Position numbers and translations under genes: made by a program. Of a stretch of 64,000 nucleotides of DNA, positions 1-64,000 are shown piece by piece. The notes beneath the pieces were generated by a model, which searched no databases, was not told where the DNA came from, and saw only the letters and a list, made by a program, of their open reading frames with translations. Numbering within the stretch: position 1 is the stretch's first letter; each line of letters starts with the position of its first letter. Origin of the DNA: Opitutales bacterium (GTDB taxonomy: Bacteria > Verrucomicrobiota > Verrucomicrobiia > Opitutales > Oceanipulchritudinaceae); the NCBI GenBank assembly GCA_020831525.1, contig JAFIGH010000005.1:1-64000 (forward strand), read 5' to 3'.

Positions 1-2
1 GG

Positions 3-230
3 GCGTTGGGCCGGGAGGAGTGGCTGACGGAAGGCGGCGGCGCGCGGGCGCTGGGGCGGTTGCCGAAACCACCCGGACCCACGCGCGTGGAGATGGTGAG
101 CGGGCTGCCGCTAGCGGCAGCGAACGCGCGGGCGGCGGAGTGCGCGGAAGCATCGGCCGGAATCGTGAGGACATCGCGGAGAGCACCTGATTTGTCCGCG
201 GTGCCGGATTGCGGGCTTGCGCGCGGGTGA
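3..230 (+). CDS. Possible C-terminal fragment of an unidentified protein (cut by window start)
   Basis: The third reading frame is open from the first base to a TGA at 228-230 and encodes about 75 residues rich in Ala, Gly, Arg and Pro. Its third codon positions are strongly GC-biased, as in the confirmed genes here, so it may be the tail of a gene that begins to the left. I recognise no domain. The stretch reading 'VEMVSGLPLAAANARAAE' looks like ordinary globular protein. The second frame is also open over most of this span, so coding is not certain. The frame ends about 85 bases before the argG start. Confidence 0.35.
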   Translation, partial: ALGREEWLTEGGGARALGRLPKPPGPTRVEMVSGLPLAAANARAAECAEASAGIVRTSRRAPDLSAVPDCGLARG

Positions 231-314
231 CGTCTCCTCCAGTGAGATGTGTTTTCCAGTCCGCATCCGCGCGCGGGCGGAAGAGGACCCTTTAACGAAC
301 CACCATCTGCTGAA

Positions 315-1568
315 ATGAAAATTGTATTGGCTTACTCTGGAGGGCTCGACACCTCCGTGCTCGTCAACTGGCTGAAGAACCACTTTGACGCCGAGATCAT
401 CACTTTTGCCGCGGATATCGGACAGGAGGAGGAACTGGACGGTCTCGCCGATAAGGCGAAGAAGACGGGTGCCTCGGCCCACTACACGGTCGATCTGACC
501 GATGAGTTCGCCGCCGACTTTCTCTATCCGATGATGCGTGCTAACGCCGTATATGAGGGGCAGTATTACCTTGGCACGTCTATCGCGCGTCCACTCATTG
601 CGAAGGCGCAAATTGCCGTTGCCCGTGCCGAGGGGGCCGATGCCGTGGCCCACGGTGCCACGGGCAAGGGCAATGACCAAGTGCGCTTCGAGCTGACCTA
701 CGCCGCCATTGCGCCGGATTTGAAAGTCATCTCGCCGTGGAGGATGGAGGTCTTCCGCAAGGCCTTTCCGGGCAGGAGCGAAATGATCGAGTATTGCCGG
801 CGCGAGGGCGTGCCCGTGGAAGCGTCGGCGAAGAAACCGTATTCCATGGACCGGAACCTTCTGCACATTTCCTATGAAGCGGGAATCCTTGAAGACCCGT
901 GGTTCGATCCGACCACGCCGGAAAACCGCGGAATGTTCAAGCTCACCGTTGATCCATCGGACGCTCCGGACGACGCCGAGTATGTCGAACTGGAGTTCGA
1001 GCGCGGCGACTGCACGGCGGTCAACGGCAAGCGTGTGGATCCGGCGGAATCGCTCCGCGTTCTCAACCGTCTTGCGGGTAAACACGGCATTGGGCGCGTC
1101 GACCTTGTGGAAAACCGTTTTGTGGGCATGAAGAGCCGCGGCGTCTACGAAACTCCCGGAGGGACAATCCTCGTGCATGGACGTAAACAGGTCGAGTCGA
1201 TCACACTCGACCGCGACCTCGAACACCTGCGCGACGGACTTATTCCAAAGTACGCGGAGTTGGTGTACAACGGTTTCTGGTATGCGCCCGAGCGCGAAGC
1301 GCTACAAGCGTTCTTCGACAAGAGTCAGGAGAGTGTCACGGGAACTGTCCGGCTGAAGCTCTACAAGGGCAATGTCATCACCGTTGGCCGCAAATCCCCG
1401 CTGTCACTCTACGACGAAAACATCGCCTCGATGGAGGGTGTGGCGAGCGATTATAATCCGGACGACGCCACGGGCTTTATCCGCCTGCAGGGCCTGCGGC
1501 TGCGCGCCCGGCGCCACCACCAGGACCTTCCCGCCGTCGACCTTGAAACAAAGCTTACGCGCGAGTGA
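315..1568 (+). CDS. argG: Argininosuccinate synthase
   Basis: ArgG condenses citrulline and aspartate with ATP to argininosuccinate, the penultimate step of arginine biosynthesis, in the cytoplasm. The chain is 417 residues, close to the usual ~400. The N-terminus carries the ATP-pyrophosphatase P-loop '[12 protein letters not shown]' (about residues 5-16). The substrate-binding stretch '[15 protein letters not shown]' follows near residue 114, and 'SPWR' about 20 residues later. I start at the ATG at 315 because the protein then begins [10 protein letters not shown] as in the family; the frame is open upstream to 249, but that extension has no family match. No strong Shine-Dalgarno precedes the start. 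The gene stands alone, about 500 bases before the next gene. Confidence 0.97.
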
Positions 1569-2069
1569 GCAATTGCGCGTTCCGGGATCGTCTGCGGGAT
1601 AACGGGCGCACAACGGGATTGAAAGTTGTCGCGTGGAAGGAGTTTGGATCCGGGTCGTCCTGCGTTGCGAAGTGGTTTAATGGTTATAGGAATTAAATAT
1701 CTTTAGTTTATCTGTTCCGTATTGGTCGTCTTGGCAGAGTCCATGGGCCTGTGCGGGGCGTTCCGTGTCTGGTGAAGACTGAAATGAATGTGTGTTCGCA
1801 AGCGGTTGAAACTCCGGAGGTGATGGTGTTCGCACGCGCTTCAATGCAGGTTGCGTAACTCTCGTTCTCCACTTGGAGGGACGGCAGGGAGACAATCGCG
1901 CAGCGCCGGTGGGCCGGAATCTCTCCGGTCAGGCAATTGATTGCCGGAGTTATCAGGAAGGCACTACGTTGCGGGGCTCCAGTAAGGTATACGGCTACGG
2001 GGATTTGTTGGGATCACCCTACTTACTTTTTCTTGCGGCGGAAGCGTTGCTTATGGAATCTATTAGACC
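1569..2069. other. 501-base non-coding region upstream of the giant-protein operon
   Basis: No convincing ORF or RNA gene is visible. An AT-rich patch around 1675-1715 stands out from the GC-rich surroundings and is a plausible promoter area, but I cannot assign -35/-10 boxes with confidence. A compact inverted repeat lies at 1923-1949 (listed separately). The leader would be unusually long if transcription starts in the AT-rich patch, about 350 nt before the GTG start at 2070. Confidence 0.5.
1923..1949 (+). promoter_or_regulatory. Inverted repeat (candidate leader hairpin) upstream of the PEP-CTERM gene
   Basis: GGCAA (1932-1936) and TTGCC (1941-1945) pair around a TTGA loop. The stem can extend through a bulge to CTCC (1923-1926) with GGAG (1946-1949). 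No T-run follows, so it is not a classical terminator. It could be a 5' leader element or protein site for the operon that starts at 2070. It matches no riboswitch class I can name. Confidence 0.3.
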
Positions 2070-2726
2070 GTGAGGCTGTCTTTGTTATTTTGGTTTGTAT
2101 GCGTCCTTGTTGTCGGTTGGGTCGTTGGTGTGCCTTTGCGCGCGGCGTCGAATTTTGTTGTGAACGGCGAGTTTCTGGCCGGTCTGGACGGGTGGGAGTC
2201 GAGAGGTTCCGTGTTTACGACGGGCGGATCGGCGGCCCTTGCGGACGACGGGGAAGCGCGGTCGCTGCTCTACCAGGGGATGGAGCTGGAGGGCGGTAAC
2301 TATGCCTTTTCTTTTGATTTCCGCAATTTGTTGTCGGCGGCGGTTCCGCCCGGCGCGGCCTTGGATACTTTTTTCGCGACCTTGTACTTCAGCGCCTCGC
2401 CGGAGCTGTTTGATCCGGAGGATTTGACGGGGGTAAGCGGCTTCGAGGCGCTTCTTGATCTGGACGTGAACGGCCCGCGTCTGTTCGCGGGCGAAGTCGG
2501 ACTGAGTCCGGCGGGGAGTGAATTAACGCGGTACACAACGGACTTCACGCTGGCGGAGCCCATGACAGTGTTCGCGGTATTTGATTTGGTGGACTTGAAC
2601 GGCATCAATGACGACAGCCTCGTTCTCATTGATAACGTGACACTTATCCCCGAGCCGCGCCATGCCGCGCTGGTCGCGGCAGGTGTTGTATTGGTGATGA
2701 TGGTGCTTTACCGGAGGATGGGTTGA
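2070..2726 (+). CDS. PEP-CTERM-like secreted protein with a jelly-roll-like domain
   Basis: This 218-residue protein has an N-terminal signal peptide (hydrophobic residues 3-20, Ala-Ala near 26). Its beta-rich ectodomain starts 'NFVVNGEFLAGLDGWE', resembling carbohydrate-binding/galactose-binding-like modules of PEP-CTERM proteins. The C-terminus shows the PEP-CTERM order: 'PEPRHAALVAAG', a hydrophobic helix, and a final basic 'YRRMG'. In the family this tail directs processing by an exosortase and links the protein to exopolysaccharide export; no exosortase gene lies in this window. The start is a GTG at 2070, chosen because it gives a proper signal peptide; no strong ribosome-binding site is seen. 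Its stop (TGA 2724-2726) shares a base with the next ATG, so translation is probably coupled to the giant gene downstream. Function is unknown. Confidence 0.78.
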   Translation: MRLSLLFWFVCVLVVGWVVGVPLRAASNFVVNGEFLAGLDGWESRGSVFTTGGSAALADDGEARSLLYQGMELEGGNYAFSFDFRNLLSAAVPPGAALDTFFATLYFSASPELFDPEDLTGVSGFEALLDLDVNGPRLFAGEVGLSPAGSELTRYTTDFTLAEPMTVFAVFDLVDLNGINDDSLVLIDNVTLIPEPRHAALVAAGVVLVMMVLYRRMG

Positions 2727-5700
2727 TGCGGTTACCGGCACGGTTGATTCTATTTTTTGCGTTTCTTCTTCCGGCCGCGTCGCCGGCGGTGCCGCTCCCG
2801 GTAGACGAGCGCTTTGCCGTCACGGCGACGGAAATCAGTTCGACGCTGGACCGGTTGACCGGCGAGGTGGAAACGAGCGTGCGGCTGGAACTGGAGAACA
2901 CAGGGGACCGGCCCATCGAGCCGCCCTTGCACGCGGTTTTCCGGTTTTCCGGTCCGGGCGGGGTGCTCCTTGAGGCGGAAGGCGGGCCCGGGAGCGAACC
3001 GTATGACGCGTGGTATTTCGATCTTTCGGACGCCATCGGAGGCGGCTTGGAACCCGGCGGTGTCATCGAAACACAATTCCGCTACCGCCGCCCGGCGGGC
3101 TCAGGCATCCACTACACGGTGGAGCTGTTCGCGGAGGTGAACCGCGATCCGCTGGCCGTGCTGTCCGGTCCGGACCTCGAGGTCGCGGGGGCGGTCCTCG
3201 CCTTTGACGGCGGGGAATCGTTCGACCCGGACGGGGGCGAACTGACGTATTTCTGGGAATTCGGCGATGGCACGACGAGCGAAGAAGTGGCCCCGTCGCA
3301 TTTCTACCAGTTGCCGGGCGTCTACACCGTGCGCCTGCGCGTGACCGACGCGAAGGGGGCGGTGGACGCGGCGGTGCGCACCGTGCGCATTCTGCCGGAG
3401 GGGGATTTTGCATTGGCGCGGACGCGTGTGCTCGACGGGTCCGGTCAACCGCTCGGCGGCGCGCGGGTGGAGGAAATCTCAGAGGAAGGCGTGTCGGAGG
3501 ATGTCGCCGACGGGGAGGGGTTGTTTATCGGATCGGGAACACCTGGCCAGCGGTGGTGGATGTTTTCGGACGAGGGCCGTCTGGCGGTCTGGCGCAGGGT
3601 GGAATATGTCGACCGCTCGGTCGTGCTCGTGGCGAGTCCGTGGCTGGCAAAGGTGCCTGCGGTGTCGGTGGCGGTCTCGCCTCTGGAGGGGATGATGATC
3701 GGTTCGGAAGCGGCGGGCGCGCGACTGGATTTTCCCGCCGGTGCTTTTTCCGAGAATGCGACGGCGGGTTTCACTCCTCTCGGCGGGCAGACCTTGCCGC
3801 TGCCCTTGCCGCGCGGGTGGACGCCGCTCGCGGCCTTTCACTTTTCCACGGCGGCGGAGGTGCTCGCGCCGGGTGCGGTCACCTGGCACCCTGCACGCAT
3901 ACCGGGTACCGGTGAGACGACGGTAATTTTGAGGTTCGACGAGACGGATCCACAGTGGACCGTGGCGGCGGTTTCGACGAACGGCACTTTGCCCGGCGCG
4001 GAGGTGGAGGCAACGGGCGTCCATGTGCTCGCAGTGGCGGACACCGGACCGACGGCTCCACCCGCGCCGGAGACTGGAGCCGCGCTTGCCGGCGGGGATA
4101 CGGGGGACGGCACCCAACTCACGGCGGAGGGCGCGTTCGACCCCCCGCAACGAGTGGCGAGTCTTGACCCTGCGGCGGTGACGACTACCGGGCGCGTAGT
4201 TTTCGAGGCGGACGGATCGATGGCGAGCGGACGCCTCTTCCGCGCGGAGGTCTCCGAACGCTACGCCCTGGTCGACGGCAGCGGCCTGCGCACGCCCGAT
4301 TATGACATGACCTTTTTTGGATTCCGCGATCAGGCGGAACGCGAACCGAACCGGTTGCGGGCGGAGTTTCTTTTCCGGCCGTCTCTGCTGCTTCCGTCTT
4401 CGGAACTCGCGGAGGCGCGGCTCTTCGCGACGGTGCTCGACGCGGAGGCCTTTGCGGGTGCGATCCTCGATCCGGCGGGCGGGTTGCTCTCAACGGACTT
4501 TGTCTCCCTCGCCGTCCCGCCGGGGGCGTTTCCGCAGCGCACGGTGGCGGAGTTGCGCGATCTCGACGCGGACGGATTCTCGGCGATTCTCGGCGACCTC
4601 GCGCCGCTGCGCGCTTTCCAGTTGATCGGTCCGTCGGCGGAGGCGACGCTTCCGGTGGAGATTTCCGGTGTTCCGGCAAACGCCCGTTTCGTTTTGGCGC
4701 GGCTCTTTTCGGCGGGCGGGCGGCAAGGGCTGGAGCCCGTCCTGCGAATGAAAAGCGACGCCGGCGGCACGGCGCGCGGCGACGAGCCGGATTCGGGCCC
4801 GCGTCTGCCTGGTTTGCGCACGGGCGGCCGCTACGTGCTTGTGGCGGTCGAGGAGCGGCCCGGGCTTGTCACGGGTACGGCGCGCGACCTCGGCGGCGAT
4901 CCGGCGACCGGATTGGTCGCGGGGATCGTCGGGGAGCCGTGGCGGGCGCTGTCCGGGGCGGGCGGTGTCTTTTTCCTCGTCGCTCCGGCGGGAGAGGGGA
5001 CGGCTGACGCCGTCGATCCGTCGGACGCCAACCGGGGCACGGCGGACTTTGTCTTGGAGCCAGATGGAGCGGCCGTGGCGACGGTCGACATCCGGATTGT
5101 GCCCACGGGGCCGCGCGTCATCGAGGTTGTGCCGGCGCCCGGAGCGACCAACGTGAATCCGGTTGCGCCGGTCCGGATCGTCTTCAGTGAACCGGTTGAT
5201 CCGGCTACGTTCGGCCCGGAGGCCTTTGCCCTGAGAGAGGCGGGCGGCGACGGCGACGAGGTCGTGCCCGGCTCGCTCGGCCTCAATGCGGCGGGAACGG
5301 AGGCCACTTTTCTTCCCACGAATCCCTTGCCCCGCGCAACGGTTTTTGAGATCGCGCTTTCGCCGGAGATACGCGACCTCGGCGGCCTGCCCATCGAGGG
5401 CGACCTCGTTTTTGTCTTCCAAACACGGGCGCACGCCGCGCGCGGCATTGGGGCGGAACTCGTCATCTTCGAGCCCGGTGCGGAAAACGTGCCGGAAGCG
5501 GTCCTCTCACAATTGACGGGCTACTCGGCGGGCACAGGAAGCCCGCACGTCATCGCCACGGGCGGCCCCGGCACGGCCGATCCCGAAGTTCCGGTCATCC
5601 TCGTCAACGAGACCACGGGCGAAACGGCGACGGTGCTCTCCCGGCCCGACGGCAGCTTCGCCTCGTTCATCGATGCGGATGAGGCGGACTTCGTCAGCGC

Positions 5701-8700
5701 CGTTTTCGTGAACGCCAATGAAACCCGCGTGACCATCCCCGCGACACGGCAGCATTTTGACGACGGCCGGGTCGGTCTCTACAATCAGGGCGGCATCCTT
5801 GAGGCGGAGAGCGACGGGTCCGGGGTGCGCGTCCTGGTGGAACCGGAGGCCATTCAGAGCCGCACCCGTTTCTCGCTCGCGTTTCTCGACCTCAACGAAT
5901 TTCTCGACATGGTGGGCGGTGTCGAACCGCTCGACGGCAAAGTCATCGCGGCGGTCAACTACGCGGAAGAACTGGAGGGCATCTCCAAGGCGGCGGCGGT
6001 GAGCGTGGATGTCGACCCCGGAGCCCTCGGATTGCCGCCGGACGCAGATCCGTATGAGGCCACCTACGCGCTCACCATTCCCCGCGACATCGGCGGAACG
6101 ATTGTTTACGAGGTCGTTGACAAGATGGAGTATGTGGAGGACGCCGAGGGCAACGCGCGCCTCGAAACGACCTCGCCACCGTTCATGGGCCTGTTGCTTC
6201 GCCAGTTGGGAAAAATGCAGGAGGCCTCTCCCTATGCGGACCGTTTGCAGCAGGCGCGCATTGACAAAGTCTCCCTCAAATTCCCCAACGTGAAAGTGGG
6301 TGGAGCGGCGGGCTTTCTCATCGAGACGTTCGCCGTGACCCTCATCGCGGCCGGACCCAACGTGGTCATCTCAGGGGAGGTGAGCCGTCGTGAAGAGGGT
6401 GCGGGACGCGGTTCAGGAGAACCCCTCGCGGGCGCGCTCGTGAGCTTGAAGAATCCCCTTCTGTCCCCGCCGGCGGGAACGCCGGACGCCGCCAACATCG
6501 TCGCCGCCCCGCTCCTTGAGGGGCAGACCATCGCGACCACCCGCGAAAACGGAGCCTACGCGCTCATCACGAGCGCCCTTGTCATCGGGAGCATTGGGGC
6601 GCAGGTGGAGGCGCGGCACGCCCGGTTTCCCATGCAGCGTCCGTCGTCGACGGCGGCTTTTATCGATCCCCGGCAAGTCACAATCATGCGGGCGAATCTT
6701 GAATTCGTCGTGCCCGCCGGAGGCGGCGTGCTGGAAGACCGCAGCGATCCCTTCCTGAGCTTGAGCCACACGCCCGTCTTTCCGGCGGCGGGCGGCGAGG
6801 CGACGGTCCGGATGATCGGGGTGGACGACGTATCCGTTGCCGGAATGGGCCTTGAGCTACTCGAGTTCCGCACCCTCGTCTCGAATGAGCCGCTGCCCTT
6901 GGACCGTATTGAACTCGAGATGGTCTCCTCGGGGCAGCCTTCGCCCGCCCGGATGATTCAATCCTGGCGGATTTCCGCTTCCGAAGCGGGTATCGCGACG
7001 CTTTTCGCGATGGTCGCGGACGGGGCGGGCAACGTTCGCGAGGTCCTGCACAAGGTGCCTTTCGGCATTCCCGCAGTGGCGGACGATGCCGATGCCCCGC
7101 CGCGTCGGCTGGCCTTTCACTGGCCGCCGGACGGTGCGGACGGCGTCGCCCCGGGCACGCCCGTCGTGCTCCGCATTTCCCGGCCGCTGCCTCCGGAGCT
7201 GCTCTCCGGACCGGCGGCAAGCGGTTCGTGGCTGAGCCTGCCGTCGGCCTTCGAGGTCCTCGCGGTGGAGCCGTCGCTCGACGGCCGCGAGGTGCGCATC
7301 CGTTACCGCCCGCGCGGATCGGGCGATGATTCGCGCATGACGGTATCCATTATGTCGACCGTGCTCGACCAGGTGCCCGGCCTCGGGGGAGAGGATTTCG
7401 GCGATGACGGGGAGGATACCGGTGGCGGCGGCTATTCGTTTTCCTTCAGTTTCGCTCCGGAGGCGGCGGCGGCCCTGCCGGGCGTGATTTCAAGCGGCGG
7501 GGGGATTGTCGCGCACGGGCGGTTTGCCTATGCGATTTCGCGGGATTCGTCTTCGAGCGGTCGCCTTGTTACGGTCGACCTCGCCAACCCGGCGGCCCCG
7601 GCTGTTCCCGGGGGCTCCGCTTTCACAAAGACGTTGGAGGGGCGTCCGTCCGCCCTCGCGCTCGTTCCCGACTACGCCCTCGCGCGCAACGCCAACCCCG
7701 ACTTCACCTCGGATCATCCGGTCCGCACCTACCTTGTGGTCTTCAGCGGCGAACCCCTTGGTTTCAAGTTCATCTATTTGTTTGAAATCCGTCCGGACGG
7801 TTCTCTCGAGCAAGTCCACCGCTCGGTCATCAGCCGGGAGATCGCCAACGTCGTGAAGACCAAGTGGGACCCGCCGTTTTTGAGCTTTCTCGAATTGTCG
7901 GCGACGACGAACAACCAAGTCCATCTGATGGACCTGAACGCTTTTTCCATCGCCAAGGAGTTGACCGACCAAAACCCGAATGCCCTGCAGGACGCACCCC
8001 CGTTCGGCCGGCCCGGCGTCGACCTCAACAACGACGGGGACTATGCCGACCCGGGGGAGCGTAATCCGGTGCCGGCGCTTGACGCGCGGTTTTTCGGCCA
8101 GGTCTTCAGTTGGGCGCCGCTCGACGCGCAGGAGCGCATCGAAGATTACGACGCCGATTCGAGCTTCGGTCTCCTCGGCACGGTCTTCCGCTCTCCTGAA
8201 GGCAACGGCTTGCGCATGCTGCTCGGGGGCGGCGCGGGCGAACTCCTGCCGGAATCAGCCGTGCTGTTCTTTGCGGAACCGGCGCGCCGACTGACCTTCC
8301 TGCCCGCGACCCGACTCTTCGTGGGCGGAGGTGCCGAGGATTTGCGGGATCTGGCGCTCGTTTCGACTTCGGCCGATGGGAGCGGAAGCGGTCGCCTCCT
8401 TGTCGTTGACGTGAGTGTCCCGGAAGCGCCCGCACTGCTGGCAAGCCTCGAATTGCCCGGGGGCCTCGGCGCGGCGGGGAGCGTTTCGCGGCGCAAGGAC
8501 GGTCGCCTCGCTCTTGCCATGGGCAACGGGCCGCTCCTGCTCCTCAGCCCCGAACGCCTCCTCCTTGATGAAAACGGGGATTATGCCGAAGGCGAATTCG
8601 CGAGCGGCGCGATTGTCGGGCGCATCGAAGGGATCGGCAGCGGCATCCGGACCTTTGTCGACGACTTTGCGGGGATTTCGGCGGTAGCCGGCGGCGGCAA

Positions 8701-11700
8701 CAACCAGGTTCGTTTTTCCGGTCCGCGCCTTTCCGTCGTGCGCGTGCCGGACCATGCGCCCGTCACGGTGGACGGGGCGGGGAGCAACGACCTGTTCAAT
8801 ATGGACGAGGCGGCGCGGCGGGCGTGGCTGGGGGCGGCCCGGGCGGTGGATGTGGCCGAGACCCTCGATCTTGATTTCAGCGGAGATGACCTGCCGCCGC
8901 CCGATCCGGCCTCGCACTATTACGTTGTCGTCGAGGCCCCCGGCGGGCTCGTCGAGGGGGGCGTGCTCGACCTCGTCGCGCAGTCGCTCGGACCCGGCGG
9001 ACGGGCGCTCCTCCCCGGGCGGCGCAACAGCCTGCCGACCCTGCTCGCGAACGAGCGCTTTGTCGGAAAGGCCAGCCTGCTCACCATCGGCAAGTATGCC
9101 TCGCTCATCGACGATCTCGACGCTTTCGCGGGGATCAACGAGATCGTCGAACTGGCCAAGGACCTGAAGGCGGGCGTGGGGACCTACCCCGGCGGACTGA
9201 AAGCGCACCGCATGTCCGCCGATCCCGGCAGTTCGCTCTACAACACTTTCGTGGCCGGGCCGCTCGTGCTCATGGCGCGCCCTCCCGAACGCTTTTCGGA
9301 AGAACCGATGACCCTTGAGGAGGCCCTCGGACGCCTCGAGGCGCAGTTGCCGCGGTCATACCTGCGCGCCTCGCCGCATTTCTGGATCGGTCTCGCGCCC
9401 GCCGGGCAGGGTGCGGGCGGACCCGGGCTCGACCCCTACCGCGCGGTTTTCACGGAGGACTTCCGGGAGATTAATTTTTCATGGCTGTCGCTTATCGCCA
9501 ACTATGCCGAAGGCGGAACCTCCGGCGCGCTCCTCAACATTGTCCGGCAGCTCATCCGCCCGCTCCGCGACGGCACTGTCGACACCTTTCTCCTGCCGGG
9601 AGCGGAGTACTTGCAGCCGGTGGCCTTCCGCCGCAACCCGGTGGTCTTTGTTCCGGGGATCGCCGCCAGCCGTCTGCGCCTCGAAGGAGGCGAGGAGATC
9701 TGGCCGAGCCTCCGCAGTCTCACGGCGGACGGTCGGGCGACGCTCGAGAATATCGTCGCGGACGCCGGGAATCCCCGGCGCCTCGATACGCCGGGCGCTC
9801 TCCTCAGCGTCGGACCCAAGGATGTCCAGGGAGGGTTTCTGCGGCAGTTGGCCATCAACTCCGGTATGGAGGTCTACGATTCCGGGACGCGCTTCGACGC
9901 CTACCGGCTCGGCGGCAATCCCAACTGGAATTCTCTCACCCGCCAGCCGGAACTGTTCATTTTTCCATACGACTGGCGTCTCGACAGTAACGACAACGCG
10001 ATCCTCCTCTCCGAATACGTCGATCTCATTCAGGCGGCTATACCGGACGCACCGAAGGTGGACATCATCGCCCACAGCATGGGCGGTCTCGTCTCCCGGC
10101 GTATGATGCTGGAGGACGGCAACGCCTCCCGTATCGACCGCCTCATTACGATCACAAGCCCGCTCCTCGGCGCAACCAAGGCTGTTTCGGCCCTTCGCAC
10201 GGGGGATTTTGACGAGCTGGGGATGAACATCATGCTGCCGCCCGACGTCATGCGCCGGGCGGCCCGCCGCGCTCCCGCGCTTCATCAGCTCCTGCCCAAC
10301 CACGGTTACTTCGCCCTCGGCGGGCGGCCGGTCGTCGAGGCCGGGTGGGACGCCACTCTCAACGGTCTGCCTTACGGGCTGCTCGAATACGAGGATTACC
10401 GGAAAGTGATGGACACGACCTACCACTTTGATCCGGCCGATCCGGATTCGCTCCCTCCCGTCTCCGTGGCGAACGAGGGACTCTTCGGAAGCGAGATTGG
10501 CGCGGGGCCCATGGTCGACTGGTCCGGAGACGAAAGCGACGTGAAGTTTTTTCACTTTGTCGCCGGTCAGCAGAAATCCCTCACGATCGACCGCGTTTAC
10601 CTGAAGCCCACTCTCTCTTCCTCGCGGGAAGTGACCGATGTCGGCTTGAGCTTCGCGGGCGTGCCCTTCAACCGGCCCAACAGGTTCGGCAATGCATCGC
10701 CGCAAACGATCACCGAAGGCGAACCGCTCGATGTCACACGGACCTTCGTCCTCGACTACGGTTTTCGGGTGGAGCGGGGTATGGGCGACGGCACGGTGCC
10801 CCTCCTCAGCCAGACGCGCGGCTTCGGCAGCGATGGTCTCGATTTCAATCATCGCGACGCCGTCATGCTGCCCATCGTGAGCGCGTCTCCGGGCAAGGAT
10901 GACGACGAACTGGCTTCGCACGTGGGTGTTTTGCGGAATCCCGCGCTTGTGCGCAAAGTCGCCCGCATCCTTGATGGTGAGACCATCGAACAACCCACGC
11001 TGGAGATCAGCGTGGACGCTCCCGATGGCTTCGAGCGGGGCGAGCAAATCGAATTTTCCGTGGAGATTTCGGGCGCGACGGGTACGGGCGAGCTGCGCGT
11101 TATCTGGGACACGGGGGACGGCGGCCGCGCCCTCGGGCGCGAAGGAAGCACTATTTACCGCGACGCCGGGACGTTCACTCTGACCTGTCTCGTCGCCTAT
11201 CCTTCAGGCGAAGGGGCGGTGGCGAGCCGCACGGTGGTTGTCGCCAACCGCGCGCCCGATTTCAAAGTCGTCCGCCGCCCGCGCGTCCCCGCACCCGGAG
11301 AGACAGTCGCGTTTCTCGTCGTGCCGACGGCTCCGGAGAGCAGCGACACGATCACCTACGAATGGGACTTCGGGGACGGGCGCACGCTCCCCGCCGGTCC
11401 GGAGTCGCTCGTGACCCACTCGTACCTGCGTAACGGAACCTACACAGTGCGCACTGTCGCCCGCGACCGGCGCGGAGCCGCCGTCACCCGCGACATTGAG
11501 GTAACGGTATCGGTAGACGCCGCTTTGGCCGGATTCTCGGCGCTCTCCGGCCATGACGAAGATCCGACGGTCCCTGACAGCGCTCCCGTGGATGAAGCGG
11601 CGTCCGATTTTGTCACGATTCTGGCGGTGGGACACGACGCCGAGGCGGGATCTCCGCAAGTCCGTTCGGACGGCGTGCAAGAAGGCTCCGGTCTGCTCAA

Positions 11701-14700
11701 CCGCGTCCTCGGGGGCGTGCGCGACTACATCGGCCTCACCGTGGAGAACCTCTCGGCGGAGTCCGTGAGCCTCAAGATTCCGCGCATTACTGTCGCCGGG
11801 GCGGTGCCCGGGACCAGTTCGGCCACCTTCCGGTCCACCGGCCGGGTGCTCTCGCTGCGGATGACGTACAACCGCCGGGACGGCTTCACACGTTGCTTCG
11901 AATGGGAGGTTCCGACGGCCCCGGGCGAGGACGTCGTCCTCACCTTGAACTGGGACCAGATTGCCGCCATTGAAGAAGACCTCCTCGCGGACATGTCCGA
12001 ACCGGCGGCGGTCGCGACCTCCGTCATCTCCTGTGCGGACAGCCGTCCGCCCGGAGCGGACGTCTTTGACGACGAGCCCACGGTGCCGGCTTACCGCATC
12101 ACCTCGCGCGATGTGCGCACGGAGGAGATTTCCGGGGACGATCCGACGATCGAGGACGTCACTTCGAGCCGCACGGGCGCGGTCGTGGACGATCTCCGCA
12201 CGGAGGGTCCCGATTTCGGCGACCGTACCCAGCCCAATCCGGGATCGCTCGTCACCTATTTCTCGGAAGAGCCGGTGCCGAGGGGCTCGCTTCCCGCCGG
12301 AGCCGCCCTCTACTTCAACGACGCCAGCGGCAATGCCGCGTTCCTCACTGGCAAAATTCTCGAAGAACCGCGCACCGTGCTCACCGAGGACGTCGCCGGG
12401 CAACTGCGCGAGGAGACGTTTGCGGTGATCAACGATGCCAATCAATGGGTGATTTTTCAGGAGATGCTGCTCGACTACGACGACATGTGGATTTTCGAGC
12501 AGGGTTCCGGCGCGAGCCTCTGGCGGGGCAATCTTCGCAAGGCCGTCCAAGCCTTCAATCCGGCGACGAGCGACCGGGATTTCGAACTTTTTTTCCCCGC
12601 CGTGAAGAGCGGCTTTGAAGTCATGGGCGTTGGCGAAAACGAAGAAATCGATTACGCCATCGAGGCCGAACTCGATGACTTCCGGCGCATGGCGTATTAC
12701 GGCGACGTTATGGTGGGCGATTGGTATTTCAAACCGCCCCACGGGGTCACGGAGGACCGTCGCGACCTCGGCCCGCCACCCGATCCGCGCGACAAGGAGG
12801 TATACGAGCGCTTTCTCGCCGCCGTGAGCTATTGGCGCTATGTCCTCCCCGAGGGAGTCGATAGGACGCTCGTCAGTGACGCCGAGCGTTACGAGCTGAT
12901 CACCGACATGCGGCCCGTTGTGGGGGCACCAGGAGTGTTCTATGAATTCAAGGAAGAGTATGACGCCGTTCCCGACATCCCCAAAGGCTACCTCTTCGGC
13001 GGCGAAGTGCCCGATCCGATAACCGGCGAGATCACATCGGTCTTTGACAACCCGGCCACCCCGGCCGAGGTCATCGCATTCATTCTCACCGAGCGGGCAC
13101 GCGCGGATGTCGGCCAACGCCGCCAGCTACTTCCCGAAGTCAGCTTTTTCCCCTTCCGCCGCGAACACTTCCGCAGCGGGGTGATGTCGCTCGAAAAGCC
13201 GCCGCCCTTCGGCGACGACCCGCTCGGCGACGCCGGCATGGGGCGGCATCTGCTCCTTCTCAAATGGGTCCTCGAAGGCGCCTTCCTGCCGCCCTTCGCC
13301 GAGTTCAATCAGAACGTTGACGACCTCGCCCTCCGCACGGAGGCGCACAACAACCTCATGCGGCGGGCGGAGGAAGCCTTTCAACCGGAAGGCTACGAGT
13401 GGGCGCTCTACCAGGAATTCGCCCTCCTCGACGCGAATGTGCCGCTACGCGCCGCCCTCAACGAGAGCGGAGAACCGCCCGTGGCCTCCGTCTTCTCCGA
13501 CTATTTCCGCAAGCACGACATGAAGATGCTCAAGAAAGGCTCGAAGGCCCTGCTGCGCGCCCTCCTTGCCCGCATGACGGTGAATGAATCGGTCCTCGGC
13601 TCCGTGCGCGGGATGACACCGGCGGCCTACGCCGCGAACGACGATTACACAACCTTTGAACACTGGGTCGTGGACCTTGCCAGGGAGCACCCGGGACTCG
13701 GAGTCGGCTTCGACCTTGACGAACTCGACGACCTTCTCCGTGCGAAAGTGGGGGACGAGCACTTTCTCGCCGCCGCCGCGGCGTCGACGGAGAACGTAAA
13801 CGAGCGTCTCGCACGGGCTTTTAATGCATTTTCCTCTGCCTTCCAACCGTCCACGCAAGGCGCGTTTTCGGCCTATGTGAACGATCTGATGGGTCTTGGG
13901 CTTCCTGCGGAATTCCGGCTGCGCCGGGAAAATCTCGATGCCATCCAATATGGCTTTACGCGGGCGGACGGTAGCTTCCGTCCGGGGCGCCTGCCTATGC
14001 ACAACGTCTTGACGGTGGATATGGATCACCGCATGAGCTACGCCTTCACCCCGCTGATCGTGAAGCGAGGTGCAGGGGCGGTGGGGCCGCTCACCCTTAC
14101 CATGAACGGCCCGGGTGTGACAGACCTCACCTACCAGAACATTTCCATTCCGGCCGACCGCTCCTACGTGGAAGCAAAGCCCGGCGACACGCCTGCTCAA
14201 CCCGCCTTCAAAACAACGCGGCCGGTCTCGTCCATAGAGACCGCGACCTACACCTTCACACTCGACGGAGCACCTCCGGATGACTGGAACCCGGGGAACG
14301 AAACCCAGGAGGTGGACGTTTTTTTCCTGGAATTCGATGAGCCCGAACCGGGTATCCAGTTCGCGGAAACGCGCGACACAAAGTTCCTCTACCGCGGCTT
14401 CACGATTCCTTTGGATCAGGCTGTTGAACCCGGAATGCTGGAGAGTTTCGTGCGCGCATTCTCACCCGCGCGCCGCGCCTATATCGCCTCGTTGCCTCCT
14501 GGAGAGACGGCCACGGAAGCGGACCTGGTAGAAGCCGACCGCGAGGCGTCGCTCGTCATGAAGAGCGTTCTCGACGACAAATTCGCCTTGAACGAGGATG
14601 TGCGGCCCCGCTGGTTCACGAAAGACGACGTCGCGCGCATGAGCCTTGAGGAACAGGCCGCCCTTGCGCACACCCTTAACGAAGTCGGCGAGGGCGAGGG

Positions 14701-15031
14701 TAACATTACCAGTTCCTGTGTCTCGACCTCGCGCTTCCTTGAGGACCCGATCAAATTTGCCACGCCGAACAATGACGAGGAGGAGGGATTTCTCATCGTA
14801 TTTGAGGTGCCCCGCGAGCATCCGCGGCTTCACCGCTACCTCACCACCTCCATCGGCCCGGATGACTCGCCGCTCAAACGCGAGGTCAATCAGGAGGAGT
14901 GGGAGGTAGTGGCCTACGGCAGAGTGCCCTTTATCCGCGCATGGATCTTTCAGCGGGAAGACCCGGCGAAGTTCCGCTGGGCAACCGGCTGGCACTTTGT
15001 TGAATTCTTCGAAGGGGAGGTGGATCCATGA
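2726..15031 (+). CDS. Giant secreted protein (4101 aa) with PKD domains and an LCAT/PDAT-type alpha/beta hydrolase
   Basis: The chain has a signal peptide (about 1-22) and then many beta-rich modules. A PKD domain lies at ~143-222 ('WEFGDGTTSEE'). A Big_5/SbsA-type Ig-like domain lies at ~794-901 ('PGATNVNPVAPVRIVFSEPV'). A beta-propeller/LVIVD-like region covers ~1590-2000. A lecithin:cholesterol acyltransferase-type hydrolase covers ~2305-2755, with oxyanion segment 'FVPGIAASRL', nucleophile motif A-H-S2451-M-G, Asp2688 in 'GDGTVP' and His2732 in 'ASHVGV'. Two more PKD domains cover ~2755-2930 ('WDFGDGRTL'). The last ~1170 residues match nothing I recognise. I use the ATG at 2726, which overlaps the upstream stop and follows GGAGG at 2713-2717. 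It is probably an extracellular ester- or acyl-hydrolysing adhesin, but the substrate is unknown. No cell-wall or membrane anchor is visible at the C-terminus. Confidence 0.85.
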   Translation: MRLPARLILFFAFLLPAASPAVPLPVDERFAVTATEISSTLDRLTGEVETSVRLELENTGDRPIEPPLHAVFRFSGPGGVLLEAEGGPGSEPYDAWYFDLSDAIGGGLEPGGVIETQFRYRRPAGSGIHYTVELFAEVNRDPLAVLSGPDLEVAGAVLAFDGGESFDPDGGELTYFWEFGDGTTSEEVAPSHFYQLPGVYTVRLRVTDAKGAVDAAVRTVRILPEGDFALARTRVLDGSGQPLGGARVEEISEEGVSEDVADGEGLFIGSGTPGQRWWMFSDEGRLAVWRRVEYVDRSVVLVASPWLAKVPAVSVAVSPLEGMMIGSEAAGARLDFPAGAFSENATAGFTPLGGQTLPLPLPRGWTPLAAFHFSTAAEVLAPGAVTWHPARIPGTGETTVILRFDETDPQWTVAAVSTNGTLPGAEVEATGVHVLAVADTGPTAPPAPETGAALAGGDTGDGTQLTAEGAFDPPQRVASLDPAAVTTTGRVVFEADGSMASGRLFRAEVSERYALVDGSGLRTPDYDMTFFGFRDQAEREPNRLRAEFLFRPSLLLPSSELAEARLFATVLDAEAFAGAILDPAGGLLSTDFVSLAVPPGAFPQRTVAELRDLDADGFSAILGDLAPLRAFQLIGPSAEATLPVEISGVPANARFVLARLFSAGGRQGLEPVLRMKSDAGGTARGDEPDSGPRLPGLRTGGRYVLVAVEERPGLVTGTARDLGGDPATGLVAGIVGEPWRALSGAGGVFFLVAPAGEGTADAVDPSDANRGTADFVLEPDGAAVATVDIRIVPTGPRVIEVVPAPGATNVNPVAPVRIVFSEPVDPATFGPEAFALREAGGDGDEVVPGSLGLNAAGTEATFLPTNPLPRATVFEIALSPEIRDLGGLPIEGDLVFVFQTRAHAARGIGAELVIFEPGAENVPEAVLSQLTGYSAGTGSPHVIATGGPGTADPEVPVILVNETTGETATVLSRPDGSFASFIDADEADFVSAVFVNANETRVTIPATRQHFDDGRVGLYNQGGILEAESDGSGVRVLVEPEAIQSRTRFSLAFLDLNEFLDMVGGVEPLDGKVIAAVNYAEELEGISKAAAVSVDVDPGALGLPPDADPYEATYALTIPRDIGGTIVYEVVDKMEYVEDAEGNARLETTSPPFMGLLLRQLGKMQEASPYADRLQQARIDKVSLKFPNVKVGGAAGFLIETFAVTLIAAGPNVVISGEVSRREEGAGRGSGEPLAGALVSLKNPLLSPPAGTPDAANIVAAPLLEGQTIATTRENGAYALITSALVIGSIGAQVEARHARFPMQRPSSTAAFIDPRQVTIMRANLEFVVPAGGGVLEDRSDPFLSLSHTPVFPAAGGEATVRMIGVDDVSVAGMGLELLEFRTLVSNEPLPLDRIELEMVSSGQPSPARMIQSWRISASEAGIATLFAMVADGAGNVREVLHKVPFGIPAVADDADAPPRRLAFHWPPDGADGVAPGTPVVLRISRPLPPELLSGPAASGSWLSLPSAFEVLAVEPSLDGREVRIRYRPRGSGDDSRMTVSIMSTVLDQVPGLGGEDFGDDGEDTGGGGYSFSFSFAPEAAAALPGVISSGGGIVAHGRFAYAISRDSSSSGRLVTVDLANPAAPAVPGGSAFTKTLEGRPSALALVPDYALARNANPDFTSDHPVRTYLVVFSGEPLGFKFIYLFEIRPDGSLEQVHRSVISREIANVVKTKWDPPFLSFLELSATTNNQVHLMDLNAFSIAKELTDQNPNALQDAPPFGRPGVDLNNDGDYADPGERNPVPALDARFFGQVFSWAPLDAQERIEDYDADSSFGLLGTVFRSPEGNGLRMLLGGGAGELLPESAVLFFAEPARRLTFLPATRLFVGGGAEDLRDLALVSTSADGSGSGRLLVVDVSVPEAPALLASLELPGGLGAAGSVSRRKDGRLALAMGNGPLLLLSPERLLLDENGDYAEGEFASGAIVGRIEGIGSGIRTFVDDFAGISAVAGGGNNQVRFSGPRLSVVRVPDHAPVTVDGAGSNDLFNMDEAARRAWLGAARAVDVAETLDLDFSGDDLPPPDPASHYYVVVEAPGGLVEGGVLDLVAQSLGPGGRALLPGRRNSLPTLLANERFVGKASLLTIGKYASLIDDLDAFAGINEIVELAKDLKAGVGTYPGGLKAHRMSADPGSSLYNTFVAGPLVLMARPPERFSEEPMTLEEALGRLEAQLPRSYLRASPHFWIGLAPAGQGAGGPGLDPYRAVFTEDFREINFSWLSLIANYAEGGTSGALLNIVRQLIRPLRDGTVDTFLLPGAEYLQPVAFRRNPVVFVPGIAASRLRLEGGEEIWPSLRSLTADGRATLENIVADAGNPRRLDTPGALLSVGPKDVQGGFLRQLAINSGMEVYDSGTRFDAYRLGGNPNWNSLTRQPELFIFPYDWRLDSNDNAILLSEYVDLIQAAIPDAPKVDIIAHSMGGLVSRRMMLEDGNASRIDRLITITSPLLGATKAVSALRTGDFDELGMNIMLPPDVMRRAARRAPALHQLLPNHGYFALGGRPVVEAGWDATLNGLPYGLLEYEDYRKVMDTTYHFDPADPDSLPPVSVANEGLFGSEIGAGPMVDWSGDESDVKFFHFVAGQQKSLTIDRVYLKPTLSSSREVTDVGLSFAGVPFNRPNRFGNASPQTITEGEPLDVTRTFVLDYGFRVERGMGDGTVPLLSQTRGFGSDGLDFNHRDAVMLPIVSASPGKDDDELASHVGVLRNPALVRKVARILDGETIEQPTLEISVDAPDGFERGEQIEFSVEISGATGTGELRVIWDTGDGGRALGREGSTIYRDAGTFTLTCLVAYPSGEGAVASRTVVVANRAPDFKVVRRPRVPAPGETVAFLVVPTAPESSDTITYEWDFGDGRTLPAGPESLVTHSYLRNGTYTVRTVARDRRGAAVTRDIEVTVSVDAALAGFSALSGHDEDPTVPDSAPVDEAASDFVTILAVGHDAEAGSPQVRSDGVQEGSGLLNRVLGGVRDYIGLTVENLSAESVSLKIPRITVAGAVPGTSSATFRSTGRVLSLRMTYNRRDGFTRCFEWEVPTAPGEDVVLTLNWDQIAAIEEDLLADMSEPAAVATSVISCADSRPPGADVFDDEPTVPAYRITSRDVRTEEISGDDPTIEDVTSSRTGAVVDDLRTEGPDFGDRTQPNPGSLVTYFSEEPVPRGSLPAGAALYFNDASGNAAFLTGKILEEPRTVLTEDVAGQLREETFAVINDANQWVIFQEMLLDYDDMWIFEQGSGASLWRGNLRKAVQAFNPATSDRDFELFFPAVKSGFEVMGVGENEEIDYAIEAELDDFRRMAYYGDVMVGDWYFKPPHGVTEDRRDLGPPPDPRDKEVYERFLAAVSYWRYVLPEGVDRTLVSDAERYELITDMRPVVGAPGVFYEFKEEYDAVPDIPKGYLFGGEVPDPITGEITSVFDNPATPAEVIAFILTERARADVGQRRQLLPEVSFFPFRREHFRSGVMSLEKPPPFGDDPLGDAGMGRHLLLLKWVLEGAFLPPFAEFNQNVDDLALRTEAHNNLMRRAEEAFQPEGYEWALYQEFALLDANVPLRAALNESGEPPVASVFSDYFRKHDMKMLKKGSKALLRALLARMTVNESVLGSVRGMTPAAYAANDDYTTFEHWVVDLAREHPGLGVGFDLDELDDLLRAKVGDEHFLAAAAASTENVNERLARAFNAFSSAFQPSTQGAFSAYVNDLMGLGLPAEFRLRRENLDAIQYGFTRADGSFRPGRLPMHNVLTVDMDHRMSYAFTPLIVKRGAGAVGPLTLTMNGPGVTDLTYQNISIPADRSYVEAKPGDTPAQPAFKTTRPVSSIETATYTFTLDGAPPDDWNPGNETQEVDVFFLEFDEPEPGIQFAETRDTKFLYRGFTIPLDQAVEPGMLESFVRAFSPARRAYIASLPPGETATEADLVEADREASLVMKSVLDDKFALNEDVRPRWFTKDDVARMSLEEQAALAHTLNEVGEGEGNITSSCVSTSRFLEDPIKFATPNNDEEEGFLIVFEVPREHPRLHRYLTTSIGPDDSPLKREVNQEEWEVVAYGRVPFIRAWIFQREDPAKFRWATGWHFVEFFEGEVDP

Positions 15032-18000
15032 GGTTCGATGACCGCTCATACCGACGGGCATGGGTCAGCGTGCTGGCCTTTATGGCACCTTTCCTCTTCT
15101 CGATTCCGCCGGTCGTCGCCGCCCCGCTCACGACGATGGAATACCGCGTCGTGGGGCAGCAGTTGTCTGTCTCCCCGGCTGCCGTTGCCGTGCCCAAGGG
15201 GATTCCGGGCTCCGTCCTCACGACGGTGGCGGGCGATCTCCCGGCGGGGGCTTTTGTCGAGGCCACTCTGCGCGGTCCCTCCTTTCCCGCGCGCCGCCTC
15301 GTCGCCGCGCCCAACGAGCCGCTCCTGCTCCCGCCTCTCAACCTTGTCGGCGACTACTCTCTCGACGCCATCCGCCTGATCGACCCGGCCACCGGGGGAA
15401 CCCTCCTCGAAGGCAGTCCTTCATCCGTGCCCGTGCGTGTCTTCGACGAGGTCCTCGTGGCGCGCGTGACCTCGCGGCCGCTCAGCTCGGACGAGATCCG
15501 CGAACGGGGCATCTACATCGACGAAAACAACTTTCGCGCCCTTGAGTTTGAGGTCGGCTTTGTTGTCGACGGCGAGACCTTCCCGGTGAAGTTTCCCGTC
15601 GTTTCGCCCGCTTTCCGGGGCAACACCGAGATCATCCCGGAGGCCGAACTCGAAGAGGCGCTCGCGCAGGCCGAGGCCATCAACAACCAGCTTGCCCTCC
15701 AGGCCGATCTTCCGCCCGAGCTGGAAACGGCCAACCTCAACATCCAAGTCAAGGGCCTCAATGTCCAGTTTGTCAACCCCGGCGGGGATCAGGAACTCGC
15801 CCTCCAGGTGCCGCCCATCGCGGGCCTCATGGTTATCCCGGGCAACATCGGGTTCCTCAATCAGTTTTTCAGCGTCATGGTCTTTGTCGAAAACGCCGCT
15901 CCCGGGGACTCCGGCCTTTCCGTCAACCAGGTCACGGCGGAAGTGGTCCTGCCCCCGGGCGAGGACCGCGTGCCCGGCACATGGGAGAATCCGGGCGACG
16001 ATCCCCTGCGCATGGCCCGGCTCGGTCCGGATGAAATCATGGATACGGTCCAGCCCGTTGTGCGGCCGGGGCCGGACGGCATCCTCGGCACGGCTGACGA
16101 CATCCCGCGCCTGCGCCCGCGCGAAGTGGGCGAGGCCGAGTTTCTCGTTGAAGGGCTGCGTGAGGGGCTCCATTTGATCGATGTGAAGCTGCGCGGCACC
16201 CTCGAAGGGCTGGCCGCCGGACCGGTCGAGGTCGAGGGCAAGGCCGCCGGTTCCGTCCTCGTGCGCAATCCCAATTTCTCCCTCGCTTTCAGTCACCCGC
16301 GCACCGTGCGCAGCGGGGAGCCCTACACCGCGTCGGTCACCATTCTGAACACCTCGCCCACGCCCGCCAACCAGGTCAATGTGACCCTCCCCACAGCCTC
16401 CATCAGCGGTGCGATCCTCGAGAGTGAGGCGACGGTGTTCCTCGGCGACATCCTCCCCGGCGAAACAAAGACCGCGACCTACGAGCTGCGCTCGCAGCGC
16501 ACGGGCAGCATCACGTTTTCGAACCTTTCCAGCGACGATGATATTGTCGGCCGCTTCCGGTTGCGCATGGGGGTGGACGAGCGCGGCGTGGCCCTCTCGC
16601 CCGACGCCATCGGGTATCCCGATTTTGTCGACGACCTGCCGCCAGCCTTGCTGCGCGCCGCCGACCGCGTCCTTGGCCAGGCCCTCAGCGTCGCCACGGC
16701 CGGGCAGTTGCCGCCGGGCGTGACGCGCGTGAAACGCTCCACCATTACGACCCGTTCCCTCGAACTGGCCGAGGCGGGGCAACGTATTCGCTACAGCGAT
16801 ACACTTGAGCGCGTCATCGTCGACCTCCTTTTCGACTGGCAGGGAGCGCGGGTGTTCGACGCCGGTTTCGACCAGATTCTCCGCCGCACCGATGCCGGGC
16901 GCGAGTGGCGCGAAATGCTCGCCGGGCTGCTCCTCGATCTGGGCGACCCGTCTCTCGGGGCTGCTTTGGACCGCCTCCTGCCCGATATCGCGGGCCGTGG
17001 CGAGGCATGGTGGATCGCCGCCTCCGATCCCGCCATGGGCATCTCCTTTACGGCGGGCGACAAGACCGCCGGGACCGATCAATCGACTCTCGCCGGTGCC
17101 GCCGGATACGCTGCCGGCGGGGGCGGGGTGGTGGTGGCTCCCCTCACGGAGGGTGGCCGTTTCCAATGGACCGTCGGCGAGGCGGTTTCCGGTGCGGAGA
17201 TTTCTTTCTTCCGCGTGGGCGACGACGGATTTGCCCGGCGGCACCTTTGGAGCAATCTCGACCTCCCGGCCGGGGCGCGCGCCTCCCTCGATCCCTCCGC
17301 CGAGCCGGTGGCCCTGCTCATCGACCTCAATGGCAACGGCCAGGTTGACGAGACCCTCGTTTCCGCCGGACAGGAAGTGGCCGAGGCCTTTCCGGAGATC
17401 CTCGCCGTTGTGCAGGACACCTCCGTGCGGGTGGGACGCCCGACGAATCCCTGTCTCTTTTCGCCTTATCAGAATTACGGCACTGTTCTCGCCGTCCTTT
17501 TTAACAAGCCGATGGAACGGGCGGGCGCGGTGCGTCCGGGCGCGTATGTCGTCGGGGGCGACAATCCTGCCGTGACCGCTTCCCTCCAGCCGGGCGGGCG
17601 CATGGTCCTCCTCAATCTCCAGCGGGGCGTTGGCATGATCGTGCCGCGCGACATCACCGTCTCCGGCGTGAACGACCCGCGCGGCCTCCCTCTTGCGGAA
17701 ACGACCCTGCCCGTCCAAACGACCGCCCTCATGGGCACCGCCGTGCAGGGCCGCGTCCTCCGCGCCAACGGCGAACCCGCTGCCGGTGTCCCCGTGACGC
17801 TCACCTATTTCGAGGAGACCGGGCTCTTTTGCACCACCTTGACCCTGCGTCCCTCGCAGGTCTTCACCGATGAGGAGGGTCGCTTCGAAATCGATTTCAT
17901 CCTCGCCGGTATTCCCTATTCACTCGGAGCGACCGATACGGGCGGTCTCAGCGCGGGGGCCCTTGATGTGATTATGGCTTCCGGCGCGGAGGCCGGTGCG

Positions 18001-21000
18001 GTTCGCGCGAAGTTGCTCGAGCTGGCCGAAGACCCGGCTTTCCGCGACACGCTCCTGGCCGAGTTTTCCGTCGGGGCGATGCCCGAGGCCATCGCTGTGG
18101 CTGAAGGGCTCGACCGCGCGCTCATTCGCGAGACCCTTGAGTCGAGTTCGCCGCGCGTGGGCACCGTTCAACCCATGATTCTGCGCTTCCGCGGGCGCGG
18201 CACGGTCGAGGGGCAGGTCCTCACTGAAAGCGGCAGCCCGGTGCCGGGCGCGGCCGTCAATCTCTTCCCCGATCCCGATTCGCGCGAGAAGGGGCGGGGC
18301 CTCTTTGCCGACAGCGACGGGCGCTTTGTATTCTACGGCGTCCCCTTGGGCAACTACAGCCTCCGGGCGGCCTCGTCCGACGGGCGGCGGCGCGATGTTG
18401 CCGGGGTCCTCGATACCCCCGGTCAGCGTGCCGTTGAGGAGATTTTCCTTGCTTCCACGGCGACGCCGCTCACGACCCTGCGCGGGCGCGTCTTTGAAGC
18501 CAACGGCACAACGCCCCACGCCAACGCGCGGGTATTTGTGGGACGCTACTCCTCGGACGGGAGATTCCGCAACGTCGTCGCCCTTGCCGACGCCGACGCA
18601 GACGGCTTTTGGACGGCCAACAACGTGCCCGTGAGCACGCGCGACGTCATTGCCGTCTCCTCTGACGGTCAGCGCAAAGGCGAGCGCCGCGATATCGCCG
18701 CCGTCGCGGGTGCGTCGACACCCCTTTCCATCATCCTTCAGGACGCCGCCACGGTGCGCGGGCGCGTCGAATTCGCCAACGGTGCCCCAGTCCCCAATGC
18801 CCTCGTCGCGGGCGGGGCGGCACTCGTCCGCACCGATGCCAACGGCCTCTTTGAACTCACCGGCGTGCCCACCGGTCAGCGCAACCTTGCCGCCGGGATC
18901 GAAGCCGATCCGGCGGGCGGCATCCCCTTTGCCCGCACCGGCAACGAGCGCGTGGATGTCGTCCCGGGAGACAGCACCTTCACCGTCATCCGCTTCGTCC
19001 CGCGCGGGAGCATCACCGGGCGCGTCCTCGACCAGTCGGGCGAACCCGTCACCGGTATCAACGTCAGCCTGCCGCTGGACCAGTTTTCCTTCGCCTGGAC
19101 GCCCGTCGATGAGGATGGCGTCTACCGTTTCGACAACATTGCCCTCGGCGACCATATCGTGAGCGCGCCCGGTCCCGCCGCCCAGTCGACCGATACCAGC
19201 GGCCTCGTCGCCACCATCGGCAACCCCGAATCCTCTCAGCAAGACATCGTCGCCGCCGTCGTCGAGGCCTTCGAGATCTTCACGGGCGTGAACAATCCGC
19301 TCCTCACCGGCGAGGGCGACAACTTCAACCCCATCGCCTGGGGTTACGAGGAGATCCGCCTCGTCTTCGATGGCCAGGTCATCAACCGCGATATCGTCTT
19401 CCTGCCCAATGGCACCGTCTCCGGCACCGTTGTCAACGGGCAGGGCGTGCCCATCGGAGCGCGCGTGCGCCTCACCGGCATCGGCCCGACGTCCAACGGC
19501 GACCTCGGCTTCATCATCCGCGGCGAACGCGACAGCGATCCGGCCACCGGTGTATTCGAATTTCCCGGACAACTGCTCGCGGGGGCCTTCGGCCTCCAGA
19601 CGGTGAGCCCGTTCTTCCCCTCCGTCATCAGCTTCAACGGTGCGACCAACCGGCTTGATCCCGACGCCACCGATATCGTTCTCCAGTTTCCCGCCTCTCA
19701 GGAAATCAACGGCCGCCTCACGGGAACGGTCTTCTATCCCGACGGCACGCCTGTGGGCGAAGACGTGAACGTGAAAATCAGCTTCGGCGACGACTATGTC
19801 ATCCGCACGAACGAGGATGGGTTTTTCGATACACAGATCCAGTTGCCCGCGCTCACGGACGGTCGTCCGGGCCGCTTCTACTCCATCGAGGCGGAAGATC
19901 CCCTAACAGGATTTGTCGGGCGCGGAACCGTCAGCCTCATGCCCGGCATCGTCAACGAGAGCAATGTCACCCTCCTCGGACGGGGCGGGCTCGACATTGT
20001 TGTCGAAGACGCCTCCGGCGCACCTGTCCCCGGTGCCACCGTGACCGTGCGCGGCGGAGCCTTCCCCCGTGAGACTTTTGACCTCGCCATGGACGGCAAC
20101 GGCTCGGCGAGCCTCAGCGGGCTTTCCGAAGGCCCGTATTCCGTGCGCGCGGAAGCCACCCTCGGGGCGGCCATCGTGCGCGGCACGCGAAACGTATCGG
20201 TCAACCGCGATGCCACCGCCTCCGTCGTCGTGCGTTTGCAGCCGACCGGCACGATCACCGGCCGATTCCTTGACGCCGACGGTATTACGCCGATCCCCGG
20301 CGCGCAGGTGACGCTGGGCAACTCCTTTGCCTTTGCCGTGACCGACGGGGAGGGGCGTTTCGAGGTTTCCGGCCTGCCCCTAAACACCTACCGCGTGCTC
20401 GCCATCGACGCCGCCACCGGCCGCTACGCCTTGCGCAATGCCACCCTCTCGACGGACGGCCAGACCGTCAACGTGACCCTCGGTGTGCAGACCACCGGCG
20501 AACTCACGGGGAGCGTCATCAACAGCCAGCGCACGGGCACGGTGAGCGGTGCCAACGTCACCCTGCGCATTCTCGACGGAGTGTCCTCCGAGCGATCCGT
20601 CTCCACCGGTCCCGACGGGGCCTTCACTTTCCCCGGTGTGCCGCCCGGTCCCTTCAGCCTCACGGCGAACGATCCTGTCTCGGGCATCTCGGGAGCGGTA
20701 AACGACACCTTCCCGGAAGCCACGCCGGTCCACACCCGCAACGTTGAGCTGGCACCGCGCGCCGTCGTCAACGTGGAGGTCTTTCTCCCCGACGGGGTCA
20801 CACCAGCAGCCGGCGCGGTGGTTTCGTTGGCCGTGGGGTTACTGGAGCCCGTCTTTGTCGATGCCGATGAAGAGGGGATCGCCCGCTTCAGCGGCATACC
20901 TTTTGGCACCGTCCATCTCACCGGACGCGAAACCGGTAACCGCGACCGCTCGGGAGTGAGACGGAGTTTCAACGTCAACACACCCGGCGAGAATGCGCCA

Positions 21001-24000
21001 CGCACGCTTGTCCTTGAGGGCGTGGGTTCGGTCTCCGGAACGGTCTTCGGATCCGACGGGGTCACGCCGCTGAGCAATACCGCCGTGCAACTCCGCGATG
21101 AATCGCCCGTCCTTGGCACGGTCAACCGCACGACAGTGACCGACGGCGCGGGCAACTACAGTTTCGAAAACATTGCCGTCGGTCCCTACCGGCTCCAGGT
21201 CGAGGCGCTGGCCCTCGCTGCCTCCCACAATGGCACCATCACCGCCGACGGTCAGGCCGACAACGCCGATCTCACACTCGGGGCAAGCGGATCGGTCGTC
21301 GGTCGCCTCCTCCGCGCCGACGGAGAGACGCCCGTCGAAGGGCTTTCGGTGAGCCTTGAGTTCACACCCCAAAGCGGAGCGCTCGGTGTCGCCGTGGACA
21401 CCACGGATGCGGACGGGCGATTTACCATGACCGGTATTCCGGTGGGGGCGGTCTTCTTCGAGGGACTCCTGCCGGAGGTGAACGGCATCGCCCGTGCCTT
21501 TGGCGAGCTTACCCTCAACGGCGAGGAGCTGGACCTCGGCGACATCCTCATGGACGAGGACGACCCCTTTATCGAAACCGTCGATCCTGTGAATGAAAGC
21601 GTGGATGTGTCCGTGGATACAGCCGTGCTTGTGACCTTCAACGAGGCCATGGACCCGGAATCCATCGATCCCACGGGTATCTTCCTGCGCACCGGGGGAG
21701 CCGTCGTGCCCGCAACCCTCGCCCTCGAGGAGGATGAAGACGACGTCGCCCGCATCGTGCGTCTGACCCCGGACGCCCAGTTGGCCAGTGAGGTGACCTA
21801 CGAACTGGTTGTCCTTGATGGGGACCGCGTGGCGGCGGGGACTGGGGCCATCACCGCGCGCGGGCCGCGCGATCTCGTGGGTCGACCGCTCCTCGTCCCC
21901 TTCACGAGCCGCTTCACGACCATCGACGCCGATCCGCCCGTATTGGTCTCCTTCACTCCGGAGGACGATGCCGTGCAGATCGATCCGCGCGCCGTCATTC
22001 GTGTTGCCTTCAATGAACCCCTTCGCCGTGAGCCCATTGAGGTCGTGCTCACCGGGCCGGGTGGTCCCGTCGCAGGGGCTGTCAGCCTCGGTCTGAACGA
22101 CCAGGTCGTCGTCTTCACGCCCGAGATCGAACTCGAGCCCAACGCCACCTACACCGTATCCGTAAGCGGCATCGTCGACCTCGCGGGCAACGTGGCTGAG
22201 GACGAGCCCTTCACCGCAACTTTCGATACGATCCGCACGATCGGACCGACTGTCGCCGACATCGTCATCGCAGGGGACGCCGTTCCGGTGGCCGGGTCGA
22301 CCGTCACTTTCGAGGCTGTGCTTGCCGAAGCCAATCCACAGGCGCGCGTGCGCATGAGCGTCGACCTGGTACCCATAGGGGAATCGACGACCCCCGGCGA
22401 CCTCGGCGTTCCCATCCTCCTGCCGCCGCCTTCCACCTTCACCGTGCGTGCCATAGCCATCGATGAGTTCGGCAATGAGGGACCGTTTTACGCCAAGGAC
22501 TTCACCAGCGTGGCCAACGTGCCGCCGGTCATTACCTTCACCCGCGTGAATCCGTCGTCCGGGCCGTTGCCCACGGGCAGCCCCTTTTCCGTGCGCGTGA
22601 ATGCCATCGATGACGCCGGGATCGCCGAGCTGCGCGCCGCCGCCGGGGGTGCCGCCACCATCCCCCTTGCCGTGACCAGCGACGACTCGATCACGCTCAC
22701 CGGTGTGGTTCCCGCCACTGCCGCGCCGACGTCCGTCATGTTCTTCGCCTCCGCCATCGACGGAACGGGAACCTCGAGCGGCGAGCAAACCTTTGTTGTG
22801 CCCGTCGCCGATGCGACGCCGCCGCAGTTGACCGTGACATCCCCGGTCGAGGGCGCGCTCGTGCGTCCCGACGAGCCCCTCTCCGTGGCCCTCACCTGGT
22901 CCGACAACAGCGGCGCGGTCACCTTGCGCGCCACTGTTACGGGCGACGCCTCGGGCTCCGCGGAGAAGGAGGCTTCCGGCACACGCAACACCCAGATTCC
23001 AGCCAGCCTTGTTGTCGATCTCGCTGATGCGTCTGATGAGGGCGGAAGCCTGACCCTCACCGTCACGGCTACCGATGCGGCGGGCAACGAAACCAGTGTC
23101 ACGCACTCCCTTGTCCTCTCCGATGTCTCCGCGCCGCGTATTGTCGAACGTAGTCCGGAAGTGGATACCGACGCCGCCGGTGTGCTCGAGATCGTGGAAC
23201 TGCGCTTTTCCAAGCCGCTCGATCCGGCTACGGTGGAAGACGCCGTGACCGTGCGCGACGGCTCACTTGCCCTGTCCGGTGAGGTCGAGCAGTCCGCGCC
23301 CGACACGCTCACGTGGACGCCAACCGAACCGCTGCCCTTCGGCGCGACGCTCGATGTCGAAGTGGCGGCCACCCTTGCCGACGAGGTGGGCCTGACTTTT
23401 GGCGGCGAGACATTTGGCTTCACCGTGACGACGGCGCAGGTGCAGAGCCCGGTCGATGCCGCCGACTACGTGGAGACGCAGGAAATTGATTTCAGCGCGC
23501 TCATAGAAAACACGGATGACATCGACGGTGTCGTTCTGCGCATGGGCGGGGGTGGGGCGGTTGTTTTTGCCGAGGCCGCGTTTTCCGCCGCCTTCAACCT
23601 GCCGACGCTTGCCGATGTGGGCCTCGATCCCGCTGCGGACGATGCAACCGTTCCCTTTGCCGTTTACGCCCTCATCGGAGGCGGGGGTGAGGCCGTGCCC
23701 GGCGGCTGGACCGGCGCAGGCGCGCGCTTTGTCGTACCGCTTTTCAGCGGAACACTCACGCTCCACAACCTGGAAGCCGACAGCGACGGCGACGGCCTGC
23801 CCAATTGGTATGAGATCGCTATCGGCAGCGATCCGTTTACCCCCGATTCACACCTCGATTTTGACGGCGACGGGCTCACGAACCTCGAAGAGTTCGAACG
23901 CGGCACGGATCCGAACCTTGCCGATACCGACGGCGACGGCATCCCCGATGGTGTCGACCCGCGTCCGCTCACGCCCAATTCGCCGCCCGCTGCCGGAGCC

Positions 24001-27000
24001 GAGTTTGCCCGCACCGCTCTCTTCTTTGACGGCGAAAACAGCTACGTCGAAGCACACGAAAATCTCGATCCGCTCAACAGCTTCGGTCCCGGCATGACGC
24101 TCATGGCGTGGGTCCGCGCCGAACCGGGAGCGGAGGGGCCGATGGAAATCATCTCGCGCTACCGGCCCGGCGTGAGCAGCGGCTTCGGCACCTCCTCGCG
24201 CTGGCGGCTCTTCCTCGATGAAGACGGGCAACCCGCGTTTGATCTTCAGGGTCGCCCGGCCGGCGCTACTTTCCGAGTAAGCGACCGCTACTTTCTCGCA
24301 GGCCGCCGGAACACCGTTGCCGACATAACCGCGCCGCCCGTCGATTTGCGCGACGGACAGTGGCACCATGTCGCCGCCGTCTTCGACCGGGCAACTGACA
24401 GGATGGCACTCTACGTCAACGGTGCCCTTCAGAATGAACGCACGGACGTCGCCGATATTTTCGTTGTCGACACCATGGGCACGGCCCCGTTCTCGGTCGG
24501 CCGTCAATACCGCGAGATCAACGGCAACGAACCGCGCTATTACTTCCAAGGGCACATCGCCGAGGTTGCCGTCTTTGGACGGGCGCTCCCCCAGGAGGAG
24601 CTGCGCGGTCGCTTCCAGCGGCCCCTCACGGGCAACGAAACGGAGTTGCGTGTGTATTGGCGGATGGATGAAGGCTCGGGCGCACCGGTCGTTGATCAAT
24701 CGTCGCCTTCGGTCACCGGCACGCCGGGTGCAGCCGGACCCGCAGCCGACGACTCCACGCAACCGCCCCAGCGGCGCGACTTCGGCCTGACAACGGATGC
24801 CGGCACAGCCCTCGAGTTCTCCCTCCCGGCTCTGGACGCCGACGGGGATGCGCTCACGCTTCGCATCACGCAGCTCCCCGCCCACGGTGACCTCCTTCTC
24901 GATGGCGAGCCCCATGCCGACACGTCCGTCGAATTCGCGGCGGACGCCGTCCTCACCTACCTGCCTTCGGCGGGCTTCTCCGGTGTCGACGATGTTTTCT
25001 ATGAAGCTGACGATGACCTCGAAACATCGCTTCCCGCGCGCCTGCGCTTCACCGTTGAGTCGGGTGTTCCGGTGGTCACGGCGGGCGAACTCGACCTCAC
25101 AATCTTCCAGGAGCAGCCCGTCACCTTCACGGTGGAAGAACTTCTCGGCACGGGCAGCGCCTCGAGCGGCACGCTGCGAATACTCGCGGTCCATGGCGCG
25201 GCCAACGGCACCCTCACCGACAACGGCGACGGCACCTATACCTATCTGCCCGATCCGGGCTTCGCCGGAAACGAAACCATATCCTTCACCCTCGGCACCG
25301 AGGTTGCCTGGAACCGCTTCCAGGAATACCAACCGGGTACCGCCTCCGGCAGCACCGACGGCAATCCCAACCTCGACCTGCGCGGCTTCTCCGTCTGGAG
25401 CCTTGAGTGGATCGATGGCGGCGGCAGCCTCGAAAGTGATGATCCATGGTATCGGAAATCCTCCAGCCGCATGGTATGGCGTGCCGATACCGATTATTGG
25501 GCACAGGCCACCAACGGTTTTTCATGGATCATCGATTCCGAAATGCGGCACATTGTGAACTCGGCGGCCAACCTGCCCATTCTCCCTGTTGTCCGCTGGG
25601 TCAATGAGTTCGATGACCTCACGGTCGACGTCGTTGGCGATCTTGAGATCCTGTGGGGGGGCGCGGGCGGTCCGCAGGAGGGGCAGCCCTCCACCGTGGA
25701 GGTCGCCATCGCTCATGAGCACGCAGCGGACGGCTCGGTAACCCTTCTCTTCAGCGAGACGGTCACCAAACCGATCCCCGAACCGACCCTTGGCGACTCT
25801 GTCTTGATTCCGGTCAACCTTTCCGGCGTCGAACTGGCCCCGGACGATGCCCTGCGCGTCACCCAGCGGACGCTTACCGATACACCCATCACCAACGCCT
25901 CCAACCGCCTTATCGACCGCAACCTCGCCATCGTGCCGGCGGTTGGCGCGCCCACCGGTTCGGTGAACATCGATGTGGTGGCCAACACCCCGCCGGTCGC
26001 CCGGTCGTTGCTCGATGGATACGCGCTCGAATTCGGGGGCTCCGGCGAGGTCGATCTGGGTAATCCTGAGGCCCTGCAGCTCACCGGTGACCAGACCATC
26101 GAAATGTGGCTCAAGCCGGCCGACTTCGACCAGCGCCGAAACCCGTGGGCCAAGGCTTACGCGGGTGAGGGCACCATGACCCAGGAGACGAACGGGACGA
26201 TCAACTATTATTTCGGCACCCGCGGTAACAACAGCGGGAGTAGCGGAGTGGACTTCCAGTCCTTCAATACAGGGCGTTCGCTTCCTCTGGGCGAATGGAC
26301 CCACATTGCCCTCGTGCGCGACCTTTCTAACGGGGTTTTGCGGTGGTATTTCAATGGACAACTCATAAACGAAGCCGACGCTCTCTTCCCCGCCGCCGTC
26401 GCTGGTAGCCTCACGGCTTACATCGGGCGAGGCTATGTGCAACGTTACTCCGGCGAAATTGACGAAGTGCGCGTGTGGAACATGGCGCGTACTTCAGAAG
26501 ACATCGCCGACAACTTCCGCAACCGCCTCACGGGATTCGAGAACGGCCTCGTCGGTTATTGGAATTTTGATGAGGGCAGCGGGAGTCAGGTCCTCGACCT
26601 CTCGCCGAACAACCTTACCGGCACGCTCGCGGGTGGCACCAACCAGCCGGTTTTTGTTTCCACCTTTACGCCGTTTGCCGAAATTCCGGAGTCGCTCGCG
26701 GGCGATCCGGCCCTCCTCATGCTCGACGGCACCGATGCCGACGGCGATTCGCTCACCACCTACATTACGCAGTGGCCGGAGCACGGCGCGCTCTTCACCA
26801 CGAGCGACGGGACCACCCCCGAAACCTCCCTCACGGGAGCGGGCGATGCCCTCCTCTTTCAGCACACCCGCCAGGCTGTGGAGCTTCCGCACGGGGTGCT
26901 CGATGGATCGACCGCCAACACGGTGGAGTTCTGGATGTGCTCCGAGCGGACCGTCGACCAGTCCCTTGTCAGCGGTGCGAATGAAGAAAACGACAACGCC

Positions 27001-30000
27001 TACCTCATCTGGATCCCCAATGCCACTTTGATTCAGTTCTACACAGGCGTGACTTCGACCAGCTTTGTCGAGTGGACGGTCGAGCCTGTGATGGATGGAG
27101 TTTGGCGGCACTTGGCCTTCGTCCGCGATCCGGACGCGGGCGGGGTGGAACTTTTTATTGACGGTGATTCACAAGGATTCCGGGAGGCGTTGCTGCCTGG
27201 GTTGAACATTGCCCCCGGCGGGCTCTGGCTCGCCCAGGAGCAGGACAGCGTGGGCGGAGGATGGAATCCGAATGAGAACTTCCGCGGCACGATTGACGAG
27301 GTGCGCATTTGGTCCCGTGCCCGAACCGCTTCCGAGATTGCCGATGACTGGAACCGGCCCCTCACCGGCAACGAGACCGGCCTGCGCGCGTATTATCCCA
27401 TGGATACGGATGGCGACACGCTCCTCGACCGTTCCGGCAATGCTTTCCACGGATTGCTCACAAGCATCGACCGCGCCCGCGATGCCTCGCGTCCGTCCGT
27501 CGTTTTGTCCTCCGCCCCGCTGCACGGGGAGTTGCCGGTGATCCTCGACGATCCGCAGGGCCGCCTGGTCTACCTTCCGGAGGAGCGTCACCGCGGGTTT
27601 GATCGTGTTGGCTTCCGTGTTTTCGACGGAAGTGTGTTCTCCGAAGAGACAATCCACCCGATTTATATCCAGCGTGACCTCCTGCCGCCGTTTGCCGTGG
27701 ATGCCACTGTCCTCGTCCAGGGCGGGGCCACGAGTTTCCTCGATCCCTTCTTCAATGATTACCATCCGGAAGGGGCTGACTTTGACCTCGAAGACTTTTC
27801 CCAACCCGAACACGGCACACTGACCTTCGACGGCGAGCGCTTCATCTACGAACCGGAGCCCGTCTTCACCGGATTCGACAGCTTCACCTACACCCTCACC
27901 GACGGTGTGCGTATCAGCGAAACCGCTACCGTTACAGTGGAAGTAACCGCTCCCGAGGAGATTCGCTGGATCAACCCCGCTGGAGGCAACTTCCTCACCG
28001 GCGCCAACTGGAGCAGCGGAAGCGTTCCCGGACCCGACGAGCGCGCGGTCATTGACCTTGATGGCACCTACACCGTCACCGTGAATGCCAACCACACCGT
28101 CGGCCAAATCGTTGTCGGGGCAGCCTCGGGCACGCAGACCCTCCGCCAGACCGGTGGCACGTTCCGCATCGTTGCGGGTGCGCAGGTAGGGGAGAATGGG
28201 CGCTTCGAACTCGCCGGTGGAATCTTCCAGCGCGACGGATTTGTTAGCCTCTTGGGTGAATTTGTCTGGAGCGGTTCCCAAATTGCCGGCGGCGGCACGC
28301 TGCGGCTCGAAGGCATAACAACGTTTGCCGGCGGGTCCAACCGGCGCTTCAGCGGGCTCATCGAAAACGCGGGCATTTTCGAGCACAGCGCTCCGGCGAA
28401 TCTAGGCTTCGGACAAACCACCGGGGCGGAGAACACCTTCCGAAACCTGCCGGGGGCGACTTTCACGGTCAGCGGCAGCGGCGGGCTCGTCCAGTGGAAC
28501 TCCGGCACCCACCGTTTCGAGAACGAAGGTTTGTTTGTTCTCGACCGAACCGGTTCAACGACCGTGAACAACGTCGTCCTCGACAACACCGGCATCGTCG
28601 AAATCGGGGCGGGGGCGGATCTTGTCCTCCAGACGGTGACCCACCGATTGCGCGCCGATGGAGCGGTTATCGGTGGAGGTCGCTTGGTCGCGGATTCGGG
28701 CGCAACCATTCTTGAGCACAATCTCGCCCGTTTGCGCGTCTCGGGCGCGACCTTGCAGGTTTTGCCGGATATCAGTGTGGCCCAACTGGAGCTGGCCACA
28801 GGCTTCCTCTCACGCGGCGCAGGTGTTAGCGTGACCGTCACCGACACCTTTGTCTGGAGCGGCGGGCAAATCACCGGGGCAGGAACCCTGCGGCTCGAAG
28901 GCACAACGACCTATGCCGGCGGAACCAACCGTCGCTTTGACGGGCTCATTGAAAACGCCGGTGCCTTTGTCCACAGCTCGACGGTGAATTTGGGCTTTGG
29001 ACAGACTTCCGGTTCCTCCAATACCTTCCGCAACCTGCCCGGGGCAACCTTCATGATCAGCGGCAGCGGTGGAATTGCACAGGGGAACCCCGGCACCCAC
29101 CGTTTCGAGAATGAGGGTTCCTTCGTTCTCGGCGGGACCGGTTCAAGGACCGTAGGCAATGTCGTCCTCGACAACACCGGCAGCGTCGAAATCGGGGCCG
29201 GTGCGGATCTTGTCCTCCAGACGGTGACCCACCGTCTGCGCCCGGATGGCACCGTTACCGGTGAGGGTCGCCTGGTCGCGGATTCGGGCACCACCGTCCT
29301 CGAACACAGCCTCGGGCGTGTGCGCGTCTCGGGTGCGACCTTGCAGGTTGTGGAGGATCTCAGCCTGGCCCACCTTGAGCTGGCCACGGGTTTCCTTTCG
29401 CGCGGCGAGGACGTCACGGTGACCGTCACCGATACCTTTGCCTGGACGGGCGGACAAGTTTCCGGGGCGGGCACACTGCGCCTCGAGGGCACAACAACCT
29501 ATTCCGGCGGCACCAACCGCCGCTTCAACGGGCTCATCGAAAACGCGGGTAGTTTTGAAAACACCGGCACGGTTGACCTTCGCTTCGGGCACACCTCCGG
29601 AATGGAAAACACCTTCCGTAACCTGCCGGGTGCAACGTTTACGGCCACCGGCGGGGGCGGGCTCTCCCAGTGGAACGCCGGCACGCACCGCTTCGAGAAC
29701 GAGGGCTCGGTTGTCTGGGCTGGCGGGGCCTCTGCCACGGTTGCGAACGTAACGCTCGACAACCGGGGCACGATGGAGCTTGCCGAGGGTGTTGAGCTGA
29801 TCGTCTCCAGTGTATTGGATCACTCGGGCACGCTCACGCTTGGCGCGGGTGCGGACCTCGTCCTGCGCACGGCCACGCACCTTCTCCGCGCCGAGGGAGA
29901 ATTGAGCGGTGCGGGCCGGATTGTGGCCGACTCGGGGACGGTTCGCCTGGAGGTGCCCTTTCCGCGATTGCGTGTGTCCGGGGGCACCTTGCAGGTGCTG

Positions 30001-31206
30001 GTGGATACAACGGCCACGACTCTTGACCTCGTCAGCGGCTTCCTCTCGCGCGGCGAGGGCATCACCGTTTCGGTGACCGATGCCTTTGTCTGGAGCGGCG
30101 GACAGATCGCCGGGGCGGGCACACTGCGCCTCGAAGGCACAACGACCTATGCGGGCGGAACCAATCGCCGCTTCAACGGGCTCATCGAAAATGCGGGAAG
30201 TTTTGCTCACACAGGGACGGCTAACCTCGGCTTCGGGCAGACCTCCGGCGGGCAGAACACCTTCCGCAATCTGCCGGGCGGGACCTTCACGGTCAGCGAC
30301 GGGGGCGGGTTCTCCCAGTGGTCGCCGGGCACCCACCGCTTTGAAAACGCGGGAACGTTTGTCCGCTCGCCCGGCGGGACGACGAACGTGACAACTGTGC
30401 ATTTTCAGAATGAAGGCCTGCTTGTCATCAATGGCGGCACCTTCACCCCCAACGGCGGCTTCACCCAGAATGTAGCGGGCGCGTTGATACAGCTCGCCGA
30501 CGGCACGCTCGGTTCCACGTCCACGCTGAGCCTCGGCGCAGGCATCGTCACGGGCACGGGGACCCTTGCCGCGAATATCACCAACACCGCCACCCTGCGC
30601 CCCGAACCCGCCCCCGGCGGCCTAAGCTTCACGGGCAACCTCACGCAAGGGGAGGGCGGTCGCATCGAGCTGTCCCTCGGCCCCCGCCATGAAACGGCGG
30701 GCCACCGCTCACTCACGGTCGCCGGAGCGCTCGCGGCCAACGGCACCCTTGCCGTGCAGCTCCTGCCCGGCTTCGACGAGAATGAGGGCGCGGAGTTCGA
30801 CGTCATCGGTTTCGCTTCCACGTCCGGTGAATTCGCGGCGCTGCAAGGCTTCGCCGACAACCAGGGCTACACCTTCGACCTGCTCACTGGCTCCGACGCC
30901 TTCGCTCTCGACGTCCTTACCCGCGGCAGTGTCCCCGCCCCGGATTCCGGGACCGCAGCCACGCATGACTCCGGTCTCCGCCTTCAGACGATGGACGACG
31001 GTAGCCTCGCCGTCCACTACGGAGATCCGTCGCCCGACGGCACGCTTTCGCCCCAGAAGTCCCGCGACGCGGCGGACTTCGAATACTCCCTTGATCTGGA
31101 AACGTGGCACCCCGTCGATGCCATCCTCCTTGAGCACGCCCCCGGTATCCTCCGCCTCCAGCGCCCCGAAGGCGCCCGCTCCGTCTTCATCCGCGCCCGG
31201 AGGTAA
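15028..31206 (+). CDS. Giant secreted multidomain protein (5392 aa), adhesin-like, with LamG and tandem beta-helix repeats
   Basis: A signal peptide ends near 'VVAA' (residue 32). Approximate order of modules: a beta-rich N-terminal region; a long array of carboxypeptidase-regulatory-like repeats at ~907-2178 (recurring 'GRVLxxxGxPVxGxxV'); Big_5 Ig-like domains at ~2180-2405 and ~2700-2805; a thrombospondin-3-like calcium-binding stretch at ~2915-2988 ('DTDGDGIPDGVDP'); LamG/concanavalin-like domains at ~2995-3225, ~3661-3860 and ~3940-4145; cadherin-like segments between them; a repetitive beta-helix-like region at ~4311-5178; and a short C-terminal module with 'YSLDLETWHPV'. The ATG overlaps the preceding stop as ATGA, and the TAA overlaps the fdhD ATG. 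Binding to glycans or surfaces is inferred from LamG and Ig-like modules; no catalytic domain is evident. The frame is intact throughout. Confidence 0.85.
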   Translation: MRFDDRSYRRAWVSVLAFMAPFLFSIPPVVAAPLTTMEYRVVGQQLSVSPAAVAVPKGIPGSVLTTVAGDLPAGAFVEATLRGPSFPARRLVAAPNEPLLLPPLNLVGDYSLDAIRLIDPATGGTLLEGSPSSVPVRVFDEVLVARVTSRPLSSDEIRERGIYIDENNFRALEFEVGFVVDGETFPVKFPVVSPAFRGNTEIIPEAELEEALAQAEAINNQLALQADLPPELETANLNIQVKGLNVQFVNPGGDQELALQVPPIAGLMVIPGNIGFLNQFFSVMVFVENAAPGDSGLSVNQVTAEVVLPPGEDRVPGTWENPGDDPLRMARLGPDEIMDTVQPVVRPGPDGILGTADDIPRLRPREVGEAEFLVEGLREGLHLIDVKLRGTLEGLAAGPVEVEGKAAGSVLVRNPNFSLAFSHPRTVRSGEPYTASVTILNTSPTPANQVNVTLPTASISGAILESEATVFLGDILPGETKTATYELRSQRTGSITFSNLSSDDDIVGRFRLRMGVDERGVALSPDAIGYPDFVDDLPPALLRAADRVLGQALSVATAGQLPPGVTRVKRSTITTRSLELAEAGQRIRYSDTLERVIVDLLFDWQGARVFDAGFDQILRRTDAGREWREMLAGLLLDLGDPSLGAALDRLLPDIAGRGEAWWIAASDPAMGISFTAGDKTAGTDQSTLAGAAGYAAGGGGVVVAPLTEGGRFQWTVGEAVSGAEISFFRVGDDGFARRHLWSNLDLPAGARASLDPSAEPVALLIDLNGNGQVDETLVSAGQEVAEAFPEILAVVQDTSVRVGRPTNPCLFSPYQNYGTVLAVLFNKPMERAGAVRPGAYVVGGDNPAVTASLQPGGRMVLLNLQRGVGMIVPRDITVSGVNDPRGLPLAETTLPVQTTALMGTAVQGRVLRANGEPAAGVPVTLTYFEETGLFCTTLTLRPSQVFTDEEGRFEIDFILAGIPYSLGATDTGGLSAGALDVIMASGAEAGAVRAKLLELAEDPAFRDTLLAEFSVGAMPEAIAVAEGLDRALIRETLESSSPRVGTVQPMILRFRGRGTVEGQVLTESGSPVPGAAVNLFPDPDSREKGRGLFADSDGRFVFYGVPLGNYSLRAASSDGRRRDVAGVLDTPGQRAVEEIFLASTATPLTTLRGRVFEANGTTPHANARVFVGRYSSDGRFRNVVALADADADGFWTANNVPVSTRDVIAVSSDGQRKGERRDIAAVAGASTPLSIILQDAATVRGRVEFANGAPVPNALVAGGAALVRTDANGLFELTGVPTGQRNLAAGIEADPAGGIPFARTGNERVDVVPGDSTFTVIRFVPRGSITGRVLDQSGEPVTGINVSLPLDQFSFAWTPVDEDGVYRFDNIALGDHIVSAPGPAAQSTDTSGLVATIGNPESSQQDIVAAVVEAFEIFTGVNNPLLTGEGDNFNPIAWGYEEIRLVFDGQVINRDIVFLPNGTVSGTVVNGQGVPIGARVRLTGIGPTSNGDLGFIIRGERDSDPATGVFEFPGQLLAGAFGLQTVSPFFPSVISFNGATNRLDPDATDIVLQFPASQEINGRLTGTVFYPDGTPVGEDVNVKISFGDDYVIRTNEDGFFDTQIQLPALTDGRPGRFYSIEAEDPLTGFVGRGTVSLMPGIVNESNVTLLGRGGLDIVVEDASGAPVPGATVTVRGGAFPRETFDLAMDGNGSASLSGLSEGPYSVRAEATLGAAIVRGTRNVSVNRDATASVVVRLQPTGTITGRFLDADGITPIPGAQVTLGNSFAFAVTDGEGRFEVSGLPLNTYRVLAIDAATGRYALRNATLSTDGQTVNVTLGVQTTGELTGSVINSQRTGTVSGANVTLRILDGVSSERSVSTGPDGAFTFPGVPPGPFSLTANDPVSGISGAVNDTFPEATPVHTRNVELAPRAVVNVEVFLPDGVTPAAGAVVSLAVGLLEPVFVDADEEGIARFSGIPFGTVHLTGRETGNRDRSGVRRSFNVNTPGENAPRTLVLEGVGSVSGTVFGSDGVTPLSNTAVQLRDESPVLGTVNRTTVTDGAGNYSFENIAVGPYRLQVEALALAASHNGTITADGQADNADLTLGASGSVVGRLLRADGETPVEGLSVSLEFTPQSGALGVAVDTTDADGRFTMTGIPVGAVFFEGLLPEVNGIARAFGELTLNGEELDLGDILMDEDDPFIETVDPVNESVDVSVDTAVLVTFNEAMDPESIDPTGIFLRTGGAVVPATLALEEDEDDVARIVRLTPDAQLASEVTYELVVLDGDRVAAGTGAITARGPRDLVGRPLLVPFTSRFTTIDADPPVLVSFTPEDDAVQIDPRAVIRVAFNEPLRREPIEVVLTGPGGPVAGAVSLGLNDQVVVFTPEIELEPNATYTVSVSGIVDLAGNVAEDEPFTATFDTIRTIGPTVADIVIAGDAVPVAGSTVTFEAVLAEANPQARVRMSVDLVPIGESTTPGDLGVPILLPPPSTFTVRAIAIDEFGNEGPFYAKDFTSVANVPPVITFTRVNPSSGPLPTGSPFSVRVNAIDDAGIAELRAAAGGAATIPLAVTSDDSITLTGVVPATAAPTSVMFFASAIDGTGTSSGEQTFVVPVADATPPQLTVTSPVEGALVRPDEPLSVALTWSDNSGAVTLRATVTGDASGSAEKEASGTRNTQIPASLVVDLADASDEGGSLTLTVTATDAAGNETSVTHSLVLSDVSAPRIVERSPEVDTDAAGVLEIVELRFSKPLDPATVEDAVTVRDGSLALSGEVEQSAPDTLTWTPTEPLPFGATLDVEVAATLADEVGLTFGGETFGFTVTTAQVQSPVDAADYVETQEIDFSALIENTDDIDGVVLRMGGGGAVVFAEAAFSAAFNLPTLADVGLDPAADDATVPFAVYALIGGGGEAVPGGWTGAGARFVVPLFSGTLTLHNLEADSDGDGLPNWYEIAIGSDPFTPDSHLDFDGDGLTNLEEFERGTDPNLADTDGDGIPDGVDPRPLTPNSPPAAGAEFARTALFFDGENSYVEAHENLDPLNSFGPGMTLMAWVRAEPGAEGPMEIISRYRPGVSSGFGTSSRWRLFLDEDGQPAFDLQGRPAGATFRVSDRYFLAGRRNTVADITAPPVDLRDGQWHHVAAVFDRATDRMALYVNGALQNERTDVADIFVVDTMGTAPFSVGRQYREINGNEPRYYFQGHIAEVAVFGRALPQEELRGRFQRPLTGNETELRVYWRMDEGSGAPVVDQSSPSVTGTPGAAGPAADDSTQPPQRRDFGLTTDAGTALEFSLPALDADGDALTLRITQLPAHGDLLLDGEPHADTSVEFAADAVLTYLPSAGFSGVDDVFYEADDDLETSLPARLRFTVESGVPVVTAGELDLTIFQEQPVTFTVEELLGTGSASSGTLRILAVHGAANGTLTDNGDGTYTYLPDPGFAGNETISFTLGTEVAWNRFQEYQPGTASGSTDGNPNLDLRGFSVWSLEWIDGGGSLESDDPWYRKSSSRMVWRADTDYWAQATNGFSWIIDSEMRHIVNSAANLPILPVVRWVNEFDDLTVDVVGDLEILWGGAGGPQEGQPSTVEVAIAHEHAADGSVTLLFSETVTKPIPEPTLGDSVLIPVNLSGVELAPDDALRVTQRTLTDTPITNASNRLIDRNLAIVPAVGAPTGSVNIDVVANTPPVARSLLDGYALEFGGSGEVDLGNPEALQLTGDQTIEMWLKPADFDQRRNPWAKAYAGEGTMTQETNGTINYYFGTRGNNSGSSGVDFQSFNTGRSLPLGEWTHIALVRDLSNGVLRWYFNGQLINEADALFPAAVAGSLTAYIGRGYVQRYSGEIDEVRVWNMARTSEDIADNFRNRLTGFENGLVGYWNFDEGSGSQVLDLSPNNLTGTLAGGTNQPVFVSTFTPFAEIPESLAGDPALLMLDGTDADGDSLTTYITQWPEHGALFTTSDGTTPETSLTGAGDALLFQHTRQAVELPHGVLDGSTANTVEFWMCSERTVDQSLVSGANEENDNAYLIWIPNATLIQFYTGVTSTSFVEWTVEPVMDGVWRHLAFVRDPDAGGVELFIDGDSQGFREALLPGLNIAPGGLWLAQEQDSVGGGWNPNENFRGTIDEVRIWSRARTASEIADDWNRPLTGNETGLRAYYPMDTDGDTLLDRSGNAFHGLLTSIDRARDASRPSVVLSSAPLHGELPVILDDPQGRLVYLPEERHRGFDRVGFRVFDGSVFSEETIHPIYIQRDLLPPFAVDATVLVQGGATSFLDPFFNDYHPEGADFDLEDFSQPEHGTLTFDGERFIYEPEPVFTGFDSFTYTLTDGVRISETATVTVEVTAPEEIRWINPAGGNFLTGANWSSGSVPGPDERAVIDLDGTYTVTVNANHTVGQIVVGAASGTQTLRQTGGTFRIVAGAQVGENGRFELAGGIFQRDGFVSLLGEFVWSGSQIAGGGTLRLEGITTFAGGSNRRFSGLIENAGIFEHSAPANLGFGQTTGAENTFRNLPGATFTVSGSGGLVQWNSGTHRFENEGLFVLDRTGSTTVNNVVLDNTGIVEIGAGADLVLQTVTHRLRADGAVIGGGRLVADSGATILEHNLARLRVSGATLQVLPDISVAQLELATGFLSRGAGVSVTVTDTFVWSGGQITGAGTLRLEGTTTYAGGTNRRFDGLIENAGAFVHSSTVNLGFGQTSGSSNTFRNLPGATFMISGSGGIAQGNPGTHRFENEGSFVLGGTGSRTVGNVVLDNTGSVEIGAGADLVLQTVTHRLRPDGTVTGEGRLVADSGTTVLEHSLGRVRVSGATLQVVEDLSLAHLELATGFLSRGEDVTVTVTDTFAWTGGQVSGAGTLRLEGTTTYSGGTNRRFNGLIENAGSFENTGTVDLRFGHTSGMENTFRNLPGATFTATGGGGLSQWNAGTHRFENEGSVVWAGGASATVANVTLDNRGTMELAEGVELIVSSVLDHSGTLTLGAGADLVLRTATHLLRAEGELSGAGRIVADSGTVRLEVPFPRLRVSGGTLQVLVDTTATTLDLVSGFLSRGEGITVSVTDAFVWSGGQIAGAGTLRLEGTTTYAGGTNRRFNGLIENAGSFAHTGTANLGFGQTSGGQNTFRNLPGGTFTVSDGGGFSQWSPGTHRFENAGTFVRSPGGTTNVTTVHFQNEGLLVINGGTFTPNGGFTQNVAGALIQLADGTLGSTSTLSLGAGIVTGTGTLAANITNTATLRPEPAPGGLSFTGNLTQGEGGRIELSLGPRHETAGHRSLTVAGALAANGTLAVQLLPGFDENEGAEFDVIGFASTSGEFAALQGFADNQGYTFDLLTGSDAFALDVLTRGSVPAPDSGTAATHDSGLRLQTMDDGSLAVHYGDPSPDGTLSPQKSRDAADFEYSLDLETWHPVDAILLEHAPGILRLQRPEGARSVFIRARR
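28261..30390 (+). repeat. Tandem ~588-bp repeats inside the 5392-aa gene
   Basis: Four copies begin at 28261, 28849, 29437 and 30085, each with the codons for 'FVWSG(G/S)QI' or a close variant; the fourth is partial. Spacings are 588, 588 and 648 bases (196, 196 and 216 codons). Each copy repeats the same order of motifs: 'GTLRLEGTTT', 'NRRFxGLIENAG', 'NTFRNLPGATF' and 'THRFENEG'. The copies are similar at DNA level, so recent duplication or homogenisation is likely. The third interval is 60 bases longer because it carries an additional 'LDHSGTLTLGAGADLVL' type unit. Confidence 0.9.
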
Positions 31207-32114
31207 TGGAGAATCTCTCTACGCCGGATACCGTTATGAATAGCCCGATCTCCGTGAACGGCACTGCCGCCGTGCGCACAAGCGTGCGGGTCGTGAAGCG
31301 GCGCGTGGCAGGGGCTGTGTCCGGACCGGCGGAGACGGATTTTCTCGCCATAGAGGATCCACTGGAAATCGAGTTGGCGGGGACTCGGCGGCCGGGGGAC
31401 GGCGGCGGCACCCGCATGGTCACGATGCGCACGCCCGGGCACGATGCCGAATTAATCCATGGGTTTCTCTACTGCGAAGGTATCATCCGGGCGGCAGCGG
31501 ATGTCGTGGCGATAGAATTCAGCGAACCCGTCGGCGAGGCGCCGCCGACACGTGTGCGTTTGCGTTTGCGTGACGGCCTTGCTTCGCGCGCGGCGTCGGA
31601 GGTTGGACGGAGCTTTGCTGTGCATTCGGCCTGCGGTGTGTGCGGAACAAGCTCACTCGCACGGCTCGCTCTTGCGCCTTCGCTCCGTGTTGACGATGCC
31701 GTTCGGGTCGATGCCGGGGTCTTCCATGGGTTCCCGGCGCGGATGCACCGCGAGCAGGCGACCTTCCGCCAGACCGGTGGACTTCACGCCGCCGCTGTTT
31801 TTACGCCCGATGGAGCACTGGTGGTTTCGCGGGAAGACATCGGTCGGCACAACGCCCTCGACAAGGCCCTCGGGGCCGAGTTGCTCGCTGGCCGCCTGCC
31901 GACGAGCGGTCGCATCCTCTGCGTGAGCGGGCGCATGAGCTATGAGATCATGCAGAAGGCGCTCGTCGCGCGGATCCCGGTCGTGGCCGGGGTGGGCGCG
32001 CCCTCAAGCCTTGCGGTGTCGTTGGCGAACGACTTTAACGTCACCCTGATTGGATTTCTGCGGGGCGGCAGCTATAATATCTATAGCGCGCCGGAGCGCG
32101 TCTCCTGTAAATGA
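31206..32114 (+). CDS. fdhD: Formate dehydrogenase accessory sulfurtransferase FdhD
   Basis: FdhD transfers sulfur from a cysteine desulfurase to the molybdenum cofactor of formate dehydrogenase. The 302-residue chain has the paired active-site cysteines C143 and C146 in 'HSACGVCGTSS' and the family segment 'SREDIGRHNALDKALG'. A hydrophobic Gly-rich stretch near the end ('VGAPSSLAVSLA') is also typical. The ATG at 31206 overlaps the TAA of the giant gene (TAATG); an ATG at 31236 is an alternative start, since the first ~10 residues are not conserved. The stop overlaps the next gene as ATGA, fitting a dedicated partner of the downstream oxidoreductase. Confidence 0.93.
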   Translation: MENLSTPDTVMNSPISVNGTAAVRTSVRVVKRRVAGAVSGPAETDFLAIEDPLEIELAGTRRPGDGGGTRMVTMRTPGHDAELIHGFLYCEGIIRAAADVVAIEFSEPVGEAPPTRVRLRLRDGLASRAASEVGRSFAVHSACGVCGTSSLARLALAPSLRVDDAVRVDAGVFHGFPARMHREQATFRQTGGLHAAAVFTPDGALVVSREDIGRHNALDKALGAELLAGRLPTSGRILCVSGRMSYEIMQKALVARIPVVAGVGAPSSLAVSLANDFNVTLIGFLRGGSYNIYSAPERVSCK

Positions 32115-34444
32115 CAGCTTCTCCGCAAAGCAATCCCGATCCGCCCGACGCCGAACCGCCGCGTGTGCTTGGGCACCTCAAGCGCGGGGCTCCCAAAGAA
32201 AAGGCGGTGGGCGCGGAGGCGGTGACCCAATCGCTGAAGCACCTGAACGGACAAGCGGGCGTGAAACGCGGCGCGCAGGCGCTTTATCGCCTCAATCAGA
32301 AGGGCGGGTTCGATTGTCCGAGTTGCGCATGGCCCGATCCCGACGGTGAGCGATCACGTTTTGAGTTCTGCGAGAATGGGGTGAAGGCGGTGGCGACGGA
32401 GGCCACCCGCAAACGGGCGGACCGCGCCTTCTTCGCGCGCCATTCTGTCGCCGCACTCGCAGAGAAGAGCGACTTCTGGCTCAACGACGCCGGGCGCCTC
32501 ACCGAACCCATGCTTCTCGACGCGGGTGCGGAACACTATCGCCCTGTTTCGTGGGAGGCGGCGGTCGGCATTCTTGCAGAGGAGTTGAACGCAGTGCAGC
32601 CGGACGAAGCGGTTTTCTACACGTCCGGGCGTGCAAGCAACGAGGCCGCGTTTCTGTATCAGCTTTTTGTTCGCCAATACGGGACAAACAACCTGCCGGA
32701 TTGCTCGAACATGTGCCATGAGTCCAGCGGCGCGGCCCTCGGCCAGACGATTGGCGTGGGCAAGGGAACCGTCACGCTGGAAGATATCGAGCAAACTGAC
32801 TGCCTTCTCATTATGGGGCAGAATCCTGGTACAAACCACCCGCGCATGCTGACATCTCTTGAGAAGATGGTGCGCCGGGGTGGGAAGATTGTATCGGTAA
32901 ATCCGCTGCTGGAGACGGGATTGAAGGCCTTTGCCCACCCGCAGAAGGTGTCCGGCCTGATCGGCAGGGCCACGCCCCTTTGCTCGTTGCATCTTCCCGT
33001 CCGGCTCAACGGCGATCTGCCGTTTCTCAAGGGCATGCTCAAGTGCGTCTTCGAGGAAGAGGCGCGGCGGCCCGGAACGGTCGTCGACCGTGAGTTCATT
33101 GCGGCGCACACGCGCGGTTACGAGGAGACGGCGGCGGCGCTCAACGAAGTTTCATGGAGTGATATCGAGGCACAGTCCGGTCTCACGGTCGTGCAAATCC
33201 GCGAGGCGGCTGCTGTCTTCATGGGCGCGCGCGAAGCCGTCACTTGCTGGGCGATGGGACTCACGCAGCACCACAATGCTGTCGAGACGATCCGCGAAAT
33301 CGTGAACCTGCATCTGCTCACCGGCAAGATCGGCCGCCCGCGCAGTGGTCTCTGCCCTGTGCGTGGGCACAGCAATGTGCAGGGCGACCGTTCCATGGGG
33401 ATTTGCGAGAAGATGCCGGAGGCGTTTTTGCGGAGCCTCGAACAGGAGTTCGATTTCACGGCACCGCGCTGCCACGGCTACGACACCTGCGCTTCCATTG
33501 AGGCGATGCACGCGGGCCGCGCGCGGGTCTTCTTTGGCCTTGGCGGCAATTTTCTCTCCGCCGCGCCGGATACCCGCTACACCGCCGCCGCGCTGCGCCG
33601 GTGTTCGCTCACCGCGCACGTCTCGACCAAGCTCAACCGCGGGCACCTTGTCACCGGCGCGCGCGCACTCATTCTGCCCTGCCTTGGGCGCACGGAGACC
33701 GATCTCCAGGCAGACGGTCCGCAGTTTGTCACCGTGGAGAACTCCATGGGTGTCGTCCACAGCTCGGAGGGGCGGCTAACCCCGGCTTCGCCCGGTCTCC
33801 TCAGCGAAGTCGCCATTGTCTGCCGCCTCGCGCGTGCCACGCTCGGGGGGCGGTCAAGCGTTCCATGGGAGGAATTCGAGGTCGGCTACGACCGCATCCG
33901 CGACCGGATTGCGCGGGTTGTTCCCGGTTTTGAAGATTTCAATACAAAGGCACGGCAACCGGGCGGATTCTACCTGCCCAATCCGGTGAAGGAGCGCCGC
34001 TTTGCGACGGCAAGCGGCCGGGCGGAGTTTTCGGTTAATCCACTGCGTCCCCTCCGGCTGGAGGCGGACCAGCTGCTCCTCCAGACCTTCCGTAGTCACG
34101 ACCAGTTCAACACAACGGTGTATGGTCATGACGACCGCTACCGCGGCATCCGCGGCGAGCGCCGTATCATCTTTATGAACCCCGCGGACATGGAGGCGCG
34201 CGGCATTGCGCCCGAGCAGCCTGTGGACATCACGAGCCACCACAACGGCGAGACCCGTGTGGCGGAGTTTTTCCTCGCCGTTCCCTACGAAACGCCCCGC
34301 GGTTGCGCCGCCGCCTACTATCCCGAGGCGAACGTGCTTGTCCCCATTGGTTTCCGCGCCGCTGTCAGCAACACCCCCGCTTCCAAGTCGATAATCATCA
34401 CCGTTGCGCCCGCCCGCCCGGATTGGCCGGGAAGGGACCGTTGA
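32111..34444 (+). CDS. FdhF/YdeP-type molybdopterin oxidoreductase (formate dehydrogenase alpha-like)
   Basis: This 777-residue cytoplasmic protein (no Tat signal) matches the FdhF/YdeP family. Near residue 63 is 'FDCPSCAWPDPDGE', followed by 'FEFCENG'; the three cysteines are characteristic of YdeP-like proteins and replace the four-Cys cluster motif of classical FdhF. Cys202-His203 in 'SNMCHESSG' align with the Sec/Cys-His pair that coordinates Mo and acts in formate dehydrogenases. Molybdopterin-binding segments include 'LIMGQNPGTNHPRML' and 'CPVRGHSNVQGDR'. A molydopterin dinucleotide-binding domain forms the C-terminus ('FRSHDQFNTTVYG'). The adjacent fdhD supports a formate-oxidising or related role. 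YdeP itself has been linked to acid resistance in E. coli, so formate as substrate is inferred rather than shown. No electron-transfer subunit lies nearby. Confidence 0.88.
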   Translation: MTASPQSNPDPPDAEPPRVLGHLKRGAPKEKAVGAEAVTQSLKHLNGQAGVKRGAQALYRLNQKGGFDCPSCAWPDPDGERSRFEFCENGVKAVATEATRKRADRAFFARHSVAALAEKSDFWLNDAGRLTEPMLLDAGAEHYRPVSWEAAVGILAEELNAVQPDEAVFYTSGRASNEAAFLYQLFVRQYGTNNLPDCSNMCHESSGAALGQTIGVGKGTVTLEDIEQTDCLLIMGQNPGTNHPRMLTSLEKMVRRGGKIVSVNPLLETGLKAFAHPQKVSGLIGRATPLCSLHLPVRLNGDLPFLKGMLKCVFEEEARRPGTVVDREFIAAHTRGYEETAAALNEVSWSDIEAQSGLTVVQIREAAAVFMGAREAVTCWAMGLTQHHNAVETIREIVNLHLLTGKIGRPRSGLCPVRGHSNVQGDRSMGICEKMPEAFLRSLEQEFDFTAPRCHGYDTCASIEAMHAGRARVFFGLGGNFLSAAPDTRYTAAALRRCSLTAHVSTKLNRGHLVTGARALILPCLGRTETDLQADGPQFVTVENSMGVVHSSEGRLTPASPGLLSEVAIVCRLARATLGGRSSVPWEEFEVGYDRIRDRIARVVPGFEDFNTKARQPGGFYLPNPVKERRFATASGRAEFSVNPLRPLRLEADQLLLQTFRSHDQFNTTVYGHDDRYRGIRGERRIIFMNPADMEARGIAPEQPVDITSHHNGETRVAEFFLAVPYETPRGCAAAYYPEANVLVPIGFRAAVSNTPASKSIIITVAPARPDWPGRDR

Positions 34445-34537
34445 GCGGATTCGGTCGGCGGTAGGGGCGGAAACAGGATGCGCGACGACTCTGCGGCGAG
34501 TGCCGGAACAGGTTTCCGGCAATGCCTTGCCTTGTCC

Positions 34538-34542
34538 GGAGG
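34538..34542 (+). promoter_or_regulatory. Ribosome-binding site deciding the DUF2264 start
   Basis: GGAGG five bases before the ATG at 34548 is one of the clearest Shine-Dalgarno sequences in the window. It supports this start over upstream in-frame codons. Confidence 0.7.
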
Positions 34543-34547
34543 TTTCC

Positions 34548-36329
34548 ATGATATCCGGAGTTATGGAGTGGAAGAATGTGGATGGCCGGAAGAACCGATT
34601 CTCGACGCGGGCGGACTGGGAGGCATTGGCGTTACGGTATTGGGCGGCAGCGCGACCGCACCTTACGGTGCGGCCCGGCCGCTGGTTGATGGCGTATCAT
34701 CCTGCCGGGCACAGCCTGGACGGGGCGGAGATGGAAGGGTGGTCGCGGCACCTCTGGGCGCTGGTCCCGCTCATGGCGGGCGGGGGCCGGTTTCCGGACA
34801 CGGAGATACTCCTTGAGGGCCTTGCCGCCGGGGTGGACCCGGAGCATCCGAGCTACTGGGGGAGGTTCGGCTCCTGCGATCAGCGTATGGTGGAATCCGC
34901 GGTCATCGGGGCGGCCCTGCGGATGTGCCCGGAGATCTTTTGGGAACCGTTGCCGGAACACTCGCGGGAACAGCTCGTGGATTTTCTCGACCAGATCAAC
35001 CGGCACGAACCCGCAGACAACAATTGGCTTTTCTTCCGTGTGCTCGTCAACTGCGGACTGCGGCACGTCGGTGCGCCGGTGGATGAGGCACTCCAGTCCG
35101 CCACGCTCGACCGTATCGAATCCTTCGCCGTGGAGGGGAGCGCTTGGTATACGGACGGGTCGGCGGGCCGGACGGATTACTACAATCCGACCGGCTTTCA
35201 CTTTTACGGCCTTCTCTACAGCCTGTGGGAGGCGGAGCGCGACCCGGACCGCGCGGCGCGCCTGCGGGACCGGGCACTTGCCTTCGCGCCGGTCTTTCTG
35301 CGCTGGTTTGACCGGCACGGGGCGGCGGTTCCCTATGGACGCAGCCTCACCTACCGCTTTGCGCAGGGTGCCTTCTGGGCGGCCCTCGCGTGGGCCGGGG
35401 GCGGACCGTATTCGCAGGGTCAGCTCAAGGGATTGCTCGCCCGCCACATGCGGTGGTGGCAGGAACGCCCCATCCACCTTCCCGGCGGCACCCTCTCGCG
35501 CGGCTACGGCTACCCGCAGGACGCCATGACGGAGACCTACAACGCGGTGGGCTCGCCCGCGTGGGGATTCAAGATTTTCTGGGCGCTCGCCCTTGCCGAA
35601 GGCCATCCCTTCTGGTCGGCGGCGGAAGAACCGCTGCCCGAAGACACCGCCCCCGCTGTGCAACCCGTCGCACGCATGGTGTTCTCACGGGATTCCCGGA
35701 AGAACCACGCCGTCGTCGTGTGCGCGGGCCAAGAGCCGGGCCGGGCTGTGTGGATGCGCCACTTTGAGGAGAAGTATGCGAAGTTCGCGTATTCGAGTCA
35801 GCTTGCTTTTTCTGTGCCGGTGGCGCGCGGCGACTGGACGAATCTCGCCCCCGACAGCGCATTGCTATTGCGGCGCTCCGACGGTGCATGGATTGCGCGC
35901 GCCACAACGGAGGAGTTTTCCTATGGTGACGATTGGGTAAGGTCGACATGGCGGATTGACGAACGCAATCGGGTTGAGACCACGTTGTCGTTAAAGGCCG
36001 GCACGCAGACGCGTCGGCACGTCTTTCACCTCGGAGACGAGTGGGAAGTCGTCGAGGGTGGCTTTGCCGTGCCCCTTGAAGGTGGAGCCAATCCTGTCGG
36101 TGAGCCCGGTGAAGACGACGGCGCGCAGGCGCTCTCTGTCTCCGGGGGCGACTGGAGATGCCGCCTCATCATGCGGGCAGGCGGCGGATCGCTCGAAGCC
36201 GGCGCCCTCGGCCCCGGATCCCACCTGCTTTTCCCCCTTGCCCAGCTCCCCGTCCGCCGCGCCACACTTGCCCCGGGCCGCCACGAGTGGACGACGGTCG
36301 TGGAGGCGGAGTGCCGGAAAACCCGGTAA
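34548..36329 (+). CDS. DUF2264 family protein
   Basis: The 593-residue protein matches the DUF2264 family, seen near polysaccharide-degradation genes in several bacterial phyla. Recognisable stretches include 'EMEGWSRHLWALVPLMAG' near the N-terminus, 'NNWLFFRVLVNCGLR' and 'YTDGSAGRTDYYNPTGFHFYGL' segments, and Trp/Tyr-rich helical repeats consistent with an (alpha/alpha) toroid followed by a beta-rich C-terminal half. No signal peptide is seen, so it is probably cytoplasmic. I start at the ATG at 34548 because GGAGG at 34538-34542 sits 5 bases upstream; the frame is open further upstream into the preceding gene, but that part has no family similarity. The enzymatic activity is not known to me. 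It converges with the glycosidase gene on the other strand, with only 9 bases between the stops. Confidence 0.82.
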   Translation: MISGVMEWKNVDGRKNRFSTRADWEALALRYWAAARPHLTVRPGRWLMAYHPAGHSLDGAEMEGWSRHLWALVPLMAGGGRFPDTEILLEGLAAGVDPEHPSYWGRFGSCDQRMVESAVIGAALRMCPEIFWEPLPEHSREQLVDFLDQINRHEPADNNWLFFRVLVNCGLRHVGAPVDEALQSATLDRIESFAVEGSAWYTDGSAGRTDYYNPTGFHFYGLLYSLWEAERDPDRAARLRDRALAFAPVFLRWFDRHGAAVPYGRSLTYRFAQGAFWAALAWAGGGPYSQGQLKGLLARHMRWWQERPIHLPGGTLSRGYGYPQDAMTETYNAVGSPAWGFKIFWALALAEGHPFWSAAEEPLPEDTAPAVQPVARMVFSRDSRKNHAVVVCAGQEPGRAVWMRHFEEKYAKFAYSSQLAFSVPVARGDWTNLAPDSALLLRRSDGAWIARATTEEFSYGDDWVRSTWRIDERNRVETTLSLKAGTQTRRHVFHLGDEWEVVEGGFAVPLEGGANPVGEPGEDDGAQALSVSGGDWRCRLIMRAGGGSLEAGALGPGSHLLFPLAQLPVRRATLAPGRHEWTTVVEAECRKTR

Positions 36330-36343
36330 AGCTCCACGCTACG
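36328..36343. repeat. Copy of a short dispersed repeat between convergent genes
   Basis: The sequence AAAGCTCCACGCTACG matches 14 of 16 bases of the left arm of the larger REP-like element at 56952-57000 (GAAGCTTCACGCTACG). It overlaps the stop region of both the DUF2264 gene and the convergent glycosidase gene. A role as a bidirectional mRNA 3' end is possible. Confidence 0.4.
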
Positions 36344-38138
36344 GTTGCGCCGCGAGGATAAGAAAGACGCTGGAAGTCCATGTGTAGGCTTTGTCGCGGA
36401 GGGGGTCGCCGGTGAGGGCGTTGAAATTTTCGGCGAAGCCGGACCGGGCACAGAGGCGGAGGAAGCGGCGGGCGATGTCGTCGGCGAGCGCCGGTTCGCC
36501 GCCGCGGCGGAGGCCGTCAATGAGAAGAAAGGTGGAGGGAGCCCACACCGGACCGCGCCAGTAACCGTCGGGCGTGTAGTGAGGGCTGTCGGGGTGTTCG
36601 GTGGCCGGTCCGTAGGGCGTGAGGTAGCGGCGCAGGCGGCGCGCGACTTTGCTCCGGATGTCGTCGGGCAGCCGATCGCCGAGAACGAGCGGCATGGTTT
36701 CGATGAGAGTGTCGGCGGTGATCTTTTCCTCTTCCGGAAGCCGCAGGGCAAAGAACCGTTCGCCGTCCCAGAGAGTTCGTAGGAGCAGTTTTTGGATACG
36801 TTCCGCCTCGGCGGTCCAGCGCCGGGCGTCGGCGCTTTGGCCGAGGGCGGTGTGAACTTCGGCGAGTTCCCGGCACTGCAGCGCAAGAAAGGCGGGCAGG
36901 TCGGGGGTGAGAACGGGCACACCCTTGAGAAAGAACGTGCTGTTGTCCCAGCCGCTGTCGTTGCCGTGTAGATACAGGGGCAGGCCATTGTCCTCCCAAA
37001 GCCGGTGGTTGAGCCACCAGCGGGTCCATGGTTCAAGCCAGGCAAGGGTTTCGCGGAGGCGGTCCGGGGTGAAAAAATCCGGTCGGGCGGCACGGAGGCG
37101 GGAGACAGCCCAGCCGTGAATCGGCGGCTTGCAGAAGTTGAAGTGTTCGTGGATGTCGTTCTGGGCATCGGGGAAGGCGCCGTGGGCGTTCTGGCGGTCG
37201 GCCATAAGGAGCATCTGGTCCCACGCGAGTCCGGGGTCGCCCGCCATGTGGGCCATGGCATTGAAGGCGTGGTCCCAGCTCCATACATTGGACATGTGGT
37301 TTTTGCTCATGAGCATGGCGGGACGGCGGAAGTGACCGCTTGAACGCACGAGGGCCGACCAATTGACGTAGGCGGCACGGACCCGCGCCTCTGAAAATTC
37401 CGGAGCACAGGCCGGGAGGCGGTCGAGAAAACCGGCGAAATCCGCCCGCACCTCCGCCTCGCACAAGGCGAAGGCGCGCGGCGCGCGGGGGATCCATGTG
37501 CTCTCAAAGTGGTCGAGCGCCGCCGCCCATGTGCCGTCCGGTCCGGGCTCGAAGCGGGCGGCCATCCGGCTGCTGTCTTCGCCTTGCCAGTCGGTGCGGG
37601 CCTCCAGTTTGCCTTCGTCGGCCCGCAGCAGCACCTTGCGCTGACAGCCGCGGGCGTTGACCTCCCACGCGCCGCCGTGAGCCGGATACATGGAAGCACC
37701 CGGAGCGGTTTCGAACTCAAGGCCAAGTGCGCATCCTTTGCCGCGCAGGCGCAGCGCGTCGGTGCCGTCGAAGACGATTTCAACCTTTCCTTCGCCGCCG
37801 GGCGCTTTCAACGTTAGCACCGCTTCGTCCCATGCGCTTTCAGGTTCGGCACCGTCGACGGTGAGGCATGCGAGCCACGGGGAGAGGAAACGCGCGCCGT
37901 GGCACTGCCGGAGGTAGAGACCGCGCCGACCCTCGTGCGGAGACGTCGTCTCATCGAAACGGCGGAAATTCAGGTAGCTGCCCCGGCGGGAAAAGGGCTC
38001 GAAGCGCAGGTCGCTGTGGGGGGAAATCATCATCACATCCGCAGATTGGAGGGCGGACCAGTGAAATGTCCATTTGGAAAGCGGCGGAGGCGGGCCGCGC
38101 GGGACATGGACAGGAAGGACAGCGAGCGACCTGTTCAT
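36339..38138 (-). CDS. GH63/MGH1-like (alpha/alpha)6 glycoside hydrolase
   Basis: This 599-residue protein has a beta-sandwich N-terminal third followed by an (alpha/alpha)6-barrel typical of GH63, trehalase and mannosylglycerate-hydrolase-like enzymes. Diagnostic segments are 'NVWSWDHAFNAMAHM', 'IHGWAVSRL', 'HGNDSGWDNST' (containing the expected acidic catalytic Asp), and 'YTPDGYWRGPVWAPSTFLL' near the C-terminus. No signal peptide is clear, so it probably works on imported oligosaccharides in the cytoplasm; the substrate is unknown. The frame extends upstream to a TTG at 38171. I prefer the ATG at 38138, but an internal ATG pair near residue 35 is also possible. It converges with the DUF2264 gene, and the two may serve one carbohydrate pathway. 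Confidence 0.8.
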   Translation of the reverse strand: MNRSLAVLPVHVPRGPPPPLSKWTFHWSALQSADVMMISPHSDLRFEPFSRRGSYLNFRRFDETTSPHEGRRGLYLRQCHGARFLSPWLACLTVDGAEPESAWDEAVLTLKAPGGEGKVEIVFDGTDALRLRGKGCALGLEFETAPGASMYPAHGGAWEVNARGCQRKVLLRADEGKLEARTDWQGEDSSRMAARFEPGPDGTWAAALDHFESTWIPRAPRAFALCEAEVRADFAGFLDRLPACAPEFSEARVRAAYVNWSALVRSSGHFRRPAMLMSKNHMSNVWSWDHAFNAMAHMAGDPGLAWDQMLLMADRQNAHGAFPDAQNDIHEHFNFCKPPIHGWAVSRLRAARPDFFTPDRLRETLAWLEPWTRWWLNHRLWEDNGLPLYLHGNDSGWDNSTFFLKGVPVLTPDLPAFLALQCRELAEVHTALGQSADARRWTAEAERIQKLLLRTLWDGERFFALRLPEEEKITADTLIETMPLVLGDRLPDDIRSKVARRLRRYLTPYGPATEHPDSPHYTPDGYWRGPVWAPSTFLLIDGLRRGGEPALADDIARRFLRLCARSGFAENFNALTGDPLRDKAYTWTSSVFLILAAQP

Positions 38139-38273
38139 GGGGCCAGTCTTCTGTCGCCGCACCTTCGTCAAACGATTTGAAGACGAGGTACAGGTGGAAT
38201 CATGAAGGACGCAGCCTCCGGATGCCCGGTGACGGAGTTCGCAAAAACCTGAGAACCTTCAAGGCAGGACAAC

Positions 38274-39182
38274 TCAGGCTCTCAGAATTTCGGCAAAGGT
38301 TGTCCCCAAAGAGTTCAGCCGGTCGCGCAAACGAGCCGCGCGACGGTCGATGCCAAGTACCAGTTTTCGGTCAAGACCGCGCAGAAGCGGATCATCAAAA
38401 AGGAAAAATGCGCTCTCCGGAAGACTCTGTGCGAGGGATCTCGGGAGAATTCCGCCGGGATGACCGTGGAGGAGGATCTGCCGGACCTGTCCGAAACTCT
38501 CGGTCTTGGTGGTGATGCGGGGCGACACTTCAAATGCTTCACACAGGCTGTTGAAGGCGGAGACAAATCGCCCCTCGCCGCGGATCAGAGCCAAAGGGAC
38601 GCGCGAGAGAAATTGCCTTGGCGTCCACGTTGGAAGATTACGGTCAAAATCAAGCCGGCCCACGAAGACAAAATCCATCATCCCGCAGGGTTTTGTGATC
38701 AGGTCTCCAAGATCTTCGCCGCTTCGCACGATGCCCATGTCCAGTGTGCCCTCCCGCAGGGAACGCAAGAGCCCCGCCGTGTGGTCGGTGATAAATTCGA
38801 AACAGTAGCCGTCCAAACGCTTTCGTAGGGTATCGATTTTGGGGAAGACGACGGCTTCGAGGATCGAAGCACCCGCGCCAATACGGAGATTGGTCGAGCC
38901 CTCGTGCACGCGGGTGGCCACTGCGCCAACTTCATCAAAGAACGAAGCGCAAAGGAGGGCCAGCTCCCGGCCGTGGGAGGTAATATGGAGGGATTTCCCC
39001 TTCCGCTGGAAAAGTTCGAATCCGAGCGTCTTTTCCAACTCTCCAATTTGGCGGCTCATGAGACTGCGGCGACTGCCCTCCCCTCCGGCCGCCCCCGTCA
39101 CCGACCCGGCACGGACCACCGCCAAAAAGGAACGCAGCTTCTCCAGCGACAGTCCCCGTTGAAATAGCTCTTCGAATTCCAT
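38274..39182 (-). CDS. LysR-family transcriptional regulator
   Basis: The 302-residue protein begins with a winged helix-turn-helix of LysR type: 'LEKLRSFLAVVRAGSVTGAA' followed by 'LMSRQIGELEKTLGFELFQR' (residues ~12-62). A long linker helix and a periplasmic-binding-protein-like effector domain follow (~95-300, with 'LRIGAGASILEAVVFPKI'). LysR proteins bind as tetramers at divergent promoters and often control the neighbouring gene. Here the gene diverges from the defence-island helicase with only 74 bases between starts, so it may regulate the island. An unusual Gly-Glu-Gly-Ser stretch lies in the recognition-helix region ('AAGGEGSRRSLMSRQ'). The effector is unknown. Confidence 0.88.
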   Translation of the reverse strand: MEFEELFQRGLSLEKLRSFLAVVRAGSVTGAAGGEGSRRSLMSRQIGELEKTLGFELFQRKGKSLHITSHGRELALLCASFFDEVGAVATRVHEGSTNLRIGAGASILEAVVFPKIDTLRKRLDGYCFEFITDHTAGLLRSLREGTLDMGIVRSGEDLGDLITKPCGMMDFVFVGRLDFDRNLPTWTPRQFLSRVPLALIRGEGRFVSAFNSLCEAFEVSPRITTKTESFGQVRQILLHGHPGGILPRSLAQSLPESAFFLFDDPLLRGLDRKLVLGIDRRAARLRDRLNSLGTTFAEILRA

Positions 39183-39194
39183 CCGTTACTCAAA

Positions 39195-39213
39195 AAACAC
39201 GATATGCATGTTT
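39195..39213. promoter_or_regulatory. Imperfect palindrome in the lysR/helicase divergent intergenic region
   Basis: AAACACG at the left and TGTTT at the right form a 19-base inverted repeat (AAACAnG...CnTGTTT). It is AT-rich within a GC-rich context and lies about midway in the 74-base divergent gap. Its position and size fit a LysR operator overlapping one or both promoters. It does not match a named consensus beyond the general inverted-repeat form. Confidence 0.35.
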
Positions 39214-39256
39214 CCCGGGACTTTTCAAGAACGACCGAGGATGGTAGGTTACCCGA

Positions 39257-42200
39257 ATGACATTGGAGGAAATCAAGGTCGGTGACCGCATCCATGGGAT
39301 CGAGGCGGGAGAGTGGGTCACGATCAAGAGCCATGAACTGATCGGCGGCGCCTGTGCGGAGATAACCTACCAAACTGCTGCAGGCACTGTCGGGAGCCGC
39401 CTGCTCTACCGCGAGGATGAAGCTCGTCTGCGGGCGGAGGAGCGGCGTGGACCGTTGGGTTTCACGGCGGAACCCGGCCTCTTTCGTTTGGCCTCCGAGG
39501 CTCAGCGGATCAAGCTCGGTTACCTCTTTGACCCCTTTGTGGCGGTAAACACCTCCAATGTCGACCCGCTGCCGCACCAGATCACAGCGGTTTACGAAGC
39601 CATGCTGGGCCGACAGCCCCTGCGTTTCCTCCTCGCCGACGATCCGGGCGCAGGCAAAACGATTATGGCCGGTCTCCTCATCAAGGAGTTGGTCATCCGG
39701 GGCGATGTGGCCAAATGCCTCATCGTCGCGCCGGGTGGATTGGTCGAGCAGTGGCAGGATGAACTCGATCAAAAGTTCAGCCTCCCGTTCGATATCCTGA
39801 CCAACGACGCGCTCGAATCATCGCGTTCGGGCAACTGGTTTCTGGAGCACGATTTTTGCCTGTGTCGGCTCGATAAACTCTCCCGCAATGAGGATGTGCA
39901 GGAGAAGCTCAAAGCCGTCGACTGGGACCTCGTCATCGTCGACGAAGCGCACAAAATGTCCGCCTCCTATTTCGGCAACGAACTCAAACAAACGAAACGC
40001 TTCAAGCTGGGAAAACTCCTCTCCGCGCACACACGGCAGTTCGTGCTCCTCACGGCCACACCGCACAACGGAAAAGAGCAGGACTTCCAGCTCTTTCTTT
40101 CCCTCCTTGACGGTGACCGCTTTGAGGGGCGGATTCGCGACAGCAGTCACGCACAGGACGCCTCCGACCTCATGCGGCGCATGGTCAAGGAGAAGCTCGT
40201 TACGATGCGCGGCCAGCCTCTTTTCCCCAAGCGCCATGCCTACACGCTGCCGTTCAAACTGTCGGATGCGGAAGCCGCTCTCTACGAAGCCGTCACCCGC
40301 TATGTGAGCGACGAATTCAATCGCGCCGACAACCTTGAAAACAACCGCCGCGGCACGGTCGGTTTTGCCCTCACGATTCTCCAACGGCGGCTGGCCTCTT
40401 CGCCGGAGGCCATTTTCCAGAGCCTCCGCCGCCGCCGCGAGCGCCTCGGCAAGCGCCTCCGCGAAGAAAAAATCCTCAAGCGCGGGGCCGAGGTCCGGCT
40501 TGACCGCTTGCCGGGCCTACCGGACCTCGATGAAGAAGCTTTGGAAAACCTCGAGGACTTGCCCGACGCCGAGCTGGAGGACGCCGAGGAAGAAGTGGTC
40601 GATCTCGCCACCGCCGCGCAGACCATTCACGAACTGGAAGCGGAAATCGCCATCCTGCGCGATCTGGAGCGCCAGGCGGCGGATGTTCTCCGCTCCGGAA
40701 CCGATACAAAGTGGGTCAAACTCTCAGAGGCCCTTGATGAAATTGTCCGGGACAAAGCGTCGGGCCACCGCCGAAAGCTCGTTATCTTTACCGAGCACCG
40801 CGACACGCTGCGCTACCTCGAAGACAAGTTGAAGTCCTTTTACGGCTCCGAGGAAGCCATTGTCACGATTCACGGGCAGACCCCGCGCGACCAGCGGCGC
40901 GCTATCCAGGAAGCCTTTACCAACGATCCCGAAGTGCTCGTGTTTCTGGCCACGGACGCGGCGGGCGAAGGGATCAACCTGCAGCGGGCCCACCTTATGG
41001 TCAATTACGACCTTCCGTGGAACCCCAACCGCCTCGAACAGCGCTTCGGGCGGATTCACCGGATCGGCCAGCGCGAGGAGTGCCACCTCTGGAACCTCAT
41101 CGCCGAAGAAACCCGTGAGGCCGATGTCTTTTCCCGCCTCCTCAAGAAGCTCGAACAGGAATGCGAGTCGCTCAACGGTGCGGTTTTCGATGTCCTCGGG
41201 GAACTCTTCAAAGCCAGGAGCCTCAAGGAGCTGCTCATCGACGCCATTCGCCGGGCCGACGATCCCGCCGCCAAAGAATACCTCGACCGGGTCGTTGAGA
41301 CCGATTGGTCCCACGAACGGATTCAGGCGCTTATCGACGAACGCGCCCTGGGCAACGAGGCCCTTTCCGACAGCCATATCCGGGAGCTGTGCGATCAGAT
41401 GGAGCGGGCCAGCCTGCAACGCCTCCAGCCCCACCATGTGGGCGGGTTTTTCCACGCCGCCTTTGCGCAGCACGGGGGTGCCCTCCTGCCCCGCGAGCGC
41501 GACCGGTTTGAAATCCGCCACGTGCCCGCCTCCATTCGGCAGCGCGACCGCGTCGTCGGCCGCAGTGCCCCGGTCCTGCGCTCTTACGAACGCGTGACCT
41601 TTCAAAAAGAGCAAATCCGGCTCGATGGCCATCCTCCCGCCGCCCTCATCGCTCCCGGGCATCCGCTCCTCGACGCCCTCATTGATCTGGTCCTCGAGTC
41701 CAGCCGGGATCTTCTCCGTCAGGGCACCATCCTCGTCGACCCCCACAACCGCACCGCGCGCCCCCGTCTGCTCATTTACATCCTCAGCGAAGTTACGGAC
41801 GGGCGTCCGGCGGGGAGCGGAGCGGGCGGCAAACGCCTCCTTTCCCGTCGCCTGCAGTTCGTTGAAATTGAAGAGGGAGGAACCGCTCACGACGCCGGTT
41901 GTGCCCCCTACCTTGACTACGAAGGCCCCCGCACGGAGGACCGGCCCGCCGTTGAAGCCCTTCTCCGGGCACCCTGGCTTGCCGGAGATCTCGAGGCAAA
42001 GGCCCGCGCCCACGCCATCGCACACCTCGTGCCGGGTCACCTCAGGGATGTCCGCACGCGCCGCGAACACTTTCTCGACAAGACCCGCGATCAGGTCTTC
42101 AGCCGCCTCACCCGCGAAATCAACTTTTGGGATAACCGCGCGACCGATCTGGAGCTGAAGGAGCGCGCCGGAAAAGCTCCCGGCAAACTGAACTCTTCCA

Positions 42201-42778
42201 TTGCCGCCCGCCGCCGCGACGCGCTCACCGAGCGCCTCCGCATCCGCCTCCACGAGATCGAACAGGAGAAGCAGATCAACGCCCTCCCGCCCGTCATCGC
42301 CGGTGGCGCCCTCGTCATTCCCGAAGCCCTCCTGCGCCGGGAGCCCGTGCCCCCCGAACACACCGCAGCCGTTCGCGAAGACCCGGCACCCTACCGGATC
42401 ACCGACACCCGGACCTCCGAACTCGCCGCGATGGAGGCCGTCATGGAGCACGAGCGCGCACTCGGCAACCACCCCCTTGATGTATCCGCCGAAAACCGCG
42501 GCTACGACATCGAATCCCGCTGCGGGCAGACCGGCTCCCTCCGCTTCATCGAGGTCAAGGGCCGCCACCCCTCGGCGCAACACATCACCCTCACGCGCAA
42601 CGAGCTGATCTGCGCCCTCAACAATCCCGACCGCTGGATCCTCGCCTACGTGCCCGTCGCCAACGGCCGCGCCGCCGCCCCCGTCTACCGCACCCACGCC
42701 TTCCACGACGGCATCCCCTTCCACGCCTCCACCTTCAAGATTGAAATCGAAAGTCTGATCGACACTGCCCAAGGATAG
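39257..42778 (+). CDS. SNF2/SF2 helicase with C-terminal DUF3883 domain (defence island)
   Basis: This 1173-residue DNA-translocase-type helicase opens the island. The SNF2-like core has Walker A 'DDPGAGKT' (129-135), DEAH box D229-E-A-H232, motif III 'LLTATPHNG', and a C-terminal helicase lobe with 'ATDAAGEGINLQ', 'YDLPWNPNRLEQRFGRIHRIGQ'-type motifs V/VI. The region ~1058-1140 is a DUF3883 (restriction-endonuclease-like) domain with 'NRGYDIESRC' and 'FIEVKGR'; the E-x-K arrangement resembles a nuclease core, but DUF3883 activity is not assured. Helicases of this build occur with DUF1156 methylases, DISARM-like and other anti-phage systems. No other helicase is present here. It is the first gene of a same-strand series to 52206. 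Confidence 0.9.
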   Translation: MTLEEIKVGDRIHGIEAGEWVTIKSHELIGGACAEITYQTAAGTVGSRLLYREDEARLRAEERRGPLGFTAEPGLFRLASEAQRIKLGYLFDPFVAVNTSNVDPLPHQITAVYEAMLGRQPLRFLLADDPGAGKTIMAGLLIKELVIRGDVAKCLIVAPGGLVEQWQDELDQKFSLPFDILTNDALESSRSGNWFLEHDFCLCRLDKLSRNEDVQEKLKAVDWDLVIVDEAHKMSASYFGNELKQTKRFKLGKLLSAHTRQFVLLTATPHNGKEQDFQLFLSLLDGDRFEGRIRDSSHAQDASDLMRRMVKEKLVTMRGQPLFPKRHAYTLPFKLSDAEAALYEAVTRYVSDEFNRADNLENNRRGTVGFALTILQRRLASSPEAIFQSLRRRRERLGKRLREEKILKRGAEVRLDRLPGLPDLDEEALENLEDLPDAELEDAEEEVVDLATAAQTIHELEAEIAILRDLERQAADVLRSGTDTKWVKLSEALDEIVRDKASGHRRKLVIFTEHRDTLRYLEDKLKSFYGSEEAIVTIHGQTPRDQRRAIQEAFTNDPEVLVFLATDAAGEGINLQRAHLMVNYDLPWNPNRLEQRFGRIHRIGQREECHLWNLIAEETREADVFSRLLKKLEQECESLNGAVFDVLGELFKARSLKELLIDAIRRADDPAAKEYLDRVVETDWSHERIQALIDERALGNEALSDSHIRELCDQMERASLQRLQPHHVGGFFHAAFAQHGGALLPRERDRFEIRHVPASIRQRDRVVGRSAPVLRSYERVTFQKEQIRLDGHPPAALIAPGHPLLDALIDLVLESSRDLLRQGTILVDPHNRTARPRLLIYILSEVTDGRPAGSGAGGKRLLSRRLQFVEIEEGGTAHDAGCAPYLDYEGPRTEDRPAVEALLRAPWLAGDLEAKARAHAIAHLVPGHLRDVRTRREHFLDKTRDQVFSRLTREINFWDNRATDLELKERAGKAPGKLNSSIAARRRDALTERLRIRLHEIEQEKQINALPPVIAGGALVIPEALLRREPVPPEHTAAVREDPAPYRITDTRTSELAAMEAVMEHERALGNHPLDVSAENRGYDIESRCGQTGSLRFIEVKGRHPSAQHITLTRNELICALNNPDRWILAYVPVANGRAAAPVYRTHAFHDGIPFHASTFKIEIESLIDTAQG

Positions 42779-42837
42779 AAGCAGCTTCTCCAAATAAACC
42801 AAGCCATGACATAACCCACCGCCATCCCTGCCCCAGC

Positions 42838-43056
42838 ATGAACTTATCCCGAAAGCGAAAGCATCCCTTCGACCTCTATCTTCCCGGATCAAAAACTTAC
42901 CCGCCGCGCTACTTTGCCACTATCGAGGTCGAGGTTGAGGAGCGTTACGGCGAGACGTGGCTGACGGTGGAATCGCGCGAGAAGATCGACCGACTGCGCC
43001 GACGGGAAATGATCCGCGCAGGCATGCTTCCGGCCGTGCATACCGGCCCTTCTTGA
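42838..43056 (+). CDS. Small hypothetical protein between helicase and PtuA-like gene
   Basis: The 72-residue product is basic and highly charged, starts 'MNLSRKRKHPFDLYLPGSK', and contains an alternating-charge stretch 'IEVEVEERYGETWLTVES' that looks like a beta-hairpin. I recognise no family. The gene lies 59 bases after the helicase stop and 75 bases before the ATPase, on the same strand. It has a normal GC-rich third position. It may be a small component of the island or an unrelated ORF. Confidence 0.5.
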   Translation: MNLSRKRKHPFDLYLPGSKTYPPRYFATIEVEVEERYGETWLTVESREKIDRLRRREMIRAGMLPAVHTGPS

Positions 43057-43131
43057 CAAAGGGCGTGACGGAAGGGCAGAAAAAGCGCCTCCGCCATCAT
43101 CGCCCGACCGTCCCATTGATCCTTTTCATCC

Positions 43132-44412
43132 ATGCATCTACAAACCCTCGAACTCACGAACTTCCGGTGTTTCCGGTCCGCCAAGGTCAACTTCGCGAAA
43201 TCCGTGACCATAATGTTTGCCGAAAACGGTCACGGAAAGTCTTCCATTCTGGACGCGCTGGCCATCGCATTTGACGAGGTCGTGAAGCACCATGTCACGG
43301 GACGCGGGGGGGCGCGCGGCAATGTCGCTTTACGGCGGGAAGACGTGCGGATCGGGGAGGATTCCGCCACCGTTGCCATCGGCGTTCGAGCGGATCGGAA
43401 ATTTGACTTCGAGTGGTCCGATTCCATTCAAATTGAGGGACCTGCGAAAACGCGACATTCTCAGGGCAAGCGCCCCGACGATCTCAAGAGCTATCTGGAA
43501 CGCCAGTGGAACGGCGAAACGCTGGACGATGCTCCGCTCGCGGTGTTCTATAGAGCGCACCGAGCTTTCCGCCACCGGACGGACCCCAAAAACTTCAAGT
43601 TGCGCGCCTTCGAGTCGAAAAACGCTTTTGAGAACGCGTTGGATGCGAGCGCTGGTTTTGAGGCTATCCAACATTGGTTTTACCAAGTCGAAAACGAGGA
43701 GTTGCGCGAGAAAGACAGACGACGGGACTTTGACTACGAGGACCCGAAGCTGAGTGCCGTTCGCCGTGCGATCAGGGGCATGATTCCCGAGGCCGGTCGC
43801 ATGGGTTTCGAAGCGGGCTCGACCGGGCTTTCTATCGAGTGGATTGATACAGCGGGACGGCTGTTTCTCGACCAGCTCAGCGATGGATACCGGACCATCC
43901 TCGCGATGGCCATGGACCTTGCCGTGCGCCTGGTCCTGGCCAATCCGAAGCACGAAGATCCCCTTTCCGCGCAGTGCATCGTTTTGGTGGATGAGATTGA
44001 CCTCCACCTTCACCCCCGCTGGCAGCAGCGGATTATCGGCGATCTTTGCCGCACTTTTCCGGGCGCTCAGTGGGTCTTCACCACACACAGCCCGCAAGTC
44101 CTCTCGACCGTCCGACCGGAGAGCCTTCTTCGGCTGCGCGATGGCGGCATTGAACCGGTTACAGGGCTTCACACATACGGTGTGCAGAGCCACCGCGTCC
44201 TCAACGAAATCATGGAGGTTGCCGCCCGGCCTAACATCCCCGACATGGAGAAAAAAAAGGGCGCGCTCATGCGGGACATCCGGGAGGACGGCGTGTCCCG
44301 CGGGATGGCCCCGCCGCTCCTCGCTGAACTGACGGAGATCCTCGGACCTGACGATCCGTTTATTATCAACGCCAAAGCGGAGATCCTGAAGCGCCGCAAA
44401 TCCTCCCGATGA
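43132..44412 (+). CDS. ptuA: PtuA-like AAA ATPase (Septu defence)
   Basis: The 426-residue protein is an ABC/RecF-like ATPase of the AAA_15/AAA_21 type. Walker A is 'ENGHGKSS' (GHGKSS at 33-38). The signature and Walker B lie at ~260-290: 'LSDGYRTILAMAMDL' and 'LVDEIDLHLHPRWQQRI' (D287-E288), followed by the H-loop 'TTHSPQVLSTV'. The overlap of its stop with the following HNH gene (ATGA) and that gene's identity point to PtuA of the Septu anti-phage system, in which the ATPase controls the HNH nuclease. Similar ATPases also occur in retron Ec78-type systems, but no reverse transcriptase is present here. It sits inside a larger methylase/helicase island. Confidence 0.8.
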   Translation: MHLQTLELTNFRCFRSAKVNFAKSVTIMFAENGHGKSSILDALAIAFDEVVKHHVTGRGGARGNVALRREDVRIGEDSATVAIGVRADRKFDFEWSDSIQIEGPAKTRHSQGKRPDDLKSYLERQWNGETLDDAPLAVFYRAHRAFRHRTDPKNFKLRAFESKNAFENALDASAGFEAIQHWFYQVENEELREKDRRRDFDYEDPKLSAVRRAIRGMIPEAGRMGFEAGSTGLSIEWIDTAGRLFLDQLSDGYRTILAMAMDLAVRLVLANPKHEDPLSAQCIVLVDEIDLHLHPRWQQRIIGDLCRTFPGAQWVFTTHSPQVLSTVRPESLLRLRDGGIEPVTGLHTYGVQSHRVLNEIMEVAARPNIPDMEKKKGALMRDIREDGVSRGMAPPLLAELTEILGPDDPFIINAKAEILKRRKSSR

Positions 44413-44993
44413 GGTCGCTTCCGGTTCCCATCGAAACCACTGCGCTCAGGCGAACCCGCCAAAACCATCCGGGCGGCCCGTGGGAGCGCTTGGAGGGTGC
44501 ATCAAAGCGCGAGTTGAAATTGGTTTTGCTCGAAAACCAACAAAACGTTTGCGCATGGTGCGAAGTCACCATCGGTGCGGACAACTCACACCTTGACCAC
44601 ATCCGCACGAGGAACACGAGTCCGCAGCTCATCTTTGCCGTGGATAATCTCCTCGCGGCCTGCCAGAATCCGCGCACTTGCGGTCACGGACGACAAAACA
44701 AGGGCAGCCTCCCGCCATGGGTTCATCCATATGAAACGGAGGATCTGGAAGACCGTATAGACTACTACCCGGATGGTTCGCTCGTGCCGGCTTCAATCCT
44801 TTCGGAAGCCACCCAACGGGAGGCCGATGAAGCGATCAACCGACAGCTCAACCTGAATGCGGATACCCTGAAGGAAAGACGTGAACGCCGCATGGTCGAG
44901 ATTGGGACCTACTGCGGGCAAGGCTTCACCGTCGAAGATCTAATGGAAATCCTTCCCGACTTTCCCACATTGACGAAAAAACTTTGCCGTTAG
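44409..44993 (+). CDS. ptuB: PtuB-like HNH endonuclease (Septu defence)
   Basis: The 194-residue protein matches the TIGR02646/PtuB-type HNH family. A first zinc pair C48-x-x-C51 ('NVCAWCEV') precedes 'SHLDHIRTRNTS' with the candidate catalytic D63-H64. The second part has 'DNLLAACQNPRTCGHGRQNKG', giving further zinc cysteines and the terminal N/K-G of the HNH fold. In Septu the HNH protein degrades DNA or RNA under control of the ATPase. The start ATG overlaps the ptuA-like stop. The methylase start lies two bases after its stop, so all three genes are probably co-translated. Confidence 0.8.
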   Translation: MRSLPVPIETTALRRTRQNHPGGPWERLEGASKRELKLVLLENQQNVCAWCEVTIGADNSHLDHIRTRNTSPQLIFAVDNLLAACQNPRTCGHGRQNKGSLPPWVHPYETEDLEDRIDYYPDGSLVPASILSEATQREADEAINRQLNLNADTLKERRERRMVEIGTYCGQGFTVEDLMEILPDFPTLTKKLCR

Positions 44994-44995
44994 CC

Positions 44996-47977
44996 ATGCC
45001 CGCGAGCCCGCCGAAGAAACTGATTGAAGTCTCCATTCCGCTGAAGGAGATCAACGAGGCCTGTGCGCGGGAGAAATCGATCCGGCACGGGCACCCCTCG
45101 ACCCTGCACCTGTGGTGGGCGCGGCGTCCGCTCGCGGCGGCGCGGGCCGTTCTCTTTTGCCAGTTGGTGGACGATCCTTCGGGCTATGTCGACGAACTCC
45201 TCGCCGACAAGGCGAAGCGCCGCCGCGCGCAGGAGGAGACCGATCTGGAGCTGAAGATGGTGCCCCACGCCTCGCCCAAGCTCGAAGAGCGCCTCGTCGA
45301 GCGCGAGCGCGAGCGCCTGCACGACCTTGTGAAGGAACTCGTGCTCTGGGAGAACACGGGCAACGAAGCCCTCCTGCGGCGCGCGCGGGGCGAAATCCGC
45401 GCCTCCTGGGAGCGGCACTTGCGCCGCCGGGGTCTGCCCGCCGACACGCCCTTGCCCCCGGTGCTCGATCCCTTTGCCGGGGGCGGGGCCATTCCCCTGG
45501 AGGCCCAGCGCCTGGGCATGGAGGCCCATGCCTCCGACCTCAACCCCGTGGCCGTGCTCATCAACCGCGCCATGATCGAGATCCCGCCCAAGTTCGCCGG
45601 CCAGCCCCCGGTCAATCCCGACTGGCAGGGCAAGCACGCCGGGGAACGGTCCGTCACACCCTGGGCCGGAGCGCGCGGACTGGCCGAAGACGTGCGCCAC
45701 TACGGGCAATGGATGCGCGACGAGGCGGAAAAACGCATCGGCCACCTCTACCCGCCCTACACCCTCACGCAGGAGCTGATCGATACCCGGCCCGACCTCC
45801 GGAAGGCGGGCTACCGCGCGGGAGACCCGCTCACCGTGATCGCCTGGCTCTGGGCGCGCACCGTCCCCAGCCCCAACCCCGCCCTGCACGGTCAGCCCGT
45901 GCCCCTTGTCTCCTCCTTTTGGCTCTCGAAAAAACCGGGCAAGGAGGCATGGGTCGAACCCGTTGTGGAAAACGGTACCTACCGCTTCGCCATCCGCCTC
46001 GGACCGCCGCCAAATCCCGCCGCCGTCGACAACGGCACCAAGAGCGGACGGGGGGCCAACTTCACCTGCGTGCTTTCGGGCGTGCCGCTGACCCCGGCCC
46101 TCATCAAGGACGCTGGCATGACCGGCACCCTGGGTGCCACCCTCATGGCCGTTGTCGCCGAGGGACAGCGCGGGCGCGTTTACCTGCCCGCCGATGCTGT
46201 CCAAGAAACGGCCGCGACCGCCGCCGATCCGACATGGCGGCCCAGTGAAAAGCAACCGGATAATCCGCGTTGGTTTTCACCGCCGGACTACGGTATGGCG
46301 ACCTACGGCGACCTCTTCACTCCCCGTCAACTGGTCGCCCTGACGACTTTTGCCGACCTTGTCGGGGAGGCGCGCGATCGGGTCCTGGCCGACGCTGAAG
46401 CCGTCGACCACCTGCCCGCCGACGCCAAATCCCTCGAACAAAACGGCCGCGGCCCCCAGGCCTATGCCGACGCTGTCGCGGTGTATTTGGCGCTGGGGGT
46501 GAGCAAGACTACCAATAATTCATCCTCAATAACTTCATGGATGAGTGATCGCGGAGCCTTTAGGGAAACCTTCGCCCGACAAGCAATACCCATGACCTGG
46601 GACTACGCCGAAGCAAACATTCTGTCGGATATCGGTGGCAGTTTTTCTTCGTCTATCAGCAAAGGGGCAATGGCGATAGAGGCCCTTCCGTGTAATGCTC
46701 CCGGTTTTGTGGCCCAGCGGAACGCGTCGACCAGAGAAATCCCAGAAGGTGCAATCTTATCATCCGATCCACCTTATTACGACAATATCGGATATGCTGA
46801 CCTTTCTGACTTCTTCTATGTTTGGCTTAGGAGATCACTTCAAACGACCTTTCCACGTTTTATGGGGGGAATTTTAGTTCCAAAAGACGAGGAGTTGATT
46901 GCTTCCCCCTATCGCCAAGGAAACAGGAAGGACGCTGAAGATTTTTTTCTAGATGGGATGTCGAAAGTAGCCCACAGATGGGCGTTAGGATCGAGCGATG
47001 TTTATCCAGCAACCATCTATTATGCCTTCAAGCAGGCAGAAATCAAATCCGAGGGTCTGGTGTCTACCGGTTGGGCGGTCTTTCTTAGCGCGTTGATCAA
47101 TGCTGAGTTTTCAATACTGGGCACGTGGCCAATGCGGACTGAAAGTCCGGGTAGACTGATCTCAAAAGGAACAAACGCGCTCGCCTCCTCCATCGTCCTC
47201 GTTTGCCGCCGCCGCCCGGCGGACGCGGAGACGATCACCAAGCGCGAGTTCATCGAAGCCCTTGAGACGGAGTTGCCGGAGGCTTTGCGCGAGCTGCAAC
47301 ATGCCAACCTCTCCCCGGTCGACTTGCCCCAGTCGGCCATCGGCCCGGGCATGGCCATTTTCTCCCGCCACGAAGCCGTCATCAAGAGCGACGGTGAAGC
47401 GATGTCGGTGACGGAGGCCCTCCAGCTCATCAATCACGAACTTTCGGGCATTCTCGACGGGCAGGTGTCCGACATGGACGCGGACACCCGCTTTGCCTGC
47501 AAGTGGTTTGCCCAGCACGCCTTTAAGGCGGGGCCCTATGGCGACGCCGAAATCATCGCCAACGCCACCGATGTCTCCGTCGAGGGCGTCGTCGCGGCGG
47601 GCATCTTCGAGTCGGGCAAGGGCAAAGCCCGCCTTTTCCGTCCGGGGGAACTGGACCCCGCATGGAACCCGGCGACCGAGGCCCGGCTCACGGTGTGGGA
47701 GATTGTCCACCACCTCATCCGCCTCGGCGAGACGGCGGGCGATACCGCTGCCGCGCGCGTCCTTGCCGCCCTCCCGCACGCCGTCGCGGCGGAGGCCCGC
47801 CAGCTCGGCTACCGCCTCTTCACCCTCTGCGACCAAAACGGCTGGAGCGCCGAAGCCCAGGCCTACAACCAGCTCATCAGCCAATGGCAGGACTTCGCCG
47901 ACCTCGCCGTGACCCTCGAACAGGAGAAACCCCGCCCAACCCAGGCGGATCTCTTTCCCGGGAGTGCCGATGCATGA
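44996..47977 (+). CDS. DUF1156-containing adenine-type DNA methyltransferase (defence island)
   Basis: This 993-residue protein begins with the DUF1156 signature 'KEINEACAREKSIRHGHPST', then 'LHLWWARRPLAAARA'. SAM-binding motif I is 'LDPFAGGGAIPLEAQRLG' (D158-G164). The catalytic motif IV is D591-P-P-Y594 in 'SSDPPYYDNIGYADLSDFF', typical of N6-adenine or N4-cytosine methylation. The long insert between the motifs probably holds the target-recognition region. DUF1156 methylases are found with DUF499 ATPases and helicases in defence islands, presumably marking self DNA. I start at the ATG at 44996; an in-frame TTG at 44984 lies inside ptuB. The stretch ~46500-47170 has lower GC and different codon use (see separate feature). 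The stop overlaps the next start. Confidence 0.9.
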   Translation: MPASPPKKLIEVSIPLKEINEACAREKSIRHGHPSTLHLWWARRPLAAARAVLFCQLVDDPSGYVDELLADKAKRRRAQEETDLELKMVPHASPKLEERLVERERERLHDLVKELVLWENTGNEALLRRARGEIRASWERHLRRRGLPADTPLPPVLDPFAGGGAIPLEAQRLGMEAHASDLNPVAVLINRAMIEIPPKFAGQPPVNPDWQGKHAGERSVTPWAGARGLAEDVRHYGQWMRDEAEKRIGHLYPPYTLTQELIDTRPDLRKAGYRAGDPLTVIAWLWARTVPSPNPALHGQPVPLVSSFWLSKKPGKEAWVEPVVENGTYRFAIRLGPPPNPAAVDNGTKSGRGANFTCVLSGVPLTPALIKDAGMTGTLGATLMAVVAEGQRGRVYLPADAVQETAATAADPTWRPSEKQPDNPRWFSPPDYGMATYGDLFTPRQLVALTTFADLVGEARDRVLADAEAVDHLPADAKSLEQNGRGPQAYADAVAVYLALGVSKTTNNSSSITSWMSDRGAFRETFARQAIPMTWDYAEANILSDIGGSFSSSISKGAMAIEALPCNAPGFVAQRNASTREIPEGAILSSDPPYYDNIGYADLSDFFYVWLRRSLQTTFPRFMGGILVPKDEELIASPYRQGNRKDAEDFFLDGMSKVAHRWALGSSDVYPATIYYAFKQAEIKSEGLVSTGWAVFLSALINAEFSILGTWPMRTESPGRLISKGTNALASSIVLVCRRRPADAETITKREFIEALETELPEALRELQHANLSPVDLPQSAIGPGMAIFSRHEAVIKSDGEAMSVTEALQLINHELSGILDGQVSDMDADTRFACKWFAQHAFKAGPYGDAEIIANATDVSVEGVVAAGIFESGKGKARLFRPGELDPAWNPATEARLTVWEIVHHLIRLGETAGDTAAARVLAALPHAVAAEARQLGYRLFTLCDQNGWSAEAQAYNQLISQWQDFADLAVTLEQEKPRPTQADLFPGSADA
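46500..47170 (+). other. Low-GC mosaic patch inside the methylase gene
   Basis: Sample blocks here have about 42-53% GC (hand counts at 46561, 46621 and 46801), while a block just after the patch (47521) has about 62%. Codons such as TTA, AGA, AAT, TCA and CTA, otherwise rare here, cluster in the patch. The edges are sharp near 46500 and 47170. The patch covers the DPPY motif and its surroundings. The reading frame is intact. Allelic exchange within the gene is the simplest explanation; constrained codon use is the alternative. Confidence 0.7.
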
Positions 47978-48167
47978 AGCTACCGAATTGGCGCGCCTTA
48001 TTGAGGCGTTGGCCGATGTGACCCAAGACCGAAACGAGGTCACGGCCTGGCTTCAGGAACCGAATGAGGCTTTCGAGGGGTCTACCCCCTTGCAGGTGAT
48101 CGAGCGGGGCGAGTCGGACCGCTTGTGGCGAATGATTTACTTCCTGCGCTCCGGTGACCCGTCGTGA
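47970..48167 (+). CDS. MbcA/ParS/Xre-type antitoxin C-terminal domain protein (orphan)
   Basis: The 65-residue product resembles only the toxin-binding C-terminal domain of Xre/MbcA/ParS antitoxins (DUF2384): 'EVTAWLQEPNEAFEGSTPLQ' followed by 'VIERGESDRLWRMIYFLRSG'. The usual N-terminal helix-turn-helix is absent, and no RES or other partner toxin lies nearby. The ATG at 47970 overlaps the end of the methylase gene, and GGGAG sits about 7 bases upstream, so it is probably translated with the methylase. It may be a truncated antitoxin or an anti-toxin/anti-defence decoy. Too short for more. Confidence 0.65.
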   Translation: MHEATELARLIEALADVTQDRNEVTAWLQEPNEAFEGSTPLQVIERGESDRLWRMIYFLRSGDPS

Positions 48168-48221
48168 CGGTGGGGCGCATTTCACTTGCCTGCCGGGCAG
48201 GGGTTCCATTATGCAACCATT

Positions 48222-48461
48222 ATGAACATCACCGTGAAAGATCTTCCGGAACCGGTCCATGAACGGTTGAAAGAAGCGGCTACCGCCACCGGGAGAAGCC
48301 TCAACAAAATGATCGTCCACACCCTGGAAAGGGCGGTCATGCCAACCGTAACGGACCGCAGGGAGCTTCTGGGCCGGATTGCCCGTTTCCGTGGAGAGAG
48401 CCCCCTGCGCATTGAGAGTCTGGAAGAGATCGAAGCGGCGGTAAACGAGGAGAGGCCGTAG
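48222..48461 (+). CDS. Ribbon-helix-helix antitoxin (FitA/VapB type)
   Basis: The 79-residue protein has an Arc/FitA-like RHH N-terminus: 'MNITVKDLPEPVHERLKEAA' with the following helix 'TGRSLNKMIVHTLERAV'. Its acidic tail would cover the toxin ('RIESLEEIEAAVNEERP'). RHH antitoxins neutralise the PIN toxin and repress their own promoter. I choose the ATG at 48222 because it begins the RHH strand exactly. The stop (TAG 48459-48461) is one base before the toxin start, as in VapBC pairs. Confidence 0.85.
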   Translation: MNITVKDLPEPVHERLKEAATATGRSLNKMIVHTLERAVMPTVTDRRELLGRIARFRGESPLRIESLEEIEAAVNEERP

Positions 48462-48462
48462 T

Positions 48463-48855
48463 TTGATCGTCGTCGACAGCAACATTCTCCTTTATCTCCT
48501 CATTGAGGGCGACCGCACCGGGGCGGTGGTCCGCCTGCAGGAGCGGGAACCGGTTTGGGTGGCGCCGCGGCTCTGGCTGGACGAGTTTCTCAATGTCCTA
48601 TGCACCTACGAACGCCTCGGTCGGACGACGGCGGCGGAGAATCTTCGCCGCGTGGAATTGGCGGGTGAAGTCGTGGCGCGCAGCTACTTCGTCCCGCCCG
48701 CGCGCACACTCGCCCTCGCGCGCCGCACCGGTTGCTCGGGCTACGACAGCCAGTTTCTTGCCCTCGCGGAAGACCTCGGCGTTTACCTTTACACGTTTGA
48801 TGAAAAAGTCCTAACCTCCGCACCTGATCTCGCCCGCTGTCCCCCGGCGGCGTGA
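48463..48855 (+). CDS. vapC: VapC-type PIN-domain ribonuclease toxin
   Basis: The 130-residue PIN protein carries the acidic residues of the active site: Asp5 in 'IVVDSNILLYLL', Glu in 'WLDEFLN', and Asp in 'SGYDSQFLALAEDLG', with a final Asp near 'LYTFDEK'. VapC toxins cleave tRNA or rRNA when the antitoxin is lost. The start is a TTG at 48463 after AGGAG; it restores the canonical N-terminus, and no ATG does. The pair lies between the methylase and the DUF499 gene, so it may be a stabiliser of the island or part of the response to phage. It is not closely similar to the VapC at 57336. Confidence 0.88.
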   Translation: MIVVDSNILLYLLIEGDRTGAVVRLQEREPVWVAPRLWLDEFLNVLCTYERLGRTTAAENLRRVELAGEVVARSYFVPPARTLALARRTGCSGYDSQFLALAEDLGVYLYTFDEKVLTSAPDLARCPPAA

Positions 48856-48882
48856 GGTCCGCACGGTTGATCGTCCACAAAC

Positions 48883-51800
48883 ATGGCACTCTCCAATAAG
48901 CAACGCATCGGGCAGGCGCTCGACGAACTCAAGCCGGCGCTCCTCGCTTACGTGGAGCCCGTCCTCACGGAAGCGGGCCGCGGGCCGCGCAGGAGCGAAG
49001 TCCAACAGGCCCTTGGCGAGACCGGGGTGCGTGTGATCGACGGCGAGGTGCACTGGGATGTGCAGGGCCTTCTGAAGATGATGATCAAGCTCTGGGGGCC
49101 TCTCTTTTCGCCGCGCTTTGATAAGAACGAACGGGCGCGCATGCGTTCCCTTATTCAGGAAGCCAACGACATCCGTAACCGCTTCGCGCACGATGTGCCG
49201 TTTTCCTACGACGACACCTACCGCGATCTCGATACCCTGGGCCGCGTGGCCGAGGCAACGGGCGGAACCGAGGCGGCGCGGAAGCTGCGTGAAATGGCCA
49301 AGGGCGTCATGCGCGTGCAGTTCCAGGAGGAGGCCCGCAACGAGACCCGCCGCACCGCTGCCATGGAGGGCACGCCGTTGGCGGCGCTGAAGCCGTGGCG
49401 GGAGGTCATCGCGCCCCACAGCGATGTGGCCAAGGGGAATTTCCTTGAGGCTGAGTTTGTCGCCGATCTCCACGCCGTCTACCAGGGACGGGCCGGGAGC
49501 GAATACGGCGATCCGCGCGAGTTCTTTGCCCGCACCTTCCTCACCGCCGGGCTCAAGGATCTTCTGCGCCGCGCGCTCGTGCGACTCACCGGCGGGGGCG
49601 GCAGCCCCGTGCTCGAACTGAAGACCAACTTCGGGGGCGGCAAGACCCACTCCCTCCTGGCCCTCTACCACCTCTTCGACGCCATCCCCACCACCTCGCT
49701 CGCGGGCATGGATGAGCTGCTCCGTGAAACCGGCATCAACGATTCGCCGACGGCGCGGCGTGTCGTCATCGCCGGGCACCAGCTCGGCGTGAATCAGCCG
49801 CGCAAAAAGCCCGACGGCACGCTTGTGCGCACGCTTTGGGGTGAGGTGGCCTACCAACTGGGCGGAGCGGCCGCCTTCGACCGGGTGCGCTCTTCCGATG
49901 AGTCGGGAACCAATCCCGGTGCCGAGGTCCTGGCGGAGATCATGGGCGCGTCCGGACCCTGCCTCATTCTCATTGATGAATGGGTCGCCTATCTGCGGGA
50001 CACGGTCGATGCGGATGGCCTCGCAGCGGGGTCTTTCGAGTCGAACTTCGGCTTTGCCCAATCCCTCACCGAGGCCGCGAAGGTGGTGCCGCACGCCCTC
50101 GTGGTCGCCAGCTTGCCCGCATCCCAAATCGAGATGGGCGGCCCGCGGGGCGTGGCCGCCTTCGAACAGCTTTCCAATCTCTTCAAGCGCGTCGCCACTC
50201 CATGGCAATCGACGCGCGCGGAAGAGGGCTATGAAATCGTCCGCCGCCGCCTCTTCGAGTCGCACATGGACTATCCCGCCCGCGATGCCGTGGTGAAGGC
50301 ATTCCACGAACTCTACCGCTCGGGCAAGAGCAACTTCCCCTCCAACTGCTCGGAGCAGGAATACCGGCGCAAGCTGGAGGCCTGCTACCCGATCCATCCG
50401 GAGCTGTTCGACAAACTGGACGGTGTGTGGTCGACCCTTGAGAAATTTCAGAAGACGCGCGGGGTTCTGCGCTTCATGGCCGCCGTCATTTCCGAGCTTT
50501 GGCAACGGGAAGACCGCAATCTCCTCATCATGCCGGCTTCGGTGGCTCTCGACAGCCCGCGGATCGCCTCCGTCATCAAGGAAGTGCTTCCCGGCGGAGG
50601 TAGTTGGGACGGCGTGATCAGCACCGACATCGACGGACAGGGTGCGCAGGCCCATCTCATCGACAGCGACAACAGCGGGCTCGGCCGTTACTCCGCTTGC
50701 CGGCGGGTGGCGCGCTCCATCTTTATCGCCGCCGCCCCCACGAGCGGTCCCAACCGCGGCGTGGACGACCAGCATCTCCTCCTTTCCTGCGTTCAACCGG
50801 GGGAGAACCCGGAGAAATTCGGCGATGCCCTGCGACGCCTTTCCGACAAAGCCACCTATCTCTACCGCGACGCCGCGCGCTCATGGTTCGCCCTGCAGCC
50901 AAGTGTATCGCGGCTCGCGCAGGACCGCATCAAAACGTCTCTTGAAAGCGACGAACCGGAAGCGGAGATCGAGTCGCGCTTGCGTCGGTGGGAAGGAAGA
51001 AGCGTCTTCCCGGGTGGTGCCCAACGGGCGCGCGTCCCGGCGGATGTCGCCGACGAAAACAGCGTGCGCCTCGTCATTCTGCCGCCCTCGGCATCCACCT
51101 CGAAGAATGCCGAAGGGTCGGCCGCAGTCGAATTGGCCACGGAAATCCTTACGCAAGCCGCCAACCGGCCGCGCACCTACCGCAACGGTCTCCTCTTCCT
51201 TGCGCCCGACGAGGCCCATCTCATGCGTCTGCGTGAAGCCGCCGCCGCCTATCTCGCCTGGCAAAGTATCGAACGCGACCAGGATAGCCTCGAACTCACC
51301 AACCACGACAAGGCCCAGACAGCCCAGAAAATCCGCGAGTGCGGCGAGACCCTCGCCACGCGCATGGGCGACACCTGGGGCCATCTTCTGGTTCCATCCG
51401 TAAAGGATCCGAAATCCGGCGCAATCACCTGGGGAACGGTCCCCTGTCCGGGCGGGGGCGACAAAATCCGCGCCGCCCTCAAACGGCTGTGCGAAAAGGA
51501 ACTGGTGCACGACAAGTTCAATCCCTTCCACCTGAAACGTGAACTTGAACGCCATCTCTGGGGAACGCGCGACCATGTCAGCACGCGTGCTGTGGACGAC
51601 GCCTTCGGCACATACCTCTTCTTTCCGCGGCTTCTGCGGCGGGAACTGCTCACCGATGCGATCCGCGCAGGCTTCAGCGGAGAAAGCCTCCTCTGCGAAT
51701 ATTTCGGCTACGCCGATGCCTTCGACGAGGACACGGGCAAATATGCCGGACTTCACGCAACCACCGTCCCCGGCGTCGTCACCATCGGAGAGAGTGTTCT

Positions 51801-52206
51801 CATCAATCCGGATGTCGCCATGGCGCACCTCCCGGAAACCTCCACCGCGAATCCCGGCAATACGACCAGCGCTACCGCAGGTGCCGGAACCCCAAGTGTT
51901 CCGGCACCCCGTCCGGGCACAAGCGGGAAAAATCCCGGCACAACCGGCAATGGGGCGGCGCCTCCCGCTCCCTTGAAAACCCGCTTTTACGGGGCCGTCG
52001 AAATTCCCCCGCAGCGGGTTACCTCATCCGTGCAAAAAGTCGTCGACGAAGTCATCCAGCACCTCTCCGCCAAATACGGCACCCAACTCAAAATCACGCT
52101 CGATATCAGCGCGGAAAACCCGGAAGGCTTCGACGAAGCAAGTGTCCGCACGGTCTCGGAAAACGCGAACACCCTCGGATTCCAACCAAGAAACGGGTTC
52201 GAGTGA
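48883..52206 (+). CDS. HEPN (Swt1-like)-DUF499 AAA+ ATPase (defence island)
   Basis: This 1107-residue protein joins two parts. The N-terminal ~130 residues form a Swt1-like HEPN domain with the RNase motif R98-N-R-F-A-H103 (R-x4-H) in 'ANDIRNRFAHDVPF'. The rest is a DUF499 ATPase: Walker A 'FGGGKTHS' (251-256), Walker B 'LILIDEWVAYLRD' (D365-E366) and long C-terminal helical regions. A Gly/Thr/Pro-rich linker (~985-1030) precedes a short C-terminal domain ending 'LGFQPRNGFE'. DUF499 ATPases accompany DUF1156 methylases in defence islands. The HEPN motif suggests RNA cleavage as an output, possibly gated by the ATPase; this is inferred. The gene ends the same-strand series that begins at 39257. 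A partial hairpin at 52216-52241 follows but lacks a convincing U-tract. Confidence 0.88.
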   Translation: MALSNKQRIGQALDELKPALLAYVEPVLTEAGRGPRRSEVQQALGETGVRVIDGEVHWDVQGLLKMMIKLWGPLFSPRFDKNERARMRSLIQEANDIRNRFAHDVPFSYDDTYRDLDTLGRVAEATGGTEAARKLREMAKGVMRVQFQEEARNETRRTAAMEGTPLAALKPWREVIAPHSDVAKGNFLEAEFVADLHAVYQGRAGSEYGDPREFFARTFLTAGLKDLLRRALVRLTGGGGSPVLELKTNFGGGKTHSLLALYHLFDAIPTTSLAGMDELLRETGINDSPTARRVVIAGHQLGVNQPRKKPDGTLVRTLWGEVAYQLGGAAAFDRVRSSDESGTNPGAEVLAEIMGASGPCLILIDEWVAYLRDTVDADGLAAGSFESNFGFAQSLTEAAKVVPHALVVASLPASQIEMGGPRGVAAFEQLSNLFKRVATPWQSTRAEEGYEIVRRRLFESHMDYPARDAVVKAFHELYRSGKSNFPSNCSEQEYRRKLEACYPIHPELFDKLDGVWSTLEKFQKTRGVLRFMAAVISELWQREDRNLLIMPASVALDSPRIASVIKEVLPGGGSWDGVISTDIDGQGAQAHLIDSDNSGLGRYSACRRVARSIFIAAAPTSGPNRGVDDQHLLLSCVQPGENPEKFGDALRRLSDKATYLYRDAARSWFALQPSVSRLAQDRIKTSLESDEPEAEIESRLRRWEGRSVFPGGAQRARVPADVADENSVRLVILPPSASTSKNAEGSAAVELATEILTQAANRPRTYRNGLLFLAPDEAHLMRLREAAAAYLAWQSIERDQDSLELTNHDKAQTAQKIRECGETLATRMGDTWGHLLVPSVKDPKSGAITWGTVPCPGGGDKIRAALKRLCEKELVHDKFNPFHLKRELERHLWGTRDHVSTRAVDDAFGTYLFFPRLLRRELLTDAIRAGFSGESLLCEYFGYADAFDEDTGKYAGLHATTVPGVVTIGESVLINPDVAMAHLPETSTANPGNTTSATAGAGTPSVPAPRPGTSGKNPGTTGNGAAPPAPLKTRFYGAVEIPPQRVTSSVQKVVDEVIQHLSAKYGTQLKITLDISAENPEGFDEASVRTVSENANTLGFQPRNGFE

Positions 52207-52255
52207 TGCACAGTCGAAACGGGCCGTTGATTCGTCGTTTCCACAAGTTTATCGA

Positions 52256-52345
52256 TTTTTAGACGAGGCGGTGCGCCTTACAGAAGTGGTGCGGCGCATG
52301 CGCAAGATGGAGTTCAAGGGCAAGGTAGGATGACCAAGCCCTTCG
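52256..52345 (+). pseudogene. Remnant of a Phd-VapC module (antitoxin tail plus toxin start)
   Basis: The end of a frame here encodes 'EVVRRMRKMEFKGKVG' and overlaps, as ATGA at 52330, a start encoding 'MTKPF'. The intact module at 57079-57806 ends its antitoxin 'EEVRRMREMELEGEEG' and starts its toxin 'MTKPF' with the same ATGA overlap. The DNA of 52283-52337 matches 57289-57343 at 48 of 55 positions. The rest of the antitoxin and toxin is missing. After 'MTKPF' the toxin frame continues without a stop into the CotH gene, so a 5' toxin fragment became an in-frame leader of that gene. Confidence 0.8.
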
Positions 52346-52419
52346 CCGGGCCCCGTTTCCGTGCGCGCTCTACGCGAATCGGTTTGTGTATCCGGAGCAC
52401 CGTGCAATGCTTGCGGAAA

Positions 52420-55400
52420 ATGCCCCTTTTTCATTGTTCGCGCCCCCGCATTCTGCGCATTCTTGCGTTTACACTCCTCCTCACCGCCGGTTCCGCCGAG
52501 GCGACGGTGCGAATCAACGAGTTCATGGCCTCGAACGGTGCGACGCTCGCCGACGAGGACGGCGACTACGAGGACTGGATCGAACTGCGCAACTTCGGTG
52601 ATGCGCCGGTCTCCCTCGACGGCTGGGGGCTCTCCGACAACGCGGGCAATCCCTTCAAATGGGTTTTCCCCGAGGGAACCGTCCTTGAGCCGGACGGCTT
52701 TCTCCTCGTGTGGGCTTCGGGCAAGGACCGCGGCGGCACGGGGTCCGGGAACGACACCGAACCGCTGTCTCCCGATGCCGTGGACGGGCTTGTGCTGCGC
52801 CTGCGCGCGGCTGATTTGGAGGCGGCCCATGGCGCCGGCGTCGCCGTGTGGCCGGATACGAGCGGCCGCGGCAACAACGCCTTGCAACCGCAGGGTGCGC
52901 GCCGTCCCGTCTTCGCCGCCGACGGTCTGAACGGGCGTCCGGTGCTCCGCTTCAACCGCTCCGCCGCCCAGCAGTACTTCCTGCCGACCGCCGGCTTCGC
53001 AGGCATGCAGGATTTCACGGACTTCACCTTTCTCGCCGTAGCCCGTTGGACGGGCGGGGCGCGGTCCGGATTTTTCGGGGGCTACCGCGGCACAAACCCG
53101 GCCAACGCGGGCAGCAGCGTCGTGGAAATCAGCGACACGGGCGGAGGGTTCCGCCTGAGGCTCCCGCCCACTATCGATGTAACCGCCCCCAACGCCCTTA
53201 CGCAAAACCAGTGGCATGTGGTCGGGGCGTTCATGGACGGAGCGGCGGCGCGGGCGCGCCTCACGATTGACGGTGCGCTCCTTGCGGAGGCCAGGGGAAC
53301 GGTCGGACGCACGCTCCTCGCCGACTACGAAAGGGTGCCCGTGGGCAGTTCCCACGACGACACCCGCACCTTCGGCGGCGATATCGCGGAGGTGCTGCTC
53401 TTCAACCGCGGCCTCTCCGCGGAGGAGCAGGCGGGGGTGGAGCGCTACCTCGAAGCCTACTACGGCTTGGCGGACGGCCCGCGCCATCCGCACACGAACT
53501 TCCGCATCGCCGCGGCGGGAGAGGAACTGCTCCTCACGCGACCGGACGGCACGCTGGTGGATTTTATCGATCCCGTGCCGGTGCCACGGGATGTTTCCTT
53601 CGGCCGCACGCTGGAGGAACCGGAGACATGGGCTTACTTTTACGAGTCCACCCCCGGTGCCGCCAACACGACAACACCGTTTTCCTCGCTTCTTGAACCG
53701 GTGAGCCTGTCCCGTGCGGCGGGTGCCTACAGCAGTGCGTTCGATTTGACCCTCTCGCATCCGGATCCGGAGGTCACCGTAATCTACACGCTCGACGGTT
53801 CCGAGCCCGACATCGACAACCTCGGCGGCTCGACATACAGCTACGTCAACTCGTACCCGGACGGTCCTTTCCTGCAAAACACGTTTGCCACCCGTGCTTA
53901 TGCCGGTCCCATACACATTGCCGACCGCAGCGGCGAACCGGACAAGCTGGCGCGCATCTCCAGCACGGCGGATTCGAGCCCGTCCTATTTTCCGCTTTCG
54001 CCGGTGAAGAAGGCGACCGTGGTGCGGGCGCGCGCCTACCGCGACGGCGCCGCCGGCCCGGTGACGACGGCGACTTACTTTGTCTCCGCCGCCGACGCCT
54101 TCGCTTACGATATGCCCGTCGTTTCCCTGAGTGTGGATGAGAACGGTCTCTTCGACTTCTTTGACGGGATCTACGTCGCGGGGGTCGACCATGCCACGGG
54201 GAGCGGAGCGCGCATCTGCAACTGGGGCAACTACAACCGCCGCGGACGGGAGAACGAACGTGCCGCGCACATCGAGTTCTTTGCGGACGGCTCGCGCTTT
54301 CTCGAACAGGCCGGCGGCATACGTATCCAAGGGAATTGCTCGCGCCAGGGGGCGTTCAAGAGCCTCCGGCTTTACGGGCGAAGCAGCGGCTTGGAGGACA
54401 ATGTATTCGATTTTCCCTTCTTTCCCGAGCGCGTTCCCGGCGCGGTTTATCCGGACAACACGCTCCACCGGCGCTTGATCCTGCGCACCCCGAACTTCTA
54501 CGACACAGCCTTCAGCCGCCTGTACCAAGCAGTCTACGAAGGCGTGGGCGGCCGCGTCCGGCCCGTGAAGCAATTCCTCAACGGTGAGTACTGGGGCATG
54601 GCGTTTTTGCGCGACCGTTTCGATCCCTACTATCTGGAGTACCACTACGGGCTCGATCCGGACAACATCACAATCATCGGGATGTCCTACCGGCACGAGT
54701 TCGAGCCGATACCGATCAGTTTCAGCAACCGTGTGTATTCGCTTTCGAGCGGCATCCCGGAGGACATGGCGGCCTTCGACGCAATGCGCTCCTTTATCAT
54801 CGGGAGCGATATGTCCGACCCCGTGCGTTTTGCCGAAGCGGAGGAATGGATTTGTATCGACTCGTTTATCGATCACCTCGTCCTCAAGATCTTCGCCGGC
54901 GACGACCACTACGCCCCGGAGATCGTCTACTGGCGGGCCCGCGAAGCGAAGAACGACGACTTCGGCGACGGGCGCTGGCGCTTCTTTGTGAAGGATTTCG
55001 ACTCCACGCTGCGCTCCGGCAATTATGTCGCCGGTCTTGCCACGGGCACCCATCCGCGCCCGTTCGGCCATGAGCTTTTCACGAGCCTCCTCGACAGCCC
55101 GGATTTCCGCACCCGCTTTATCAACCGCTTCGCCGATCTGCTCAACACGCACTTTCTGCCGGAGCGCTTCGAGGAGATCATCCGGCACGCCTACGACGAG
55201 GTTGCTCCGGTCTGGCCGGAGGTGACGGCGCGCTGGAGAAACACTTCCCTGAGCAACCCCGACCGTCCGTTCACTCCAGACAACCGCGCCAACCTGCTGA
55301 ACTGGGCACAACACCGCCCGGCCGTGCAGCGCTCACACCTCCGCAGTCACTTTTTGCTCCAGACACAGCGGACGCTCACAGTGGATGTATCCGATCCGTC

Positions 55401-56925
55401 GGCGGGGCGCGCGCAGGTGAACACGGTCGTCATCGACGACGGGACCCCCGGTGTGACTTCGCCGCCGTATCCGTGGACGGGGCTCTATTTTCCGGATCAT
55501 CCGGTGCGGCTGACGGCGCTTCCGCAGGATGGATTCCGCTTTATCGAATGGCGTGTCGCGCCAACGGGCGGGGGGGCGTCCGTCGTTTACACCGACCCGG
55601 TTGTCGAACTGAATGTCGCGGCGGCGACAACGGCGGAGGCCGTCTTCGCGCCGCTCCCGCCCGCCTTCATCGAAACAGCGGCCGGGACCCCCCTGACTTT
55701 CGATTCCCGTGAATGGATTCCCGGCGACGGCACCGCCTCCGGCATTTCCGCGGCCAGCAGCGACGATTCGGTCCTCGTCGCCTCGGTCGTGGACCATGCG
55801 CTTGTCCTCACGCCGCTCGCGGCGGGCGAGGCGACCGTTGAACTGGCTGTGGACAGCGGCGATGCGCCCGGCTTCGGGCATAGCCTGCGCGTCCTCGTCT
55901 ACGGCACACCCTTTGCCGTGGCGGAGAGTGTCTTCGTTTTCGATGCATGGGCGGCGGACGCGCCTGCCGGAAGCTACCCGCCCCACATGCTCTTTACGCA
56001 GAGCGACGTAACCGACCCCGGCCTCGAAACGCCGCTTCTGTATGCCTACCGCATTCCGCCGGAGGATGCGCGGGAGACGGAGGATGCTTTCTTCCCCTAT
56101 GCCGCGTCCAGGCGCACGCGTATCAACGGACTCGGCGACGAGGGCGTCCGCTTCATCAACACCGGGCGCGGGCGCGATCTCGGCGCGGCGGTGCTGACCC
56201 TCGACACGACCGGTGCGTCGGACATCCGCGTCGCGTGGACGGCGGGGACTGACTTGCCCAACAGCCGGGTCTACGCCCTGCGCCCGCAATACCGGACGGG
56301 CCTTGACGGCGCATGGACGGACATCACCGACGGTCAGGGCGTGCCCACGACCTATGTGCGGAACGAATCCGCCGGGCATGCGCAGACGTTCGGCCCCGTG
56401 CTTTTGCCGTCGGCGGTGGAGAACCTGCCTGTTGTTCAACTCCGCTGGAAATACCACCACGTCTCCGGAAGCAGCGGCCCACGCGCCGCCCTGCGCCTTG
56501 ATGACATCATCGTCGCGTCCGGGGCGCCGACGCGTTTTGCGGACTGGATCGTGTCCGCAGTCCCGGACGCCGCCTTGCGAAGCGACCCGGAGTTTTCCGG
56601 TCCGGACGCCGACCCGTCGGGAAAGGGCATTGCCAATCTCCTGCGCTACGCTCTCGGGCTGGGGCTCATGGAAGCGCCCGCGGAGCGGCTGCCTGTGCTG
56701 GAGGCCGCGGCGGAAGGGTGGGTCTACCGGTTTCCTTTGGATCCGTCCCTGACCGACATCACCTACCGTGTGCGCGCCTCGACTGACCTCGTGGACTGGT
56801 CCACGGTGCTCTTCGACTCGCGGGTAGATGCCGATCCTCAGCCCGTCGGCGGCTGGCTGCACCTTCCCGTCCTGCCCGCGCCGCACCGATTCTTCAAGCT
56901 CACCATCGACACAGAGCCAGAGTGA
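52420..56925 (+). CDS. Secreted CotH-kinase protein with LTD and LamG domains
   Basis: The 1501-residue protein has a signal peptide (ending near 'SAEA'), a lamin-tail-like LTD domain (~30-110, 'RINEFMASNG' and 'DWIELRNFG'), a LamG-like domain (~120-320), a chitobiase/HYR-like segment ('YTLDGSEPDIDN', ~460), and a CotH kinase domain (~560-900). The latter has 'NGEYWGMAFLRDRF' (~722-735) and the catalytic-type pair D859-F-D861 in 'FVKDFDSTL'. CotH proteins are atypical protein kinases. The C-terminal ~450 residues contain beta-rich modules and end with 'YRVRASTDLVDWSTV', a module common in the inferred phylum. I start at the ATG at 52420 because it begins the signal peptide; the open frame extends to 52330 only through the toxin remnant. 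Substrate unknown. Confidence 0.88.
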   Translation: MPLFHCSRPRILRILAFTLLLTAGSAEATVRINEFMASNGATLADEDGDYEDWIELRNFGDAPVSLDGWGLSDNAGNPFKWVFPEGTVLEPDGFLLVWASGKDRGGTGSGNDTEPLSPDAVDGLVLRLRAADLEAAHGAGVAVWPDTSGRGNNALQPQGARRPVFAADGLNGRPVLRFNRSAAQQYFLPTAGFAGMQDFTDFTFLAVARWTGGARSGFFGGYRGTNPANAGSSVVEISDTGGGFRLRLPPTIDVTAPNALTQNQWHVVGAFMDGAAARARLTIDGALLAEARGTVGRTLLADYERVPVGSSHDDTRTFGGDIAEVLLFNRGLSAEEQAGVERYLEAYYGLADGPRHPHTNFRIAAAGEELLLTRPDGTLVDFIDPVPVPRDVSFGRTLEEPETWAYFYESTPGAANTTTPFSSLLEPVSLSRAAGAYSSAFDLTLSHPDPEVTVIYTLDGSEPDIDNLGGSTYSYVNSYPDGPFLQNTFATRAYAGPIHIADRSGEPDKLARISSTADSSPSYFPLSPVKKATVVRARAYRDGAAGPVTTATYFVSAADAFAYDMPVVSLSVDENGLFDFFDGIYVAGVDHATGSGARICNWGNYNRRGRENERAAHIEFFADGSRFLEQAGGIRIQGNCSRQGAFKSLRLYGRSSGLEDNVFDFPFFPERVPGAVYPDNTLHRRLILRTPNFYDTAFSRLYQAVYEGVGGRVRPVKQFLNGEYWGMAFLRDRFDPYYLEYHYGLDPDNITIIGMSYRHEFEPIPISFSNRVYSLSSGIPEDMAAFDAMRSFIIGSDMSDPVRFAEAEEWICIDSFIDHLVLKIFAGDDHYAPEIVYWRAREAKNDDFGDGRWRFFVKDFDSTLRSGNYVAGLATGTHPRPFGHELFTSLLDSPDFRTRFINRFADLLNTHFLPERFEEIIRHAYDEVAPVWPEVTARWRNTSLSNPDRPFTPDNRANLLNWAQHRPAVQRSHLRSHFLLQTQRTLTVDVSDPSAGRAQVNTVVIDDGTPGVTSPPYPWTGLYFPDHPVRLTALPQDGFRFIEWRVAPTGGGASVVYTDPVVELNVAAATTAEAVFAPLPPAFIETAAGTPLTFDSREWIPGDGTASGISAASSDDSVLVASVVDHALVLTPLAAGEATVELAVDSGDAPGFGHSLRVLVYGTPFAVAESVFVFDAWAADAPAGSYPPHMLFTQSDVTDPGLETPLLYAYRIPPEDARETEDAFFPYAASRRTRINGLGDEGVRFINTGRGRDLGAAVLTLDTTGASDIRVAWTAGTDLPNSRVYALRPQYRTGLDGAWTDITDGQGVPTTYVRNESAGHAQTFGPVLLPSAVENLPVVQLRWKYHHVSGSSGPRAALRLDDIIVASGAPTRFADWIVSAVPDAALRSDPEFSGPDADPSGKGIANLLRYALGLGLMEAPAERLPVLEAAAEGWVYRFPLDPSLTDITYRVRASTDLVDWSTVLFDSRVDADPQPVGGWLHLPVLPAPHRFFKLTIDTEPE

Positions 56926-56951
56926 GCGGGCAGGGCGCGACGGCTGTTCGC

Positions 56952-57000
56952 TGAAGCTTCACGCTACGTCCGGCGGCGCGCTTCGTAGGCTGACGCTTCA
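56952..57000. repeat. REP-like imperfect inverted repeat
   Basis: TGAAGC (56952-56957) pairs with GCTTCA (56995-57000), and CTACG pairs with CGTAG closer in, around a GC-rich loop. The left arm recurs at 36328-36343. Both copies are in intergenic or gene-end positions, as expected for REP elements. No adjacent RAYT transposase is present. Confidence 0.5.
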
Positions 57001-57042
57001 CCGAGGCACTTCGGCTGGAAGGCGGAGCGCGCGGGCGCGGTC

Positions 57043-57078
57043 TTGACGTCCACAGATTTGTGGACATAGATTGTCCAC
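57043..57078 (+). promoter_or_regulatory. Promoter and operator of the Phd-VapC module
   Basis: TTGACG (57043-57048) is a good -35 box; TAGATT (57067-57072) is a -10 candidate at 18-base spacing. The spacer carries a perfect inverted repeat GTCCAC-agattt-GTGGAC (57048-57065), and a third half-site GTCCAC (57073-57078) abuts the antitoxin ATG. Transcription would start at or within a few bases of the ATG, so the mRNA is likely leaderless. The half-sites are the obvious autorepression site for the antitoxin. Confidence 0.65.
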
Positions 57079-57339
57079 ATGAAAACAGCGACCGTGCGGG
57101 ATTTGAGGAACAACTTCGGCAAGCTGGAGACATGGCTTGCAGCGGGCGAGCGCATTGAGATCCGGCGGCGCGGCAAACCGGTGGCGACGTTGACACCGGC
57201 CTCGCCGCAGGCGTCGGAGGCGCACGTCGAGCTTCCCGACTTTGAGGCGCGGCGGAAAGCGATCTGGGGCGACCGCGTCTTCAGCGCGGAAGAGGTGCGG
57301 CGCATGCGCGAGATGGAACTCGAGGGCGAGGAAGGATGA
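57079..57339 (+). CDS. Phd/YefM-type antitoxin
   Basis: The 86-residue protein has a Phd/YefM N-terminal DNA-binding domain: 'VRDLRNNFGKLETWLAAGE' followed by 'IRRRGKPVATLTP'. The acidic C-terminal tail ('SAEEVRRMREMELEGEEG') would wrap the toxin. It should repress its own promoter at the operator directly upstream. The stop overlaps the toxin start (ATGA at 57336). The tail is nearly identical in DNA to the remnant at 52283-52337. Confidence 0.9.
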   Translation: MKTATVRDLRNNFGKLETWLAAGERIEIRRRGKPVATLTPASPQASEAHVELPDFEARRKAIWGDRVFSAEEVRRMREMELEGEEG

Positions 57340-57806
57340 CCAAACCGTTTCCCGACACGTCTTTCCTCTGTGCGATCTACCGCGAGCAGGTGAATTCCGG
57401 CCGGGCGGACCGGATCCGCGCGCGCATCCCCGGCGCTCTCCCGGTGTCGGCGCTTGTTCTCTTCGAGTTCCGGCAGTCGGTGCGGCTGCATGTGCGGCTG
57501 CGGCGGAAGGACCGCAATCTCGGGTTCAGCAAGGCGGAGGGCGCGGCCATGTTGCGCGACTTGCAGTCCGATCTCGCCACGGGCGTGCTCGATGTGGTCC
57601 CCGTGGACTGGGCGGGGGTTTTCGCGCTGGCGGAGATGCTGAGTGCGAAACACACGGAGACCGGCGGGCACCGCTTCGCGGACATTCTGCACGTGGCCAC
57701 GGCGCTGCATCTCGGCGCGGCGGAATTTCTGACCTTCGACGACAACCAGCAGGCTCTCGCCGGGGCCGAGGGGATGGCTGTGCCGGACGACTGCGCCGTC
57801 GGTTGA
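57336..57806 (+). CDS. vapC: VapC-like PIN-domain toxin
   Basis: The 156-residue PIN-domain RNase partner starts 'MTKPFPDTSFLCAIYREQ' with the catalytic Asp at position 7, and has Glu in 'LFEFRQSV' and Asp in 'GGHRFADILHVATALHLGA' plus 'LTFDDNQ' near the end. It pairs with the Phd-type antitoxin. It differs from the VapC at 48463 in antitoxin type and in sequence. Its first five codons are the ones retained in the remnant at 52330. Confidence 0.9.
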   Translation: MTKPFPDTSFLCAIYREQVNSGRADRIRARIPGALPVSALVLFEFRQSVRLHVRLRRKDRNLGFSKAEGAAMLRDLQSDLATGVLDVVPVDWAGVFALAEMLSAKHTETGGHRFADILHVATALHLGAAEFLTFDDNQQALAGAEGMAVPDDCAVG

Positions 57807-57979
57807 GCCCAGCCGGGCTTCGGCGCGCGGATGCGCAACATCGGGTCCGGCGGCGAATGTGAGTAACCCGGTGAATATTTTCCAATATCTCCTCCTTGTC
57901 ATCGGGCGGGAAATCTGACCGCTTAAACGGCATTCCGGTGCCCCTGCCCGGAAAAATGAGATGAGCCTCCGAAAACCCG

Positions 57980-58009
57980 TTGACACTACATTTTGGGGTG
58001 TTCTAGCTT
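57980..58009 (+). promoter_or_regulatory. Candidate sigma-70 promoter of nrdBA
   Basis: TTGACA (57980-57985) is a perfect -35 box; TAGCTT (58004-58009) at 18-base spacing is a fair -10. ACAC (57983-57986) and GTGT (57998-58001) form an inverted repeat across the spacer. It resembles the ends of an NrdR box, but the spacing is 11 rather than 8 bases, so I do not call it one. Confidence 0.45.
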
Positions 58010-58037
58010 CCTCAACCCAACATCTTGTGGAGGGGTG

Positions 58038-58118
58038 ATGGTTTTGTACTCGCTTGCCTCCGTAGATATGGGACATTCTCTTCCTTCCCGTGCCGTCTCC
58101 GGTGCGGCGTTTTCCTGA
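58038..58118 (+). CDS. Possible leader peptide (26 aa) upstream of nrdB
   Basis: An ATG at 58038 follows the strong Shine-Dalgarno GGAGGGG (58029-58035) and opens a 26-codon frame ending in TGA (58116-58118), 21 bases before the nrdB ATG. The peptide begins 'MVLYSLASVDMGHS'. nrdB itself lacks a Shine-Dalgarno sequence, so reinitiation from this ORF could feed nrdB translation. This may be chance. Confidence 0.35.
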   Translation: MVLYSLASVDMGHSLPSRAVSGAAFS

Positions 58119-58139
58119 CGATTTTTCCCGCAAACCACC

Positions 58140-59231
58140 ATGGACACGACCACTTACACAATCGGCAACAAGACCTTCACCCTCGACCGCGCGAAAGCGG
58201 AGGCGGCCTACGCGGCCAAGCGAGTCATCAACGGCCGCGACACAATGTTCTTCAACATCCTCCCGCTCAAATACCAGTGGGCCTACGACCTCTACCGGAC
58301 GATGAAGAACAACCACTGGGAGCCCGAGGACATCCCCATGCAAAAGGATGTCGAGCAATGGCGTGACACCTCCGGCACGATCTCCGAAATCGACCGCTGG
58401 ATCATCAAGATGGCCATCGGCTACTTCAGCGCGGCAGAGGGCATCGTGGGCGACAACATCATACATGTCACCCGTGAGGTAGTGACGGCGCCGGAATTGA
58501 AGCTCGTCCTCGGCCGCCACGCCCACGAGGAAAACATTCACGCCGACAGCCTCGTCTACATGATCAGTTCGCTGGGCATCAACCCCCACGAGTGCGAGGC
58601 GATGTTTGAGGATATCCCCACGATCACGGAAAAGAACAGCCTCGTCGTGAACAACAGCCGTGCCCTGCGCAAAGACCTCGACTTCAAGGAAACGCGCAAC
58701 AAGCAGGAACTGGCCAAGAACATGTTCCTTTTCGGCCAGTGCATGGAGGGCACGCAGTTTTACGGGCTCTTCGGCATGGTCCTGAGCCTCTACCGGCAGA
58801 ACAAGTTCCCCGGCATCGGCCAGATGTTCCGCTACACGCTGCGCGATGAGTCCAACCACATTGAGCTCTTCAAGCACCTCTTCCTCGACCTCGTCGACGA
58901 AAACCCCGATGTCTGGACCGACGCGTTCCAAGCCGAACTCACCGAACTCATGAAGGAGGCAGTGCGGCTTGAAAAGGCGTTCATCGCCGACTGCCTGCCG
59001 GTCAACGCAGTCGGTCTCAGCGCGGAAGAATTTTCGCAGTACATCGACTACATCGCCGACCGCCGCCTCGAAGGGGTCGGGCTCTCCCCCCTCAACCCCG
59101 GCGTCCAAAACCCGCTGCCATGGCTCGCGGAACTCATGGATGTCTCCAAGGAGCAAAATTTCTTCGAGGGCCGCGTGACCGAATACCAAAAGGCCGGCGC
59201 CCTCGATTCTGTCGACGACGACGACCTCTGA
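58140..59231 (+). CDS. nrdB: Class I ribonucleotide reductase subunit beta (R2), class Ic-like
   Basis: NrdB generates the thiyl radical precursor for deoxyribonucleotide synthesis in the R1/R2 complex. The 363-residue chain has the six metal ligands E100 ('SAAEGIVGD'), E131 and H134 ('HEENIHADS'), E203 ('CMEGTQFYG'), E237 and H240 ('RDESNHIELF'), and the C-terminal Tyr349 in 'RVTEYQKAG' needed for radical transfer. The residue four after H134, where classical R2 proteins carry the radical Tyr, is Leu138. Chlamydial class Ic R2 has Phe there, uses a Mn/Fe cofactor, and has Glu as first ligand as here. The first ligand and the string 'SLGIN' right after also fit that subclass. The start ATG lacks a Shine-Dalgarno and follows 'ACCACC'. 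The acidic end is DDDDL. Confidence 0.95.
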   Translation: MDTTTYTIGNKTFTLDRAKAEAAYAAKRVINGRDTMFFNILPLKYQWAYDLYRTMKNNHWEPEDIPMQKDVEQWRDTSGTISEIDRWIIKMAIGYFSAAEGIVGDNIIHVTREVVTAPELKLVLGRHAHEENIHADSLVYMISSLGINPHECEAMFEDIPTITEKNSLVVNNSRALRKDLDFKETRNKQELAKNMFLFGQCMEGTQFYGLFGMVLSLYRQNKFPGIGQMFRYTLRDESNHIELFKHLFLDLVDENPDVWTDAFQAELTELMKEAVRLEKAFIADCLPVNAVGLSAEEFSQYIDYIADRRLEGVGLSPLNPGVQNPLPWLAELMDVSKEQNFFEGRVTEYQKAGALDSVDDDDL

Positions 59232-59263
59232 CGCTCCCCGCCGCGACCTGCCCCTGCCCCGGC

Positions 59264-59292
59264 GGGCGGTCTCTCCGCCGTCCGCCCGTTTC
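59264..59292 (+). terminator. Stem-loop between nrdB and nrdA (possible attenuator)
   Basis: CGGGCGG (59264-59270) pairs with CCGCCCG (59283-59289), followed by TTT. It is in the 109-base gap between the two subunit genes and could reduce readthrough or protect mRNA ends. The U-tract is short, so a full terminator is doubtful. Confidence 0.3.
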
Positions 59293-59340
59293 CAACTCCT
59301 TCACGCCACCGCACACACACCGAAACACCGCACCACCGCC

Positions 59341-62300
59341 ATGCTACGACACACCGCATTTGAAGAAGACCTCGCACTGAAACGCTTCGCCTACGCTCCC
59401 GCCGATTCCAAGCCGCGCTTTGACTGGGCCGGGATCGTACGCGACAACGCGCGCTTCCCCGCCGACATGATGCCCGACACCGTCAAGGTGAAGATCGACG
59501 ACGATGTCTGCGACTTCGACCTCGGCGAGATCGCCGAGACCGTGGGCGGTGCCCTCACCAACCTCCTCCTCTCCCGCGACGAGGAGGAGAACGCCATCTA
59601 CACCGACAAAAACCGCGAGTTTGTGGGCCTCGTCGCCCGCGCTGTGGCCGATCGCCTCGCCAAGCTTGCGCAGGAGGGCAAGGCCCTTACGCTGAGCGAG
59701 CGCGAGATCTACATCCTCATCGAAAAGACCCTCATCGAGAACAACGCCCCCGACGTCGCAAAGAGCCTCCTCATGCTCCGCAACGCCGGCCGCGACACGC
59801 GCGACACGCCTGTCAATGTGCGCGTCATCCGCCGCAACAGCAAGGAAGTGCCATGGGACGACGGCAAGGTGGAAGTCGCCGTGCGCAAGGCCTTTCTCAC
59901 GCTCGGGCTCGACTCCGAGCCCGCCGTGGCCGTTGCCAAAGCCGTCGGCGACCGGGTCCGCGCGCTCAACGTCTCGCGCATCCACATCGAGGAGATTCAG
60001 GACATCGTGCAGGAAGAGCTGATGCGCCTCGGGCACTTCAAAGTCGCCGAGGCCTACATCCTCTACCGCGCGCACCGGCGCGCCCTCCGCGAGGTCGAGG
60101 CCCGCGACGTTTCCGGCGATGACGCCCGCCAGGAGAGCATGATCCTCATCACGCTGCCCGACGGCGCCAACATCTTCTGGGACGGCGCCGACCTCAAGCA
60201 GCGTATCGACTACGCCATGATCGGCCTCGATCTCTGCATGACGCGCGAGCAGATCGAGACCGAACTGCGCCGCTCTATCTACCCCGAGATGAAGCTGGCC
60301 GACCTGCGCAAGACCATCATCCTCAACGCCAAAAGCCTCACCGAGCGCGACGCCGACTTCGGTAAGTTCGCCGGGCGCATCCTCCTCACCTACATCTACG
60401 AGGAAGTTCTCGACTGGAGCATCGGCGAACACGGCATCGGCCGTCTCAAGGAATTCCACCAGAAGGCCTTCCGCCGCTACATCAAACACGCCGTTTCGAT
60501 CGACCGGCTCCAGTCCGTGCTCGCCGAGCGCTACGACCTCGACGTGCTCGCCGAGGCCCTCGACCCGGGTGCCGACATGGACTTCGACTTCCACGGCATC
60601 CAGACACTCTACGACCGCTACCTCCTCGTCGACAAGACGCGCCGCGATCCGCGCCGCCTCGAAACCCCGCAGTTCTTCTGGATGCGCGTCTCCATGGGCC
60701 TCTTCATGGAGGAGAAGGAAAACGCGGAGAACTGGGTCATCCAACTCTACAGTCTCTACAAGAGCCGCCGCTTCTGCTCCAGCACGCCCACGCTCTTCAA
60801 CAGCGGCACCCACCACAGCCAGCTCTCTTCCTGCTACCTCTACAAGGTCGACGACTCCATCGAGAGCATCATGCTGCGCGGCATCGCCGAAAACGCCTTC
60901 CTCTCCAAGTGGGCGGGCGGCCTCGGCGGCTCATGGACCTCCGTGCGCGGCACCGGTTCCTACATTCAGGGGACCAACGGCGAGAGCCAGGGCGTCATCC
61001 CCTTCCTCAAGATGCACAACGACCAGCTCGTCGCCGTCAACCAGGGCGGCAAGCGGCGCGGCTCCGGATGCGCCTACCTCGAGACATGGCACAACGACGT
61101 CTACGACTTTCTTGAACTGCGCCGCAACGTGGGCGACGACCGCCGCCGTACCCACGACATGAACACGGCCAACTGGATCCCCGACCTCTTCATGAAGCGC
61201 CTCGTCAAGCGCAATGAGCCGGGCGCGAAAAAGCACTGGACGCTCTTCCGCACCAACGAGGTTAAGGACCTTCACGACCTCTACGGCGCGGCTTTCGAAG
61301 AACGCTACGAGCACTACGAGCGTCTCGCCGAAGAGGGCCGCATCTGGAGCCGCCGGGTCGAAGTCGTCGACCTGTGGAAACAGATGCTGCGCATGCTCTT
61401 CGAGACGGGCCACCCGTGGATCACGTTCAAGGACCCGTGCAACGTCCGCAGCCCGCAGGACCACTGCGGCGTCATTCACAGCTCCAACCTCTGCACCGAG
61501 ATCACCCTCAACACCGGCGCAGACGAGACGGCTGTGTGTAATCTCGGATCGGTGATTCTTGAAAATCACCTCAGCGCCGACGGGTCGCTCGATCTTGAAA
61601 AGCTGCGCGAGACGATCCGTATCGCCGTGCGCGCGCTCGACAACGTCATCGACATCAATTTCTACCCGACCGAGGCTGCCCGCAACGCCAACATGCGCCA
61701 CCGCCCCGTCGGCCTTGGCGTCATGGGCCTGCAAAACGCCCTTCTCAAGAAGGGGCTCGCCTTTTCCAGCGACGAGGCCGTGGAGTTCAACGACGAGTTC
61801 ATGGAGGCTGTGGCCTTCTACGCCTACGAAGCCTCCAGCGATCTCGCCGCCGAGCGCGGTGCCTACAGCACCTATGAGGGTTCCAAGTGGTCCCGCGGCC
61901 TCCTCCCGCAGGACACCCTCGACCTCCTCGAAAAAGAGCGCGGCGTCGCCCTCGATGTCCCGCGCGGCGGCAAGATGGACTGGCAGCCCGTGCGCGACAA
62001 GATCGCCCGCCAGGGCATGCGCAACTCCAATGTCCTCGCCATCGCGCCCACCGCCACGATCTCGAACATCATGCATTCGAGCCCGTGTATCGAGCCGACC
62101 TACAAGAACCTCTACGCCAAGAGCAACCTCGGGGGCGAGTTCGTCATCCTCAACCCCTATCTCGTCAAGGAGTTGAAGAACCGCCGCCTGTGGGACGACG
62201 ACATGCGCGATCAGCTCAAATACTTCGAGGGCGATCTCTCCAAGATCGACCGTATCCCCGACGACATGCGCGACCGCTACCAGACGGCCTTTGAGATCGA

Positions 62301-62598
62301 CTTCGTGTGGGTCATCCGCGCCGCCGCGCGCCGCCAGAAGTGGATCGACCAGAGCCAGTCCGTCAACCTCTGGCTCTCCAAGCCCGACCTCAAGACGCTC
62401 TCGCACATGTACCGCGCGGCATGGGAACAAGGACTCAAAACGACCTACTACCTGCGCACCATCGGGGCCTCCAATATCGAAAAGGCCACCGTCAGCATCA
62501 AAGCCGAGCAACCCAAGCGTGTCTACACCGAGGCCGAAAAGCAGGCCTGTTCCCTCGAAGCGCGCATGCGCGGCGAGGAGTGCGAAGCCTGCCAGTGA
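59341..62598 (+). CDS. nrdA: Class I ribonucleotide reductase subunit alpha (R1) with ATP-cones
   Basis: NrdA reduces ribonucleoside diphosphates to deoxyribonucleotides. The 1085-residue chain is long because of N-terminal allosteric regions: one ATP-cone-like domain at ~38-145 and a second at ~158-255 ('RVIRRNSKEVPWDDGKVEVA'). The catalytic set is intact: redox cysteines C498 ('SSCYLY') and C733 ('AVCNLGS'), active-site N716-L-C718-T-E720, radical-path Tyr1036-Tyr1037 ('TTYYLRT'), and the shuttle pair C1081-x-x-C1084 at the end. Multiple ATP-cones also occur in chlamydial NrdA, in keeping with the R2 type next door. No Shine-Dalgarno is seen; the ATG follows 'CACCACCGCC'. Probably co-transcribed with nrdB. 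Confidence 0.96.
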   Translation: MLRHTAFEEDLALKRFAYAPADSKPRFDWAGIVRDNARFPADMMPDTVKVKIDDDVCDFDLGEIAETVGGALTNLLLSRDEEENAIYTDKNREFVGLVARAVADRLAKLAQEGKALTLSEREIYILIEKTLIENNAPDVAKSLLMLRNAGRDTRDTPVNVRVIRRNSKEVPWDDGKVEVAVRKAFLTLGLDSEPAVAVAKAVGDRVRALNVSRIHIEEIQDIVQEELMRLGHFKVAEAYILYRAHRRALREVEARDVSGDDARQESMILITLPDGANIFWDGADLKQRIDYAMIGLDLCMTREQIETELRRSIYPEMKLADLRKTIILNAKSLTERDADFGKFAGRILLTYIYEEVLDWSIGEHGIGRLKEFHQKAFRRYIKHAVSIDRLQSVLAERYDLDVLAEALDPGADMDFDFHGIQTLYDRYLLVDKTRRDPRRLETPQFFWMRVSMGLFMEEKENAENWVIQLYSLYKSRRFCSSTPTLFNSGTHHSQLSSCYLYKVDDSIESIMLRGIAENAFLSKWAGGLGGSWTSVRGTGSYIQGTNGESQGVIPFLKMHNDQLVAVNQGGKRRGSGCAYLETWHNDVYDFLELRRNVGDDRRRTHDMNTANWIPDLFMKRLVKRNEPGAKKHWTLFRTNEVKDLHDLYGAAFEERYEHYERLAEEGRIWSRRVEVVDLWKQMLRMLFETGHPWITFKDPCNVRSPQDHCGVIHSSNLCTEITLNTGADETAVCNLGSVILENHLSADGSLDLEKLRETIRIAVRALDNVIDINFYPTEAARNANMRHRPVGLGVMGLQNALLKKGLAFSSDEAVEFNDEFMEAVAFYAYEASSDLAAERGAYSTYEGSKWSRGLLPQDTLDLLEKERGVALDVPRGGKMDWQPVRDKIARQGMRNSNVLAIAPTATISNIMHSSPCIEPTYKNLYAKSNLGGEFVILNPYLVKELKNRRLWDDDMRDQLKYFEGDLSKIDRIPDDMRDRYQTAFEIDFVWVIRAAARRQKWIDQSQSVNLWLSKPDLKTLSHMYRAAWEQGLKTTYYLRTIGASNIEKATVSIKAEQPKRVYTEAEKQACSLEARMRGEECEACQ

Positions 62599-62645
62599 GC
62601 CTGCCGCTTTTCCAGGGCTTACCCCAAACCCGACCTGACTGACCT

Positions 62646-62682
62646 GAGGCGTCCCGGACTATCCGCCGGGGCGCCTCTTTGT
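62646..62682 (+). terminator. Rho-independent terminator of nrdBA
   Basis: GAGGCGTCCCGG (62646-62657) pairs with CCGGGGCGCCTC (62666-62677) as a 12-bp stem with one G-U, an 8-base loop, and a TTTGT tail. This is the clearest intrinsic terminator in the window and lies 48 bases after nrdA. Confidence 0.85.
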
Positions 62683-62814
62683 GGCAGAGGCGTTCCTTCG
62701 TGTGCCGACGGTCCGGTCGGGGCGGCAAGAGGAAGAGTGAGTCCGGAAAGGAAGAGGAAGACGGAGAGGGAGAGGAGGCTTGATGCGGGTGGGGAATGGC
62801 GTAAAAACGGGGGA

Positions 62815-64000
62815 ATGGAACGTATTCGCCGGTGGGTGTGGATGGGAGTGCTGCTTTACGGGGCACTCGCTTTTCTGTGGCACTTGCAGCAGCCCATTGC
62901 ATGGCATCCGCAGCTTGACGGGAAAGAGAATCTACATCTTGCAGCGTCGATTGCGGAGGGCGATTTCGGCGACGAGCCGTTTTACCGGGCAATGCTGTAT
63001 CCTCTCCTTCTCGCGTTGCTGCGGTTCCTTGTCGGTCCGGACTGGTTGCCGCTGGCGGCTTCGTTCGCGGGACTGGCAGCGCACTGGGTGGCGGCGGGCT
63101 GTGTTGCCCGGCTTGCGGAGCGGATGTGGGGAACGGATTCGGCGGGAACGTTTGCCCTCGCGGTCTACGGACTGAATCCGGTGCTGCTCCACTTCGCCCT
63201 TGAGCCGCTGGATATGACGGCGGCGACGACTCTTTGCCTGCTCGGACTTGTTGTTCTACGCTGGGGCGGGGCCGCACCGGCCGCGCGGCTTGCGCCGGTA
63301 GGCAGTGGAGATGTGATGTCCGCGGTGTGGCGGGGCCGCGAACCGTCCGAAGACCTTGTGCGGAAAGCCCGGGCGGCGGCCAAAGCAGCCGCGTCGGAGG
63401 CGTCGCCGCCGCCATGGATGCGCGGGGAGGTTCCGGTGCTGCCTTCGGTGGGCCGGGTGTTTGCGGGCGGATTTCTGGTCGGTCTGGCGGTCCTCGCACG
63501 ACCGCATTTTCTGCCGGTTGTGCTCCTTCTGCCGTTCGTTCTCGCCGCCGCGCCCTTGGGCGGGCGGTTGCCGTGGCGGCGGGCCGCGCTCGTTTGGGTG
63601 GCGGGGGCTGTCTGCCTCGCCGGGTTCGGCACGGTCAATTATTCCGTCGGCGGGGAGTTCCGCATCCTGCCGTGGCAGGGAGCCTTCAATCTCTATGCGG
63701 CCAACCGGGACAACGCGAACGGCAAGTATTTCACGCAATCGGTCTTCCATGCGGAGTTGCCCGACGGCATGAACCCGGCGCGCGCCGAGGCGGAGGCGCT
63801 CTACGCCCGCGAGACAGGGGAGGCGCCGCCCTTCGACATCGATGAGCAGAACGCCTTTTGGCGCGGGCAGTTCCGGGCTTCCGCCAGTGAGGATCCGGGC
63901 CGCTTTGCCGCTCTGCAGCTACGCAAGGTGTATTACCTTTTTCACGACTTCGAGCAGTACAACAACAAGACCTACGCCTACCACAAGGCGCGCTCGCCCG
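62815..64000 (+). CDS. Membrane glycosyltransferase-like protein (GT39/PMT-like), truncated by window end
   Basis: The frame from the ATG at 62815 is open to the last base (395 codons, no stop). An N-terminal transmembrane helix ('WVWMGVLLYGALAFLWHL') is followed by a loop 'LDGKENLHLAASIAEGDFGD' and 'EPFYRAMLYPLLLALL', resembling the first periplasmic acidic loop of ArnT/PMT-type GT-C transferases, which use lipid-linked sugars. Several more hydrophobic helices follow, including 'FAGGFLVGLAVLARPHFLPV' and 'FVLAAAPLG'. An Ala-rich charged loop occupies ~165-205. The C-terminal part in this window has a soluble segment with 'NLYAANRDNANGKYF'. Function and partners lie outside the window. A purine-rich stretch at 62727-62780 lies upstream. 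Confidence 0.65.
   Translation, partial: MERIRRWVWMGVLLYGALAFLWHLQQPIAWHPQLDGKENLHLAASIAEGDFGDEPFYRAMLYPLLLALLRFLVGPDWLPLAASFAGLAAHWVAAGCVARLAERMWGTDSAGTFALAVYGLNPVLLHFALEPLDMTAATTLCLLGLVVLRWGGAAPAARLAPVGSGDVMSAVWRGREPSEDLVRKARAAAKAAASEASPPPWMRGEVPVLPSVGRVFAGGFLVGLAVLARPHFLPVVLLLPFVLAAAPLGGRLPWRRAALVWVAGAVCLAGFGTVNYSVGGEFRILPWQGAFNLYAANRDNANGKYFTQSVFHAELPDGMNPARAEAEALYARETGEAPPFDIDEQNAFWRGQFRASASEDPGRFAALQLRKVYYLFHDFEQYNNKTYAYHKARSP

Follow-up and report, generated by a model that had tools for sequence, protein, structure and literature searches.

An Hma operon of an Opitutales bacterium that probably carries Septu and a VapBC-type pair as exchangeable cargo

The window, a 64,000-nt stretch of DNA from an Opitutales bacterium, contains a block of Hma, Septu and RHH/PIN genes, all of them present on the forward strand (Table 1). 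The core of the locus is, judged from its sequence, the known three-gene Hma system, alias Type-1 BR, in which genes for a helicase, a DUF1156 methylase and a DUF499 ATPase lie together on one strand. A first-pass annotation of this DNA had recognized the same-strand set as defence-associated without giving the system a name; the PADLOC search that it proposed returned matches to both the Hma and the Septu models.

Table 1. Genes and gene remnants at the Hma locus, with their coordinates in the window.
Feature	Coordinates	Strand	Description
LysR-type regulator	38274..39182	-	Divergent from HmaA; Pfam HTH_1 and LysR_substrate
HmaA	39257..42778	+	SNF2-type helicase with C-terminal NOV_C / PD-(D/E)XK-like nuclease domain
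MqsA-family antitoxin remnant	42838..43056	+	Truncated, N-terminal; 72-aa ORF, helix-turn-helix part missing
PtuA	43132..44412	+	ABC-type ATPase of Septu
PtuB	44409..44993	+	HNH nuclease of Septu; start overlaps PtuA stop (ATGA)
HmaB	44996..47977	+	DUF1156 DNA amino-methyltransferase (DPPY motif); ORF opens at TTG 44984
Xre/ParS-type antitoxin stub	47970..48167	+	C-terminal toxin-binding domain only; start codon overlaps HmaB stop region
FitA/VapB-like RHH antitoxin	48222..48461	+	Listed ORF opens at 48186
PIN-domain toxin (VapC-like)	48463..48855	+	Pfam PIN 36.6 bits, residues 2-115 (cut-off 23.6)
HmaC	48883..52206	+	HEPN_Swt1 (residues 11-125) fused to DUF499 ATPase

The HmaA protein matches its PADLOC model over residues 1-1171 (1512.6 bits, E 0) and contains the Pfam domains SNF2-rel_dom, Helicase_C and NOV_C, the last of which (69.4 bits, residues 1055-1138) retains a D..E-V-K motif and forms a C-terminal nuclease domain. 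We take NOV_C to be the later name of DUF3883, and the domain presumably has the PD-(D/E)XK fold. Walker A and DE-[AC]-H patterns were found in 64/64 near-complete HmaA sequences and the D..E-x-K pattern in 62/64, in each case in any of three frames. HmaB scores 1273 bits (E 0) with PADLOC and 92.8 bits with Pfam DUF1156; its DPPYYDN motif is invariant in all ten aligned sequences, and the looser pattern [DNS]PP[YF] can be found in 91/91 (any of three frames). HmaC (PADLOC 923.5 bits, E 4e-278, residues 168-1102; Pfam DUF499 83.8 bits, HEPN_Swt1 60.7 bits) carries RNRFAH and GGGKT motifs. The profile matches are near full-length for HmaA, HmaB and PtuA, and for HmaC behind its HEPN domain. The locus is not BREX proper, with neither PglZ nor BrxC among the matches listed for the nine block proteins (complete for HmaB and HmaC; 25 of 63 for HmaA), and the helicase scores much lower with BrxH (322.8 bits) than with HmaA.

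A complete PtuA/PtuB pair lies between the helicase and methylase genes, as the first-pass annotation had stated. PtuA (PADLOC 332.2 bits, E 1e-99) and PtuB (PADLOC 97.2 bits, E 3e-28; NCBIfam TIGR02646 63.8 bits against a cut-off of 52.15) are encoded by adjoining genes with conserved motifs, which is the composition of Septu type I. The Walker A lysine, signature serine, Walker B DE and H-loop histidine are invariant in the seven aligned Hma-nested PtuA sequences, as are H64 and N80 of PtuB (7/7). At 194 aa, the PtuB in the window is the shortest of eight nested PtuB proteins, and it scores below the NCBIfam equivalog cut-off for retron Ec78 PtuB (82 vs 150 bits). Since no reverse transcriptase family appears in the Pfam lists of the nine block proteins scanned, the Septu in the window is not a retron type I-A or Septu type II system.

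The closest relative that we found among the best 80 of at least 584 HmaB matches, locus L037, has an HmaA that is 84% identical to that in the window and provides a context for the toxin-antitoxin genes. Such genes had been reported between methylase and ATPase, and an RHH/PIN pair of the VapBC / FitAB type is indeed located between HmaB and HmaC, with the RHH gene (Pfam FitA-like_RHH 37 bits, cut-off 27; likely start ATG 48222) directly before the PIN gene at a distance of 1 nt. The 67-aa "antitoxin" of the same report (ORF 47964-48167; Pfam Xre_MbcA_ParS_C 29.3 bits) is only a stub, sharing 87% identity across 61 aa with the C-terminal end of a gene that is whole (139 aa) in L037. With its C-terminal domain only and 30.4 of the 90 bits required, it does not make up a complete RES/Xre (ParST, MbcTA) module, and the three RES matches in the source genome are all on other contigs. 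In comparison with L037, the stub and HmaA are about equally constrained (pN/pS 0.15 and 0.16, respectively).

A further remnant, in the HmaA-PtuA interval, had been overlooked. This MqsA-type stub has no profile match by itself, and its positions 42844-43011 align with residues 10-65 of a 182-residue frame in L037 (55%, E 3.8e-16), where the MqsA-type gene reaches 30.2 bits with MqsA_antitoxin (cut-off 30) and also matches HTH_3. Because only 55% identity is shared with the L037 gene, the stub may derive from related rather than the same toxin-antitoxin cargo; its pN/pS against that gene is 0.47, with synonymous sites near saturation. The two stubs in the window thus match two antitoxin genes of L037, and a partner toxin gene for either was not found in the gaps.

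The small gaps described in the first-pass annotation hold for the ATGA overlap, the 2 nt between PtuB and HmaB, and the overlap at the HmaB stop; PIN and HmaC are separated by 27 nt, and HmaA and PtuA by 353 nt, an interval that contains the truncated antitoxin ORF. The genes may be co-transcribed, with a single transcript not being assured because of the HmaA-to-PtuA distance. A promoter and terminator scan gave results at shuffled expectation and listed no site in this gap. The LysR-type protein is a possible regulator of the Hma unit, and its gene occupies the same position in L037 (64%) and L033 (26%). It was rejected as a general Hma part: among the 47 loci whose upstream sequence was long enough, only three, one of them the window, have it beside HmaA.

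The cargo of L037 differs from that of the window, consisting of an MqsA-type antitoxin, a SecB-like protein and a Drt2 reverse transcriptase without Septu. PtuA had no match at E 1e-10 in the L037 genome, which is a bin and may be incomplete. The antitoxin stubs are not common elements: the two L037 antitoxins, the 154-residue frame of L037 and its Drt2 were unmatched in the other loci searched at E 1e-4, the only exceptions for the antitoxins being the two stubs in the window. The SecB-like protein had one weak match elsewhere (L053, 25%).

We surveyed the named loci of the best 80 of at least 584 HmaB matches, and the resulting frequencies therefore hold for window-like HmaB rather than for all Hma systems. 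Among these best 80, the gap between HmaA and HmaB (A-B) was longer than 600 nt in 41 of the 58 loci where it could be measured, and that between HmaB and HmaC (B-C) in 25 of 67; where both were measurable (n = 54), cargo was present in at least one gap in 42 loci and in neither in 12. These counts leave out 22/80 loci for A-B (where a contig ends or no HmaA was detected in cis) and 13/80 for B-C, and L026 was dropped as lying on the same contig as L049. Lengths in the relatives are approximate, since their genes were called as the longest non-overlapping ORFs and gaps were measured from tblastn ends. Profiles were scanned against forward-strand cargo ORFs of at least 100 aa in the 80 named loci (85 A-B, 48 B-C; the Pfam scan covered the A-B set), and those of HEC-01 and HEC-02 matched cargo of the relatives.

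Among six-frame ORFs of 91 loci, PtuB matches occurred in nine loci, always upstream of HmaB and with HmaA in cis in eight. Where both neighbours are in view, Septu is located in the A-B gap only (8 loci including the window), as judged by PtuB; a broader PtuA-derived profile also matches 13 B-C ATPases (of 27 matches). The B-C ATPase pairs examined further were rejected as Septu: in a test of ten proteins from L058, L068, L087, L089, L097 and L103, seven ATPase/partner genes from B-C gaps scored best as HEC-01 or HEC-02, both known as candidates embedded in Hma, and the partners were not PtuB. Nor was there support for B-C cargo as a substitute for the HEPN domain in HmaC, because such cargo was present in 12/38 loci with HEPN and 13/23 without (Fisher p 0.066) and the HEPN trait changes only twice on the tree. 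A 47-codon PtuA stub (53%, E 1e-14) can be found in the otherwise short A-B gap of L089, the only one among 19 short A-B gaps.

The loci with Septu are scattered across lineages. On a 66-row HmaB tree (quick, with SH-aLRT only, and without L076 and L035, whose HmaB frames were broken in extraction), the eight Septu loci need eight changes, all forced by starred branches, and these could be losses as well as gains. In a sample of the phylum, 17 of the 19 PtuA places found lack a complete HmaA or HmaB gene in the roughly 1.5 kb around them, with some flanks cut by contig ends; the number of places is a lower bound because few candidates were scored per genome (up to 4 for PtuA), and the label "alone" is doubtful for the PtuA of L125, as a 57-residue HmaB-like remnant adjoins it.

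We consider it very likely that the locus is an Hma restriction-like system with exchangeable defence cargo in both internal gaps, Septu in A-B and the VapBC-type pair in B-C. HmaB would mark self DNA by adenine (amino) methylation, the DUF499 ATPase HmaC would scan or sense, and the HmaA helicase with its nuclease domain would destroy unmarked invading DNA, with the HEPN RNase on HmaC as a putative last-resort effector. By analogy with a studied Septu, PtuAB could act as an autonomous second layer that cuts tRNA-Tyr on infection, and the RHH/PIN pair is a predicted RNase toxin-antitoxin module. That the slot also holds the stub of an apparent earlier occupant points to a turnover of such cargo with time; older toxin-antitoxin cargo would have been lost before Septu was gained.

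Alternatively, the five genes could be one integrated, layered system in which PtuAB responds to Hma activity or to phage inhibition of Hma; the first-pass annotation had spoken of a layered system, and a fixed, cooperating unit of this gene combination is not supported. The 2-nt PtuB-HmaB spacing, the restriction of Septu (by PtuB) to the A-B slot, its place among the most recurrent cargo families (8 loci, beside another family with 8 members in 7 loci) and the backup role proposed for nested OLD-ABC/nuclease pairs (PMC12839542) are in line with such a machine. We regard it as unlikely, given that the sister Hma operon lacks Septu, with no PtuA match in its bin, and that most PtuA places of the phylum sample are outside Hma. 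Moreover, nested PtuA is not one clade (at least three changes forced), and none of the six other aligned nested PtuA shares more than 36% identity with the PtuA in the window. The annotation had itself proposed that relatives without Septu, and the pair occurring elsewhere, would indicate chance insertion. Both were largely found, but the conclusion of chance does not follow, since Septu takes the same slot in scattered lineages.

Insertion of Septu and toxin-antitoxin genes into Hma within a defence island, without selection on position, would account for cargo that is unlike even between sister loci, for remnants of other toxin-antitoxin genes in both gaps, for the 119 of 206 cargo ORFs without a relative among the others, and for a scatter of Septu on the HmaB tree resembling that of shuffled labels (8 changes vs a shuffled mean of 7.6). 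It is nevertheless quite improbable: in the 63 loci where both gaps could be measured, A-B accounts for 16.7% of non-core DNA and for all eight Septu pairs, for which uniform placement gives about 6e-7, or about 4e-6 for the seven without the window, placements that are not fully independent because gene exchange could spread one insertion. In addition, 145 of 156 cargo ORFs of at least 150 aa are on the Hma strand. The two truncated antitoxin genes without a toxin partner in the gaps might also be read as signs of a unit breaking down, its function gone. This is very unlikely, as the reading frames of the three Hma and two Septu genes are uninterrupted, with lengths typical of their families and the key motifs in place, and pN/pS between window and L037 is 0.16, 0.27 and 0.18 for HmaA, HmaB and HmaC. 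In a more speculative reading, to which we likewise give little credence, the A-B gap would be a dedicated exchange site at which the cargo turns over completely from one sister operon to another and leftover antitoxin pieces are kept working. RES toxins encoded elsewhere in the genome would then be met by the 65-codon Xre/ParS domain, in the role of a minimal antitoxin or a sensor subunit. We conclude that the window contains exchangeable cargo in a known carrier and not a new fixed composite system.

The locus is a clear case of one defence operon as carrier of others, with a near sister available for comparison: the same Hma core holds Septu and VapBC in one genome, and an MqsA-type antitoxin, a SecB-like protein and Drt2 in the other. 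Cargo turnover has left direct traces in the form of the two antitoxin stubs in the window and the PtuA stub in L089. Should the slot specificity hold in larger samples, the reason for the position of Septu between HmaA and HmaB becomes testable.

Septu nested in Hma is an already reported arrangement, and the gene order, about which the first-pass annotation was unsure, is in print. The description of Hma notes that it often neighbours Septu type I (PMC8565338), and a published account speaks of "Septu in Hma systems" (PMC12255303). HNH/OLD-ABC, PIN and other nucleases have been reported within or next to Type-1 BR loci (PMC12839542), and Hma (PMC8565338) corresponds to the DUF499-centred Type-1 BREX-related system (PMC12839542). 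The locus shares with Hma the three proteins, the ATPase HEPN fusion found in part of the family, the helicase nuclease domain and the Septu type I association, and we saw no difference in the core. With Septu type I it shares both genes, the ATGA overlap, and the ATPase and HNH motifs, differing in that the pair is nested between hmaA and hmaB. The Hma-embedded candidates (HEC) found by "guilt-by-embedding" follow the same principle of defence genes inside an Hma operon (PMC12988326, PMC12111858, PMC12255303), whereas the window carries Septu and a toxin-antitoxin pair as its cargo. DarTG2 inside a type I restriction operon under RptR is a similar case of toxin-antitoxin cargo within a restriction-like operon with a different carrier and cargo (PMC12255303). 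The combination of Septu, VapBC and two antitoxin stubs is unique to the window among the loci examined.

The core genes of the block gave unambiguous matches in profile tests that covered nine ORFs (the eight of the block and the next gene), and all named block genes lie on the + strand. They comprise the three-gene defence system Hma (HmaA helicase, HmaB DUF1156 methylase and HmaC DUF499 ATPase), with the Septu genes PtuA and PtuB in the gap between HmaA and HmaB (A-B gap) and further genes between HmaB and HmaC (B-C gap); we refer to genes in these gaps as cargo. A Pfam search at E 0.01 returned no match for PtuB. The coordinates and overlaps in the first-pass annotation were right except between HmaA and PtuA, where a small gap had been described and the measured spacing is 353 nt; a second antitoxin stub (truncated remnant) in this gap had been missed. 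The 67-aa "antitoxin" after HmaB does belong to the Xre/MbcA/ParS family, but consists of the C-terminal domain alone. Elsewhere in the window, two adjacent, very long + strand ORFs (2723-15031 and 15028-31206) encode 4102 and 5392 aa.

Features of the window and of compared loci
Locus	Feature	Position	Strand	Matches and remarks
Window	Glycoside-hydrolase-like gene	36339-38171		Outside block
Window	LysR-type regulator	38274-39182	-	Outside block, divergent from HmaA
Window	HmaA	39257-42778	+	PADLOC 1512.6 bits; SNF2, Helicase_C, NOV_C
Window	Second antitoxin stub	42844-43011		HmaA-PtuA gap
Window	PtuA	43132-44412	+	PADLOC 332.2 bits
Window	PtuB	44409-44993	+	PADLOC 97.2 bits; NCBIfam TIGR02646 63.8 bits (cut-off 52.15)
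Window	HmaB	44996-47977	+	PADLOC 1273 bits; DUF1156
Window	RHH antitoxin	48186-48461	+	
Window	PIN toxin	48463-48855	+	
Window	HmaC	48883-52206	+	PADLOC 923.5 bits; DUF499 with N-terminal HEPN_Swt1 domain
Window	CotH/LTD protein	52330-56925		Outside block
L037	153-aa protein			A-B gap; without Pfam or PADLOC match
L037	MqsA-type antitoxin			A-B gap
L037	SecB-like protein			A-B gap; 29.7 bits (cut-off 26)
L037	Drt2 reverse transcriptase	8589-9935		A-B gap; NCBIfam Drt2 499.6 bits (cut-off 390)
L089	PtuA stub	6439-6579		A-B gap
L134	Second PtuA of the window's genome	G000:C11:5844-7106		Another contig

Relatives were collected by a profile scan of genome contigs with a 10-sequence HmaB alignment, and the best 80 of at least 584 confirmed loci were kept. 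Gaps, taken between tblastn ends, were longer than 600 nt in 41 of the 58 A-B cases and 25 of the 67 B-C cases that could be measured among these 80; where both were measurable (n = 54), this applied to A-B alone in 21 loci, B-C alone in 4, both in 17 and neither in 12. Ten further loci from a phylum search gave 7/9 for A-B and 3/9 for B-C. Cargo ORFs of at least 150 aa were mostly on the Hma strand (145/156 among the loci surveyed), and PADLOC matches in the cargo include PtuA/PtuB, the Hma-embedded candidate families HEC-01 and HEC-02, and many domain-sharing ATPase families.

A PtuB profile built from eight nested pairs, picked from the cargo of both gaps, was searched against ORFs from all six reading frames of 91 loci (the window, the best 80 of at least 584 relatives and the ten phylum loci) and matched nine: the window, L029, L048, L050, L080, L085, L107, L114 and L096, the last on a contig where HmaA is not seen. 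PtuB lies upstream of HmaB in all nine, and none was found in the B-C gaps or sequenced flanks of the 91 loci. The eight proteins used to build the profile are bound to match it, but the search would also have picked up a PtuB at any other place in these loci. Nothing stands between the pair and HmaB in seven of the eight loci that show HmaA; in L080 four further ORFs intervene. In the other seven of these loci, PtuA either overlaps the HmaA stop or begins no more than about 50 nt from it, so that a spacing of 353 nt holding a stub, as in the window, is unusual. Of 27 cargo ATPases matched by a PtuA-derived profile, 14 sit in A-B gaps; the other 13 sit in B-C gaps, which counts against exclusive A-B placement. 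Ten proteins checked from six of these B-C loci have HEC-01 or HEC-02, and not Septu, as their best match. One six-member ATPase family was seen only in B-C gaps (L085, L089, L091, L097, L116 and L029, among the loci surveyed), and its two tested members score best as HEC-02. Other cargo families, unlike Septu and this family, occupy both gaps; slot specificity may be a general trait of Hma cargo.

An HmaB tree with 66 rows, built by a quick method with SH-aLRT support only, requires eight changes for the eight Septu loci. Starred branches force every one of these changes, and the loci cluster no more than shuffled labels (mean 7.6 changes). Given this scatter, Septu in the A-B slot has been repeatedly gained, exchanged or lost. 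Among 19 short A-B gaps in the loci surveyed, only that of L089 (392 nt) holds a PtuA stub, 47 codons of the N-terminus with 53% identity to the window (E 1e-14), alongside an HEC-02-like pair in its B-C gap. This stub is a sign that the slot can lose Septu as well. Nested and stand-alone PtuA are mixed on a PtuA tree of 26 rows (five changes, at least three forced), where the window's PtuA sits on a long branch without a well-supported small group. The 387 genomes of the phylum sample contain at least 19 PtuA places in 17 genomes; two of them, those of the window and of genome G199, belong to Hma loci, and 17 have no Hma within about 1.5 kb. At one of the latter, L125, the PtuAB pair adjoins a 57-residue remnant resembling the HmaB C-terminus, so that Septu possibly outlived its Hma carrier. 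The window's own genome carries a second PtuA (L134), 34% identical, in a different part of the tree. A PtuB match adjoins it, and its 1.5-kb flanks match neither HmaA nor HmaB.

The closest relative of the window among the matches listed is L037 (JAFIGG010000045.1, an Opitutales genome bin), with identities of 84% in HmaA, 73% in HmaB, 80% in HmaC and 64% in the LysR gene. The position of the LysR gene is also kept, more distantly, in L033 (26%); these three are the only such cases among the 47 surveyed loci with enough upstream sequence, and the gene is a possible regulator of Hma in Verrucomicrobiota. The gaps of L037 hold neither Septu nor VapBC, and a search of its genome bin for PtuA at E 1e-10 gave no match. 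As L037 shares the Hma core but has other cargo, cargo differs between these sister operons while the carrier is kept. The L037 order of uncharacterized protein, antitoxin and SecB resembles toxin-antitoxin-chaperone systems such as CmdTAC (PMC11618068), but no toxin was identified in L037. Two ORFs flanking its Hma unit (L037:460-1230 and L037:18707-19510) are, by eye, alike and HNH-nuclease-like.

The window retains pieces matching two L037 genes. The stub after HmaB is 87% identical over 61 residues to a 139-aa L037 protein with a weak helix-turn-helix match in its front part. The second stub matches over 56 residues (55% identity, E 3.8e-16) the front of the MqsA-type gene, which itself scores 30.2 bits with MqsA_antitoxin, barely above the cut-off of 30, and 53.3 bits with TIGR03830, below the cut-off of 61.8. 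On the simplest reading, from which we infer the order of events, toxin-antitoxin cargo of the window's ancestor was lost and then replaced. No report of stubs from replaced Hma cargo came up in literature searches that had other aims. Between the window and L037, pN/pS was 0.16 for HmaA, 0.27 for HmaB and 0.18 for HmaC; the ParS-type stub gave 0.15 and the MqsA-type stub 0.47. These values are only a guide because synonymous changes are near saturation and those for stubs include the time before truncation. A motif search that accepted any of three frames found Walker A and DE-[AC]-H in 64/64 near-complete HmaA and D..E-x-K in 62/64. It also found GGGKT in 73/74 HmaC and RN..AH in 37 of the 46 HmaC that bear a HEPN domain; the other nine need not be inactive. 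The HmaB motif DPPYYDN is of the amino-methyltransferase type.

With functions carried over by homology, HmaB would protect self DNA, the DUF499 ATPase of HmaC would recognise the invader, the HmaA helicase-nuclease would degrade its DNA, and the HEPN domain of HmaC would act as a suicide RNase. We think that Septu and VapBC are independent layers that gain from expression and inheritance with Hma. These same roles for methylase, DUF499 ATPase, helicase-nuclease and HEPN are described in PMC12839542, which assigns N6-adenine activity to the methylases; m5c is given instead for the Hma methylase in PMC8565338. PMC12839542 also reports PIN nucleases and HNH/OLD-ABC pairs within BREX and BR loci or next to them, Hma-embedded candidates are described in PMC12988326 and PMC12111858, and PMC12255303 names "Septu in Hma systems" as an example of nesting.

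Follow-up and report, generated by a model that had tools for sequence, protein, structure and literature searches.

The window analysed here, a stretch of 64,000 nucleotides from an Opitutales bacterium, encodes a ribonucleotide reductase (RNR) small subunit, R2, with leucine at the position of the radical tyrosine. The locus raises the question of where such an enzyme holds its oxidising equivalent, and on which metals.

An R2 gene with a complete metal site and no radical tyrosine

The R2 gene is read as follows:

58140..59231, + strand: nrdB, class I R2 subunit, Leu type, 363 aa (ORF translation; Pfam PF00268, 228 bits)

The product falls in the Pfam family Ribonuc_red_sm (PF00268) and scores 331.8 bits against the NCBIfam model PRK07209 (cut-off 309); its closest PDB sequence is the NrdB of Chlamydia trachomatis (1syy, E 6e-75). 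The family, the six metal ligands and the adjoining R1 gene identify NrdB as the small subunit of a class I RNR. A Pfam profile search finds no second R2 gene in the window's genome. Just 5' of nrdB lies a toxin-antitoxin-like pair (57079-57806, +), whose first ORF is Phd/YefM-like at 26.8 bits, below the Pfam cut-off of 29.8, and is followed by a PIN-domain ORF. A large ORF (52330-56925, +, 1531 aa) resembles, judging by its translation alone, a secreted protein of the lamin-tail/CotH-kinase kind.

Residues E100, E131, H134, L138, Y140, E203, E237 and H240 were read directly in the NrdB translation, and their codons all lie between 58428 and 58860, the interval given in the original prediction. 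Conservation was assessed in an alignment of 144 non-paralogous R2s of the same Leu clade, drawn from an even sampling of the phylum, from 80 named genome contigs and from relatives retrieved by genome search, with tandem paralogues left out. The metal site comprises:

58437..58439, + strand: E100, metal ligand 1, Glu as in classes Ic and Id, versus Asp in Ia and Ib (Glu in 144/144)
58530-58532 and 58539-58541, + strand: E131 and H134, metal ligands (144/144)
58551..58553, + strand: L138, radical-tyrosine site (H134+4), codon CTC (Leu in 144/144)
58746..58748, + strand: E203, metal ligand (direct reading and clade alignment)
58845..58859, + strand: D236 (PCET Asp), E237 and H240 (metal ligands; H240 at 58857-58859), each in 144/144

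The two readings behind the original prediction, six intact ligands and leucine four residues after H134, are thus borne out both by the direct check and by the relatives: the EEHEEH ligand set and L138 recur in 144/144 members from across Verrucomicrobiota. In the alignment, L138 shares its column with F127 of C. trachomatis NrdB (mutated to Tyr in structure 2ani) and with the Tyr of Asp-type R2s. Across the aligned R2s, ligand 1 is Glu when this column holds Leu or Phe, and Asp when it holds Tyr, the sole exception being a class Id-like R2 with Glu and Tyr (L028). A Phe/Glu pairing has been described for class Ic (PMC8463856). The combination found here, Glu as ligand 1 with no Tyr at the radical site, is that of class Ic in 144/144 sequences, with Leu in place of the Phe of the type enzyme. 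The radical Tyr and Asp ligand of classes Ia and Ib are both absent, and all four carboxylate ligands are present, unlike in the metal-free class Ie, where carboxylates are replaced.

Conservation and distribution of the Leu clade

All six leucine codons are used at position 138 (CTC 60, CTG 44, CTT 22, TTG 14, CTA 4 and TTA 3 in 147 sequences), which indicates that the residue is retained while its codon drifts. The 144 relatives and the six codons also rule out chance or an assembly or sequencing error at this site. R2 is present in 90 genomes of an even sample of 289 Verrucomicrobiota genomes. In the 86 of these 90 in which the type was read, Leu is the most frequent (56/86), ahead of Tyr (19) and Phe (11). 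Named carriers include Cerasicoccus arenae, C. frondis and Haloferula luteola, alongside many MAGs of Opitutales, Puniceicoccaceae and Akkermansiaceae. The suggestion that the Leu variant may mark a subgroup of the PVC lineage is right in that the clade exists, but the evidence shows it for Verrucomicrobiota, the phylum covered here, and not for the PVC superphylum at large.

Twelve closed, single-contig genomes (G052, G122, G125, G152, G168, G251, G299, G302, G279, G282, G070, G091) each encode one R2, of the Leu type, and one class I/II barrel protein. Profile searches of these 12 genomes give no class III NRDD/NrdD, and nothing in them exceeds the cut-off for PF17975, the domain of monomeric class II enzymes. 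The Leu R2/R1 pair is the only detectable RNR in them, and the Leu R2 must therefore work, making dNTPs. A second reductase, NrdJ-like and of class II, is encoded on a different contig of the window's genome, so this particular organism may be able to do without the Leu enzyme.

R1 partner and electron-transfer chain

The catalytic subunit is encoded downstream of nrdB, and three residues of R2 mark the route by which a hole would reach it:

59341..62598, + strand: nrdA, catalytic subunit R1 of class I, 1085 aa (Pfam matches to an ATP-cone and to the N-terminal and barrel domains of R1)
58317..58319, + strand: W60, aligned with C. trachomatis W51 (W in 143/143 Leu-clade rows covering the position)
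58833..58835, + strand: Y232, aligned with C. trachomatis Y222 (Tyr in 144/144)
59184..59186, + strand: Y349, C-terminal tail Tyr, predicted to pass the hole to R1 (144/144; in the column of the C. trachomatis NrdB tail Tyr)

NrdA is a complete R1 and scores 1200 bits against PRK07207 (cut-off 965). Its residues C498, N716, C718, E720, C733, Y1036, Y1037, C1081 and C1084, the last two forming a C-terminal CxxC, are present in nearly all related R1s. On the R2 side, W60, Y232, D236 and Y349 align with W51, Y222, D226 and Y338 of C. trachomatis, which we take to be electron-transfer residues, W51 being the presumed entry of the route. Judged by these alignments, the electron-transfer chain of the window enzyme is intact.

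A probable class Ic-like enzyme

The window enzyme is likely to be a working class I RNR whose R2, lacking a radical tyrosine, is class Ic-like and keeps its oxidant on the metals, probably as Mn(IV)/Fe(III). Mn(IV)/Fe(III) is the first guess because the Mn/Fe NrdBs of C. trachomatis come closest both in sequence and in fold. A structure model of the protein has pLDDT 79.7. The nearest solved structures by fold are C. trachomatis NrdBs, including Mn/Fe forms and the F127Y mutant, with a VIA Z score of 37. The steps that we infer are these. O2 would react with a pair of metals, most likely Mn(II)/Fe(II), to form a high-valent cofactor in which the oxidising equivalent itself resides, probably Mn(IV)/Fe(III). 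At each turnover a hole would leave the metal, travel along W60/Y232/D236 and the tail residue Y349, and arrive at Y1036/Y1037 and C718 in R1, which would reduce NDPs under the control of its ATP-cone. Leu138 would be an inert filler in the place of the radical Tyr, and Thr233 stands where that pocket usually has Ile:

58836..58838, + strand: T233, four residues before ligand E237 (Thr in 144/144; in the column of class Id Thr294/Thr191)

That the enzyme works like class Ic can be proposed with moderate certainty. With C. trachomatis NrdB (1syy, 4d8f, 4m1i) it shares Glu as ligand 1, a Tyr-less radical site, the fold and the W/Y/D and tail-Tyr positions, as well as the ATP-cone of the partner R1, which is carried by Ic and Ia R1s (PMC8463856). 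It differs in having 39% identity, Leu for Phe, Thr233 for Ile, and a place in what appears to be another clade. The original prediction, which took class Ic R2s to carry Phe, was too narrow: a passage of PMC3824934, citing Hogbom 2010, already reports Leu, Ile and Val in R2c, and the subclass Ic references in the text of PMC12918982 have "phenylalanine or leucine". The marine viral "subclass Ic-like" R2s of the latter source (PMC12918982) likewise replace the radical Tyr by an aliphatic residue, but they are viral and the residue is Ile or Val instead of Leu. In the ferritin-like subunit of class O RNR, either Phe or Leu occupies the radical site (eLife 2022, PMC9531940), a likeness drawn from the published description alone and set against the fact that class O is a minimal RNR family.

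A possible separate origin of the Leu clade

The prediction also overlooked that the Leu clade appears, on sequence grounds, to be separate from the Chlamydia-type Phe R2 clade; some Verrucomicrobiota, like Chlamydia, have a Phe R2c of that other clade. In trees, the Leu clade forms its own branch (support 99/96) and Tyr-type R2s are placed among the Phe-type. At most diagnostic positions the Phe-type resembles near Tyr-type R2s, and both are unlike the Leu clade, which differs from Phe R2c by its specific residues W87, D105, H109, Q200, T205, Q206 and N239. Gene order differs as well. All 72 R1-linked named Leu loci have nrdB-nrdA, whereas the 10 linked Phe-type loci of Verrucomicrobiota all have nrdA-nrdB; an nrdR-nrdA-nrdB order is found in Chlamydia and in haloarchaeal Ic (Lundin et al., PMC3019208). 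The Leu clade also has an acidic ...DDxL tail that sets it apart from Chlamydia Ic. From the trees, operon order and clade-specific residues it is plausible that Tyr was lost in the Leu clade independently of Chlamydia R2c. However, a topology test does not reject a single Tyr-less clade of Leu and Phe types (p-AU 0.207), and the trees bring long branches together.

The many differences from Phe R2c around the metal site run counter to the Ic-like reading. A further view is that Tyr was lost independently of R2c and that the Leu/Glu/Thr cofactor is unlike those of both Ic and Id, being either a Tyr-less Mn2 centre or Mn/Fe with a Thr233-held water as proton partner in the emptied Tyr pocket. 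We consider this possible but on balance doubtful. If true, the Leu clade would form a class I subclass of its own and provide Verrucomicrobiota with their main aerobic RNR, the subclass being new.

Thr233 and the dimanganese alternative

The T233 column is occupied by Ile in 17/17 Phe-type and 8/8 near Tyr-type R2 rows. In alignments, Thr294 of class Id falls in this column; it lies four residues before Glu298 and keeps the Tyr away from Mn1 (PMC6754362, PMC8463856). The Thr four residues before ligand 5 that is typical of class Id is thus found in 144/144 Leu-clade members. Since this Thr is common to the Leu clade and to an Mn2-using class, dimanganese is a reasonable rival for the metal pair: the Leu clade would use a superoxide-activated Mn2(IV,III) cofactor, as does class Id, represented by NrdBi of Flavobacterium johnsoniae (6cwp) and Leeuwenhoekiella blandensis (6sf5). 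The Glu at ligand 1 and the invariant Thr in the class Id Thr294/Thr191 column (PMC6754362, PMC8463856) speak for such a cofactor, and the class Id oxidant is likewise metal-centred, as is expected here. However, the helix-B Lys found four residues after ligand 1 in the characterised class Id subgroup is replaced by Gly104 in 144/144 sequences. The Glu ligand of class Id is accompanied by a radical-site Tyr, which is essential in F. johnsoniae (PMC8463856), whereas Leu138 stands in its place here. Known class Id R1s are without the ATP-cone (PMC8463856) that NrdA carries, and in sequence and fold the window R2 is nearer to Ic than to Id (Z ~30). Because the helix-B Lys and the Id Tyr are missing and the R1 has an ATP-cone, the Leu clade is not class Id, and a dimanganese cofactor of the Id kind is rather unlikely. 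The original guess of Mn/Fe therefore keeps its likelihood from the nearest structures, the Mn/Fe NrdBs of C. trachomatis, but Mn/Fe is not implied, as the Thr is shared with Mn2-using Id.

No substitute tyrosine

Alternatively, another Tyr or Trp (e.g., Y95, Y140, Y208 or Y232) could hold a stable protein radical beside an Fe2 or Mn2 centre. One candidate had been named in advance as a residue that, as the radical site, would overturn a metal-centred radical:

58557..58559, + strand: Y140, excluded as radical residue (Tyr in radical-Tyr R2s too; His in L101)

By alignment, the Y140 column holds Tyr also in R2s with their own radical Tyr (L204, L205, L038) and His in a Leu-type R2 (L101), which rules Y140 out and leaves the metal-radical reading standing. 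Y208 is replaced by Phe in two rows, and L097 has Phe at this position. In favour of a protein radical, Y95 and Y232 are invariant in the Leu clade, and every Phe-type R2 has Phe at the Y95 column. However, Y232 is shared by Tyr-bearing and Phe-type R2s; the Y95 column holds Tyr also in E. coli-like R2s, which possess a radical Tyr of their own, and Y95 lies five residues from its ligand, probably on another face of the helix. A stable radical on one of these residues is accordingly judged quite improbable. Since no substitute tyrosine is found, the metals most likely hold the oxidising equivalent, and a metal-centred radical, as originally deduced from the leucine, is by far the likeliest outcome for a site without a redox-active residue.

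The missing radical Tyr and distant NCBIfam R2lox matches (<=50 bits) might point to a protein with no part in ribonucleotide reduction, either an oxidase of the R2lox type or an R2 in decay. This is scarcely credible, given the complete and strictly conserved ligand set, the adjoining R1, and the 12 closed genomes, which have no R2 but this one and a single class I/II barrel protein; R2lox identity itself is ruled out by scores far under the cut-offs and by the radical-transfer tail Tyr, absent from R2lox but retained as Y349 in 144/144.

Novelty and significance

Leucine at the Ic radical site is already known; the Verrucomicrobiota clade, its sole-RNR status and its Leu/Glu/Thr signature appear undescribed in the open-access literature. 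No paper on an Opitutus or Verrucomicrobia R2 was found there, nor any bench study (metal analysis, EPR) of a Leu-clade member, which is weak evidence of absence, and PDB sequence and fold searches gave no solved structure of a Leu-clade R2. The Phe enzyme of C. trachomatis is the type and the best-studied example of a Tyr-less RNR with a metal oxidant. The Leu clade, widespread and for the most part free-living, offers a second lineage, one whose pocket combines Leu with a polar Thr. It lets one ask which residues put the radical on the metal pair instead of a tyrosine, and which decide between Mn/Fe and Mn2. The 12 closed genomes without another detectable RNR show that the Leu design alone can support growth, and cultured members (Cerasicoccus arenae, Haloferula luteola) make tests practical.

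Variants and outliers

Several R2s depart from the common pattern. L101 (G081) is a deep-branching Leu R2 with H140 and Glu at the W47 column that retains L138 and T233, and it could help to date the clade. L028, which is class Id-like (Glu/Tyr, helix-B Lys, Thr), is the only R2 found in G009, a genome of the same family as the window genome; its top PDB matches are class Id structures, and it apparently stands in place of a Leu R2. A Leu R2 inside the Verrucomicrobiota clade comes from a record titled Fimbriimonadaceae (Armatimonadota, L174) and may reflect a mis-binned contig or gene transfer. In a 74% complete genome, the Leu R2 L030 (G005:C114) is split into two open frames by a frameshift, possibly an assembly error.

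Phage matches are all below 60% identity, and the three phage R2s read (L212, L213, L216) have Tyr with Asp; a scan of viral contigs gives a single match, at 22% identity (L217). In two genomes a second R2 stands in tandem beside the Leu nrdB: L098 (G149:C11, ~44.2-45.5 kb) and L103 (G235:C42, ~61.9-63.1 kb). Both have 51-53% identity to the window R2 and retain the six ligands and Leu, with the changes Y232 to Asn, Y140 to His, W87 to Asp, D105 to Tyr and F211 to His. From these changes they look like beta-prime paralogues, similar to Rnr4 of yeast, in which the radical-transfer Tyr has been lost.
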